This document shows positions 1 through 64,000 of a DNA stretch of 64,000 nt, piece after piece. Below the pieces are notes generated by a model that was not told where the DNA came from, did not search any database, and saw nothing but the letters and a program-made list of their open reading frames with translations. The position numbers and the translations under genes were made by a program. Positions within the stretch are counted from its first letter, which is position 1. Each line of letters starts with the position of its first letter. The stretch is from Channallabes apus. Taxonomy: Eukaryota > Chordata > Actinopteri > Siluriformes > Clariidae. The stretch is taken from positions 24,010,074-24,074,073 of the forward strand of contig CM060106.1 of the NCBI GenBank assembly GCA_030522415.1. The letters run 5' to 3'.

Positions 1-411
1 TGGTGCCTTCCTCTCAGGCATAGCCTACTGTACAACCAATAATGCGCATCGTCCTGTTTACCACTTTGTAAGAATTAATTCCATGATTTTTCTAGTTACA
101 GTAAAATACAATACAGATTATAATACTTATAATCAATTTAATATGTCTAAGAAAAGTATTTTTACCTAATTTACAAACTTACAAAGCTTTAATAATGAGT
201 CACTCTGACGGGTCCAAATTACCTCTGACTAAAGCACAGCAGGGAGTCAATCATGGAAGCGAGTCTGATAGAATACTATTAAAATGATGAAAATGATTAA
301 AAATGAAGAGAAGGGGATGCTGCAGCATAACCAATTTTTTAAATATATTTTTAGCAAGTTGGGTGGGTTCTTTGGCTTATTTGTATGTCAACATGGTCTT
401 TGTTTGTGCAG

Positions 412-565
412 CTCTTTGCATTACTGGGATTTATAGTAAGTGCTTTGTGGATCAACACAGTGGCTTCAGAAGTTGTGAATGTATTGCACCTGCTGGGCAT
501 CATCCTTCGTTTGAGTAATACTGTACTGGGACTCACACTTCTTGCATGGGGAAACAGCATTGGAG
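412..565 (+). CDS. slc8b1: slc8b1 (NCLX) exon: first part of the second alpha repeat
   Basis: This internal exon encodes a hydrophobic stretch starting LFALLGFIVSALWIN and ending in LLAWGNSIG, the membrane-embedded alpha-repeat signature of mitochondrial Na+/Ca2+ exchangers (SLC8B1/NCLX). The family extrudes Ca2+ from the mitochondrial matrix in exchange for Na+ across the inner membrane. A pyrimidine-rich tract ending tgtgcag precedes it and gtacac follows it. It ends one base into a codon, and the next exon completes that codon as Asp (GNSIGD). Splicing 412-565, 808-888, 1047-1111 and 26735-26923 keeps one frame to a stop. Upstream exons are not recognisable in 1-411. Assignment to NCLX rather than another exchanger rests on the alpha-repeat sequence and the C-terminal LLTEFG motif. 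Confidence 0.9.
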
Positions 566-807
566 GTACACAAACAATAGTACCTCACAACTGTAAGAAT
601 CTCCCAATCATATAGAATTCTATTTCTGTTTGCCTTTAAATGTGCTGGTAATTCTTCTCTATTACTTCCGTTAAGTTTTAATTTAACACTGGGTATCAAA
701 AAAAGTAGCTTTAATATTAACAGAAATCGAGTCAAGATCTGAAATGAGGAAGTCAGCGGTAACAGGAGACTTGTCCTGGATGTTAGTTTACTTGTTTCTT
801 TCAACAG

Positions 808-888
808 ATTGCTTTGCTGACATCACTATAGCACGACAAGGCTACCCCCGAATGGCAATTTCTGCCTGTTTTGGAGGCATCATTTTCA
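808..888 (+). CDS. slc8b1: slc8b1 exon: alpha-repeat continuation
   Basis: It encodes D-CFADITIARQGYPRMAIS followed by ACFGGIIF, the most conserved block of the second exchanger repeat. The acceptor is caacag and the donor is gtatcc. The split codon a/at with the next exon gives Asn, as in the family consensus (GGIIFN). The 81-nt length and phases fit exactly between its neighbours. Confidence 0.92.
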
Positions 889-1046
889 GTATCCTTTTAA
901 TAAAAAGTAGTTTTACAGTTGTCATTATTATTATTTTCAATAGAGACTTGAAACTGCCTCTGCATTCAGGACTTATGCTCAATCTTAATCACAATAGAAA
1001 TGTTCATTTGTTTGTTTGAGTAGACCTTAGCATTCTTCTATCTCAG

Positions 1047-1111
1047 ATATGCTGTTTGGAATTGGTCTTGGCTGTCTGTTGCAGATGTTTAAAGTTCATA
1101 ATTTCGTCACG
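1047..1111 (+). CDS. slc8b1: slc8b1 penultimate exon
   Basis: It encodes MLFGIGLGCLLQMFKVHNF and ends in phase 0 before gtatgt. The GIGLGCLLQ helix follows the alpha repeat in NCLX proteins. The next coding sequence of the gene is 25.6 kb downstream, so the intron that starts here is the transposon nest occupying most of the left half of the window. Confidence 0.9.
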
Positions 1112-1900
1112 GTATGTCTGATTTACTATATTTTCCACTTTTTATTGTATAGTATGTCTATTGTCTATCTTAAATCTTCTAATTCTCACAAACTTTTACA
1201 GTAATATTTCAATATTTTCTACACAATGTTATGTATCTACTTGAAAAAAAAAAAACAGGTTAAGCTTAGTACGCATCAAAAATACATATTTTCAATGCAT
1301 TTGTCTCAGCCAGAAACTTCTCATTGCCAAGGAGCTTATTAGTTTCCATGACATCACATCAGTAGCGAAGAAAATTTCTACAGTTACCCACAAGGGTTCA
1401 CTATGATGATGGGGCTCAACTTGTTTTTTGACCTTCTAGGGGAAATCAGACAAATAAGGCTCCTAAAATGTTTAAAGTTGGTAGCAGCATTAAAAAAAGA
1501 GTTCATGTAAGTTTTGTTAAATTGTTTCATTTCTGTTAACTATTTTTGTTATATTTATTTGCACAATAACATTGCACAGGCCTTATGATAAATATAATAA
1601 AGCGTTTAATATGACATCTCACATCAAAGGAAGTTTTGCAATAACATTTCAGATATACCATCACAAAACACAATGCATTAGCCCAACAAATTAACAAAGC
1701 CCAACACTTAGAAAGAGCAAGTGTATAGGCATAGGCAACTGCAACAAAAAATTAAACTAACCCATATTGAAAGAAACAACAACATACTACATCCTTTATA
1801 ACATAAATCGGCTCATCAAAAACCTGTACTTCTATAGATATTTTATAACGTAACATAAAAACACTCCTTTACACTTACAGTTTGGCAGCAAATAGAACCT
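1112..1900. other. start of the large slc8b1 intron, no recognisable element
   Basis: AT-rich intronic sequence. I see no exon with splice sites, no long repeat and no RNA gene between the donor at 1112 and the first transposon end near 1901. Confidence 0.5.
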
Positions 1901-2701
1901 CAGCAAAAAAAGAAACGCCCCTTTTTCAGGACTGTGTATTTCAACAATAATGTTGTAAAAATCCAAATAACGTTACAGATCTTCATTGTAAAGGGTTTAA
2001 ACAATGTTTTCCATGCATGTTCAATTAACCATAATCAATTAATTAACATGCACTTGTGGAATGGTCGTTAAGACCTTAACAGCTTACAGAAAGTAGGCAT
2101 TTAAGGTCACAGTTGTAAAAACGCAGGACACTAAAGAGACTCGTCTACCGACTGTGAAAAACACCCAAAGAAAGATGCCCAGGGTCCCTTCTCATCTGCG
2201 TGAACGTGCATTAGGCATGCTGCAGGGAGGCATGAGGACTGCTGATGTGGCTATAGGGCAATAAATCGCCATGTCCGCACTGTGAGATGCCTAAGACGGC
2301 GCTACAGGGAGACAGGAAGGACAGCTGATCATCCTCGCAGTGGAAGACCACGTGTAACAACACCTGCACAGGATGGGTACATCCGAATATCACACCTGCG
2401 TGACAGGTACAGGATGGCCACAACAACTGCCCGAGTCACACCAGGAACACACAATCCCTCCATCTCACAGCAAGAACTGACAAATCTGGTCCAGTCCATG
2501 AGGAGGAGATGCACTGCAGTACTTCAAGCAGCTGGTGGCCACCAGATACTGACTGGTACTGACTGATTTTGAGCCTCCCTTCATTCAGGGAAACATTTTT
2601 ACTTTGTCTTGTAGTGTTGACTCTTTTAGTGTTCATACAAATATTTACACATTAAGTTTAAAAAACTGTTGAAAGTCAGAGGACGTTTCTTTTTTTTGCT
2701 G
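1901..2701 (+). mobile_element. internally deleted Tc1-like transposon
   Basis: The left end CAGCAAAAAAAGAAACG and the right end, which reads CAGCAAAAAAAAGAAACG on the opposite strand, form terminal inverted repeats typical of Tc1-like elements. The interior holds the start of a Tc1 transposase (MPRVPSHLRERALGML, the helix-turn-helix part) and jumps directly to a C-terminal scrap. The middle, with the DDE residues, is gone, so the copy is non-autonomous. TA target duplications are not obvious at the ends. Confidence 0.75.
2174..2566 (+). pseudogene. Tc1 transposase relic: N-terminal HTH plus C-terminal scrap
   Basis: From the ATG at 2175 the reading is MPRVPSHLRERALGML, then a frame break near 2260, then RCLRRRYRETGRTADHPRSG, the second helix-turn-helix and GRPR-like hook of Tc1 transposases. 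After about residue 80 the sequence passes straight to a C-terminal motif (LTNLVQSMRRRC). The catalytic D, D and D/E residues are deleted. It is non-functional but may still contain DNA-binding-domain sequence. Confidence 0.75.
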
Positions 2702-3215
2702 ACTATATGTGTGAAAATGATCAATCCGGGATGAAAAAACTATGATACCCTGGTGATTCAGTACATTCAGGTAGTCAGCTGACTGCATTTTATTGCCACA
2801 TAATTTTACTGTGCCCAGACCTGACCAGCAGAGGCAACCCCAGATTATAACACTGTCTCCAGAGACCTTTTGCAGTTCTCTTCTTACCCTGACATGCACA
2901 TCATACTATTATAGAGTGAGTCTGGACCCCCTATCAAGTGGTTTTCTTATGGCCACACAGCTGATTAGTCACAATCCTTCTCATCAAATTGTGCATGTGA
3001 AAATGCTCACACTTTCATTATTAAAAATAGCTGTGATTTCTTCCATCTTTGAAGGGAAGTAATCATGATGTGCCTTTCATCTTCTGCATTAAGGTTTTTT
3101 GTCCAGCCACAGCGTCTAAAGTCCTCAACATTGCTGGTTTCTTTGTGCTTCTTCCAAATAGCTTCAACAGCACATCTTGAAACCCCAGTCTGCTTTGAAA
3201 TCGTTGCCTAGGAGA
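2645..3215 (-). pseudogene. second, opposite-strand Tc1-like transposase relic
   Basis: On the - strand, 2899-2645 reads VSGDSVIIWGCLCWSGLG, matching the catalytic-domain segment SVMVWGCFSWSGLG of Tc1-like transposases. Further 5' (about 3215-2900) decayed sequence resembles the upstream part of the same domain, with several stops. It abuts the + strand Tc1 copy and is a separate, older insertion. Confidence 0.65.
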
Positions 3216-3249
3216 GACCTTGCTAAGGCAATTAATTTACAAAAAAAAA

Positions 3250-3974
3250 ATGGGACTGGAGATTGGACAGTTTGGTTAACTGTCCTAAACCAGTTTAACC
3301 CGGTTTCTCTCTCTCATTTGCCTGATATTATTGTTCATTTGAAACCTACTTATTGCCCCCTAGACATTGTTCCAGCCCGACTCATTAAAGAGGCTTTTAA
3401 TACAATTGGTTCTACTGTTTTAACATTTAATTAATCATAGTCTTGAAACTGGAATTGTTCCTGATGCTTTTAAACCTGCAGTTGTCCAGCCTCTACTGAA
3501 AAAGCCCAATATGCAATTATTTCAGTCTGGATTTAAAGCTTATCACAGCACAGAACCTCCACTTTTAAAAGTGTCTTAATGATCTTTTATTGACAGCTGA
3601 TTCAGTTGATCCTTCTATTTTAGTGCTTTTAAATCTTATTGTGGCGTTTCATACTATACTGTAGATCACAACATTCTTATCTCGCGCCTTGAAAACTGCT
3701 GTGGCATCCGAGGATTAGCTCTGAACTGGATTAAATCTTATCTGGCCAACAGAACCTTTTCAGTGAGCCTAGGTGGTTTTTCTTCTTCAGAGCCTCCACT
3801 AACTTGTGGGGTACCGCAGAGTTTCATCCTGGGTCCCATCCTCTTTTCTTTATATATGCTGCCTCTGGGTTCCATCATAAACAAACACGGTATCTCTTTT
3901 CACTGTTATGCTGACGACACTCATCTATTTGCCTTTAAAGAAAAAACACACTAAAATGCCATCAAGTCCCTTTA
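3250..3974 (+). pseudogene. L2-like LINE reverse transcriptase fragment, 5' half
   Basis: Broken frames on + encode RT blocks, including FQSGFKAYHSTEPP, a [18 protein letters not shown] block and CYADDTHLF, the YADD catalytic box. Stops and frameshifts show it is dead. It ends abruptly at the TA before 3977. The sequence continues at 20195 with the downstream RT part (LDDTKAWMSLNFLKLND), so one LINE copy was split by the element at 3977-20192. Confidence 0.8.
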
Positions 3975-4247
3975 TATAGTGGTTACCCAATCGGAATGGT
4001 TATTACCGTCGCGCTCACCGCCGTTTAAAGGCGACAGCGGCCAAAATAAATCAGTTGCATTTCAAAGTCATTCGTAAAATGGCCGCCAGGTGGCGCAAAG
4101 TGACATTTTCATTCATCGCAGTAAATACAACAGTGATGGTAATTTCCACAACAAACATGAAAAATCTGAACCAGAGCTATTGATGTGTACTGTACAATAA
4201 TGAGTAAAAAAATGTATAGTAGATTTATTAACTGAAATAAATGACCA

Positions 4248-6218
4248 CACTCTAAAAAATGCTGGGTTGTTTTTTCTACCCAAACGCTGGGTTGCCGCTG
4301 TTGGGTCATTTTTCTGGGTTATTTACAGAGAGTTGGATAGTTTTTGTGTAACCCAGCGGCTGGGTTAAAGTTTGCTTGGCCCCTCCCCCAAAGTTCACCG
4401 GTGGATTCAGCGGCTGTGACTCAGCTTCGTGTCTCTTGAGCTCCCACACCGCTGATGACGGTTCATCCTCCTCGGACATTTAAGGGGAAATGGCGTTAAA
4501 TACAAGGTCTGTATACACATGTTCACTCACCTAATTCACACATGACTGAAAAATTATTACTATATGTAACATTTATTACTGCTCCCGTGTTAAGGTTACA
4601 CACAACCTTTCCGACTGGTCTGAGGTACTGGATGATAATTTATCTGAGAATAGCTGCTAGTTAGCCAAACAACCCCATCTGTGTATGAAAGAAACGGCTA
4701 AGATGTCTGAGCTTTTTAGCTTTCTCTGTAGAATGTTTGCAGGGTTACGAAGATGGTGAAGTGATGAATGAACGCTAAACTGTTAACTGTATTGTTAGCA
4801 TGACGGCGGCATTTAGTTAGTTTGCTAGCATTAGCAACCACTTTAGAACTTTATTAACCTCACTGCTTGAGACAATAAAATGCTGGTGTTTAACAAAACA
4901 CTGACCCTCTCACAAATATACAGACCTGCTAACCCTCCCGTTTTTCACTAGCTAGTAATTTACTCTGCGGTCAAATTTCTCCTGCGTTTCTCCCGAGTTA
5001 TAACAATATTTTACACCTTTCCCCCTTTGGCAAGTATGCAAATGTATCACCAGTAATAGCATGTAAGCTAACCAGGTAGCTCTCTTTAACCAAAGTTAAA
5101 TTAACTATCAGTCAGCGCGCCAGCTACAGGAAAAAGTACCACAGCGGTACAGATAACTACTATATGGAAGTATTAATATTTTGGTGATTGTAATGTACCA
5201 GTATGACACCAACTATGACATTTTTTCGGTAATTAGCTTAAAATCAATGCAGACTACAATATCAACTAGTCTGACATAAAGAGCTGTATCCTAAAAGCCA
5301 TGCTTATTTTGCTGTTTTATTTTTGGTAGTAGCTGTCTCCATGTTTTTGTTTTAGGTTACCTATATCCTATCTTAATAGGCAGCTTTATCAATTTCGTGT
5401 GAAATTCGATTGATACTAAAAAAATTACAGTCTTATTCAGTTTAATCTTTGCTATTCAACAAAATTTTAACTTTTTCATTTCTTTCTTTCTAAGGTTGGC
5501 ACCAACATGGTGGAATACCTTCAGCAGGCTGAAGTGTCGAGGCCGTACCCCTACATCCTGACGTTGGGAGATAATGACCAGCGCTGCTCTCAGTAATGTT
5601 TTAACGTTGCTATGAAATAGCGAGGCCTACCTGAAAAGTCATAGACAGTGTTTGTATGTTAAAATGAGACCAGGGCTGGATAGTTTTGATCCTGCTCTGT
5701 AGAAGTTGCTTCAGCCTATTTGTTCAATTTCTCCATTCTGCCCTTGTCAGTAATAGTATAGTAATGATGTCACTGTTGATTATCTGTTCTTGTGCTTTTG
5801 AAAAATAAATGTTTTTTCTAAGAACATTTAATAGGATGTTGTTTATTGCATACATGTATGTTTTTTGTAATAGACCAGTATATCAAAGTAATTTAACTGT
5901 TTAATAGACATGGGTGTTTTTTTTTTTTTTTTACAGATTCACTGTAAAACATAAATAATAATAACCTATTTGTGAGGTAGAATTAACCCAATTCTACCTC
6001 ACAAATAGACCAATTTATGTGGTAGAATTAACCTAGCATTATAGTTAAATATGACCTAGCATTTGGATTGAATATTTAACCCATCTTGTTGGGTTAAACA
6101 AATAACCCATCTTGCTGGGTTAAATTAACCCAGCATTTAGTTAGTCCTATATTTACCCAGCAGCTGGGTTAAAAACAACCCAGATTGGGTTGTTTTTAAC
6201 CCAGCATTTTTTAGGGTG
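4248..6218 (+). mobile_element. 1.97-kb inverted-repeat element carrying a small gene-like unit
   Basis: It begins CACTCTAAAAAATGCTGGGT and ends, on the opposite strand, CACCCTAAAAAATGCTGGGT. Several more aacccagc/gctgggtt motifs sit inside each end. Comparison with the uninterrupted copy of the host element (around 31555) shows the insertion point exactly, with a probable CA duplication. The interior has a GC-richer start (about 4380-4510), an intron-like stretch, an exon-like block from 5495 and a polyadenylation signal near 5803. No transposase is present, so it is probably non-autonomous. Confidence 0.7.
4490..5596 (+). other. gene-like unit with a 29-codon ORF inside the 1.97-kb element
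   Basis: An ATG at 4490 in a GC-richer context is followed by a possible donor aag|gtctgt at 4506/4507. After an intron-like AT-rich stretch, a pyrimidine tract and taag precede an exon-like block starting at 5495. That block contains ATG 5507 to stop 5596 (MVEYLQQAEVSRPYPYILTL and nine more residues). An AATAAA lies near 5803. Joining the two pieces at these sites is not in frame by my reading. The YPYILTLGD wording resembles a block I associate with multi-exon SAM-domain proteins of fish transposons, so it looks like a captured gene fragment. A functional peptide is unproven. Confidence 0.4.
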
Positions 6219-6474
6219 CATATTTCTGTCATTCCCCACTTAAGGGGGTTGGATAATTTTCAAGCCCCACTTGTCAACAAAATTATAACGAAATCGGACA
6301 AGTTTACAATTTATTGAAATATAAATTTCTAAACCAATAAGATCAAATAACACCAAATTGAAAACAGATAAAATACACGTGCAATTATTATAACAGGCTT
6401 ACTTAGTCACTTATCTAGAGCTTTCTTTCCAAGAAGTCGAGTGGCTTATTAACGTGGCTGGGGCGTGTTGTCTC

Positions 6475-6505
6475 TAAGTGTCCACGTGGTGCAGCGGGTA
6501 ACTTT
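6475..6505 (+). repeat. truncated tRNA-like module of the left inverted repeat
   Basis: The text ctaagtgtccacgtggtgcagcgggtaa matches the 5' half (A-box side) of the complete modules at 31836-31912 and 19503-19580, then breaks off into unrelated sequence. The T-arm/B-box half is missing. Confidence 0.6.
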
Positions 6506-6599
6506 CACTGAAATTTCACTGAATTTGTGTAAATATTTTTCCAAAATATAATTTAAAAATGCATTTTTAGAAAAGGATATCTACAGTCTGAAGTTGACA

Positions 6600-6806
6600 T
6601 ATGTATGATGGCCAGGACATACTGTACTTGGATAAAAGAAAACATTGCATTGTTAGACCAAATGTCAAACCTACATTACCTCATTTTCTTCATGAGTATA
6701 AGCCTCCAAATGGTTCACCTTTTGAAGAAGTGTTCAGGTCCTGGAAAGAGATCTCACAAATCCTCCTGAGGGAGGCTGGACAGCATCTCTGTGCTTATAT
6801 TAGCAG
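6600..6806 (-). pseudogene. decayed exon of a SAM-domain-type gene
   Basis: On -, an acceptor (tgtttttcag) at 6807 is followed by a frame reading ISTEMLSSLPQEDL, stop, DLFPGPEHFFKR, stop, TIW. The wording EDLxDLFPGPEHFxxRxTIW is familiar from uncharacterised SAM-domain proteins repeated in fish genomes. Both stops are TGA where a CGA arginine would be expected, the usual outcome of CpG decay. It is a broken exon of a repetitive gene family. A possible first exon and promoter lie upstream on the same strand at 7640-7850. Confidence 0.5.
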
Positions 6807-7639
6807 CTGAAAAACACATTAAACAATATGGTAAATAACAAGTAACAACTAATAACAGATTCTAGGCCGAGATTGTTATGTTGATATGAACACAGTCTTC
6901 TCCTCAGTTTCCCTCTGACCCTCATCACTTCTCCCAGGATATGTTCTTACCTTCAAATCCATAAACCTGCCTTTCTTAAACCAGTTGCTCAGGAGATGTT
7001 GTCTGACTTTCCCTTCTCCTTCCATCATCACCTGACTACACACTGATAAAATTTATAAAATATTAATCTTTTTTTTAAATGGCTTGACCTTGGCTTAACA
7101 CTGTATCATGACAGTCACTTAACCTTAACTTAATTTACGAGTTATTCATAAATTATACACATTTTTGTAATACATTGTGATACATGAAATTAAACACATT
7201 TTTAAGTGTAAACTATTGTAAAACAACTTGTTACCTGAGAAATGGTATTCTGTTGGTTGGTTTTTGGTATATCTTTTGTTTTTCTATACAAAATTATTGC
7301 AAATGTTATTTATATAACGTTAATTTAGCACCAAAAACAGCAAAGCTGTTAATGGATTATGTCCATCATAAAGGAATATTTACACATTAACACTATTTCT
7401 GGCAAAAATGTAAAAAAATTAAAATAATAATAATTAAAAAAAAGGCAATTTATCGAAAGCAATTGTATAATTTTCAACAAATTAACATACCGTTATTAAC
7501 TGCCATCAGTCTGCATCTTGCCAGCTAATGCTAGTTCAAATTAGCTAGCATACCAACTTCCCGATTCAAATTCATTTTAGCTAATGTTTGCTAGTTAGAT
7601 TTCTAAATAGAAACATAGACGAGTATAAACGAACAACCC
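6807..7639. other. AT-rich interior of the host element
   Basis: Probably the intron between the decayed exon at 6600-6806 and the possible first exon at 7640-7850. No RNA gene or conserved reading frame was seen. Several gctagc/agctag-type short palindromes occur near 7525-7590. Confidence 0.35.
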
Positions 7640-7850
7640 TCACCTTTTAAAACTGCGGTTGATACGTGGTCCAACTCCAAATCCGGATGTTTTTCTCCAA
7701 TTCCATCTTCATCCACGGCGTCAGAATAAGTCAGAGAGCGCGTGAGAGAGACTGAGAGACTTCCAGCTACAGGTGAAAACTGTCAGCCAACCGCGTTTGA
7801 CTTCGCGCGCTTCCAAAGAGCTCGAGCATGACGGATGTGGATTTCCATTG
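7640..7850 (-). promoter_or_regulatory. possible CpG-containing promoter and first exon of the decayed - strand gene
   Basis: This is a GC-richer island in AT-rich DNA, with several CpGs (gagagcgcgtgagagag, cttcgcgcgcttcc). It ends on the - strand at a good donor, aaaag|gtgagg, near 7645. Its place upstream of the decayed exon on the same strand suggests a former first exon. No TATA box or start codon can be assigned with confidence. Confidence 0.3.
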
Positions 7851-8615
7851 GAAGATACCATTACACCAAGAGGGGTGGTTTAATTGTTATAAACGTTGTA
7901 AAAATTACAAAAAAAAAGTTTAACTGATGAGAATAATGATTTAATATTTAGATAAAACTTTAATAATAATTAAATTTACTTCAGTTCACCAGGTTACTCA
8001 CATAGACATTATAGCATATAAAAAATATTAACCCCCCCCCCCCCATAGGAGCCTGAAAATGGACTGAACCGCGTCAGTTTATTCAGTTCTAGTAAATGTC
8101 AGTTCTTACCAAACCCACGGATTTCACACTGTGTGGCTCTTTGTCCAAGTCTTTGTAAAATACTAGCTGTATGCGAGTCCTTTTATTATACATAAAATGT
8201 ATTAATTTCACCAGACTTCACCAAATTATTACCACATATTTGCACTGTGGGTGTATGTCAAATGAATGTAATTGCAAACTTGTTCTGTACAGAAAACAAG
8301 TATATATTGCCTTGATTTGAGATAATTCATCTTACTTAGATTTCAGTTTTTGATACAAATGTTTTTTTTTTTTTGGTTTTGTCTTTTTTACAAATGTGTT
8401 TGTTGTTGATACAACATTTGCAGTTGCTTTTTCAATACAAAATAAATCAGAATTAAAACACATTTTAGCTAAGTGTTTATGTTCACAGCAAATTTTCCTA
8501 AATTGAATTTTGAAAAACTGACACATACACACACACACACACACTCACACAAACACAAAACAAATATCTGAAATAATCTTTTCTTAAGATTATTGAAATA
8601 AGAAATTTTAGTGGT
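7851..8615. other. AT-rich sequence without a recognisable gene
   Basis: It contains a C homopolymer (8032-8044), a T run near 8362 and a short (AC)n at 8526-8543. It borders the left end of the large transposon. No coding signal was found. Confidence 0.4.
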
Positions 8616-8621
8616 ATATTA

Positions 8622-9144
8622 TACGGAGCCCCCCAGGGGTCATGAGGGAAAAATATCAACAAACAGAGCACGCGGATTAATACATCATGCGCTCGGATTA
8701 ATAAATCATGCCCTCAGAATAATAAACCGAGTGCACGGAATAAAATATCTGTGCGTGCGGATTAATAAACCTTGCGCGCGGAATAATACCACCGTCTGCT
8801 CCGATTAATAAACTTTGAGCACGGAATAATAAACCGAGCGCGCTGATTGGTTTACACGTCTGGATTCGAAGTTATGACCTATCGGACATGAACGGAGAAG
8901 AAGAAGCTCATATCAGCTCAACGACTTTAAGGTATGTCACCAACTTTTAACTTAATATTTAAACATTTAACTTAATTTTAAAGGTTTGTGGATATGTTTG
9001 CATGTTCCACACTTTCATGGAACATTTTATGAGGCTTTCCTGTGCCCCATCTTTTGCTCCAGGCCACGGGCATAGAATAACGCAGCATGCAGGTTTTCAT
9101 TGAAATTTAAATATAGTGTAAGAACACACTGCTTCCCCCGAACA

Positions 9145-9177
<33 letters not shown>

Positions 9178-9652
9178 TATGATATTCTGCGATCTCATTT
9201 TCCAAGTTGGACCTTGGGTATTCGCGCGCCGGCTTCTAGATCCCGATTTGTGGTGGAGAATAAATATTACAATATGAATATTTATAATATGAATATTATT
9301 CGTATTCGGTCAGTAATTTGCAGACGGTCACTAACTCGCGCATTGACGAGGTTCGGTCGCCGGACTCTGATAGCGAATGTCCGCCACAAACCGGAGTATA
9401 GCAGCCGGAGCGCGAATATCCAACGTCTAACTTCATACCAACGTCACCGCGGGCTAGTCCGGTTTTGGTTATACTTCAACATTATGTATGCTGACTGTAA
9501 CAGTACCCAGTTTGTCCTTGTGTTACTCGCAGAAAATGTCACGTCACATATGCGCAGTGAATATTTTACAGTCTGTTTAATACCCCAATCTCACCTATGC
9601 GGTTTTGCGTGGTGGCCGTAAATACGTTTCATGCATCATGTGATAACATTTC
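8622..9652 (+). repeat. left terminal inverted repeat of the 10.5-kb transposon
   Basis: It is nearly identical to the reverse complement of 18085-19160. It carries the nine-copy ~21-bp array at its outer end, an (AC)n tract near 9145-9177 and a CpG-rich inner part. It is about 45 bp shorter than the right copy, the difference lying just after the ctcattttcc near 9200. Confidence 0.92.
8668..8858 (+). repeat. nine subterminal repeats of 21-22 bp (left end)
   Basis: Nine consecutive degenerate units of 21-22 bp share a GCGC(G/T)CGGA(T/A)TAATAAA-like core, starting at 8668, 8689, 8710, 8731, 8753, 8774, 8796, 8817 and 8838. The period is two turns of B-DNA, so equivalent bases face the same side. 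Arrays like this are typical binding sites for a transposon-encoded protein; that role is inferred. Confidence 0.85.
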
Positions 9653-9776
9653 CATCTTTCCACGCGGAAAAACATTAAACATGATGAACATTAACATGAG
9701 AAAGCTCCCGGAACGTCGGGCAGTCACTCGAGGCGGCTCACGGTGCCACACCGAGTCAAACCGTATACAGTAGGTG

Positions 9777-9783
9777 TATAAAG
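9777..9783 (+). promoter_or_regulatory. TATA box candidate for the HECT-like gene
   Basis: TATAAAG lies about 100 bp before the first ATG (9878), just inside the left TIR, and is followed by a G-run and cacagat. Its position fits a core promoter; transcription start is not shown. Confidence 0.5.
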
Positions 9784-9877
9784 GGGGGCACAGATAGATT
9801 GGTCTAATAGATGCATTCTGTCAGACTGACTGAACAGTTCGTGCTTTTTCATAGTGTATTTGCCTTTTTTGGACAGA

Positions 9878-12800
9878 ATGGATCAGGGATTCTTAGATTT
9901 TCTGCAACAACAGCGTGAGTTGGATCAGGGCATCATCTCCGTGTTTGTAAATGAAAAGGTATGTGCATCTCAATTAGAAGGTTTTTGTTTCTATACTATA
10001 GTATTGACTTTTTTATATTGCTCTGTTCCCACATTATACTGTATAAAAGTAGAATAGCATAGTAGTTATAATAGCATAAAAGTAGAAGGAAGGAATTTGG
10101 AGTAGGACATCACATCGTAAACTCTTTATTCTCTTGTAATCTGGATGAAAGTGCACTAGGTATATATGGTATATGGGTTATGTACATGTAAACACCTAAA
10201 ATCCCAGTATCCTGTGTTTATAGTATTTGTGGATATACATAACATTATGCACATGGGTTACATGGCTGACAATTAGCGTTAATACTTTGTCAGTCTTTAA
10301 TCAAATACTACAATATTTAGCATTATAAATATATGTGGCAATTTGAACTATAGCTTAAGTCTATAGTGCCATTTCTTGTGTTTATTGTTATTGTTTATTA
10401 TATACAATAATCCCTCAACTCTCCTCTGCAGATAGACTGTTATGCTGTAAACGGGATGTCAGATGAGCAGCTAATGAAATATGTTCCCAAATTTGGAGAC
10501 AGAATTGCCATTCGACAGTATTGCAGAAGAGAAGTGGCAGCATTTGAAAAGAGTTCCTCGATTGTGTCAAAAGCGACTCAAAGTCTACGAGAAAAAATTC
10601 AACTACGGAGGGCTGGTAAAAGATCTCATTCAGATGATCGTTCTCAAAAATTAGCTGGCAACTTAAATGCCCTCAAAAACAGCCGTACATATCAAATTGG
10701 CTTGTTTGAAGAGGTCGAAGGCTCACTTATTCAAGTCAGAGAAAGAAAAGGAGGTGGAGTCAGACATCTCAAGGCATCGAAGGACACTCCAGTGAGTGAG
10801 CTGTTGAACACTGGCAAAGATCTGTTTTTCCCGCAGGGAAAAAACAAGCTTGGAAATATAAATCAGTTTGAATTTACACTAAGAGACTTCACTGAAGCTG
10901 AGCTGGACTCATCCATGACACTTGGTCAGCTGTACAGTTTGAGAAAAGTGAAACTGCTTAGACTTTATGTGTCATGCAAAAGGATTTTCACGGATGCACA
11001 GGACATAACTGCAAATCAAGTAGATTCACATATAGCTTCATCTCTACACACACACTCAAAAAGCACAGGAATTGTCGTTGATGAGCATGCCAGTGAAGTT
11101 GCTATGTTGACAAGCACTCCCATCAAACTTACCACTGACACTGTAATGGCAAGCACATCCACAACAGACACAAGGTTTCTTTTTATTGATGCTAATGATG
11201 AGAAATTCCCATCACCATTGCATTTAGATGACCATGACCTGCTGCAAGAACAAAACACATCAGTTTCAGTTGATGAGGAGATCCAAATAGGGTACGTTTA
11301 CCTCCCATATGACAATGTTGTCCTGGATGACACTCTTCCAGTGGAGACTGCTGTAGTACAACCACCACCAATAGGACTTCATCATGAAAATAAGGTTGTT
11401 AAACTAAGACTTCGAAGGGGAAACATATTTTATGAACTGAATGCTGCATTTAAGGATGGACAGATAACAGTTGATGACATGCTGCTGGAGATTGAGATGG
11501 TCCTTCCAAATGGCAATGCTGAAAAGGGAGAGGACAATGGTGGGGTCTTGCGTGATGCCTTGAGTGAGTACTGGGAAACATTTATACTAAAATGCACAAC
11601 TGGGAATGTGCTGAAAGTTCCAATGATCAGGCATGATATGAAAGACGAGTGGGAGAATGTGGCCAAAGTGATGGTGTTAGGCTACAACATGGCAAAGTAC
11701 TTTCCTGTGGCCTTGGCTAAGCCCTTTCTTTCTCACTGCCTTCACCAGGAAATCAAGGATGATGAACTGCTTGCTGCATTCCTGGAAACAATTCCAAGTG
11801 AAGATAAGGAGATTGCAGAGCAGGCAATGAGAGATTTTAAATCCATTTTTGGAAAAGAAGAATGGTTTGAATTCCTTGAGGCACATGACATTAAAAGACA
11901 TGTCACGGAGGACAATTTGAGGAGAACTCTGCTTGAAGTTGCACACAAAGAAATGGTGCAAGACCCAGCCTATGTAGCAGAGTGTTGGAGCAATATTCTG
12001 CAGGGACTCCATCTTCCTCCAGGAGGACTAGATGAAGTGATGTCTAATCTCACTCCCACAACCAGGAAGGTTGTAGCAATGTTGCAACATGAAACTCTCA
12101 ACAAACGAGAGTGTCAGATTCTGGATTTCCTTAAAAAATTTATCAGGACCTGTAGTGATGTTCGCCTGAGGAAATTTCTCCGGTTTTGCACAGGTAATGT
12201 TTTTGTTTGTATTTTCGCACAAGTGATATTTTGTAACTAATAATTAAAGATATTACCATAAAAAATGTTCTGGGGAATTGTAATATAATGTACATTTAAA
12301 AAAATCTCTCTAACACCTCCAGATTTTCCTCACTTTTTAACCTCACTTTGCATTTATGCCAACCATTTCTTCCTATACAGTATTTTTTGGGAAACCTGCT
12401 ATACACTGATCAGTCTCCAGGCAATATCAACTTCTCTAAATGTATTCTGTCTAATCATATGCTTGGAGGAAGTGCTCACCTTTTTCCAAAAAGGCAAAAG
12501 GATGGATGTTATATGAAGCTTTTGCCATGATTTTGTGGAAACTCCAGGGCCTTTATTTACTAAGCCTCTCTGAGTAAGAAATCTCTCCTAAGTGGCCAAA
12601 AGAGTCACATCATTTTGGTCCTGCTTTCAGGTGTAGGAGTTTTCAACATTATTAAAACAGGAAATTACTTCTATCCCCACGAAAACTTAGAAGGTGTCCT
12701 AACTGGTTATTGGTTGTGAGGAAATTGTGTTCCTATATATATTATTTTTTTATTATTATTTTTTTTTTTTAAATGATTAATTTTATTTTATTTTTATATA

Positions 12801-14765
12801 TTTTATATATCTGTATTCAATTATTTGACAGTGTACACAAATGTTTTTTGAGCCACACTTCATCACTTCATTACCACGGCGTACCCCCATTTCTCACACT
12901 CCTTTGGGGTATGTGCGGCAAACTGACACATGGTATTGATGCTTTCACAAATTGCCGCCACTTGCTTTTTATCGTTAGAAGTAAGAGTAGGGTGAAATTT
13001 TACCTAAATTATTTCTTTACATTTTACTCCCTCCCTTGCAAGCAAAATGCTCTCATTCTCTCTCCAGTTTCGCTTTCTTTTTGAGGTAATTTTCATCAGA
13101 TTGTGACAGTCTTGCATAGCTGTATTATAGGGCTTTAAACAGTTGTGATTGGAGCAGTCTGATTAGCCTGACATTCTGCATCCGAGTCGCACGTCTATAA
13201 GTTTAGCTTTCAACCAACTGCCACTGATTTCAGCATTTCACTTTTTCACTATTTTAAACAATAAACAAGTCAAACTACAATACCCACTATAACATGCAGC
13301 CTAATTTGCTGCTCTTAAAGAGTGATATCACATGCTTTCAAAGTAGGCTGCGCGTTATAGTGGGTGTTGTAGTTTTTACTGGTTTTTGTAGTTTTAAATG
13401 GTGGAAAAGCGAAATGATGAAATCAACATCAGTTGTGTGAAAGCTTTGTGCTCAACAGACAGTTTAGTTTGCAAAGAAGGGAGTAAAATGTAAAGAAATA
13501 ATGAAAGTAAAATTCTGCCCTACTCTTACCTCTAAAGGTAAAAAGTGAGTAGAGTCAATTTGTGAAAGCCTCAATGCCACCTGTCAGTTTGCTGCATGTA
13601 CCCCTGAGGAGTGTGAAACATGGGAATACACTGTGATAAAGTCCTGCTTATGACAAAGAATGTCAAGAAACAGTTACAGTATGTGTACACTACCTTCAAA
13701 AGTTTGGGGTCACTTTCTAACTCCATGATCATTCCTGGTTTTTATTTCTTTCTACATTGTAAAGGAATGCTGACGATGTCCAAAATATGCAATAATCTCC
13801 TTTGAACAGTTGATATTGAGATGTGTCTGCTACTTCTGCTCTGTAAAGACTTCATAACGACTCTTGCAAAGAAATTTGCAAGTGACCCCAAACTTTTGAA
13901 CAGGAGTGTATATTATGTAATTATGTATATATAGAATATATAAATATAATTGGATTTCTATATTTATAAGGATGCCCTGAACTCAATAAATGCAGCTTGT
14001 TTTTCTTTGATTTCCCATTATATAGTGGGAATGTATGAATCTGCGCATGATCAGCGGTGCTGTAAGAACAGAGTTTAATTTATTATTTCCGACACTGCCG
14101 TCTGTGTCACTGTTTCAAAGCTGCATCTTTGCTGTTACTAAAAAAACAGAGTAGCAGAGACAGCATACAACATGCTCATTAATGGAGCAGTTACATACAC
14201 AACGTTATTGGTTTTAAAACCAATATGTCCAAACATCTTTTATGAGATCCATGTCCGCTCACGTCTCTGCCTGATCCATTTCCTCATGACTCATACGTAC
14301 CTCGGGAACTCTTCTACATTTTGGTGGAGAAAAGCGTGATTTTCTATGTTAAGAATGTTAATGAATTGTTCTTATTCCTACTCCTAAAAGTTTGACCAAA
14401 ATTTTTGAATTTTGGAGCAATTTCATACTTTGAGATGCTTAGTCAATATGCGCCCTGGTTTTGGGCACTTCCCATTAAGAAAACAGTGTGTTCTTATGTG
14501 ACAGTGGAGGTATTGTTTAGGTAGCACAGGTTGTCCTCTGAATTAACAATAATTTTTGCACACCTTTACAGGTGCTGATCTACTTGTATCACAGTCCATC
14601 CATGTGCGCTTCACTGAGCCAAAGAGCACCTTTACCAGAAGCCCCCAGTCACACACATGTGGTTGTGTGTTAGAAGTGCCAAACAACTACGGATCATACC
14701 TTGAGCTTGCTGAAGATTTTACAAGTGTACTTGATGCCAACATGTGGGTAATGGACATTATTTAG
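9878..14765 (+). CDS. transposon-borne SAM-like/HECT-like protein, three exons, 678 aa
   Basis: The exons are 9878-9958, 10432-12193 and 14572-14765, with donors gtatgt and gtaatg and acceptors ctgcag and ttacag. All join in frame. Residues 1-65 resemble a SAM-like helical domain (MSDEQLMKYVPKFGDRIA). Residues about 125-210 form a conserved block (RKGGGVRHLKA, KDLFFPQGKN, LYSLRKVKLLRLY). From about residue 345 it resembles a HECT ubiquitin-ligase domain: the N-lobe word GEDNGGVLRDALSEYWETF is near 390-412, and the C-terminal SHTCGCVLEVP carries the candidate catalytic Cys644. HECT enzymes pass ubiquitin from an E2 to a target through that cysteine. Fish proteins of this type are often labelled G2/M-phase-specific E3 ligase-like. 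The domain is shorter than a full HECT domain, so activity is uncertain. Confidence 0.85.
10432..12193 (+). CDS. exon 2 of the HECT-like gene
   Basis: This long exon of 1,762 nt carries 587 codons plus one base. The frame is open throughout, and the split Gly codon is completed by exon 3. The first eight codons precede the internal ATG at 10456, so the upstream 27-codon exon at 9878-9958 supplies the likely start. Confidence 0.88.
12870..13650. mobile_element. long imperfect palindrome (MITE-like) in intron 2 of the HECT-like gene
   Basis: 12885-13060 pairs with the reverse complement of about 13465-13635. Shared blocks include ttcacactcct, gcaaactgaca, gctttcacaaatt, gtaagagtaggg and atttctttacattttactccc. 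Arms of roughly 170 bp surround a centre with a second inverted pair (cactataacatgcagcct versus aggctgcgcgttatagtg). No coding capacity. The ends are approximate. Confidence 0.7.
13686..13911. mobile_element. short non-autonomous DNA element with ~25-bp TIRs
   Basis: The left end reads tacactaccttcaaaagtttgg and continues ggtcac. The right end is the complement-type agtgaccccaaacttttgaa. Termini of this kind mark a common small fish DNA transposon. About 226 bp, no gene. Confidence 0.65.
14572..14765 (+). CDS. exon 3 of the HECT-like gene: catalytic-cysteine C-lobe
   Basis: It encodes ADLLVSQSIHVRFTEP, then SHTCGCVLEVPNNYGSYLEL, and stops after WVMDII. The TC pair followed by a hydrophobic strand and a Tyr-Ser-Tyr turn is the HECT C-lobe arrangement. 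The acceptor is cctttacag. Confidence 0.85.
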
Positions 14766-16534
14766 AGGTAAGTTTCAGGTGCACAGTACATTTACATTCA
14801 TTCATTATTTTTCCATTTATTCATCTATTTTTCTTTGACCAAGTGTGTTTATGTTCATATGCATTTGCTTTTGTCTTCCCTAGGTTTTAGGACTCCAAAC
14901 ATAATGTTGACAGGGACATCACAATTTTTAGATTAATAAATACTATTGGACTAGTTTAAACATTGGTATGTTAGTGGTGTTTCACAGTATTTGATTTCTT
15001 ATCTAAGTGAAATAAGGTTTACAAATAGTGTTTTTCTTTACTGAATAATTACATTTGGGGAATTTTATTTGATATAAATAAATATATATATTTAGATATA
15101 ATGTTTGATATATTTGATGGAGGGTCTTTCAAATTGAAATTGATGTAGTGCAAAATAAATTTGACCAAATTGCATTAACTTGACAGAATGAGATATAATC
15201 TGACAACATATGGTTTAGGATGGATTATAATTATTTTACGTTCTCACAATTTGGCTAAGATCTGTTCATTAGCTCATTTTATGTTCATAAACCAAAAATA
15301 TGGTTTTCTATTGATGGTTTCAGCTCAAATGATAATATACAGTAATAACACTTTACTTGAACAAGGACAGTTCATTATATATATCACAGTTTATTATACA
15401 ATAATATATTATATTTATATTATAATTATTATATAATAATAAGTGTTACATAAAGTTATAAGCATTCTAGTATTTGGGTTTCAATTATAAACATGTTAGT
15501 ATGAATATTTTATTTTTCTGGATTAGGGTATTTTCACAACATACCTACAGTAAGTATTCCAGAACAAGTAGGAATTTTTTGTCTCTTTACTCTTCAGTTC
15601 AAGTTGTTGTGATAAATACAATGCACTTGTTTTTATGTTGTTTGTTATTCTGAAGTGTTTTACTGAGTTTACTATTTTTGTAGTGAATTCTACATTTCTA
15701 CTGTAAGTAGACATTGGTAATTATTTGAGTAACTCCCAACACTTCAGTGTAGTTATTGATGTTCATGTATCTATGATGTTTAAAAAAAGCTTTTACAGAG
15801 AACATTTGTTATGGGTTATGTTTTATATAAAATTTCTTAAATAAAATGTTTTGTACCGCAAATTACTGTTTGTCTTTTAATAATTTCTATTAGATTTGAA
15901 CATTAATAAAATGCTGTTAAACCTTAAAGGTAAATATGATAACTTAAGCACCTCAATATAAAAACAGTGACCTGCTTTCACACTTAATTCTAATAATTTT
16001 AATGTTGCTTATCAAAGCATAGCACTTGTGAAACATTGTAAAAAAAAAATAATAATAATAATTTTTAGAAACCAAAACCACATTTTTTTTGTTGCCAGGA
16101 TGTGTTGCACTGTATTAGAGATAAAAAGGGGAATTAATCTGATCTAATGTTTATTCCTGTACAAATGCATTCAAAAATATTGATGTCAGCAACTTGACTT
16201 GAAGTTGTAAAAGATTGTCTCCTTTTATCTGAACGGCTTCCTCAGTTTTGAGTAGTGTGGACTCCCAGATGTGGAGTCAGTCTGTCAAAGTCACATGAGT
16301 TAAGATAAGTACAGTATCTGTGGGAAACTGCCTCAGAGGGATGTCAGTACTGATTTTTAAGAGGCTCATCGGTGGTTTTGCAGACTTTATGGCCAAAATA
16401 TTTCTATCTTCGTACCTCTGAAGGATCAATATAACATTTACTTTTAATTTTACATTTACCCAGGAAAGGGAAAAGATAATTTTCCTTGAGACAGTACATT
16501 GTGTGAATGGGGCTGTGTTCATGCATGCCAATCT
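14766..16534. other. AT-rich spacer between the two convergent transposon genes
   Basis: It probably holds both 3' untranslated regions: an aataaa at about 14936 serves +, and several tttatt words, such as near 15838, could serve -. No third gene is recognisable; short frames here are AT-rich noise. Confidence 0.5.
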
Positions 16535-17825
16535 TTATCTTTCAATGTCTAGACGATTTGTTAGTTCTTGTCGTAGGAAAAGGTAGAGGTCCAATGCCAT
16601 GTAAGTGTCCCCAGGAACATGAAGATTATTTTCAGCCATGATGGAGGTGCACAGTGTAAAGACGTCGTTATCACAAACAATGTCGGATCGGTGGACACAC
16701 TCATTTTCATAATGGTTGACTTCATCCTCTGGAATCTGGCATAAGTAGTCCTGTGTGTTGTATAGTTCCGGTAATAAATACATGACTTCAGGGCGTCCAT
16801 GGGGAACTCTCTGGTTTCGTGACGGACGAATAAGGTGACTATTCCATGACTCTTTGACAGCATCCAATTCAGTCTGAAGACAGAAAGAGGAGAGCACAAA
16901 TAAATTAAAACAGAAGTATACGCAGAATAAATAAATATTTAAATATCTATTCAATTATTTTATAATGAAGATTTTTTGTGTGAGAATGACTTACTTGTAT
17001 GATACCAAGAAAGCAGAAGATGATAAGATTTTTATCTAGGAATTCCCCATTGAAAACACCTTCATTTTTGAGGCTATGGAGTTGCTCCAGCCAAAACTCC
17101 ACACACTCTTTGCGAAGAATTCCCCACCAACTTTCAATTCTTTGGTTACTTGTGCTTCGCCCATAGATGAAACTCCTTTCACCACTTTGTAAGTCAACAT
17201 CATTTTGACGCAAGGACCGCTGAATGTCTCGAATAGAGCTGTTCTCGGTTCCCATGTCTGCTCTTAAAGTGCGAGGACAACCACCAGTTTCTCTTACCGT
17301 CTCGAGAAAATATCCACCAACAACTTTGGGATCACTGTTTGTGTTGTATGCATTGAGCCACAAAATCATCCTTGAGAATCCATCTATGGCCCCGTTTATA
17401 CATATGCCAAAAGGCTTTAACTTGTCATATGAATCAACATGCCATACAAAATTTGGCCCTTTCGCGAAGTAAGCTCTTCTGTTGAGTCTCCTCTGCCTTC
17501 TCAAGTCTCTGCCTACTGGATCCAGACTTGAAAGAATTAAACGAACATCTTCTTTTCGAACATGTAATCCCTTGTCTTTACATTTACTGTACATCCACCG
17601 GTAGCCATGCAGGGCCCCTGAGCCCTCCAGTTCTTCTTTTATGAACTGAATAACATTTTCAAGGTTGTCAAAGTGTTTACGACGAAAGCATCCATTCTTC
17701 TTGAGAAATCGCTTCAGTGTTTTCAGACTCACAATAATTCCATGTCTTACACTTAGAATGTGAAGAATGTCTGTATATTTAAGACCCAAAAGAAAATAAA
17801 GTTCAATTAGCTGTGATTTATCCAT
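16535..17825 (-). CDS. DDE integrase-type transposase, two exons, 389 aa
   Basis: Exon 1 runs 17825 to 16995 (277 codons) and exon 2 runs 16873 to 16535, joined by caa|gtaagt and cttcag|act. Residues 1-50 look like a helix-turn-helix (LGLKYTDILHIL, then LKTLKRFLKKNGCFRRK). Residues about 120-240 form an RNase H-fold integrase core: WHVDSYDKLKPFG (Asp131), IDGFSRMILWL, LRADMGTEN (Asp190) and NQRIESWWGILRKE (Glu231), spaced D-58-D-40-E. Exon 2 begins TELDAVKESWNSHLIRPSRN. It would cut and join the element's ends in the nucleus. The start is the first ATG after the upstream non-ATG reading frame. All catalytic residues are present. Confidence 0.9.
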
Positions 17826-18084
17826 GCCAGGGAATATCCAGGCAAGGCAGTAACTGTTCACAAGTCAGTGAAGTACCAGAAGGAAAGAATGATTTATGGT
17901 GCAAAACAATTATTTGCAATTGGAATACTCTGCTCCAAGGTCAGCCACCTGTCAACATAAGATATAAAGAAGTTGATTTTGTCAAGTCCTTAATTATAGA
18001 TATAATTCAAGGAATACTATGCATGTCTACACTGACCAAAGCGTCATAACTGCCCATTCATTCATGTATTTGGATGTCCTACAT
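17826..18084 (-). other. 5' flank of the integrase gene
   Basis: Between the integrase ATG and the right TIR. On - it contains gttgacag, a possible untranslated-exon acceptor, and AT-rich words, but no convincing TATA box. A promoter for this gene is expected here or in the TIR. Confidence 0.35.
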
Positions 18085-18604
18085 GAAATGTTATCACATG
18101 ATGCATGAAACGTATTTACGGCCACCACGCAAAACCGCACAGGTGTGATTGGGGTATTAAACAGACTGTAAAATATATGCGCATATGTGACGTGACATTT
18201 TCTGCGAGTAACACAAGGACAAACTGGGTACTGTTACAGTCAGCATACATAATGTTGAAGTATAACCAAAACCGGACTAGCCCGCGGTGACGTTGGTATG
18301 AAGTTAGACGTTGGATATTCGCGCTCCGGCTGCTATACTCCGGTTTGTGGCGGACATTCGCTATCAGAGTCCGGCGACCAAACCTCGTCAATGCGCGAGT
18401 TAGTGACCGTCTGCAAATTACTGACCGAATACGAATAATATTCATATTATAAATATTCATATTGTAATATTTATTCTCCACCACAAATCGGGATCTAGAA
18501 GCCGGCGCGCGAATACCCAAGGTCCAACTTTAAACCAACTTCAGCGCGGTCCGGAACCGGTAGAATAAACAGCCTTATGGAAAATGAGATCGCAGAATAT
18601 CATA

Positions 18605-18637
<33 letters not shown>

Positions 18638-19160
18638 TGTTCGGGGGAAGCAGTGTGTTCTTACACTATATTTAAATTTCAATGAAAACCTGCATGCTGC
18701 GTTATTCTATGCCCGTGGCCTGGAGCAAAAGATGGGGCACAGGAAAGCCTCATAAAATGTTCCATGAAAGTGTGGAACATGCAAACATATCCACAAACCT
18801 TTAAAATTAAGTTAAATGTTTAAATATTAAGTTAAAAGTTGGTGACATACCTTAAAGTCGTTGAGCTGATATGAGCTTCTTCTTCTCCGTTCATGTCCGA
18901 TAGGTCATAACTTCGAATCCAGACGTGTAAACCAATCAGCGCGCTCGGTTTATTATTCCGTGCTCAAAGTTTATTAATCGGAGCAGACGGTGGTATTATT
19001 CCGCGCGCAAGGTTTATTAATCCGCACGCACAGATATTTTATTCCGTGCACTCGGTTTATTATTCTGAGGGCATGATTTATTAATCCGAGCGCATGATGT
19101 ATTAATCCGCGTGCTCTGTTTGTTGATATTTTTCCCTCATGACCCCTGGGGGGCTCCGTA
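18085..19160 (-). repeat. right terminal inverted repeat of the 10.5-kb transposon
   Basis: Reverse-complement partner of 8622-9652. It keeps an extra block of about 45 bp at roughly 18530-18577, with the repeated word aagttgg on both sides of the difference, suggesting a short deletion in the left end. The inner limit is where homology stops at gaaatgttatcacatgatg. Confidence 0.92.
18924..19114 (-). repeat. nine subterminal repeats of 21-22 bp (right end)
   Basis: Mirror copy of the left array at the same distance (46 bp) from the element terminus, with no length change between the two ends over this interval. Confidence 0.85.
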
Positions 19161-19166
19161 ATATTA

Positions 19167-19502
19167 GTCTTAAAAATAGCAAAACAATCTAATTGAACAT
19201 GCACCAATATTTGGGCTTTATAGCTGTCACTTGTTTCTAGTAAAATCTTGCTTAAAATGAGGTCACATTTACTTGCCTAGGCAGACGAAGATCAATTTTC
19301 TTAAATTAACATTTATAGTCTAATGCACAATGTATTTTATAAGATTATTTATCTTTAATGGCAAAAAAACAAGACATTTTCTAGAAATAAGCTTTTTTTT
19401 TTTTTTTTTAACTTTCTTAGATTTCAGTTTTTGCAGTGTATGCTGACATTTGATTTTGTTTTATTTAAATTTTGCTATAATTAAAATAAAACAATTTTAA
19501 AA
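19167..19502. other. host-element sequence right of the 10.5-kb transposon
   Basis: AT-rich DNA with a T run at about 19391-19409. The end tagatttcagtttttgcagtgta resembles the terminus of another small fish DNA element. No gene. Confidence 0.4.
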
Positions 19503-19580
19503 CAGCATCACCCGGGGATCGAACCCGGATCTCCCACAGGAAAGGGCGCAGACTTAACTGCTGCACCACTCGGACACTTA
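19503..19580 (-). repeat. tRNA-like module in the right inverted repeat, copy 1
   Basis: On - it reads gtgtccgagtggtgcagcagttaa, then a T-arm ccgggttcgatccccgg. This matches RNA polymerase III A- and B-box type sequence. A normal acceptor stem cannot be formed with confidence, so it is a tRNA-derived module rather than a tRNA gene. It sits at the inner end of the TIR. Confidence 0.65.
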
Positions 19581-20194
19581 AAGACAACACGCCCCAGTCA
19601 CGTTAATAAGCCACTCGACTTCTTGGTGTTATTTGATCTTATTGGTTTAGAAATTTATATTTCAATAAATAGTAAACTTGGCCGATTTCGTTATAATTTT
19701 GTTGACAAGTGGGGTTTGAAAATTCTCCCACCCCCTTAAGTGGGGAATGACAGAAATATGGTCATTTATTTCAGTTAATAAATCTACTATAAATTTAAAG
19801 AACTACAAGAAATAAGATGACACAAAACCCTACACTCTTCTTTTCTAATTACATGTGATAAAATCTAAAGGCTCACTGTGTTTACAAATGTAGAATTCAA
19901 ATTAAATCAAATCTTATTAGGATCAAATTTAAGCACAATAAATGTTCTGTAATTTTAGTACTGTGATTATGAATTTGTTCAACTACAGTGTTTCACTTGA
20001 TTTTATCGGCTACTACGTGCAGTTCTAAAGGAGCGCGTCTCATTAATCCAGCAGAGAATGAACTAAGGCATGAGGCGTCAGTCTGTAGTTATATAGCGCC
20101 ACTCAGTGGTAAAAGCCAGCAAACGCACAAACCCAAATGCTGTCGCCGAGCGCCACGACGGTAAAACGAATGCTCCGTTTAGGTGACCACTGTA

Positions 20195-20880
20195 TCTTGT
20201 TTAGATGACACTAAAGCATGGATGTCTCTAAATTTTCTCAAATTAAATGATAATAAAACTGAGATTGTGGCCTTTGGAAAAATGGATTCCTTGTGTGCTC
20301 CTGGCAGTGACTTTGCTCCAATAGTGAAGTACTGTAAACCATTTGTACGGAATGTATGCATAATATTTGATAATGATTTTAAATTTGATAAACAAATAAA
20401 CTCGGTGGTTAAATCTAGTTAAAAAGTTTGAGAAACTACTGTATAACTAATGCGTTATGTACAGAAATCAGTCATCGCTCTCGTCTACAGCTTGTCAAAA
20501 ATTCTGCTGCTCGACTTTTAACCGGCAAAAGTCACCTCACTGGCTCCCAGTTTGCTACAGAATTAAAAACAAGCAATACACAATTTTTAAATCAAAACAC
20601 TGAATGGTTTTACACCTCGGTACATCGTTGAGCTTTTACAACCGTATACAACATCAAGAAATCTCAGATCCTTAGACCAGTTACTCCTCTCTGTCCCAAG
20701 GTCTAGATTAAAGCTCCCAGGTGACCGAGCATTTGCTGCACCTAAATTATGGAATACTTTGGAATTATGGAATTACCATTTATAATTAGAGCAGCACCTA
20801 CATTAGAAACTTTTAAATCCAGGCTGAAAGCTGACTTCTTTTCAATGGCTTTTATACCTGACTGAGACATTTGATCCCTT
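20195..20880 (+). pseudogene. L2-like LINE reverse transcriptase fragment, 3' half
   Basis: It continues the LINE at 3250-3974: LDDTKAWMSLNFLKLNDNKT, then decayed frames with many stops to about 20880. The junction words on both sides of the inserted element fit a single original copy. Dead. Confidence 0.75.
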
Positions 20881-21110
20881 TTATTCTATTTAATTATTTA
20901 TTTAAGTTTAATTGATTTAGGAATAAAGCCATTTCCATATGATTTTTTTTTTTAACTAAAATCTGACATTTACAAAGAATTTGTAAAGAGTATGTATAGC
21001 AATACATTTCAACTGCCTAACTGCCATAATTACATACTAACAACTTTTAAATAATCGTCTAATTTTCATTAGGTTTAAATCAGAAAGACTTATCTTAATG
21101 TAGCAGTCAA

Positions 21111-22121
21111 TTCAATTCAATTCAATTTTATTTGTATAGCGCTTTTAACAATTGACATTGTCTCAAAACAGCTTTACACAATCAAAAGAATTAAAGTTTG
21201 TATGGAATGTGAATGTGTATGAATCAAAATGTTCAGATATTCCCTGGCGAGCAAGCCCGAGGGCGACAGTGGCAAGGAAAAACTCCCTGAGACGGTAATA
21301 GGAAGAAACCTTGAGAGGAACCAGACTCGACAGGGAACCCATCCTCATCTGGGTGAAACAGATAGCAGGAAATGATCTGCATTTATATAGTGTTAAGTGT
21401 TAGGTTCAGCTATAATAGTTGATGTTAATTGATGTTATAATACTTGATGTAAAATGGAGTCCAGTAGTTATTCGAGACTCAGATAGACTTGTAGAAAGTT
21501 CCAGTCCTGAACTATCGAATTGTCAAGTCCTCAGAGAAACAGCTGACCACACCAGTCGAGGCCAGAACCGTCTTTTAAGTATAGAGAATCATCCCCAGAC
21601 ACCAGACGCATCCTAAAGAGACACACGGGGCATCCATGCGGTGAGACCTCCAACCAGAAACCGGGCACCAGGATGGATCAGACAGGTCCGAAGGGCAGAG
21701 GGAGTCTGGATCACTGGCAGCTCAGGAACCACATGTGTAGCTCGACAGAGAGAGAGAGAGAAAGAGTGAAAGGGGGAGACAGGGGGAGAGAGGAAAGAGA
21801 AAGAGGGGGAGGAAGAGAAGAGGAGGAGAGATTGCAATTAGGTATGGTCACAGTCACAATGTCTAACGTGAATGTATATTTACTGTAGAGTGCAAGCAGG
21901 GACTCCGGCAGGACTAATTATGACAGCATAACTAAAAGGGAGAGCCAGAAGGAAACACAAACATGAGGGCTCCCTGAGATGTAAAGCAAACAATCACCTC
22001 ACCGTCAACAAACCTGAGTGATCAAATGAGACTGAGGAAGACAGCATCTAAACATACCAGTTCACCATAATACTCTACGTCCATGAGTCCCCCAGATCTG
22101 CTCCTTTACCTTATGGCAAAT
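21111..22121 (-). other. LINE 3' untranslated region and tail
   Basis: About 1 kb after the ORF2 stop. It includes a purine/pyrimidine strand-biased tract (gagagaga... on + at 21745-21832) and ends with aaataaaattgaattgaatt on -. The 3' end is the likely recognition site for the element's own reverse transcriptase. Confidence 0.7.
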
Positions 22122-25100
22122 CTATTTATAAAATGCTTGGTTAAATAAATAGGTTTTTAGCCTAGACTTAAACACTGAGACTGTGTCTGAGTCCCGAACA
22201 CTATTTGGAAGACTATTCCATAATTTTGGGGCTTTGTAAGAAAAAGCTCTGCCCCCAGCTGTAGTTTTCATAATACGCGGTACTGATAAGCAGCCTGCAT
22301 CCTTTGACCGAAGTAGGCGTGGCGGATCGTAAGACACTAGCAGTTCGCTCAGATACTGCGGCGCGAGACCATTTAATGCCTTATATGTCAAGAGTAGTAT
22401 TTTAAAATCAATGCGAAATTTCACAGGGAGCCAATGCAGTGAAGATAGGATAGGGGTGATGTGCTCATATCTTCTGGTTCTAGTGAGGACTCTCGCTGCT
22501 GCATTTTGGACTAGCTGAAGCTTGTTTATGCACCTAACTGAACAACCAGACAGTAAGGCATTACAATAGTCCAACCTAGAAGTGATAAAAGCATGAACTA
22601 GTTTTTCTGCATCATTTAGCGACAATATATTTCTTATTTTGGCGATATTTCTAAGGTGAAAGAATGCTATCCTGGTGATATTATCTACATGAGCTTCAAA
22701 TGAAAGGCTGGAATCTATAATCACGCCGAGGTCTTTTACTGTTGCACTTGGCGGAACGGAAAGGCCATCTAAAGTTACGGTGTGATCTAAGATTTTACTT
22801 CTAGCTGTATGCGGTCCTATGACTAGAACTTCTGTCTTATCCGGATTAAGCAGAAGGAAGTTAATTAGCATCCAATTTCTTATGTCCTGAACACATTGCT
22901 CAACTTTAGTAAGATGGTTTTTCTCATCAGGTTTTGTAGAGACGTATAGCTGTGTGTCGTCAGCATAACAATGAAAACTAATACCATGCTTACGGATTAT
23001 GTTGCCCAGAGGAAGCATGTAAAGGGAAAAAAGCAGTGGGCCTAAAACTGAACCCTGCGGAACGCCAAACTCCACTAGAGAACATGCAGAATAATCACCA
23101 TTTAAGTCTACATACTGATAACGATCGGTCAAATAGGATCTGAGCCAGGAGAGGGCTGTACCCTTAATTCCTACTAAATTTTCTAATCTGTGAAGAAGAA
23201 TAGCATGATCAATGGTATCAAACGCTGCACTGAGGTCGAGTAATACAAGCATAGTTACACAACCCTGATCAGAGGCCAATAGGAGGTCATTTACTACTTT
23301 AACGAGTGCTGTTTCTGTGCTGTGATGAGGCCTAAATCCTGACTGATACAGTTCATGTATGCGATTTCTATGTAGATATGAGCATAGCTGCTCCGCTACT
23401 ATCTTTTCCAGAATCTTAGAGATAAAGGGGAGGTTTGATATTGGCCTGTAATTGGACAGCTGACAGGGGTCAAGGTCAGGTTTCTTAATTATTGGTTTAA
23501 TAACTGCTACTTTAAAAGATTTTGGAACATAACCAATGCTGAGTGAGGAATTAATTATTCTCAACATCGGTTCTGTTATTACTGGTACTATCTGTTTAAG
23601 AAAATGTGTCGGTATAGGATCTAATATACAGGTTGATGAATTTGCAGAAGAGATGAGTGAAATTAGTTCATTCTCTTCAAGAGGAGTAAAGTATTCTAGG
23701 TTTGAATCTGACATGGCTAGGTTAACATCAGTATCAATTACATTGTTTGGTTTCAAAGCCTCAATTTTATGCCTGATATTTACAATTTTATTATTAAAAA
23801 AGTTCATGAAGTCCTCACTATTGCATGATGTTGTTGTGGAGATTTCTGTAGTGGTCTTATTTCTGGTTAATTTGGCTACGGTATTAAATAAAAATCTAGG
23901 ATTATTTTTATTTTCTTCTATAAGAGTGGAGAGATACGTTGATCTAGCTACACTAAGAGCTTTCCTATAGTTCAGGATGCTCTCTTTCCATGCTATTTGA
24001 AATACCAACAATTTAGTTTGACGCCATTTACGCTCTAATTTCCGAGCAGTCTGTTTTAAAGTGCGCGTGTGATCGTTATACCAGGGAGCGAGTTTCTTAT
24101 CTCTAATAATTTTTCTTTTAGCTGGAGCTACATTATCTAAGGTACAACGAAGTGTCGACTCTAAATATTCAGTCGCCTGATCGAGTTCTGTGGGGTCAGA
24201 CGGTGGCCTAATCGAAGTTGGTAACTCTGGGAGATTACTGATAAAACTCTGTGTGGTAGTTGATGTGAATGTACGTTTAATACGGTAGCGCGGTGCTGTG
24301 CGTACATTATCACTGTGACACACTTGAATGGAGACAAGATAGTGATCTGAGATAATTTCAGACAGTGGAATTGTGAATACATTTCTTATAATTAATCCGA
24401 AGAATATTACTAAATCTAAAGTGTGACCTGCTTTATGAGTGGGTCCTACTACACACTGATTTACACCTACGGAGTCCAGTATGGATATAAATGCTGTTCT
24501 CAGAGGGTCTTCTGGATTCTCAAAATGAATGTTAAAATCTCCAGCAATTAACACTTTGTCTACAGAAATGACCAGGTCTGAGATGAAATCTGCAAATTCA
24601 CTAAGAAATTCAGAATACGGCCCTGGAGGTCTGTAAATTATAATTAGTGGAATCGACTGAGCTGATTTAATATACTTAAATACACTTATGTTACTATAGA
24701 GAATTTCAAATGAGTTAAATTTGTGTCGGTGTTTTTGTACGATAGACAGATTATCATTATGAATAACTGCGACGCCTCCTCCTCTACCAGTTAACCGAGG
24801 CTGGTGTATGTAGCTGTATCCAGGAGGACTAGCTTCATTTAGAGCTACATACTCGTCCTGTTTAACCCATGTTTCAGTTAAACAGAGTATATCAAACGCC
24901 TGATCTGTGATAATTTCATTAACAATAACTGCTTTTGATGTGAGAGATCTAATATTTAACAATCCTAGCTTCAGATCAGAGGTGCCGGCTGCGCATTCAG
25001 TATGATCGGAGTTTGTGGACTTTATGTTAATTAGATTATTGAAACAGACTTTCTGGGTCTTTCTACATTTTTGCTTAGATCGGGGAACAGACACAGTCTC

Positions 25101-25190
25101 AATATGGTGAACCCTGAGTGACGACTCTATGCAGCTAGCAGACGGTTGGTTTAGCCTGTCTGTCTGCTCCCTGGCCTGGGCTCTGGATTG
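22122..25190 (-). CDS. LINE ORF2: endonuclease and reverse transcriptase
   Basis: The open frame starts directly after the ORF1 TGA and runs over 1,000 codons to a stop at 22122. AP-type endonuclease motifs come first ([40 protein letters not shown]). Reverse transcriptase follows ([66 protein letters not shown]). It would nick target DNA and copy LINE RNA in place. The first in-frame ATG is far inside, after the endonuclease (EDFMNFF). A GTG at 25094 is the only start-like codon near the 5' end, so expression by readthrough or another non-AUG route is implied. Confidence 0.9.
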
Positions 25191-26096
25191 TCACCGATTA
25201 ACTAGACCTCTACTGAGACTATGAGCTATACTACAGGAAATGAGAGCAGCACCTTCCCGAGTGGGATGGACACCGTCCCGCCCTAACAGGCCAGCTTTGC
25301 CCTCAAAGGTCTTCCAATTGTCTATGTAGCCCACATTATTTTTGGAGCACCACCTGGACATCCAGCGGTTCAGCGACCATAACCTGCTGTAAGCTATGTC
25401 GCCACGTCTCATTGGGATGGGACCAGAGCATACTACTTCATCGGACATCGCCTTCGCTAATTTAAACACCTCTGTAAAGTTACTCTTACTAACCTCTGAC
25501 TGACGAAGGCGTATATCGTTAGCTCCAGCATGTACCACTATCTTAGAGAACCTGTGCTGTCCTAGAGCCCTAAGATTACCTGCTATGTCCGGTGCTCTGG
25601 CTCCCGGGATACACCTAACCACTGCCGCTGGCGCCCCTAAAGGTCTAGCTAATGTCACGTGTCTCAGTATAGAGTCTCCTATAACCAGAGCTCTTTCAGG
25701 TTTCTCAGCGGGTGCAGCACTGAGGAGAGCAAACCTGTTGGACACGTGACGCGCAGAGGAGGTGTGCTCCGGTGGGCTAGCCTTAGCGTTAGCTTTGGCT
25801 GAACGAGTATGCCGCCGAGTCGTCACCCACTCGCCCCGCTGTGAGGGCTCTAATGCCGGAGTCGGGGGCTGTTTATCTCCGCCTGTGGCACCCAGACTGT
25901 CCGCTACAGGAATAACGCTGCTCTCACACTCTCTAACCCTCTCTAAAGTCTGGATGCGCTCCTCTAACGCTGATATCTTCTCCGTCAGAGTGCTCACTAA
26001 CACACACCTATCACAAATAAAGTTATCACTAATGACGGAGGAAGAATGTCTAAACATCCTGCACTCTACACACTGAACAAGCTGAACGGTAGACAT
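25191..26096 (-). CDS. LINE ORF1: zinc-knuckle-like, coiled coil, SGNH esterase, 301 aa
   Basis: It begins at an ATG with a CxxC...CxxC pair (Cys9, Cys12, Cys28, Cys31) and a predicted coiled coil at about 33-58 (ISALEERIQTLERV). After a basic linker comes an SGNH-hydrolase domain: GDS at 140-142 with Ser142 as nucleophile, GAND at 191-194 and DGVH at 274-277 supplying Asp and His. Esterase-type ORF1 proteins are known from CR1/L2-clade LINEs, where they are thought to act in the RNA-protein particle. The ORF ends in a single TGA at 25193-25191, and ORF2 continues in the same frame. Confidence 0.88.
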   Translation of the reverse strand: MSTVQLVQCVECRMFRHSSSVISDNFICDRCVLVSTLTEKISALEERIQTLERVRECESSVIPVADSLGATGGDKQPPTPALEPSQRGEWVTTRRHTRSAKANAKASPPEHTSSARHVSNRFALLSAAPAEKPERALVIGDSILRHVTLARPLGAPAAVVRCIPGARAPDIAGNLRALGQHRFSKIVVHAGANDIRLRQSEVSKSNFTEVFKLAKAMSDEVVCSGPIPMRRGDIAYSRLWSLNRWMSRWCSKNNVGYIDNWKTFEGKAGLLGRDGVHPTREGAALISCSIAHSLSRGLVNR

Positions 26097-26180
26097 GATA
26101 ACGTACCTCTGTGTCGGAGTTTTAGTTGTTTAGTTGAGGAAACTCAGTGCTCTGAGACTGAAATTAAATTGGCTGTTAAT

Positions 26181-26734
26181 GTGGAGATGGCAGTTATTTA
26201 AAATAGTAAAATGGTTAAGCTGATTAGCACCACTAATTTGTGCTTTGCAGCGAGAACCTTATAGAACCAAATTAGAGACTGACTTTTAAGGTAGAAACTT
26301 TTCTTTTGCCCCCTAGGTAGTGCCTGATAGCAACCAAAACATTTTATGGAACATGAACATTTCCTGGCAACTGGAATCAATAACATGCATATTTTCTTTA
26401 CCTTTTAAACATATGAACATATTCTTTTGTTTATTCATCTATTTCCTTTTATATAATATTAATTTCATATGAACCATTCCTAAACTTACTGAATTGGAAA
26501 TTTTATGAGTGCACTAGACAAGGATAAATGGAATGTTATGAAACCCAGCTATTTTTATCTGTTTTTAAAAGTACTCAATTTTTATCGTATTTACATAAAT
26601 TATCTTTGCATATTGATTAAAAAAAATTACTTGGAGTAAAGAGTAAACTTATATGTTCATCTGAGTGTTTAATTATATGTATCTTAATCAACTGTGGAAT
26701 TAAATGTGAACAAATGTTCATTGTCTGTGCACAG
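26181..26734 (+). other. end of the large slc8b1 intron
   Basis: AT-rich, no element or gene recognised. It ends at the acceptor gtgcacag before the terminal exon. Confidence 0.5.
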
Positions 26735-26923
26735 CTGGAGTCAGAAGGATTGCTGTGTTGGGTGCTGACAGCAGCATTGGGTCTCTCCCTGGTCTTCTCA
26801 TTTATACTTGTTCCTCTGCAAAGCTTTCACCTGAGCCGAGCCTATGGCATCTTCCTCCTTCTCTTCTATGTCACATTTCTCATCATTGCACTCCTTACAG
26901 AGTTTGGAAAGATCCACATATAA
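26735..26923 (+). CDS. slc8b1: slc8b1 terminal exon
   Basis: It encodes LESEGLLCWVLTAALGLSLV through LLTEFGKIHI and stops at TAA. The GLLxWVLxxALGLSLVFSF and YxxFLxxALLTEFG wording is the C-terminal pair of membrane helices of NCLX. It joins in phase 0 to the exon ending at 1111, with no missing exon. The separation of the last two exons by more than 25 kb is due to transposon growth of the intron. Confidence 0.93.
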   Translation: MESEGLLCWVLTAALGLSLVFSFILVPLQSFHLSRAYGIFLLLFYVTFLIIALLTEFGKIHI

Positions 26924-27290
26924 ACCTGGCACATACCCTGGACACACATATGCAGGAGGTTTTCATATACAAAGTATGCAGGTTGTGGGTTTTTTTTTTT
27001 TAACACTACCCTTGCAGGAAAAACTGCATGGTGTTCTTAAAACTGTTTTATTTTATTTTAGATAACTATTACTTGTTTGTTTGCTTGTTTACTTGCATTA
27101 ATGTATTCCCTTTTTAGTCTCTTATGTGACTGTCAATTAATGCTATAGACAACAGTTTTTGACATGTAGTTATTTGAAATAGTAAACTGTCAAAGAGCTC
27201 ATTTACTAATAAATAAGAGGTAATTTTATATAATTAAATGTAATTAATGAAGGCATTAGCATCCAGCTCAATAAATGTTCATTAATTTTG
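26924..27290 (+). other. probable slc8b1 3' untranslated region
   Basis: AATAAA-type signals occur at about 27208 and 27269 (ctcaataaatgttc). The end of the transcript is a guess from these. Confidence 0.45.
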
Positions 27291-28145
27291 AAAACACCAT
27301 CTTTCAGCATGCATTGAACTTTCACAATGTGAACAATGACTTCGATTACTGTTTGTTTATAACTGCCAAGTGTATTTGATGTTATCTCTGTCCTGTTTTC
27401 ACCACTGTATTTTATTGGTTGTGTGCCTCATGTGTCATAATTCATGAGTGTTTTCAGTTCCCCATTGATTGATCTGTGTGTAATAGATTTAATGTTATGA
27501 AACTATAATTTTAGAATTATGTTAAATTTTAGTATAAATACACAATTTGTTCTACATAATCTCCTTGCTTTTCAATACACATATTTCACTTGACAAAAAA
27601 GCTTTCGCATTCTCTCATTTAAAAAAAAAATGTTTTAGGCTGAGCTGTAATCCACAAATGCACCACTTTCTCACTTTCTTCACTTCATCGGAAGTGAATC
27701 TGCGCCCGTGTCCGATGGAGCAAAAACAGGACTATGGGGAGGATTCCTTATAGCGCTGATTTTGTTCCATCGGACTACAAAGACACACTTTTAACACCTC
27801 AGTTGAGTTTTTGCAAGGTGTGGGCAGACGTGTGCAGACATGCACTGCCATGCAAGATCACAACACCCTTGGATGTTGAATGTTTAGGCTTCAGCTCTTT
27901 AATAAGCATCTCACTGTAACAAGCACTGTTAATTGCTGAACGTTTTTCCTGATAATGTCCAGTTTGTATTTACCCAAATGTTTCTTTAATGGTTAGTTTA
28001 TGCTCTTTTATCATTTGTTTCGGCCCCAGGTACACAGACCGAAAAAAAAAAATCATGTAACACGTGCACAGCAGTGACTGAGGAGAGAGTAAAAGAGAAT
28101 GGAAAATTATGAAAAGACAGTGGAGCCAACAGAAGTTTTGATATA
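27291..28145. other. intergenic sequence, no gene seen
   Basis: A-rich runs near 27621 and 28041, no conserved reading frame. It lies between the tails of slc8b1 and the acid phosphatase gene. Confidence 0.4.
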
Positions 28146-28155
28146 ACATGAGTGT

Positions 28156-28157
<2 letters not shown>

Positions 28158-28190
<33 letters not shown>
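28158..28190. repeat. (TA)n microsatellite
   Basis: About 16 TA units followed by aaaatac and a T run. Confidence 0.9.
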
Positions 28191-28195
<5 letters not shown>

Positions 28196-28311
28196 CATTT
28201 TTTTTTCAATGATCTCAGTGATTTGAGTGTGGCAAATATGCAAAAAAAATTAAATTCAGTAAGGGGCAAATACTTTTTCACAGCACCTGTTCATTCATTC
28301 AGTTATCTAAC

Positions 28312-28484
28312 TAGACAAGTATGTGGCTGCAGTACTATACAAAAACATGCAGATAGAGGTAAGAGCTTCGGTTACATTAGTTCCTTTAACTACCAACATG
28401 ATCTGCATGGAACTAATGTAACTGAAGCTCTTGAACTGTATCTGCATGCTTTTTGCATTGCACTGCTGCCACATAAGTAGCTAG
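28312..28484. repeat. ~165-bp imperfect palindrome (hairpin or MITE)
   Basis: The arm words tatgtggctgcagtactat, catgcagatagagg and agagcttcggttacattagt find their reverse complements on the right (actaatgtaactgaagctct, atctgcatg, gctgccacata). The loop is about 20 bp. A related scrap, attgcagtgctgccacatg, occurs at 37320. Confidence 0.7.
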
Positions 28485-31093
28485 TTAGAAGGAAGAAAAA
28501 CTGTTAATGTTTTTCAGAAGGACTGATTTCAGTGTTTATATAAACTGCCAAACTCCTAGGAATTTCACACTCAAAACTTTACACTAAATGACCAAATCCG
28601 ATTAAAAACGCAGCATGCAAACACTTCATTCCAGTTGGAAGTTTTTTTTCTGATTAGGTTGGACAGTTCTGATTGAAGGGGTGGTGTAAACCTTTGATAA
28701 TCCATTCAACAGGTAAATATTAGCCAAGTAAACACTTGGTTCTGATAAATTTATCTGTAAATATGTAAAGATGCTCTTTCTGTGTATGTTTGCCCAATGG
28801 GGGTATGTAATACAATGTCATAAGTAATGTAATGAAGTAAAAGTACAGACATTTGTTTTAGGATGTAGTGAGGTATAAGTAAAATATCTTCTAATAAAAC
28901 GCCACAGATAAATGCAGATACAGTACAGTAATTATTAAAATTTACTTTATTTCCAACTCTGCTCTTCACATTGCACAACATACAAACACACTTGCACGCA
29001 GAAAACACATTTATTGGGGCACAGGTCTTCCACCTATGAATATGACCTTTTTTCGTGTGCAAAATGAAGGGAACCCTTAAGGTTTAATCACTGCACTATT
29101 CATGACTTCTATCTTCTTGGCACACATAATGGGAGGCAGCAATTCTAATTAAACCAGAGGACTTTAATAATTATCCTTCTTCTTACAAGTTGTTGCTTTC
29201 ATTCTACTGTGCAGATTTTTTTCCCCATCACATTTCTCAACTGCCACTGCTGTTTTTTTGTTTATTTTTAACTGAGCCACTGTGGCTATGTAAATTCATA
29301 CACAAAGTTATTATTCTTTGAGGCTTTAAACTTCTTACAGAAATGAAATGTTACAAGAACCAATTCCTCTAAACAAACTTACAGAAAATGTATTTCTTCA
29401 TGCAAATTTCTACATCACTAAGATCACATTTTATCCCATTCTGATGATTCATATGTTAACTGAAGGGCTGGATCTGTAACATTTGTATTCTCATCACAAT
29501 TGTTAGGAGATTACTGTGGATTCCTGGAAATCTGATATTCTGATGCAAAAAATAATAATTCAGTGAGGTCATTTCTTTTACTTTAGCAAACCAGGCGTTC
29601 ATAGCAGATTAAACTTGACCGTAAAAAAAAAAAAAACTTGAAAAAGTCTTTATCAAATTTTTATTGACCTGGATTTATTTACAATGATAACTTGACATTT
29701 TAAACCTTTAAAAACAATACCAAAAGAACAAACCAAAACCAAGCCCCACAGATTACAGACGTAATAAAAATGTATTTTAATCAAAGCTTGACATCACAAT
29801 GACCTATCATTCATATTCAGCAAAAAAACAAACAAAAAAAACAAAACATTTATGACAGCCAGCAAGGCGGTTAAATTTAATAATTCATATATTAATCACC
29901 AAACATTATAGAATATATATTCTTTTATAAGTATATTCATAAATCTATATGTATATAATAATCTACAATGATGTTAAGCTAATAAAAACTAAATCTAAAA
30001 CTAAAATAAGACAACTTTGGAAATGGCTTATCTTTAGGGGTAGCAACTCATGGTTAAAAGACAATCTGTTCTCACATATGTCATGCTAATTTCACAAAAT
30101 TTCTTTTGATTCTGTAAAGCTACTTTGCAATAATGACCATTGTTAAAAGCATTATATAAATAAAATTGAACTGATGATTGTATCACATTTTTGTGCAAGG
30201 ATCGGATAATTTTTCGGATCAGCAAAAATAAAAAAAAGGAAAGATTTTTCCTTTCTATTTACTTACAAAATTGAAAGAACACTTAAAGCAAGGAAGTTCT
30301 GTCCATTGTCTTAAACAAAAACATTTAAGATGTCCAGTGATTAAATAATAAAAAATATGATATTTTTTTCTTCTGATTAAATTTAAAGTACAAACTGCAT
30401 AACTGCGAACACTTATGACTAGACATGTTTTCAAAGCACTGAAAACTTTAATTGCATTTTTTTTTCTTTTTTTAACATGTAAACAAAGGACAGCTGTAAA
30501 GAATGCTCTTCATTATTAGCTCAAACGATGCCACAGCCATCCATGGGAGTTGGCTATGGTCTCAGGAACTAAGGGGTGTCATCTTTCGCCACCATCAGCA
30601 AGTCAACATCGTAGTCTCAGCAAACTAGCTAATCTTGGATGTGTTTGAGCTTGAGGCAGGATATGCTTTCCTCCACCATTCCCTGACCTTGCAGGAGCAG
30701 CAGTTTGAAAAGAAGTACACAGCTGGCTTCATGCACCCCTCCTAGCCCCCCCCTGCCCCTCTCCCATGACCCCCTACCCTAGTTGGTAACTTCCATGTGA
30801 CAGCGGAGAGCTAGTTCGAGGGTGGAAACTGGTCAACATTGAAGTACAGAGAAAGTCAAGGTGAAAATCAGGAAATTAGGGAGAAAAACTAATGCTTCCT
30901 CCTAAAAACTGTAATATAAAATCATCACAATTTTCACAGCTAAATAAAATGTCAGGACAAGATAGTCCAGCTGGATGGATAGTTAAAAAGTACCTGCTAC
31001 TTTAATAGGAGTACCTGTAAATCTGTATGTGACTAGTTTTTACAGGCCCTCACTATCTGATGACTGTGCATTGTACAAGAGCTGGTATGACTG
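28485..31093. other. intergenic region and possible acp2 3' untranslated region
   Basis: No coding sequence recognised. On - the acid phosphatase transcript continues below 31094. Its polyadenylation site cannot be fixed, though tttatt words near 29658 and 29675 are candidates. The piece aaagcattatataaataaaa at 30145-30172 is a short L2-type LINE 3' tail on +. Confidence 0.35.
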
Positions 31094-31227
31094 TCAAGAC
31101 TGATCACTTTGGTTGACAATGTGGCTGTAACCAGTAACCGGTTCATTTTGCCGGCACAACACAACAAACAATGCTACAATGAGGAACAGAAGAACGATGC
31201 CACAGACAACCAGCCCAACAATCACAT
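31094..31227 (-). CDS. acp2: acp2-like terminal exon: membrane anchor and cytoplasmic tail
   Basis: It encodes DVIVGLVVCGIVLLFLIVAL and more hydrophobic residues, one transmembrane helix, then a short tail with GYSHIVNQSDQS and a stop. A single C-terminal helix and a Gly-Tyr-x-His-hydrophobic tail match lysosomal acid phosphatase, whose tail tyrosine signal drives endocytic delivery to lysosomes. The acceptor is ggtgtag. The split Asp codon joins the exon at 36559-36737. Confidence 0.82.
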
Positions 31228-31835
31228 CTACACCAACACACAAAAGAGAAAAGTAAGAACAGTTACTTAGCTCATCTGGCAGTGAATTTAATCATACAGT
31301 GGTTACTCAACCGGAATGGTTATTACCGTCGCGCTCACCGCTGTTTAAAGGCGACAGCGGCCAAAATAAATCAGTTGCATTTCAAAGTAATTCGTAAAAT
31401 GACCGCCAGGTGGCGCAAAGTGACATTTTCATTCATCGCAGTAAATACAACAGTGATGGTAATTTCCACAACAAACATGAACCAGAGCTATTGATGTGTA
31501 CTGTACAATAATGAGTAAAAAAAATGTATAGTAGATTTATTAACTGAAATAAATAACCATATTTCTGTTATTCCCCACTTAAGGGGGTGGGAGAATTTTC
31601 AAGCCCCACTTGTCAACAAAATTATAACGAAATCGGCCAAGTTTACATTTTATTGAAATATAAATTTCTAAACCAATAAGATCAAATAACACCAAGCTGA
31701 AAACAGATAAAATACACGTGCAATTATTATAACAGGCTTACTTCATCACTTATCTAGAGCTTTCTTTCAAAGAGGTTATTAACGGGTCAAAGGGTTATCA
31801 AAGGGTTATTAACGTGACTGGGGCGTGTTGTCTCT

Positions 31836-31912
31836 AAGTGTCTGAGTGGTGTAGCGGGTAAGGCGTCGCCCATTCATGCGGGTGATCTGGGTTCGATCCC
31901 CGGGTGATGCTG
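31836..31912 (+). repeat. tRNA-like module 1 of copy 2
   Basis: Complete A-box-like (gagtggtgtagcgggtaa) and B-box-like (gggttcgatcccc) parts. It is followed by an AT-rich run and the word cagcatactat, which recurs beside every module. Confidence 0.65.
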
Positions 31913-32147
31913 ATTTATTTTAATTTTTTTATTTTATTTTTCTCAGCATACTATATAAACAGCAAACAAAAACAAAAAAAATCATTGTGCCTGGTATAGG
32001 TTTAATATTCTGTGCGAACCGTTTGTACATCTGATATTTAACAACTATATCATAACACTCAGAATTACCTTTTATTTGGGGTTAAGTGACTGATGTGCCT
32101 AACATCTTTCAGCTGAGCCTCGTTTCACTGAATAATAAGACCACGAC

Positions 32148-32149
<2 letters not shown>

Positions 32150-32178
<29 letters not shown>
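32150..32178. repeat. (CT)n microsatellite
   Basis: About 14 CT units, beside agccacgac-like sequence that is mirrored near 33490-33560. Confidence 0.9.
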
Positions 32179-32184
<6 letters not shown>

Positions 32185-32342
32185 CGAGTCATTAGCACGT
32201 CCCTCCCCCAAATTTAAAGAATACAAGATGGTAGCGTGTGAGTTTGCTGTTTTTTCTATAGTATGCTGAGCAAAATTAAAATAAAACATTTTATTTTCAT
32301 TTATTTTAATTTTGCTATAATTAAAATAAAACTATTTTTAAA

Positions 32343-32417
32343 CAGCATCACCCGGGGATCGAACCCGGATCTCCCATTGAAAGGGCGCGGACTTACCCAC
32401 TGCACCACTCGGAAGCC
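32343..32417 (-). repeat. tRNA-like module 2 of copy 2, inverted
   Basis: On -, ccgagtggtgcagtgggtaa then ccgggttcgatccccggg. It forms an inverted pair with module 1; the AT-rich flank with tagtatgctgag is also inverted. Confidence 0.65.
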
Positions 32418-33408
32418 GTACATGCCACCGGACTCCTCACAGTTAAATACGATGACGGGGGGAGCATGGGGGAGGCGTAAGAGAGGCTTTTTTATTTTAT
32501 TGAGACAATCCAAAAGAATACAGAACATGTTAAACACATTGAAGAATAATAACTGCAGCAATAATAACAACAGCACAAAAAAAACTAAAGTTTCTGACTC
32601 TCTATGGACTTCCAGTAACTACTAGAGAGTTTAATTCATTAATGAAAGCTATTCGCCCCGGTTTAATTATGCTCATTAAGAGTCAACTAGCCTATGGTTC
32701 TTATGAGCTCAGACAATCTAAATTAATGTTAGATGGTATTGATATAACTGTCGATTAGTGATAAGCCGGTAATTTATATTACTGTAAAACGGGTACATCT
32801 GTCGGGATAAATTATTTAAATGTTTGTATCAGGAGCTATTGATCAGTAATTTATGTAAATGACTCGTTACTCTATGTTACTTTTCAGGTGTAAGTAAATG
32901 CTCATTGCAGCATCTATTTTTATTTAAACCATGAAACTATTTTCTATTTAAACAATTAAGCTTTTAATTTTACTACTTTAACCATAACCTTTCTACTCAT
33001 GCCCTTTATGTATTTCAAAGACAAGAAAATTAATTATATCCGCTGTTTTAACCACTACAGGGACATCACATCCAGCGTTAGTTTTCATAAAAACCATAAA
33101 ATTCAAACATTGTCAGGATGTGCTACCCAGCACATGTCGATGCCATCATAAGCACTCGTGTTTTTGCGTTATTATAAATAATGAAATGCAGTAGGCTGTT
33201 ATGGTCATTATAATTTTCTTTAATAATGATTCGTTCTATTTTTTTATTCTGATAGTTTGCTCAATTTGTTTTTAGTTATTTATATATTTAAATTGGGATG
33301 CCTTCTACTGTTACAAATTTAACTCTTGTCAAAATAATAAAAATGTTTCTTACAAGCCCTTGTGTTGTTGTTTGTTTCATGTTTGTTGGATAAAGTATGT
33401 AATGATTT

Positions 33409-33410
<2 letters not shown>

Positions 33411-33476
<66 letters not shown>

Positions 33477-33514
33477 TGAGTGAGTGAGTGAGTGAGTGAG
33501 AGAGAGAGAGAGAG
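33411..33514. repeat. compound microsatellite (TG)n(GAGT)n(GA)n
   Basis: About 29 TG units, then gagtgagtgag and a GA run. Confidence 0.95.
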
Positions 33515-34133
33515 AGGGGTGTCGCGGTCGTGAAACAAAGGCTCAGCTTTCAGCTCATTCTGTTTCTCTGAATGTATAGGTGAGAACAGCAGATTTACAC
33601 CTGGGGACGGTGAATAATTTGCATTTGAGTGCTGTCTGGCATTGATCTACCAGAGCCAAGTGAAAAGAAGCACAATCAACCTGAACAGGTAAGCTGGAAT
33701 AAAATCAGAAGCAGAATTAACTAAAGTAATCAGCATTAAAATAAGTAACTAGTTTACGAGCGTGAGCTACTGTAATGCTGCTACTGATTTTATTACAGTT
33801 TACCTGTTCAATTTTATTGCCATTCTTTTTAAAATATTGTCTTTCAGTTTTATATGTTGTTCGTCTTGATGTCCTTCCCTGTTTCTTGTAATTGTGTTAT
33901 ATTTTATACTAGTAACTGGTGTGCAGAAATTTATCTCTGCATTAATGAGCCAATGTATTATGATGTTGGCTGCTTTTTGGTCCCAGTCCGCCCCTGGCCC
34001 ACATGCCATGACGGAATTAGGCAAGGCTGGTGAGCTATCCTTGCTAATGATCCCGGGCTTGCATCCAGTGGCGGCCCCTCCCTCCCCTTCAGCAGAAGGG
34101 GCGGGTGCGGGCGCAGTGCAGGTATCATATGGC

Positions 34134-34722
34134 GCTTTTCCACTGCATAGTACGGCACGACACGGTTCAGTTCAGCTCACTTTTGGGGGGTTTTCCACTG
34201 GGAACAGTACCTGGTCCTTTTTTTTAGTACCACCTCAGCCGAGGTTCCAAGCGCGCCGAACCGTTACCAAAACGTGACGTGTAAACTCTACTGGTCACTG
34301 ATTGGCCGGAGAAAATCGTCATTACTGCGTCACTGAACTTGCGACACGAGACACAACAGAACCGCTATATTTAGAAACAGCCAGAGAAGGATCGGACGCA
34401 CCTTTTTGTATTAACCAAAACTTTTCTTTGGCTGCCATCAGCCTCTTTTGAAACAAACTCCTTCGTCTCGCTGTTAAAAACATCCACATGCCGAGAATGA
34501 AGAACACCATGCCGTCGAAATGCTACATTGTTGTGTGTTTGTTTGTGGCGCGTTTACGATGATGTCACGGCAGTAGAGGCGCCGCAACTAAATGACACGT
34601 GAATAATCCCGCCCACTCTAAAGCGTTACTAAACTGCAGTGGAAGCGCAAACCAAGCCGAACTGAGCCGAACCGAAGTGAGCTGTACTGAACCATGCTGT
34701 GCCGTACTATGCAGTGGAAAAG
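34134..34722. mobile_element. 589-bp element with TIR CTTTTCCACTGCATAGTACGG
   Basis: The right end reads, on the opposite strand, cttttccactgcatagtacgg, a long match to the left end. Further inverted homology follows (gttcagttcagctcac versus gtgagctgtactgaac). A common fish non-autonomous DNA element. The target duplication is not clear. Confidence 0.75.
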
Positions 34723-34729
34723 AGGCAAT

Positions 34730-35434
34730 AGACAGGGCCGGTTCTAGACCAGACCATATGCGGGGGGCAGTCAGAAATGTGAACGGGGCATCATGTTCGA
34801 GCACAGTTTTTTCCCTGTGCTTATAGTAACAGTATTGTCCTTGCTGAATTGTGTTGAGGCACGTAAACCCCCTGACCACAATAAGATGGCAATCCCTCAG
34901 GGGGGAAACTAATAAATAAAAATGTAATAAATAAAACAAAATAAAATAAAATATACTTAATCCAGATTTTATCAATCAATGACATAACATTTATCTAAGC
35001 TGGAAGGTCAAATTCTCAAAAGCGTTTAACCTAAAGTAAGACTTAACACACTATAACTAAAATATTTACAAAACTGAAAGGTTGTCTTATGAATAATGAA
35101 AAAAAAAAACTAAGTTAAAACAGATATATATTATTATTATTTATTTTTAAAAGTAAATGCGCAGTTCTCTTCTCTCCAATCCACTCTACAACAATCTTCT
35201 ATTTCCCTTAGGAAAAACTTTCTCAAATTCATCCAGGAACTACAGTGTGGGGCGGGGCTTTAGGGGTCTGTCAGCTGGTAATTTGTCTTCAGTCATTTTA
35301 TCAACTTGTAATATATTCATTTTGTGAGTATATTAACATGTGCTTTCTCAACATTTAAAAATTTTTATTTGAAGGGGCAAGCTATTTATTTACTTGCCCC
35401 CCTTAGAAGATAATAGAAAACCGCTTATGTTCTG
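34730..35434. other. non-coding, probable hAT-type debris
   Basis: It starts gacagggccggttctagacc, a word often found at ends of fish hAT-like elements. The rest is AT-rich without a readable frame. Confidence 0.3.
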
Positions 35435-35562
35435 TATTCTTTTGGATTGTCTCAAAGAAAAAAAAAAAAAAAAAAAATCCACCCCCTCCGTCATTGCCTC
35501 ACTTACGCCTTCCACACGCTCCCCCCGTCATCGTATTTAACCGTGAGGAGTCCTGTGGTGTA

Positions 35563-35640
35563 CAGCTTCTGAATGGTGCATTTGGGTAAAGTGCAAGCCC
35601 TATCATTTGGATATCCGGGTTTGAACCCCGGGAGATGGTG
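35563..35640 (+). repeat. tRNA-like module 3 of copy 2, degenerate
   Basis: gaatggtgcatttgggtaaag then ccgggtttgaaccccggg. The B-box consensus is altered (gtttgaacc). Followed by the same AT-rich flank and cagcatactat. Confidence 0.55.
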
Positions 35641-35932
35641 TTTAAATTTTTTTTATTTTAATTATAGAAAAATTAAAATAAATAAAAAATTTTATTTTAA
35701 TTTTGCTCAGCATACTATTTTGCTACAGCAAACTCATTACGGGACTCATTATGGTTGTGTATCGTGCTCTGAATAATAAATGTTCTGTTGTTATGTCTTC
35801 AATCATTGTAATTTGACATTTTTTTTGTTTGTTTGCTGTTTTTTCTATAGTATGCTGAGCAAAATTTAAATAAAACATTTTATTTTGTTTTATTTTAATT
35901 TTGCTATAATTAATATGAAATAATTTTTAAAA

Positions 35933-35998
35933 CGGCATTAACCAGCGTTCTCCTTTTCTCTGGGCGTGCACTCTACCACTGCACCATTCGGAAGCTCT
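35933..35998 (-). repeat. tRNA-like module 4 of copy 2, T-arm lost
   Basis: On -, ccgaatggtgcagtggtaga keeps the A-box side, but the B-box side has decayed to agaacgctggttaatgcc. It pairs with module 1 as the right TIR partner. Confidence 0.5.
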
Positions 35999-36558
35999 AA
36001 CACTGCTATTGATTTTATCCTTTTTCACTTGGCTCTGTTAAGACACAGACGCAGGAGAACGTCCTGACAATGTTTTAATTTTATGGTCATTTATTTCAGT
36101 TAATAAATCTACTATAAATTTAAAGAACACAAGAAATAAGATGACACAAAACCCTACACACGTCTTTTCTAATTACACGTGATAAAATCTAAAGGCTCAC
36201 CGTGTTAACATTTATTGTGCTTAAATTTGATCCTAATAAGATTTTATTTAATTAGAATTTGACATTTGTACTGTAATTTTAGTACTGTGATTATGAACTC
36301 GTTTAACTAGTGTTTCACTACGTGCAGTTCTAAAGGAGCGTGTCTCATTAATCCGGCAGAGAATGAACTAAGGCACGAGGCATCAGTCTATAGTTATATA
36401 GCACCACTCAGTGGTAAAAGCCAGCAAACGCACAAACCCAAATGCTGTCGCCGAGAGTGGAGACGGTAAAACCGAAGCTACGATTAGGTGACCACTGTAG
36501 TATGGTAGGGTCCATTTGAATATTAAAGAATGTGTATGAAATTTGATTTTGTTTATAC

Positions 36559-36737
36559 CTTTATCACTTGCAGATGAGCTGATCTGGCACTCCTTGTGCC
36601 AATCTGTTGGAATCACTGAATGTGTAAGTCTAATGAAGTCCTGCAGCGGGCATCGCTGGGTACAGCCAGGTAAAGTTAAATGGTACGGATCAGCCACAGA
36701 GCTATCATTACGATAAAACATTTCCACAGAGAATGAT
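36559..36737 (-). CDS. acp2: acp2-like exon: C-terminal lumenal segment
   Basis: It encodes [11 protein letters not shown], then [18 protein letters not shown] and [11 protein letters not shown]. The paired cysteines in LPGCxxxCPL and the late DWxxEC are hallmarks of the histidine acid phosphatases ACP2 and ACP3. Acceptor tctcag, donor gtataa. Confidence 0.9.
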
Positions 36738-37440
36738 CTGAGAGAAAGGACCAAATAGCATATATAACTGTGAGTAAAACCAGATAGTCATAAATAGAAA
36801 ATTTCAACGTACCAACGTATTCTAATTAGAATATTTATAAACAATTCTGATAAAAAGATATTTAGTAGTGATATTTAAGATAGTGCTTTAATGGCAGGAA
36901 ATGAAGCATGTGTAGGGAAATAAAAATAGAATTGTGTAATCTTGTCTAATGATATCCTACAAGGGGCAATAAATTGTCATGTAGTGTGTGTAGTTACACA
37001 TGCAGATAATGTGCATGTGTAATCTCCTAAACATTAACCAGCCACTTTAATTGGAGTAATCAGTAAACCTGATCATTTATGCCATCATTAAATCTGTCAG
37101 TTATATGGCATCAGTAAAATGTATACAATCATGTACTTATAGGCCAATAATATTGAATTACACAGAATGATATGGAATACAAAAACACCGAATGAGAGGC
37201 AGTTCTGTGGGCAGAAACATCCACTCCATGGTCACTTTTTTAATACTTTAAAGTCACAGTTTTTATGTGAGAATTAGCTGAAATGTGTATTTAACCTAAA
37301 TTTGCATGATTTGTTTTGCATTGCAGTGCTGCCACATGATGGCTTACTGAATAGTTTTAAGAATGAGAAGGGATGCGGAAAGTAATTTTATTGTTTTTAT
37401 GTGTGTGTGTGTGTGTGTGTGTGTTGAAAGTTTGCATCAC
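36738..37440. other. acp2 intron, no element recognised
   Basis: AT-rich intron with a (GT)n tract at about 37400-37424. No exon or RNA gene. Confidence 0.5.
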
Positions 37441-37547
37441 CCATTGGAATCCTGGTGTAGTTCAAATATGTGGCAGGAAGCATATCGTGGCTGTAATCCA
37501 TTATACACATTAAGTGCCTCCTGAAGTGCTGTAATGGTTGTGTCATG
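37441..37547 (-). CDS. acp2: acp2-like exon: catalytic HD motif
   Basis: It begins [17 protein letters not shown]. The His-Asp pair is the proton-donor motif of histidine acid phosphatases, and [12 protein letters not shown] follows. Acceptor ctttag, donor gtgatg. The two-base overhang completes Gly with the next exon. Confidence 0.92.
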
Positions 37548-37783
37548 CTAAAGAAGAAATCAGCACACAACCATAAATACTGTCATAGTGTATGTCTTAT
37601 GTTCATCATAACCAATGCTGTGAACTTGTTAGCAATCTTAACATATTCTCAGCAAGTATGTGGTTGGTTTTCAATGCTTTTTAGTCGCAATGTTTGCAAA
37701 CTGTACTGAAATTAATTTCTTTTACCAAGTAGGTCCCAGTGACATTGGTTATTGGCTATGAAATGCAATTATGTAGAGACATA

Positions 37784-38105
37784 CAGTGGGATGCGTTAGA
37801 TTGACCAGTCTTGTTAATCTTCATGATTTTCCTGTATAAATCGTTCGTTGTTATGATAAAAAATTTCAGTTAAATATATCATATAGGAGACACACACAGT
37901 TATATTTGAGAAGTGAAACGAAGTTTATAGGATTTACAGAAAGTGTGCAATAATTGTTTAAACAAAATTAGGCTTTATCTCAAATATTACTGTGTGTGTT
38001 TCCTATATGATATATTTAACTGAAAATTTCTATCATAATAACTAACAATTTATACAGGAAAACCATGAAGATTAACAAGGCTGCACAAACTTACGCATCC
38101 CACTG
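37784..38105. mobile_element. 322-bp palindromic MITE with TA duplication
   Basis: Ends CAGTGGGATGCGT...ACGCATCCCACTG with TA on both sides. The arms continue inwards: gattttcctgtataaat, gttatgata and ttcagttaaatatatcatat all have inverted partners at 37985-38070. Tc1/mariner-type by its TA site. Confidence 0.8.
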
Positions 38106-38268
38106 TAAGTATATTTCATAACCGTGCAATTGGGGCATTCAAGTTAATCAGAACCCCATTAAATATTTTGCCCTGTACAATGAAAGTTTGGGGTCCTGAA
38201 ATGATACCGCTACAACTGTATTGACAACAATATTAAAAATGAAAGAAAACAGCAAAGTAGGGACTCAC

Positions 38269-38357
38269 CGCAGAATACATGATCATCTTCAGTTGCTGAT
38301 CCAAGTTTAATGTAGCTGCAGCTGATAGGTTCTTAATAATCTGATCCAGCAAGACAC
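38269..38357 (-). CDS. acp2: acp2-like exon
   Basis: It encodes VLLDQIIKNLSAAATLNLDQ and ends KMIMYSA, directly before the HDTT exon, as in the family. Acceptor cctag, donor gtgagt. Confidence 0.9.
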
Positions 38358-38562
38358 CTAGGAGACAGAGTACCAGACAAATGCCAATTTGCCAAAAGCT
38401 TGACTGAGATGCAATTTGTTAAAGGACTAAAACATTTATTTGACATAAATTTTTATTTTATATTCACAGTTCAAACTAGGAACACTGGTTGCATGCTTAC
38501 ATAGTATGTTTGATGTATTGCTTGTGTTAATTTTCACAAACTAGATAAAGTACTGCTTTGTA

Positions 38563-39335
38563 GCGAGAGCAGGGAACAGGTGGAAGAAAACTTAGAGAGG
38601 TGGAGGTACGCTCTGGAAAGCAGAGGAATGAAGGTTAGCCGCAGCAAGACGGAATACGTGTGTGTGTGAATGAGAGGAACCCAAGAGGAACGGTGAGGCT
38701 ACAGGGAGCAGAGGTAAAGAAGGTGCAGGACTTTAAGTACTTAGGGTCAACGGTCCAGAGCAACGGTGAGTGTGGAAAGGAGGTGAAGAGACGAGTACAG
38801 GCAGGTTGGAATGGGTGGAGAAAAGTGTCAGGTGTGTTGTGCGATAGAGTATCGGCGAGAATGAAAGGAAAGGTGTACAGGACAGTGGTGAGACCAGCGA
38901 TGCTCTACGGCTTAGAGACAGTGGCACTGAAGAAAAGACAGGAGGCAGAGCTAGAGGTAGCAGAGCTGAAGATGTTGAGGTCCTCTTTGGGAGTGACAAG
39001 GATGGATAGGATCAAGAATGAGTTCATCAGAGGGACAACCCATGCGAGATGTTTTGGAGATAAAGTCAGAGAGGCCAGATTGAGGTGGTTTGGACATGTT
39101 CAGAGGAGAGAGTGTGAATATATCGGTAGAAGGATGCTGAGGTTGGAACTGCCAGGCAGGAGGTCTAGAGGAAGACCAAAGAGGAGATTTATGGATGCAG
39201 TGAGAGAGGACATGAAGTTAGTTGGTGTGAGAGAAGAGGATGCAGAGGATAGGGTTAGATGGAGGCAGATGATTCGCTGTGGCGACCCCTGAAAGGGAAC
39301 AGCCGAAAGACAGAAGAAGAAGAAGATAAAGTACT
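38563..39335 (+). pseudogene. 5'-truncated RTE-type LINE fragment
   Basis: An open stretch 38660-39292 encodes the C-terminal part of an RTE-type reverse transcriptase: VQDFKYLGSTVQSNGE, VRPAMLYGLETVALKK, LRWFGHVQRRECEYIGRRML and RVRWRQMIRCGDP. The 3' end, aacagccgaaagacagaag plus a gaa repeat, is the usual RTE tail. The RT catalytic part is absent, so it cannot move. It sits in an acp2 intron, antisense to that gene. Confidence 0.85.
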
Positions 39336-40599
39336 GTACGTAGCCCTGTTGGTTGTGACCATCATCTCGCACATCTTAGGTAATCTATGTCACTACACTA
39401 TTTATTTTTTTTTTACGGCTCAAGGTCACACAGTCACATAAATACAGCAGTTTACAACCACCTGTCAGATTTCCAATGCAGATATACAGAAATCCAGCAG
39501 CAGTGGTTCCAAAGTCCTTCCAAAAGTGTGGAAAAGTACACTTTGGATGAGGAATATTAAAAGAAATCCAAAGGATGTGAAGACATCTTAGCACACTGAC
39601 AAGCACAATCCTTAAAGTGCCCCTATTATGCCATTTTAAAGGTTGTTAATATTGCTTTATGTGTCTCTTAAAACAGCACCACCCAATAATATAAAATTAA
39701 TTACACATATCCAACCAGTATAGGAGGGTGTCAAAAAGTATATTTCTCAAGGATTTACTTGGACTAGTATAAAAAGACACATACACTACAAACATTATGA
39801 TAAAACAAAAAAAAAACTAATAAATCTCCTCCTCAAACAAATGGGGCCAAATTAAACAAAAGTAGAACATTAGGGGGGACTCATTACTAAACATCAGCCC
39901 AACTATAAATTATTTAGGTGAAAGCGTTATGTTCTGCACAGACTACATACTGAAACTCGTCAAGAGTGAAGGGAGCATGGATGTACAGCTTAGAGTTTAA
40001 CGTTAATTAGAACATTATAAAACATTTATCACAAACGAATGACATGGCAAACAACATTTTTAAAACAGTCTTTTCTGGATGAGAATTATGGTACAGCATA
40101 CAACTAAAACCTTTTTCTTTTTTTTTTTTTTTCAGTAAATCAACAAAGTCACAAATGTGCTTACAGGAAACACATTGTTTGGCTAAATGCCCCTCACACA
40201 TTTCACCTTTTCACACTTTTGGTAGCCATAAAACAGTTTCACATACAATTTGGTTATTTGACCACTTTTCTTTGCAGAATTGGTAGTGACAGTTGCTGAC
40301 ATACACAAAAAGATCTAAAAACACTGAAGCAGCAGACTTGTGATAATTAATACTTGTTTTATTCTCAAAACTTTTGGCTGTATACATCAAAAAGTGGTAA
40401 GATGAACACTGACTTGCATCCATGCCACAGATACAAAGCAATGAAATCTCCGCTTTGATTTGTACAAATGCATGCATATTTGCCTATGTTTTATTTTCAG
40501 AATTTCAGAATTACTGAAACACATTATAGGCTCATGAGTAAATATTTATTTAAATCTCTAAAAATTAATAAATTATTTTTAAAAATGTGCAGGCCTGAC
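39336..40599. other. acp2 intron sequence
   Basis: AT-rich, no exon. A stretch from 39614 (aaagtgcccctattatgcc) resembles a widespread fish repeat terminus, but a second end was not found. Confidence 0.4.
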
Positions 40600-40732
40600 C
40601 TCCCTGTAGCCGACATTTCTTCTCCCTTTCATAGATGCCAAACATGATCTGAAAGCCAAAGTTCTTCAGCACTTTCAATGTCTTCATCACATCTGGAGTC
40701 ACCCAGGCTGGGGAGGATAGGCCATGAATTTC
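40600..40732 (-). CDS. acp2: acp2-like exon
   Basis: It encodes EIHGLSSPAWVTPDVMKTLK through FGIYEREKKCRLQG. The LPxW-like SPAW and the KxRLQGG end are conserved in acid phosphatases. Acceptor catag, donor gtcagg, phase 1. Confidence 0.9.
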
Positions 40733-40749
40733 CTATGTGCGAGTGCAAA

Positions 40750-40773
40750 AGGGGAGGGGGGGGGGGGGGGGTG
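40750..40773. repeat. G homopolymer tract
   Basis: An almost uninterrupted run of about 20 G beside the acp2 exon at 40600-40732. Such tracts are prone to sequencing error and G-quadruplex formation. Confidence 0.85.
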
Positions 40774-41656
40774 GGGAAATCAGGACATTGACGAAGTGAG
40801 TGTTATTTACACATAAACGTGTTAATCAATATAGATGATACAAAAGGACGTCAGTGGTGCACAGCAAACATTTTTACACCAGCCCTACAAGCAATATGAC
40901 AAACATAACAGAGTTGAAGCAGTGTTAATATGTCAACAGTACTAGGGGCAGAAGTGGCAGATAAAATAAAGAAGTTGGCTGAGCAATCACAAAAAAATAA
41001 ATAAATACTGAGCCATTCCAGAAGCAACCATGCAAGCCCAGGATTTTACCTCCACCATGCTTTACCAAATTAACTCATATGCTGTGGATCATGACCAGAT
41101 GCTTTCTTTCTCCACCCTTTAACCTCTACCAAATGAGGTCAATCTTGGTCCTAAAACATATGTGGGTAATCTGTGTATTTCTTTGCAAATTCTTTTAATT
41201 CGTACTGCTCAGAGTGATTTGCATCTTCTATTATGGACTTTAGTTCTGCTCTCTTGGTCTTCTTCCATAGACAGCTCCCTGGCCTTTATGTTGATTTCAT
41301 TATTTTTAACAACACGCAGAATGTTTACAGGCTTAAACTAAAAGCAGACATTTACAGCTATTGGTTATTTATTTCAAATTAAAATTGTATTTGTTACACA
41401 GTATGACGTAGTGAAATGCAGTAAAATGCTTACTTAAAATGCTTTATATTAAATACATGGTAATAGAAATTTAGTTTAAAGTGAGGGCCTTTGCAATGTT
41501 TTTTGGCATCATTAGTGCACCAAAAGTCAAATGGTTTGACAAAAAACAAAACTACGAGGAAATTTGGCATTGATTATAGGCTAACTGCATTTAATCACAT
41601 TACTGATACATTTATTATGTTTAACAGAAATCTCCACTCCTCACAGAAAATCTTAC
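40774..41656. other. acp2 intron, no element recognised
   Basis: AT-rich intron between exons 40600-40732 and 41657-41746; no second gene seen. Confidence 0.5.
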
Positions 41657-41746
41657 CTCACAGAAAAGTGTGTCATAGACGCTCCACGCTGTCTTAAGTG
41701 AAGTTGAATTCAGCCCAGTTTTATTCTGCACCATCTCCAGGAAATC
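41657..41746 (-). CDS. acp2: acp2-like exon
   Basis: Thirty codons, [15 protein letters not shown] through [11 protein letters not shown]. The VYDTLxCE end is a strong family signature. Acceptor gagtag, donor gtaaga. Confidence 0.92.
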
Positions 41747-42052
41747 CTACTCAATAAAAAGCACACAAAACTTCAATACAATGTCTCACACTTGTAAAGG
41801 GCACCTATTATTATTAATAAATTCTTTTCGTCATTTAACATTTTCTTTTATATATTGTACATCGGTCTCTTCTTCTTCGCTTATTCCCAGATCCTAATGA
41901 CCAAATCTGTTTAAATAAATTTTGCAGGCACAAAGATCTCAGTTCAAAAACTGAAAATTGTTCCATTTTATAAATGTAAAATAGCTCATTTTGAATGCCA
42001 ATGTTACACTGACTATTGTTTTGAGCAGGAAATGGGAAAAGATCGGACTCAC

Positions 42053-42151
42053 TTTATACATTTTGGTCATATTAATGAAGATGTCTGTTCTTTCTGTCTC
42101 ATTCATGAGTAATTGGTAGCGCGGGCAGTCTGCCATAGGAAACAACAGTAG
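42053..42151 (-). CDS. acp2: acp2-like exon
   Basis: Thirty-three codons, LLLFPMADCPRYQLLMNETE and onward. The CPRYxxLxxET wording is typical of acid phosphatases, and NET is a probable N-glycosylation site. Acceptor cacag, donor gtgagt. Confidence 0.9.
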
Positions 42152-42361
42152 CTGTGAAACAAAAAATTCTTATAGTCACTAGAGATCACTTACTATTAAT
42201 TTGCATTAAATATAATTATTTGATTAAATTATTACTGTATACATACTAAGGAAAATTAAAAAAAAGGTACTTCATCTAACTTATTAAATTTTTTTTTTAA
42301 CCGAGGTACTTGTAAAATTTGTGCAGTGTACTAAGTGGATGGGGAATGTGCACATTCCTAC

Positions 42362-42514
42362 CTTCTCCTCATCCTGGGGGACAGTGTGTATTGGTATAGG
42401 CTGCCAGTACAAACCAGGATGAAACACCTTTGAGCCATTGGGTGGATAAAGACCAGCAAGATTTGAGGCAGCACTCATAAGAGTGCGATCATAATCTGTG
42501 CTTCGTACTGCAAT
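42362..42514 (-). CDS. acp2: acp2-like exon: RSTDxDRTLMSA block
   Basis: Fifty-one codons, [20 protein letters not shown] through [15 protein letters not shown]. The arginine of the RSTD block helps bind phosphate. Histidine acid phosphatases hydrolyse phosphomonoesters at acid pH; this one would act in lysosomes. This is the most 5' exon found. The exons with the signal peptide and the RHGxRxP catalytic histidine are not visible in 42515-64000 and presumably lie further right or are missing from the assembly. ACP3-like membrane isoforms are the alternative identity. Confidence 0.9.
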
Positions 42515-43675
42515 CTGTGCCACAGGAAGTAAATTGAGAATGGGAATCAGCACCTACATTAATTAATTTTAATTAACTGATTTTAAAGTAGGGTCAAGGT
42601 ACCAAAATGTCTGAAACCAAAAGAATATTTTAGTACAAGTAATCGTATGGCGCAAGGCAGTTTTCTGATACATCTAAACACCACTTGCAATATAAGCAAC
42701 TTATACTGACTTGGAAGACTGAAAATAGGTAGAACACACCAGTTCAAAGACAAAGATTAAAGTGTGATTGTAGGCATACTTTAAAAGCTACTTTTGCACA
42801 TAAATAGGTTCACGAAGGTATGAATATTTGTGCACCAAAGGCATTTTTACAACACCACACAACACATTGGTTTTGTTTCTTGGATGTTATCTCAATATGT
42901 CCCTTGTAGCTGTATTAAAATATGTTGGAAACTGTCTATAGCTAAACTTTACTTAAAAGTAAAGTTTAAGCTGATAACGAGATAAGGATGTGACCTTGGC
43001 TGAAGGCATTTTAAACTGGAACACTGGCCTAAGATTTTGGATAGTTACTAACTAGAGATTGATACAGATCAATAGATATTGAATACTTTATGCTAATACT
43101 CAATAGTCAAATCATCAGTTTTTTGTAGTTTCTACCAGTTGTTTGTTTTTTGAGGTTTCTCCCTTTTGGCTTCTGTGTCTATTCATGCAACTTCCTTTCT
43201 CTCTTTTTTTCTTCACGAAACATGTTAATTATCTTATTCTGTTCTTTCTAACAGTACATGATGCAATGTGTTTGTCTGAAAACACAAATACTCTGTCTAT
43301 CCAGTGAAGAAGCCAGAGAGAACATTCTGACATATCACATGTGCTGTGTGCATGCATTATGGATATGTGTGTCTTGTTCCTCTCTCCCGGGTCTGCAGGC
43401 ATGTAAGCACATTGAGACACACTGGTAAGTAAATTGAGGCACGTTAGACACTTAAAGCAATTCTTCCATCATTTTGTAAGTGTATTAGTGTGCTTTGGGT
43501 CATTCTCTTTTTGTATGATGAAGTGTATTTTCTGTGAATTGGCAAACAGAGAATCTGTATTCATTCTGCTGCTCTTTCATCATCAATAAATTACCGATTA
43601 CTGAGCTGTTCCAGAAGCAGCCATGCAAGCCTAAGCTATGACAGTAACTGTGCTTAACCAATAAGATCATCTGTT
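42515..43675. other. start of the long 5' acp2 intron
   Basis: I searched on - for the expected preceding acid phosphatase exons (RHGxRxP, GQLTxxG) and found none. A short inverted pair, taaactttacttaaaagtaaagttta, lies near 42942-42969. Confidence 0.45.
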
Positions 43676-43679
43676 TAGT

Positions 43680-44846
43680 AAGAGTAACTTTACAGAGGTG
43701 TTTAATTTAGCAAAGGCGATGTCCGATGAAGTAGTATGCTCTGGTCCCATCCCTATTCGATGTGGCGACATAGCTTACAGCAGGTTGTGGTCGCTGAACC
43801 GCTGGATGTTCAGGTGGTGCTCCGAAAATAATGTGGGCTACATAGACAATTGGAAGACCTTTGAGAGCAAAGCTGGCCTGTTAGGGCAGGACGGTGTCCA
43901 TCCCACTCGGGAAGGTGCTGCTCTCATTTCTTGTAGTATAGCGCATAGTCTCAGAAGAGGTCTAGTTATTTCGTTGACAATCCAGAGCCCAGGCAAGAGG
44001 CAGACAAACAGGCTAAACCAACCATCTGCTAGCTGCATAGAGTTGTCACTCAGGGTTCACTACATTGAGACTGTGTCTGTTCCCCAAGGTAAGCAAAAAT
44101 ATAGAAAGACTCAGTCTGTTTTATGCTGCAGAAATCTACACAACAACATACAGTAGTGAGGACTTCATGAACTTTTTCAGTAACAAAATCGTAAATTTTG
44201 GGCAAAAAAAAAATCCGTTTTTGAAACCAGACAATCTAAGTTATACTGATGATAAACTAACCACACCACATCAGAAATTAATACTTTACTCCCCTTGAAG
44301 AGAACGAACTAATTTCTTCTTCAAAATCGTCAACTGTGTATTAGATCCTATACCGACACATTTTCTCAAGCAGATAGTACCAGCAATAACAAAACCCCTG
44401 TTGAAAATAATTAACTTTTCACTCAGCAGTATGTTCCCAAATCCTTTAAATTAGCAGTTATTAAACTGCTAATTAAGAAACCTGACCTTGACCCTTTACA
44501 GGCCGATATCAAACCTCCCCTTTATCGCTAAGATTATGGAAAGATGGTAGCACATCAACTATGTTCATATCTACATAGGAAAGGCATAAACGAACCGTAT
44601 CAGTCAGGATTTAGGCCTCATCACAGCACAGAGACAGCACTTGTTAAAGTAGTAAATGACCTCCTATTGGCCTCTGATCAGGGTTGCGTCACTATACTTG
44701 TGTTACTCGACCTCAGTGCAGCCTTTGACACTACTGATCATAGTATTCTTCACAGATTAGAAAATGTAGTAGGAATTAAGTGAACGGACCTCTCGTGACT
44801 CAGATGGTATTTGACTGATTGTTATCAGTTTGTAGATTTAAATGGT
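43680..44846 (+). pseudogene. internally deleted copy of the esterase-ORF1 LINE
   Basis: It starts at the SKSNFTEVF equivalent of ORF1 (FNLAKAMSDEVVCSGPIPIR), continues through DGVHPT and passes the ORF1/ORF2 boundary. It then jumps from the first ORF2 residues to [14 protein letters not shown], losing the endonuclease, and ends in RT near LENVVGIK. Frameshifts are present. It belongs to the same family as 21111-26180, opposite orientation, and is dead. At the boundary this copy reads through without a stop because of a small length change. Confidence 0.85.
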
Positions 44847-44849
44847 ATG

Positions 44850-45189
44850 GGAGAAATTTTTATTTGATTTCATTTGATTTTACTTACTTTTGGGGGGTTA
44901 GAAGATACCTTATCAGTATATAATCGTGGATGTGCGTGCAAGCTGGGACATAGGCTTCTTTGTGTGCATTGCATATAGGAAACCCAAGCTTTACATTGGG
45001 GGGGCTAAAGACGGCCCTTTAATGAAACCCAGATGTTGGAGAGAGGAGGGGCAGGCACTGCATATGTACTATAACGCACATCAACAGAATTCAGTTGCTC
45101 CACTGACACAGCTCCGGCCTTGTTGTTTGATAATAAAGGTCGTAATCTTCTGTAAGCAAAGCCCGACTCTGAGTATTTTTCCACAACAT
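44850..45189 (+). repeat. probable 5' LTR of the endogenous retrovirus (partial)
   Basis: It ends ttttccacaaca, directly before a primer-binding site. It contains an AATAAA at about 45132 and a TATAA-like word at 44918. The left boundary is uncertain, and no second LTR is visible in the window. Confidence 0.5.
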
Positions 45190-45191
45190 AA

Positions 45192-45209
45192 TGGCGCTGC
45201 GAGCAGGGT
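45192..45209 (+). other. retroviral primer-binding site, tRNA-Ser type
   Basis: TGGCGCTGCGAGCAGGGT is the complement of a tRNA 3' end in CCA. By memory of vertebrate tRNA-Ser(CGA/TGA) it pairs at about 16 of 18 positions. Its place, three bases after the LTR-like CA end, supports the call. Confidence 0.6.
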
Positions 45210-46008
45210 GGAAAAAGGGCAAAGGTGACTGACTGACGTGGGCTTCCTTGGTTGGCAACACAAACAGGTGGCCACTTACAAAGGTAAGCAACTTTTGCTT
45301 ATATACTTAGGTTGTGTTGTTGGCTGAGGATCACCCATGGTGGTAAGGACACCTAATAAAGGCCTCTCCAACTCAAGTAATTTAAAATGGGCTTTGTTTC
45401 CAGAAGAGAATGCATTACTAACAGTTGTACTGATAGTGAATTGAGAAGATAAGCATTGCATTGGTCTGGGTGTTGTCAAGTGGGCATTGATTGATGGCAA
45501 CAGTAACAGACGGTATGAGGAAGCGCATTTGGGTGTCTATTTGTTTTGTCAAGTGGGCTTTGAGAGATGACAGGACAGGAAAAAGGTAGATAATCTCGAT
45601 ATTAATTTGTACTCATTGTCAAGTGGGCCTTGATTGGATGGCATGAGTAGTGCAGCAAGTTAATAAGGAATTGCGCTTAATTAGTTATATTGCTTGTGTA
45701 AGGTTACCCTTTGTATGAGGAACATACTGTTGTATGTCATAAGCAATTTTGTAGCCACCGTAAATGTTATATGGTATGAGGTTTGGTGGTAATTAATTAA
45801 TACCCTTCGTATGTGGAACGTACAATTGTACATCATAAGAAATCACCCCTTATGTTTTATTGATATGAGTGACAGGGGTAATGAATATCCTTCGTATGAG
45901 GAGCACGATTTGTGCCATTAAGTTGAATGCAATTGCAATTGTTTGTGTCTAATTGATGTTGTGTCTATCTGTTTCTGTCTGAGTGTATGAGAGCTCTATG
46001 TTCGCCTA

Positions 46009-46044
<36 letters not shown>

Positions 46045-46690
46045 ATGGTTGAATGAGAACCATAAGCTCTGTGTTCTGTGAACAGGGCTGGACCTCCCTA
46101 GGGAATTGTGTGTGCAACCCTCAGAGGGGGGGCAGCTTGCTGCCAGACCAGAGACGTGTGTGTGTGAATGAGCGCTATTTAAGTAATAGCTAGCCTAATA
46201 ATTAAATAGATAAATATTAATCAATAAAGGGACACGTGTGAGTGGAAAAATGAGCCCTTTTAGCAGGGGGACAAGTATGAAAAGAATAAGCCCAATTTTC
46301 TAGGAAAAGAGGGATAAAGTCTGAATGCATAGGCCTCTGAATAAATAAATAAATAAATAAATAGTGTGGAGTGGTGAATGTGTATGAACCCCATATTAAT
46401 ATTGTGGCATTACACACTTACTGATAAAAGTGTTCACGGTGCATAAAAGCACTATGCTTTTTGGCAAGTGTTAATTTGAAAATAGTGAAGTGGTGTAGAT
46501 TAAGGAGTGATTATCATTGATGAGCCTTGGTAAGTAGAGGTGGATACTTCTGTGATTCTAAAAGAGAGTAGATTGTTATAAGTAAATTTAGCCATTAAGT
46601 AAGTGCATAGGCATAAAATAAAAAATAAAAAAATTAATAAATAAATATCTAAGTGGTGACATAGGCTAAATCATAATCTCCTCTCCGGTG
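45210..46690 (+). other. ERV leader region with imperfect internal repeats
   Basis: No reading frame survives. The word gtcaagtgggc(a/t/c)ttga recurs near 45474, 45549 and 45618. A second family, cctt(t/c)gtatg(a/t)gga(a/g)c, recurs near 45710, 45805 and 45889. A (GT)n(GA)n tract lies at 46010-46042. Confidence 0.5.
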
Positions 46691-47845
46691 GAAACTTTAG
46701 TGCCGAAGCATCCTTTGTGTGAAGATCTCATCACTAAGACCTCCAATAAGTAGCAAAAAGAGGACCAATGATATGATTACAAGATGGCCAAAGGAGGGGA
46801 CATTTGATTTAGCACTGTGTTCTGAGATGGACACCTTGATAAAAAATTATAAAGCGGCAGCAAGAGAGAGAAAGCATGTCCAGAGAAGTTGAAAAGACAG
46901 CAGGAAAGAGTGGTCCTAGCTTTGTTTAAGAAAGAATAAGTGAAGTTGGTAAGAAAGAAACAGGAAGTGATGGAAAAAGTTAAGAAAGTCAGGATAGTGA
47001 GGCCGAAGTAGCGAGAGAGAAGTTAGTTACACCTCCCCCATACAGTAGGTACAGGAAGACAGTCGAATTCCTAAGCGTAAGGGAATGGGGGAAGTTTCTG
47101 GTGAGACGGAGAAGGAATGTTATGCAGAGAGGTATAAGAAAGTGTGGGTAGATTTACAGAGAGTGGAAAAGCTATGTGGAGAGAAGGATGTAGAGGAACA
47201 GGAGGGGGTGCAGACATGTGGAGAGAGGTCAGACAGAAGCACTAAAACACCAGTAAAAAGTCAGATAGCTACACCATTAAAGACTGGACATAGATCTTTG
47301 TACAGTAGAGAGGATGGGGGTGAAGAGGATTTGTTATTTAATATGGGCAGTTCCACAATTCCCAATTTTAATTAAAGGTGGGGCATGGGCAACTCAAGGT
47401 CTAGAGGGTGTTGTCAACCGCCTCCCCAGCATTCAACGAGGGTGCAGGGACATGGTCTTAAACGAGCATAAGACTTTGTGGAGAGGAAAAAACGTGCTTC
47501 TGACTCGAGTGAGGCTATAAATACATACCACATGGATGGACTGTCTTTGAGGTTTTGAGGCTGTTGTATGGCAGGCCTTGCATGCAGAGTGTTGACCCAA
47601 AGACATTAAAGGGTGACCTGGAGGCAGTTACAGCTTGAAAACCTTACAGAGCGAACCAAGGAAAAAAGCTCAAGCTACTCTGATTACCAGAAAAAACAGA
47701 GAGGGCCACAGGCAATCCTTCACCAAAAATCCAGCCAGCTTCAGTCAGTGATGACATCACCAGCAGCATTTTCTCCAAACTCAAGCCAGATGCCTGCGTC
47801 TATCACCAACGTTTTCACTCCAAAGCCAGGGAAGAGAGAGTGAAT
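46690..47845 (+). pseudogene. decayed ERV gag
   Basis: Broken frames. The stretch 47330-47480 resembles a retroviral capsid segment (a QFPILIKGG-like start and LEGVVNRLPSIQ), and 47560-47640 resembles the following DP-KG-L region. An upstream charged stretch (47085-47300) fits the matrix-to-capsid linker. Many stops; no intact product. Confidence 0.6.
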
Positions 47846-48341
47846 GGATTAAAGTGCCTCGCATAGCTATTGCCCGGCCCCGAGGGATGAGAGGGGGGGG
47901 GGGGGGGGAGACAACATCCCAGGTCCGATAAGTCATGCCTCTCACATCTGGAAAAGTTTGCCAGAACCGTAGGATTCTCGGGAAGAAAAAAGTAGTTACT
48001 ACAACCCAACAATAAGAGTGTGACTATACCTGTATTAGTCTCAAGTCATACACAAGTTAATTTTAAGGAAAGTTAAGGAAGAGAATCATTAGGTGAATTA
48101 GGACTGCAAATATGGTGTTCTCCAGAAGGGGTGTATGTTGAACATAAATTCCTGAAGCACAATTACCCTGTCAGACTTTCACTGTACGATGATGTATGAC
48201 CCATCACAACACATCATTATAGGCCGGCAAGGAGCAGCTATCAGTGTAGAGGAGTGTGATTTTGTAAAAAGGTGGTTCAATGTAACTGATTCTGTTCTTC
48301 AGGTGACATTGTATGTACTGTAGTATAGCAGCTCATAGGAT
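47846..48341 (+). pseudogene. ERV gag-pol junction debris
   Basis: It includes a G tract at 47893-47908 (a likely assembly-sensitive site) and decayed sequence that should correspond to protease and the start of reverse transcriptase. No readable protease motif. Confidence 0.4.
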
Positions 48342-50880
48342 TTATGACCAATAGTGAGGAAAAGCTGAAGAAGTCCGGTGGGACTCAACCATAAACCTGT
48401 TGATTTTCATTCTGCAGATAAAACCTGCGTAAAAATCTTGTGTGGTAATAAATTGATTCGTACTTCTTAAAGAAGTTGTAGTTAGCCACATGTCACAAAC
48501 ACAAATGGCATCAGCATCTGAAATCGACTGTGGGAAATTAGCTATATAGGCAAATGGATAGTCAAGTCCCATCTGAATTATAGTCTAAACATGATACAGA
48601 TGTAGGCCTACTTAAATCAGCCAGCCAACTATAAGTACAACGTAAACCAGATGTAGAACCGCCCAGAGTAAGACAATATGCTTTACGACCTGAGGCAAAA
48701 GCGGGTATATAGAACACTATTGAAGGCCTTGTAAAAGCATCTGTGCTAAAACAGACCAGTTGTTGCAATACTCCTATTTTTCCCGGTGATTAAGCCAGGT
48801 ACAAATAAATGGCATCATGTGCATAATTTGCATGCAGTTACTAGTAAAACAGGAAAGTATCCAGCAGAAGTTCCAAATCCACACACACTGCTGACTAATG
48901 TCCCTCCCTAAGTCAAATATTTTATTGTAATATTTGTTCAAGCCTTCTTCAGTGTTCAAATGGCAGAAAAGAGTAACTACTGCATTTATTTGCATTTACA
49001 AGTGCAAGTTGACAAAATAGATACCAAAAATGCCACGGTGGTTCAAACATTCACTGTATATATTCAATCAGAGGTGGAAGCTGGTTTAGGAGGTTAAAGG
49101 ATAGAAGATAGCCTGGGTCAGCATATGGGTGACGGTTTAATATGATTATCATCATTAGAAAGATGCCAGAATGATTCCATTAAGGTACACCGTAAGCTAG
49201 TAAGGAGGTCATAAAGTGTCATAAACTAAACTACAATACTGTAAGCCTCGAGTTAAATTGTTAAGGTGACTAATTTCACATGATACAATAGCCATAGCGC
49301 CTACTCAATTAGAAGGCATAAGTAAGGCACCAGTGTCACAGCCTGATAAACAGTGATGACCTTTCTAGGGTTAACAGGTTTCATGCTGACTGGAGTAAGG
49401 AATATGCAGGAAAAAACAGCTCCACTAAGAGAGATAATAATGAGAAAAGAAGAACTGCAAGATCTAAGTGCTCCCTTAAAATAGAACACAGATATACTGT
49501 TAGCATTTGAATCCATCAAAAAGAAATGCAGACTGCACCTACTTTAGGTATACAGTACCTGATTATAGCAATCCGTTCTATCGGTACGTAGTGAACCAAG
49601 CTGATGGATCTACCTCAGCTATACTGATGCAGGAAACTTGCAGTGATAGGAAAAACCAGTCCCTAGCTTACTACAGCACTAAGCTAGAAAATATAATTCA
49701 AGGTGACCCAACATGCTACCAATAGGGTTTTGTAGTTGTACATTATGCATATAGAACAGCATCTTCATTGACAACATGTTACCGATAGATTGTATAAATT
49801 GATAAAAACAAGGGGAAGGTGTTCTAACCCAAGCTCGCCTCCAAACATATTCTTCACTGCTCACATATCCAACATTAATATAAAGCGATGTGACACAGTT
49901 AATCCAGCTAACTTAATCACTTAAACCTATAAAGGAGTGACTCATAGTTTTGTGGCGAACTCATTGGCATTTACTAGGTTACGACCTGATCTTGAATCTA
50001 AGCCTATAGCTGAAGCGGAAGTGACTTATTTTGTTGATGGATCTAGTTTAGAGACCAGGTAGAAAGTAACACAGGGTATTCAGTAGTGATGAAGGATGGA
50101 GAAGATTTTAAACCTATCCTATCTCAGCATTGTACACAACCGTGTTCTGCTCAGTTAGCTGAGTTGAAATCGCTCACCGCTGCTTGTCAATTAGCCAAAG
50201 GACTAGTGGCAAATATTTTTACAGATTCAGCCTATTCCATGGTGTTTGTCATCTGGTTGGAACCGTATGGAAGCAAAGGTTTAAAAAGCATGAAGGAACT
50301 CCCATTCAAAGTGCTGAACGGATAAGTAAACTAATGTCTGCTCTGATGCTACCAAGATGATTGACTTTCATTAAATGTCAGACCCGTAAAAAAGGGAAAT
50401 GACTGTGTTGCTAAAGGTAACAGCATGGCAGATTTAGAAATGAAGCGTGCATCAAAATGGCAACTAGCTGTGCAAGCGCCCATAGTCCTTATAGAACCAC
50501 AGCCTCAGTAAGAGGATATCATTTGTACTCAACATCAAGCAGGTCCGTACGAGCGCTCGATGTGGCTCCAGAGGGGAGCGCATAAGGACGCACAGGGTAT
50601 TTGGTGTCCACATGAAGGTCTGATTATAGCACCCATAGCACTGGTGAATATTTCTGGTTTAAATGCTCATGGACTGGGCCATTGTGCAAGAAGACAGGTT
50701 GTGAGAAACATCAGGCAACATGAGTATTGGTGTTTATATCTGCATGCTATGGTTGAAGAGTTCCTAGCTTCATGGGAGATATGTGCTATGCGTAATGTCA
50801 GGAAGGAAACAGCGACACCTATAAGCTATACACCGGTACCAGAATGACCATTTAAAGGGCACCTACGGTGCTACATGGAC
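48342..50880 (+). pseudogene. ERV pol tandem unit 1 (RT, RNase H, integrase N-terminus)
   Basis: In order on +: RT remains, an RT connection/RNase H segment at about 49507-49725 (YYSTKL), the RNase H start TYFVDGSS near 50020-50050, RNase H at 50086-50325 (CSAQLAELKSL, IFTDSAY), and an integrase zinc-finger-like stretch at 50560-50847. Several stops and frameshifts break every domain. All four units share the same main breaks, so the segment was dead before it multiplied. Unit 1 lacks a 20-bp block present in units 2 and 3. Confidence 0.8.
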
Positions 50881-53438
50881 TTATGACCAATAGTGAGGAA
50901 AAGCTGAAGAAGTCTGGTGGGACTCAACCATAAACCTGTTGATTTTCATTCTGCAGATAAAACCTGCGTAAAAATCTTGTGTGGTAATAAATTGATTCGT
51001 ACTTCTTAAAAAAGTTGTAGTTAGCCACAAGTCACAAACACAAATGGCATCAGCATCTGAAATCGACTGTGGGAAATTAGCTATATAGGCAAATGGATAG
51101 TCAAGTCCCATCTGAATTATAGTCTAAACATGATACAGATGTAGGCCTACTTAAATCAGCCAGCCAACTATAAGTACAACGTAAACCAGATGTAGAACCG
51201 CCCAGAGTAAGACAATATGCTTTACGACCTGAGGCAAAAGCGGGTATATAGAACACTATTGAAGGCCTTGTAAAAGCATCTGTGCTAAAACAGACCAGTT
51301 GTTGCAATACTCCTATTTTTCCCGGTGATTAAGCCAGGTACAAATAAATGGCATCATGTGCATAATTTGCATGCAGTTACTAGTAAAACAGGAAAGTATC
51401 CAGCAGAAGTTCCAAATCCACACACACTGCTGACTAATGTCCCTCCCTAAGTCAAATATTTTATTGTAATATTTGTTCAAGCCTTCTTCAGTGTTCAAAT
51501 GGCAGAAAAGAGTAACTACTGCATTTATTTGCATTTACAAGTGCAAGTTGACAAAAAATAGATACCAAAAATGCCACGGTGGTTCAAACATTCACTGTAT
51601 ATATTCAATCAGAGGTGGAAGCTGATTTAGGAGGTTAAAGGATAGAAGATAGCCTGGGTCAGCATATGGGTGACGGTTTAATATGATTATCATCATTAGA
51701 AACATGCCAGAATGATTCCATTAAGGTACACCGTAAGCTAGTAAGGAGGTCATAAAGTGTCATAAACTAAACTACAATACTGTAAGCCTCGAGTTAAATT
51801 GTTAAGGTGACTAATTTCACATGATACAATAGCCATAGCGCCTACTCAATTAGAAGGCATAAGTAAGGCACCAGTGTCACAGCCTGATAAACAGTGATGA
51901 CCTTTCTAGGGTTAACAGGTTTCCACTGTATGTTGTCCTATTCATGCTGACTGGAGTAAGGAATATGCAGGAAAAAACAGCTCCACTAAGGGAGATAATA
52001 ATGAGAAAAGAAGAACTGCAAGATCTAAGTGCTCCCTTAAAATAGAACACAGATATACTGTTAGCATTTGAATCCATCAAAAAGAAATGCAGACTGCACC
52101 TACTTTAGGTATACAGTACCTGATTATAGCAATCCGTTCTATCGGTATGTAGTGAACCAAGCTGATGGATCTACCTCAGCTATACTGATGCAGGAAACTT
52201 GCAGTGATAGGAAAAACCAGTCCCTAGCTTACTACAGCACTAAGCTAGATAATATAACTCAAGGTGACCCAACATGCTACCAACAGGGTTTATAGTTGTA
52301 CATTATGCATATAGAACAGCATCTTCATTGACAACAGGTTACCGATAGATTGTATAAATTGATAAAAACAAGGGGAAGGTGTTCTAACCCAAGCTCGCCT
52401 CCAAACATATTCTTCACTGCTCACATATCCAACATTAATATAAAGCGATGTGACACAGTTAATCCAGCTAACTTAATCACTTAAACCTATAAAGGAGTGA
52501 CTAAGTTTTGTGGCGAACTCATTGGCATTTACTAGGTTACGACCTGATCTTGAATCTAAGCCTATAGCTGAAGCGGAAGTGACTTAATTTGTTGATGGAG
52601 CTAGTTTAGAGACCAGGTAGAAAGTCACACAGGGTATTCAGTAGTGATGAAGGATGGAGAAGATTTTAAACCTATCCTATCTCAGCATTGTACACAACCG
52701 TGTTCTGCTCAGTTAGCTGAGTTGAAATCGCTCACCGCTGCTTGTCAATTAGCCAAAGGTCTAGTGGCAAATATTTTTACAGATTCAGCCTATTCCATGG
52801 TGTTTGTCATCTGGTTGGAACCGTATGGAAGCAAAGGTTTAAAAAGCATGAAGGAACTCCCATTCAAAGTGCTGAACGGATAAGTAAACTAATGTCTGCT
52901 CTGATGCTACCAAGATGATTGACTTTTAATGAATGTCAGACCCGTAAAAAAGGGAAATGACTGTGTTGCTAAAGGTAACAACATGGCAGATTTAGAAATG
53001 AAGCGTGCATCAAAATGGCAACTAGCTGTGCAAGCGCCCATAGTCCTTATAGAACCACAGCCTCAGTAAGAGGATATCATTTGTACTCAACATCAAGCAG
53101 GTCCGTACGAGCGCTCGATGTGGCTCCAGAGGGGAGCGCATAAGGACGCACAGGGTATTTGGTGTCCACATGAAGGTCTGATTATAGCACCCACAGCACT
53201 GGTGAATATTTCTGGTTTAAATGCTCATGGACTGGGCCATTGTGCAAGAAGACAGGTTGTGAGAAAAATCAGGCAACATGAGTATTGGTCTTTATATCTG
53301 CATGCTATGGTTGAAGAGTTCCTAGCTTCATGGGAGATATGTGCTATGCGTAATGTCAGGAAGGAAACAGCGACACCTATAAGCTATACACCGGTACCAG
53401 AATGACCATTTAAAGGGCACCTACGGTGCTACATGGAC
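50881..53438 (+). pseudogene. ERV pol tandem unit 2
   Basis: Head-to-tail repeat of unit 1 with very few differences. The junction fuses the integrase fragment (ctacatggac) to the RT start (ttatgaccaatag). It has the 20-bp block ccactgtatgttgtcctatt near 51923 and the site gacTTAAtttg near 52583. Confidence 0.9.
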
Positions 53439-55993
53439 TTATGACCAATAGTGAGGAAAAGCTGAAGAAGTCTGGTGGGACTCAACCATAAACCTGTTGA
53501 TTTTCATTCTGCAGATAAAACCTGCGTAAAAATCTTGTGTGGTAATAAATTGATTCGTACTTCTTAAAGAAGTTGTAGTTAGCCACAAGTCACAAACACA
53601 AATGGCATCAGCATCTGAAATCGACTGTGGGAAATTAGCTATATAGGCAAATGGATAGTCAAGTCCCATCTGAATTATAGTCTAAACATGATACAGATGT
53701 AGGCCTACTTAAATCAGCCAGCCAACTATAAGTACAACGTAAACCAGATGTAGAACCGCCCAGAGTAAGACAATATGCTTTACGACCTGAGGCAAAAGCG
53801 GGTATATAGAACACTATTGAAGGCCTTGTAAAAGCATCTGTGCTAAAACAGACCAGTTGTTGCAATACTCCTATTTTTCCCGGTGATTAAGCCAGGTACA
53901 AATAAATGGCATCATGTGCATAATTTGCATGCAGTTACTAGTAAAACAGGAAAGTATCCAGCAGAAGTTCCAAATCCACACACACTGCTGACTAATGTCC
54001 CTCCCTAAGTCAAATATTTTATTGTAATATTTGTTCAAGCCTTCTTCAGTGTTCAAATGGCAGAAAAGAGTAACTACTGCATTTATTTGCATTTACAAGT
54101 GCCAGTTGACAAAATAGATACCAAAAATGCCACGGTGGTTCAAACATTCACTGTATATATTCAATCAGAGGTGGAAGCTGATTTAGGAGGTTAAAGGATA
54201 GAAGATAGCCTGGGTCAGCATATGGGTGACGGTTTAATATGATTATCATCATTAGAAACATGCCAGAATGATTCCATTAAGCTACACCGTAAGCTAGTAA
54301 GGAGGTCATAAAGTGTCATAAACTAAACTACAATACTGTAAGCCTCGAGTTAAATTGTTAAGGTGACTAATTTCACATGATACAATAGCCATAGCGCCTA
54401 CTCAATTAGAAGGCATAAGTAAGGCACCAGTGTCACAGCCGATAAACAGTGATGGCTTTCTAGGGTTAACAGGTTTCCACTGTATGTTGTCCTATTCATG
54501 CTGACTGGAGTAAGGAATATGCAGGAAAAAACAGCTCCACTAAGGGAGATAATAATGAGAAAAGAAGAACTGCAAGATCTAAGTGCTCCCTTAAAATAGA
54601 ACACAGATATACTGTTAGCATTTGAATCCATCAAAAAGAAATGCAGACTGCACCTACTTTAGGTATACAGTACCTGATTATAGCAATCCATTCTATCGGT
54701 ATGTAGTGAACCAAGCTGATGGATCTACCTCAGCTATACTGATGCAGGAAACTTGCAGTGATAGGAAAAACCAGTCCCTAGCTTACTACAGCACTAAGCT
54801 AGATAATATAACTCAAGGTGACCCAACATGCTACCAATAGGGTTTTGTAGTTGTATATTATACATATAGAACAGCATCTTCATTGACAACATGTTACCGA
54901 TAGATTGTATAAATTGATAAAAACAAGGGGAAGGTGTTCTAACCCAAGCTCGCCTCCAAACATATTCTTCACTGCTCACATATCCAACATTAATATAAAG
55001 CGATGTGACACACTTAATCCAGCTAACTTAATCACTTAAACCTATAAAGGAGTGACTAAGTTTTGTGGCGAACTCATTGGCATTTACTAGGTTACGACCT
55101 GATCTTGAATCTAAGCCTATAGCTGAAGCGGAAGTGACTTATTTTGTTGATGGAGCTAGTTTAGAGACCAGGTAGAAAGTCACACAGGGTATTCAGTAGT
55201 GATGAAGGATGGAGAAGATTTTAAACCTATCCTATCTCAGCATTGTACACAACCGTGTTCTGCTCAGTTAGCTGAGTTGAAATCGCTCACCGCTGCTTGT
55301 CAATTAGCCAAAGGTCTAGTGGCAAATATTTTTACAGATTCAGCCTATTCCATGGTGTTTGTCATCTGGTTGGAACCGTATGGAAGCAAAGGTTTAAAAA
55401 GCATGAAGGAACTCCCATTCAAAGTGCTGAACGGATAAGTAAACTAATGTCTGCTCTGATGCTACCAAGATGATTGACTTTTAATGAATGTCAGACCCGT
55501 AAAAAAGGGAAATGACTGTGTTGCTAAAGGTAACAACATGGCAGATTTAGAAATGAAGCGTGCATCAAAATGGCAACTAGCTGTGCAGGCGCCTATAGTC
55601 CTTATAGAACCACAGCCTCAGTAAGAGGATATCATTTGTACTCAACATCAAGCAGGTCCGTACGAGCGCTCGATGTGGCTCCAGAGGGGAGCGCATAAGG
55701 ACGCACAGGGTATTTGGTGTCCACATGAAGGTCTGATTATAGCACCCACAGCACTGGTGAATATTTCTGGTTTAAATGCTCATGGACTGGGCCATTGTGC
55801 AAGAAGACAGGTTGTGAGAAAAATCAGGCAACATGAGTATTGGTCTTTATATCTGCATGCTATGGTTGAAGAGTTCCTAGCTTCATGGGAGATATGTGCT
55901 ATGCGTAATGTCAGGAAGGAAACAGCGACACCTATAAGCTATACACCGGTACCAGAATGACCATTTAAAGGGCACCTACGGTGCTACATGGAC
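53439..55993 (+). pseudogene. ERV pol tandem unit 3
   Basis: Same structure. It carries the 20-bp block but has gacttattttg rather than the TTAA version, and tgcaggcgcctatag rather than the unit 1/2 wording. Confidence 0.9.
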
Positions 55994-56193
55994 TTATGAC
56001 CAATAGTGAGGAAAAGCTGAAGAAGTCTGGTGGGACTCAACCATAAACCTGTTGATTTTCATTCTGCAGATAAAACCTGCGTAAAAATCTTGTGTGGTAA
56101 TAAATTGATTCGTACTTCTTAAAGAAGTTGTAGTTAGCCACAAGTCACAAACACAAATGGCATCAGCATCTGAAATCGACTGTGGGAAATTAG

Positions 56194-56393
56194 NNNNNNN
56201 NNNNNNNNNNNNNNNNNNNNNNNNNNNNNNNNNNNNNNNNNNNNNNNNNNNNNNNNNNNNNNNNNNNNNNNNNNNNNNNNNNNNNNNNNNNNNNNNNNNN
56301 NNNNNNNNNNNNNNNNNNNNNNNNNNNNNNNNNNNNNNNNNNNNNNNNNNNNNNNNNNNNNNNNNNNNNNNNNNNNNNNNNNNNNNNNNNNNN
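56194..56393. other. assembly gap of 200 N inside the tandem array
   Basis: The flanks are ...gggaaattag and ttagctatatag.... In the other units this is the continuous gggaaattagctatatag, so the two flanks overlap by ttag and no unique sequence is missing. Confidence 0.95.
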
Positions 56394-57883
56394 TTAGCTA
56401 TATAGGCAAATGGATAGTCAAGTCCCATCTGAATTATAGTCTAAACATGATACAGATGTAGGCCTACTTAAATCAGCCAGCCAACTATAAGTACAACGTA
56501 AACCAGATGTAGAACCGCCCAGAGTAAGACAATATGCTTTACGACCTGAGGCAAAAGCGGGTATATAGAACACTATTGAAGGCCTTGTAAAAGCATCTGT
56601 GCTAAAACAGACCAGTTGTTGCAATACTCCTATTTTTCCCGGTGATTAAGCCAGGTACAAATAAATGGCATCATGTGCATAATTTGCATGCAGTTACTAG
56701 TAAAACAGGAAAGTATCCAGCAGAAGTTCCAAATCCACACACACTGCTGACTAATGTCCCTCCCTAAGTCAAATATTTTATTGTAATATTTGTTCAAGCC
56801 TTCTTCAGTGTTCAAATGGCAGAAAAGAGTAACTACTGCATTTATTTGCATTTACAAGTGCAAGTTGACAAAATAGATACCAAAAATGCCACGGTGGTTC
56901 AAACATTCACTGTATATATTCAATCAGAGGTGGAAGCTGATTTGGGAGGTTAAAGGATAGAAGATAGCCTGGGTCAGCATATGGGTGACGGTTTAATATG
57001 ATTATCATCATTAGAAACATGCCAGAATGATTCCATTAAGGTACACCGTAAGCTAGTAAGGAGGTCATAAAGTGTCATAAACTAAACTACAATACTGTAA
57101 GCCTCGAGTTAAATTGTTAAGGTGACTAATTTCACATGATACAATAGCCATAGCGCCTACTCAATTAGAAGGCATAAGTAAGGCACCAGTGTCACAGCCT
57201 GATAAACAGTGATGACCTTTCTAGGGTTAACAGGTTTCATGCTGACTGGAGTAAGGAATATGCAGGAAAAAACAGCTCCACTAAGGGAGATAATAATGAG
57301 AAAAGAAGAACTGCAAGATCTAAGTGCTCCCTTAAAATAGAACACAGATATACTGTTAGCATTTGAATCCATCAAAAAGAAATGCAGACTGCACCTACTT
57401 TAGGTATACAGTACCTGATTATAGCAATCCGTTCTATCGGTATGTAGTGAACCAAGCTGATGGATCTACCTCAGCTATACTGATGCAGGAAACTTGCAGT
57501 GATAGGAAAAACCAGTCCCTAGCTTACTACAGCACTAAGCTAGATAATATAACTCAAGGTGACCCAACATGCTACCAACAGGGTTTATAGTTGTACATTA
57601 TGCATATAGAACAGCATCTTCATTGACAACAGGTTACCGATAGATTGTATAAATTGATTAAAAACAAGGGGAAGGTGTTCTAACCCAAGCTCGCCTCCAA
57701 ACATATTCTTCACTGCTCACATATCCAACATTAATATAAAGCGATGTGACACAGTTAATCCAGCTAACTTAATCACTTAAACCTATAAAGGAGTGACTAA
57801 GTTTTGTGGCGAACTCATTGGCATTTACTAGGTTACGACCTGATCTTGAATCTAAGCCTATAGCTGAAGCGGAAGTGACTTAA

Positions 57884-60646
57884 CCCTGGAGAACCCATGG
57901 GGTCATATTTGACCCAGACTTTTATTTCATCGTCATATTCAACCCACACACCAAAGTAAAGATTTCTTTTTGCATTACAACCCAGTGTCCCCTATGTGAA
58001 CCCATAACACTGACATCTAGTTGTAACTTACTGAACTAACCTGATTTTTTTTCACATCAAACATGGCTGCTACTGTGCTTTTTATTTGGTGATCTAAAAG
58101 CTGATGTCAAGCTGTGACCAGGTGAGTGGTACAAATTCTATGTCATCAACAATGATGTTTAGATGTTATAGAATATGTAGAATTAAGTTTTGGAAAGTTT
58201 AAAATTTTTTCAGTAACTTTAATTTGATTGTAAATATGAGGGGCCACAGGTGACCCATTGGGTTAAAGTGGTGCAGATTTAGCATGCTAATACATGATGC
58301 TGAGTAACATAGGATATTATAATCTGAGTAGTCATAGGGTGTTTTTTTGTATATTTTCTTGTATTTTAACAAGTATATATGTGTAAAGATGTATGTTTAT
58401 GTATATGTGATTTTTTGTATTTTACTTTTGTATTTTTTTTATTGGTTTTCAGTAAACTAGCAAACAATGGCTTCCGCTTCCCATAAACGGCACTATACGA
58501 TACAAGAGGTGCTAGATGAGATATGTGCCGATGACAGTGACTTTGGGACAGATAATGACTCTGATGATGAGGATTACATCTTCCCTGGTGATGATATTGC
58601 TGATGATACCAGTGAGGAGGAGAGTAGACAGGCAACGAGTGAGGAGATATACTCAAGTGATGATGATGTTCCACTTCCTCAAAATCAATCTCAAACAAAA
58701 ACTGTGCAGATGGCATACAGGTGGCGAAACAGACCTTACAATCCACCTCAAATAAACTTTCATGGCCCACCCATCCTTCCAACAGACCCAACTGGCATCA
58801 CTGAGACACCTTTTCAATACTTCCGCCGGTTTGTCACCCATGAAATGCTTGAGCTTATAGCAGAATATACCAATTGCTATAGTGTTCAAAAGCTAGGCAA
58901 GTGTGTGAACACTAATGTAAAGGAAGTGGAACAGTTGCTGGGAATGTACTTTCGGATGGGACTTGTGGAAATGTCTGGAACTAGAACGTATTGGGAAAAT
59001 GAATCAAGATATGCTCCAGTGGCAGACATCATGAGCAGGAACCGTTTCCAACTCCTTCTCTCAGTCATCCACTTTGTAGACAATGAGACAGCAAATGAGG
59101 AAACAAAGAAGGACAGATTGTGGAAGCTAAGGCCATTCCTTGTCATGTTTCGTGAACAGTGCCTGAAAGTGACACCAAAATGTCAGCAGTCAATTGATGA
59201 AATGATGATTCCCTACAAAGGAAAATTTAGTCAGATTAGACAGTACATCAAAGGGAAACCACATCCTTGGGGTTTCAAAGTTTGGGCACGGTGTTCAGTG
59301 GAAGGATTCCTGCATGATTTCTCAGTGTACCAGGGTAGGGGTAGTGTAGATCAAAGGCAAGGTAATCTTGGCTTGGGTGGTGATATTGTTGTCCAATTGT
59401 GCGAGACACTTGAGAAACATGTTGGGTACCAGATTTTTGCTGACAACTTCTTCACATCAATGGGACTAATAGAAAAACTATTAGAATTTGGCTTCATGTT
59501 CACCGGTACTGTGCGCAATAACAGACTTGCTAAATGTCCATTGTCAAGTAAGAAGGACATGAAGAAGAAATGTCGAGGATATTACGAATACAAAGTGGAG
59601 TCTAAAACCAATGTTATCTGCCTGAGATGGCAGGACACAAATCCAGTGACACTCATGTCATCGCATGCTGGCCCAGACCCCGTGGACAAAGCAAAAAGAT
59701 GGAACAAGATCAAGAAAGACTACATTGAGGTAGTCCGCCCATTCATTATCAAGGAGTACAACACAAACATGGGGGGCGTGGACATGCTTGATGCACATGT
59801 CTCCCGCTGCAAGTTTTCAATGAGGACAAAGCGTTGGTACCTCATACTGTTCTGGCATTTCATCACGTTAGGTTTGATAAATGCCTGGTTGCTGTACAGG
59901 AGAGACTGTGTGTTGCTTGGAGTCACTGGCAGTACTGTCTACAAGCTGAGGAGATTCCAAGCATTGGTAGCCCAAGGCCTGATTGAAGTGGGGACAGCCA
60001 AAAAAAGGTGTCGGGTTTCCCAAGAAGATGGTAGTGCTAGCACTCCAAGGCTGCCAAAAATGGTGAGGGTGAAACCAAGCAATGACGCTCGTTATGATCA
60101 ATTGGCCCACTGGCCTGTCAAGGTGGAGAAACGACGTCGCTGTCTTGTGTGCAAGAAAATCAAGACAGACACCAACTGTGAGAAGTGTAACATTCCTCTT
60201 TGCTTCACTGAACGAAGAAACTGTTATCTGGAATATCACACCAAATGAAAGTTTTTTACTAATTTGTTACTGTGTGTGGTAAACATTTTTGCATATCTGT
60301 TCATTTTACATGTTTTTTGATAGGTTGGCATGTTTGATGCCAGTGTTTTTTGTTCCTGCCTTAGTCATTGATGAAAAGTTAAAATCAATAAATATATTTT
60401 GAAATGAGAATCTGGTCTTTCCTTACTAAGAAAGAACTCCTGCCTTTATGTCATGAGTGAAAGTAACCAGTTGGTAAAACATACTGGATATCCCAAGGGG
60501 TCATATATGACCCATGTCATTACATGTAGTAGGAAAGGGTTAATTAAAAAAAAACACCTGTTTTAGGGTTCACTGGGTCTGTATCATCATTTCAGCCAAA
60601 GGAGATAAATTTCCTATTAGGATAAGGTGGTCTGGGTTTTCCAGGG
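57884..60646 (+). mobile_element. intact 2.76-kb piggyBac transposon
   Basis: TTAA lies at 57880-57883 and 60647-60650. The 13-bp TIRs are CCCTGGAGAACCC and, on the opposite strand, CCCTGGAAAACCC. Near each end sits a palindromic word, ggggtcatatttgaccc at the left and ggggtcatatatgaccc at the right. It contains one complete transposase gene. The target is unit 4 of the ERV array; unit 2 preserves the uninterrupted TTAA version. Confidence 0.95.
58467..60248 (+). CDS. piggyBac transposase, 593 aa
   Basis: A single open exon from ATG to TGA. The acidic N-terminus (about 20-66) is typical. The DDE_Tnp_1_7 core holds the three catalytic aspartates: Asp244 in SIDEMMIPYKG, Asp326 in FADNFFTS and Asp439 in GGVDMLD. 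The C-terminal cysteine-rich zinc-binding domain (about 560-590, CLVCKKIKTDTNCEKCNIPL) binds the TIRs. It excises and inserts at TTAA without leaving a scar. The length matches active family members, and all key residues are present, so the copy may be functional. Confidence 0.95.
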   Translation: MASASHKRHYTIQEVLDEICADDSDFGTDNDSDDEDYIFPGDDIADDTSEEESRQATSEEIYSSDDDVPLPQNQSQTKTVQMAYRWRNRPYNPPQINFHGPPILPTDPTGITETPFQYFRRFVTHEMLELIAEYTNCYSVQKLGKCVNTNVKEVEQLLGMYFRMGLVEMSGTRTYWENESRYAPVADIMSRNRFQLLLSVIHFVDNETANEETKKDRLWKLRPFLVMFREQCLKVTPKCQQSIDEMMIPYKGKFSQIRQYIKGKPHPWGFKVWARCSVEGFLHDFSVYQGRGSVDQRQGNLGLGGDIVVQLCETLEKHVGYQIFADNFFTSMGLIEKLLEFGFMFTGTVRNNRLAKCPLSSKKDMKKKCRGYYEYKVESKTNVICLRWQDTNPVTLMSSHAGPDPVDKAKRWNKIKKDYIEVVRPFIIKEYNTNMGGVDMLDAHVSRCKFSMRTKRWYLILFWHFITLGLINAWLLYRRDCVLLGVTGSTVYKLRRFQALVAQGLIEVGTAKKRCRVSQEDGSASTPRLPKMVRVKPSNDARYDQLAHWPVKVEKRRRCLVCKKIKTDTNCEKCNIPLCFTERRNCYLEYHTK

Positions 60647-61734
60647 TTAATTTGTTGATGGAGCTAGTTTAGAGACCAGGTAGAAAGTCACACAGGGTAT
60701 TCAGTAGTGATGAAGGATGGAGAAGATTTTAAACCTATCCTATCTCAGCATTGTACACAACCGTGTTCTGCTCAGTTAGCTGAGTTGAAATCGCTCACCG
60801 CTGCTTGTCAATTAGCCAAAGGTCTAGTGGCAAATATTTTTACAGATTCAGCCTATTCCATGGTGTTTGTCATCTGGTTGGAACCGTATGGAAGCAAAGG
60901 TTTAAAAAGCATGAAGGAACTCCCATTCAAAGTGCTGAACGGATAAGTAAACTAATGTCTGCTCTGATGCTACCAAGATGATTGACTTTTAATGAATGTC
61001 AGACCCGTAAAAAAGGGAAATGACTGTGTTGCTAAAGGTAACAACATGGCAGATTTAGAAATGAAGCGTGCATCAAAATGGCAACTAGCTGTGCAGGCGC
61101 CTATAGTCCTTATAGAACCACAGCCTCAGTAAGAGGATATCATTTGTACTCAACATCAAGCAGGTCCGTACGAGCGCTCGATGTGGCTCCAGAGGGGAGC
61201 GCATAAGGACGCACAGGGTATTTGGTGTCCACATGAAGGTCTGATTATAGCACCCACAGCACTGGTGAATATTTCTGGTTTAAATGCTCATGGACTGGGC
61301 CATTGTGCAAGAAGACAGGTTGTGAGAAAAATCAGGCAACATGAGTATTGGTCTTTATATCTGCATGCTATGGTTGAAGAGTTCCTAGCTTCATGGGAGA
61401 TATGTGCTATGCGTAATGTCAGGAAGGAAACAGCGACACCTATAAGCTATACACCGGTACCAGAATGATCATTTAAAGGGCACCTACGGTGCTACATGGA
61501 CTTTTTCAAGCTGTTTGGACTGCATTGTGTGTTAGGAGAGTGTGTACACAACCACTCTACAGTGATAAAGAGCCGCCCAGCAATTTTCTTTTAATTTAAT
61601 AATATAAGATGCCCCTTCTGAAATCAGCCCGTTTTCAAAAGCCTGTCGGTGTGACTTCAGAGCCGTCGGCCATCATTTTTCTAAACTGGAGCAAAATGGC
61701 ACCTACATGAGTGTGGTGTGCAGTTTGTTGCAGT

Positions 61735-61806
61735 ATTGTGGTGGTCTAGTGGTTAGGATACGGTGCTTTCACGTGGGAGACCCGGGTTTGATTCCTGCTT
61801 AAGGTA
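61735..61806 (+). tRNA. tRNA-Glu-like pseudogene
   Basis: ggtggtctagtggttagga carries the A box and cgggtttgattcctg a weakened B box. The anticodon position reads TTC in ctttcac. The acceptor stem does not pair well, and the B box departs from consensus, so it is probably not functional. Confidence 0.45.
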
Positions 61807-61982
61807 CATGCTTTTTTTGCACTACATATTTATAAAGTTTTTCTAAAGTTCGTTTAGTAACGAGGCGAGTGCGCTATGATTCGGTAAGCTTTTCTGACAT
61901 AAGGAGAGACTCAGTCAAACACACACACACACACAAAATGCTTCGCGTGTATGTTGTCCTATTCCCGGCATCTATATGACTC

Positions 61983-61995
61983 ATTCACATACACA

Positions 61996-62044
<49 letters not shown>
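61983..62044. repeat. (AC)n microsatellite
   Basis: About 28 units, with a shorter run at 61920-61935. Confidence 0.95.
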
Positions 62045-62047
<3 letters not shown>

Positions 62048-62242
62048 GTCTGCCAGAAAGGTCTCTGTTTATTAACAGCAAAAGATCGGTATAAATATGT
62101 TTGATAAACGCCTGTGCTATAGACATACGTTACTACAAATTAACCATTGTAAATGTCCTGGTGAGATCCCGGAAAAAAACAATGCTTCGCGTGTATAAGG
62201 TCGCGGGTTGAATAGCCGGCATTTCCAAGCGGCAGCCATTAA

Positions 62243-62314
62243 TCCTCCGTGGTCTAGTGGTTAGGATACGGCGCTCTCAGCGCAGCAACTCGAGTTCGAT
62301 TCCCGGTCTGGGAA
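62243..62314 (+). tRNA. tRNA-Glu(CTC)-like sequence
   Basis: tggtctagtggttaggata, loop ctctcag with anticodon CTC, and T-arm gagttcgattcccggt match tRNA-Glu closely. Anticodon-stem and acceptor-stem pairing is imperfect, so it is a pseudogene or a tRNA-derived repeat head. Confidence 0.5.
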
Positions 62315-62358
62315 GTCAAAAAAGTTTTACAACCAGATTCACATGTAAAATTTTATAT

Positions 62359-62360
<2 letters not shown>

Positions 62361-62429
<69 letters not shown>

Positions 62430-62462
62430 TGCATAATAAAAATCTTACAAAATATAGGGGAA

Positions 62463-62508
<46 letters not shown>

Positions 62509-62560
62509 AAAAAATATATATATATATCCCCTATATTTTGTAAGATTTTTATTATGCCCT
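62361..62560. repeat. (TA)n tracts flanking a ~30-bp inverted repeat
   Basis: A (TA)n run at 62361-62427 is followed by cataataaaaatcttacaaa and atataggggaa, more TA repeats, and then the reverse complement tcccctatattttgtaagat and ttttattatg. The DNA can form a long hairpin. Confidence 0.85.
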
Positions 62561-62675
62561 CATTTGTACATTGTATATTTGTACAACTATTTTACTAATA
62601 AAATTTATTTTCTTTAGTATTTCTTTTTATTGATATTTATTCCTTACGTATAAGCTTTTATTTTATTTTTAAGGT

Positions 62676-62756
62676 CACTGGCTGTCGTATAAGCATTTCA
62701 CTGCATATCATACTGTGTATGACTGTGTATGTGACAAATAAAATTTGAATTTGAAT
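62676..62756 (+). repeat. SINE/LINE-type 3' tail
   Basis: gcatttcactgcatatcata followed by gtgacaaataaaatttgaat is a common fish retroposon tail; only the tail is recognisable. Confidence 0.5.
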
Positions 62757-62781
62757 CAAAGGAGAGGAAGATAAGTGGAAG

Positions 62782-62787
<6 letters not shown>

Positions 62788-62828
<41 letters not shown>
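62788..62828. repeat. (GA)n microsatellite
   Basis: About 20 GA units. Confidence 0.95.
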
Positions 62829-62834
<6 letters not shown>

Positions 62835-63289
62835 TATGGGAAGGTGAGCGTGAATGATCAGATGCAAGAGGAGACAGGAAGATAGCAGCAGGGAAGATTT
62901 AACACGTTAATATCAGATCTATGAGGAAGAGAGCAAGAGAGTAGAAATAACTCCTTTATATATAAAATAATTCTAACATCATGTAAAATAATTTTTAACT
63001 GTTTTTAAAATATTTTTAACTGTTGTCAAAGCTATACCCCACTTGTATTGTGAAGACACGCCCCACAGAACTGGGGGGCGGGTTCAGTAGAGGTCATTAA
63101 CATTTAAAGGAGCATGTACTGAAACAGGTTGCTGAGAACAGAGCTACTTTTTACCAGGTAAAAGTAATGTTTTTTTTACACAACAATTGAGAATTTTTAA
63201 TTAAAGTATATTACAAACTTTTCATTAGGACCCTAAAGAATCATATTAACTTATGCAAAATTGAGTCTGTATGGCTCCTTTAATCACTT
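62829..63289. other. non-coding, probable fish repeat fragment
   Basis: It contains cattaacatttaaaggagca and ggtaaaag words seen in widespread fish repeats. No gene. Confidence 0.35.
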
Positions 63290-64000
63290 AGTGGTGAACG
63301 ATGTGGGTAGGATAAAGTAGTGTTCTGGGCGAAAGATACATGCTTGTAATAACTGACAGATTTAGTAGATGAGTAAAAGCAATAATATCTGCAGATGAAG
63401 AGTAAGGAACAGTTATCAAATCGTAAGGGAAGTCTAGATTTGAAATTCCATCAGAGATGAGTTCCGACAATAGATCAATATTCATTCAGAAAATGTAAGA
63501 CAGGTGCTGCAACGGTTGGGAAAAAGCTAAGATTTGTGGATGTCCACAGTCCCAGGGGAAGGTAGAGAGTGTAAATGGTAATCTCAAAGCCAAGGTTAAT
63601 AATAATTGTAGTATTACAATGCTAAACTAGGTTTTAACTGATGCTGTACCAACGAGCTAACAAGCATGCAACCTAACACAAATACACACCTAACCCCGCG
63701 TGAAATGCTTACGGGTCGACCCATGCCTGTGCCATTCTGTAGAAGCCATGTAAAGGCCACCGCTTAAACAATTTTGAAAAACTTATATGAAGAAACTAAC
63801 TGCCGTACATGAAGTAATCTATGTGCAGGAATAGAACAAGGAGGAAGAGATGCTCCGTGTCCCATCACTCCAGGAGACCAGGTCTATCTGCGAGTGTTCA
63901 GGAGGAAGTGGCACAAGCCCAGGAGGGAGGGGCCCCACAATGTGTGGCAGCCACTCCAACAGTGATTCAAGTGAAAGACAAGACCGTGTGGTATCACTTG
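63290..64000 (+). pseudogene. ERV integrase core end and C-terminal domain, decayed
   Basis: Near 63545-63600 a frame reads SQGKVESVNGNLKAKV, the end of a retroviral integrase core. At 63865-63940 the C-terminal domain follows (VYLRVFRRKWHKPRREGPHN), as in gammaretrovirus-like integrases. Stops separate the pieces. It continues the pol interrupted at 61500 and runs off the window. Confidence 0.7.

Follow-up and report, generated by a model that had tools for sequence, protein, structure and literature searches.

IS3EU elements, as described in the accessible parts of the papers on them, have TA..TA termini (TAYGG..CCRTA), a 6-bp target site duplication (TSD) and an integrase-like DDE transposase without an HHCC finger (PMC10045372, PMC12730594), and their fungal companion genes encode an alpha-kinase and a TET/JBP dioxygenase (PMC12730594, PMC10045372). 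In all of the fungal TET-bearing families that are described, the TET gene lies between the transposase and alpha-kinase genes, and the latter two are oppositely oriented (Kojima 2025, PMC12730594). GingerRoot is placed in the same lineage as IS3EU (bootstrap 99, PMC10045372). Ginger1 elements possess an H2C2 finger, and it was from OTU or Ulp1 protease domains in such elements that Bao et al. 2010 argued that ubiquitin/SUMO systems take part in transposition (PMC2836005). The accessible text of PMC12730594 makes no mention of ubiquitin or HECT, and neither is named in that of PMC10045372 (Kojima and Bao 2023). We found no description in the open-licence literature of a HECT or ubiquitin ligase with IS3EU or another transposon, although Repbase/Dfam entries may well include one; a review of HECT ligases lacks the string "transpos-" (PMC2837046), and the accessible part of a coelacanth paper holds nothing relevant (PMC4255032).

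We analyzed a 64,000-nucleotide stretch of Channallabes apus DNA (the window), which contains a transposon with an integrase gene and a HECT-like gene. Its features are as follows.

8616-8621, unstranded: ATATTA, left copy of the target duplication
8622-19160: whole transposon, ~10.5 kb
8622-9652, plus strand: left terminal inverted repeat (TIR), terminus TACGGAGCCCCCCAGGGG
8673-8841, plus strand: left subterminal array of about eight 21-bp repeats
9777-9782, plus strand: TATAAA motif, ~100 bp 5' of the HECT-like ATG
9878-9958, plus strand: HECT-like exon 1, start of the SAM-like domain
10432-12193, plus strand: HECT-like exon 2, remainder of the SAM-like domain, beta-rich domain with GGG motif, disordered linker, HECT N-lobe and start of the C-lobe
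12194-14571, plus strand: HECT-like intron 2
14572-14765, plus strand: HECT-like exon 3, catalytic part at the end of the C-lobe, stop codon at 14763-14765
14935-14940, plus strand: AATAAA after the HECT-like gene
16150-16155, minus strand: AATAAA after the integrase gene
16873-16535, minus strand: integrase exon 2
17825-16995, minus strand: integrase exon 1, with D131, D190 and E231
18085-19160, minus strand: right TIR
18939-19111, minus strand: right subterminal array of 21-bp repeats
19161-19166, unstranded: ATATTA, right copy of the target duplication

The termini, TACGGAG..CTCCGTA, fit both the TA..TA and TAYGG..CCRTA patterns. Allowing up to three mismatches, the 18-bp terminus matches twice in the window, at 8622-8639 on the plus strand and 19143-19160 on the minus strand, against 0.02 matches expected. 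The two TIRs are identical in 1024 of 1028 aligned columns, besides one 48-bp and one 3-bp gap. It is the left TIR that is without the 48 bp, at ~9204, and among three copies compared this gap is found in the window copy only. Both TIRs also contain a palindromic sequence (9204-9433, mirrored at 18354-18549), with the 48-bp gap at its edge on the left only. As context for the ATATTA duplication, two random 6-mers from the window agree by chance with a probability of 0.0005. The 21-bp repeats just inside each end are degenerate, number approximately eight per end, and are possible candidates for transposase-binding sites.

The integrase gene encodes a predicted protein of 389 residues from two exons, in which the DDE triad reads D131-58-D190-40-E231 (codons at approximately 17433-17435, 17256-17258 and 17133-17135). 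The protein matches PF24764 and its predicted structure is intasome/IstA-like, while an HHCC pattern is absent from residues 1-110, as judged by eye. A PDB sequence search with the integrase alone returned no match at E 1, and a search with an integrase profile returned weak matches only, the best of which (E 0.056) is not an integrase. The HECT-like gene encodes a predicted protein of 678 residues from three exons; its second intron contains a 769-bp palindromic element (12871-13639) and a MITE (~13686-13910), which is presumably Tc1-like. Annotated fish proteins P0003 (60% identical) and P0109 (71%) cover 100% of the query, with the small exons among the aligned parts; both predicted gene models agree with annotated fish relatives over their whole length.

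The original prediction, made by reading the sequence, had described matching ends, TIRs of ~1 kb, a perfect ATATTA duplication, a D-58-D-40-E integrase and two convergent spliced genes with open frames. The ends, TIRs and duplication are all in place, the triad is confirmed in the 389-residue translation, and the three proposed splice pairs fit the reading frames, with relatives aligning end to end. Its assignment to IS3EU is also supported, by the 6-bp TSD, the TAYGG..CCRTA ends and an integrase-type DDE transposase without the HHCC finger, as published for that group. Relative to IS3EU, the fish element differs in its ~1-kb TIRs and 10.5-kb length. GingerRoot, compared by its description in PMC10045372, shares the 6-bp TSD and mostly TA..TA ends. 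Ginger1 membership is contradicted by the 6-bp TSD, compared to the 4-bp TSDs of Ginger1, and by the absence of an H2C2 finger, as judged by eye.

Next, we considered copies of the same family in the 1.16-Gb assembly that contains the window. Copy A (C1:26426899-26437480) and copy B (C1:50106781-50117363) are full length and differ from the window copy at 4 and 2 of the 1762 bases of HECT exon 2, respectively. Internal stops are absent from both genes in all three copies. The original prediction had left room for other copies to be without the HECT-like gene; the gene is present in each of the three full-length copies compared. Perfect 6-bp duplications flank three of the four copies with both ends read, including ATAGTT twice at copy B and GATAAC twice at a copy at C1:51108555, whereas the flanks of copy A are unlike and form no target duplication. 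Eight near-complete HECT exon-2 matches belong to the window family: five are uninterrupted (window, A, B, C28 and C19), a single stop interrupts each of two more, and the eighth is split. In another copy the sequence at one right end is CTCCGCA. The near-identical full-length copies, open frames and kept duplications indicate that the 10.5-kb unit has moved recently, carrying both genes together.

Insertion of the HECT gene as a separate element was considered and rejected. Its two flanks share no inverted match longer than 10 nt, where shuffled sequence gives 0-13, and in other families the gene likewise lies within the element's ends and has an unchanged orientation. The 18-bp terminus was also rejected as a means of counting copies, since its 516 + 547 genome matches (control 0) belong mostly to another repeat, as judged from the matches inspected, and so are uninformative on copy number. 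In two sets of inspected sites, 8 of 8 (L002-L009) and 18 of 20 (L014-L033) lie in this other repeat, with the flank TAAAAACCTGAACC or nearly so; of the two exceptions, L030 belongs to the window family and L027 is of a third kind. The other repeat, perhaps present in hundreds of copies, shares the 18-bp IS3EU end and has similar GCGCGCGGATTAATA motifs. At 26 of the 28 inspected places this end follows the same flank, TAAAAACCTG or nearly so, and is fixed inside a larger repeat rather than placed at varied sites.

Both proteins were then searched against the genome, counts from such searches being lower bounds. At least 110 integrase and at least 73 HECT exon matches resolved into at least 63 integrase loci and at least 39 HECT loci. 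Of the 39 HECT loci, 32 have an integrase locus no more than 20 kb away, where random placement gives 0.1, and all 32 pairs are convergent; the other 7 have no integrase match nearby. In most pairs the integrase is 89-99%, 73-74%, 56-59% or 50-53% identical to that of the window (best exon of the locus), with single pairs at 40% and 68%. The HECT gene is found between IS3EU-type ends in three families, with perfect 6-bp TSDs in two. In the 73-74% family, two copies with TACGGAG termini have TIRs that measure 534 and 561 bp and lie between the perfect duplications CTTTTT and CAATTC, and one copy of the 58% family has the same type of ends and a duplication matching at 5 of 6 positions.

The original prediction had cast the HECT-like protein as the fixed companion of the transposase. 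It is a frequent partner, but "fixed" is too strong, as no HECT match lies near 31 of the 63 integrase loci, most of these 31 being partial matches to the query. HECT matches were present in 17 of 20 stretches of 9.9 kb taken 3' of integrase loci; the remaining three (L042-L044, partial loci of the window's own family at 87-91% identity) had none. Across these loci, the HECT gene is thus not seen beside every relative. Five of the integrase loci with no nearby HECT match have frames of 303-309 codons (C21:24880644, C9:4234221, C23:16960116, C24:118216 and C16:36644451), and 12 HECT queries gave no match at E 1 in 14.3 kb around one of them. This lineage (C9:4229000-4243300, L054-L055, and four sister loci) is 48-50% identical to the window integrase, and the one member that was read has a CxxC-type N-terminus. 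It is possibly a one-gene IS3EU family or a host gene.

In other species, HECT and integrase genes were paired by a shared contig or by near-consecutive LOC numbers (P0003/P0109). Such numbers generally follow gene order. Only a 7,328-bp contig proves nearness by its length, and the other pairs show a shared contig; five pairs were matched by exactly equal lengths of the longest contig, and two more (P0317/P0142 and P0231/P0165) were recognized by eye. We compared distance matrices for eight pairs, including that of the window and leaving out P0041/P0210. The HECT and integrase pairwise distances correlate with r of 0.78, a value reached by 2 of 40,320 permutations, and the five closest pairs have the same unrooted order in both trees. 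The two genes have been inherited together over several element families. The Dunckerocampus pair is incongruent, its integrase lying near cichlid copies (0.22-0.25) and its HECT protein being distant (0.66-0.68), thus HECT genes may be swapped.

We propose that this is, probably, a recently mobile and autonomous two-gene transposon of IS3EU type, whose HECT ligase aids it by attaching ubiquitin to a protein that is encountered in the course of transposing. The integrase-like DDE transposase would bind the ends, probably at the 21-bp subterminal repeats, and would cut and insert the element, producing the 6-bp duplication. The convergent second gene would give rise to a HECT E3 ligase with N-terminal SAM-like and beta-rich domains, which as an active enzyme would pass ubiquitin through Cys644 to some protein encountered during transposition, to the benefit of the element. 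We judge host chromatin-silencing or DNA-repair factors, recruited via the N-terminal domains, to be the likeliest class of target, with the transposase itself second. That the HECT protein is so often present in diverged families suggests that the element benefits from it, and the retention of both genes by related transposons in the same genome suggests that ubiquitin tagging helps such elements to spread. A broader reading, which we hold more tentatively, is that a clade of animal DNA transposons has a second core gene, for a HECT ligase of its own, and directs this ligase at host silencing or repair proteins.

Alternatively, the ligase may mainly limit its own transposase, ubiquitinating the integrase to lower its level or to clear the ends after strand transfer. 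The correlated distances would fit a partner that must recognize its own transposase, and the convergent genes belong to one unit; however, the correlation also follows from simple co-inheritance, and both the long-frame integrase lineage lacking a HECT match and the incongruent Dunckerocampus pair speak against this reading, which we regard as unlikely.

The preferred reading, of an active ligase that aids the element, draws on the predicted structure of the HECT-like protein, which forms a complete two-lobed HECT fold. In structural comparison Cys644 (codon 14658-14660, within HTCGC in exon 3) aligns with the HTC of TOM1 and HUWE1, and the model bears out the HECT-like region and TC catalytic-cysteine motif that had been read from the sequence. 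The two-lobed fold, the HTC cysteine and the GG-x-R motif are common to UBR5, HUWE1, TOM1 and E6AP, with ~11-21% identity in the structural alignments shown. Unlike these ligases, the protein is transposon-borne and has N-terminal SAM-like and beta-rich parts. The HECT profile is matched by 41 of 45 relatives at E 0.1 or better, and the relative P0004 scores 25.3 bits with Pfam HECT, above the cut-off of 23.9. The window protein itself scores 21.5 bits, below this cut-off, and its N-lobe has diverged, as might be expected of a HECT-fold protein that has lost its ligase activity and serves transposition as a scaffold or DNA-bound adaptor. We find this improbable given the full two-lobed fold of the model, the cysteine in 84 of the 85 sequences that reach the Cys644 column (of 109) and the widely kept N-lobe motif residues (D395 in 105, G398 in 106, V399 in 98 and R401 in 108 of 109).

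At the N-terminus, residues 1-64 of the P0004 model are mostly helical, with block pLDDT of 94-97 up to residue 60. Weak SAM profile matches at E 0.1 or better occur among the 45 relatives (SAM_2 in 2, SAM_3 in 2 and SAM_1 in 1). An N-terminal profile gave 10 PDB matches at E 1, including ANKS4B (0.027) and tankyrase-1 (0.37 and 0.79); the top match is to a chain named E8 (0.00044), and neither this chain nor some of the other matches are named as SAM proteins.

Relatives of the HECT protein are present in many teleosts, gar, acorn worm, crinoid, sea star, sea cucumber, molluscs, an annelid and a weevil. Three scans of virus contigs revealed no relatives. Among prokaryote genomes, a single contig in a Cycloclasticus sponge-symbiont MAG (L001) has an integrase relative, at 43% identity, with no HECT match at E 1 from 12 HECT queries; this contig is probably sponge host DNA. 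When the window family is compared with three copies of the 73-74% family, the HECT dN is ~0.29 and synonymous changes are saturated, a divergence that we read as pointing to constraint. All HECT changes inside the young family are nonsynonymous (4:0, 2:0 and 2:0), and they are too few for selection to be demonstrated. Although DNA transposons do capture host genes and these young changes would suit a useless passenger, a host HECT gene caught up by accident, such an origin is highly implausible considering the between-family constraint, the span of relatives from fish and a hemichordate to echinoderms, molluscs, an annelid and a weevil, and the several diverged families that each carry their own homologue in the same orientation, inside TIRs in the three with ends read.

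Comparison with the known systems, from the accessible parts of their descriptions, indicates both likeness and difference. Ginger1 elements with OTU or Ulp1 domains likewise combine an integrase-like transposase with the ubiquitin/SUMO system (PMC2836005), but there the enzyme forms a fusion with the transposase and takes ubiquitin or SUMO off, whereas the HECT-like enzyme has a gene of its own and is of a ubiquitin-attaching type. Transposons encoding ubiquitin/SUMO-removing enzymes are thus known, and the present element is predicted to encode a ligase instead. If the proposal is correct, the HECT ligase would act as a writer, the counterpart to the OTU/Ulp1 erasers that other transposons encode. 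Where an alpha-kinase and a TET/JBP dioxygenase are the reported companions in fungal IS3EU, the fish element has the HECT gene, which lies opposite the transposase gene, as does the second enzyme gene of the fungal TET-bearing elements; by analogy, the IS3EU superfamily may tend to carry an enzyme on the opposite strand as its second gene. The element would then form part of a wider pairing of IS3EU with an opposite-strand signalling enzyme, a HECT ligase in animals and an alpha-kinase in fungi. Whether DNA transposons direct the ubiquitin system of the host, and at which protein, is an old question that becomes addressable, and since the copies are young, with open frames and defined ends, the role of the ligase is open to a cell assay. 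Our analysis further suggests that many of the fish proteins annotated as uncharacterized or HECT domain-containing come from transposons and are not host ligases.

Finally, the window holds other repeats. A non-LTR retrotransposon (22122-26129) has a 1,022-codon endonuclease-RT frame, preceded by a frame that encodes a GDSL-esterase domain, and a second non-LTR fragment lies at 43665-44156. A tandem array (48331-61503), with no Rfam match at gathering score, comprises about four 2.55-kb units that are ~98-99% identical, one of them split by a piggyBac insertion of 2,763 bp (57880-60650). The insertion has TTAA on both sides, CCCTGG..CCAGGG ends and an open 593-residue transposase frame (PF13843, 1.1e-73), and a sister unit of the array has the single TTAA site.
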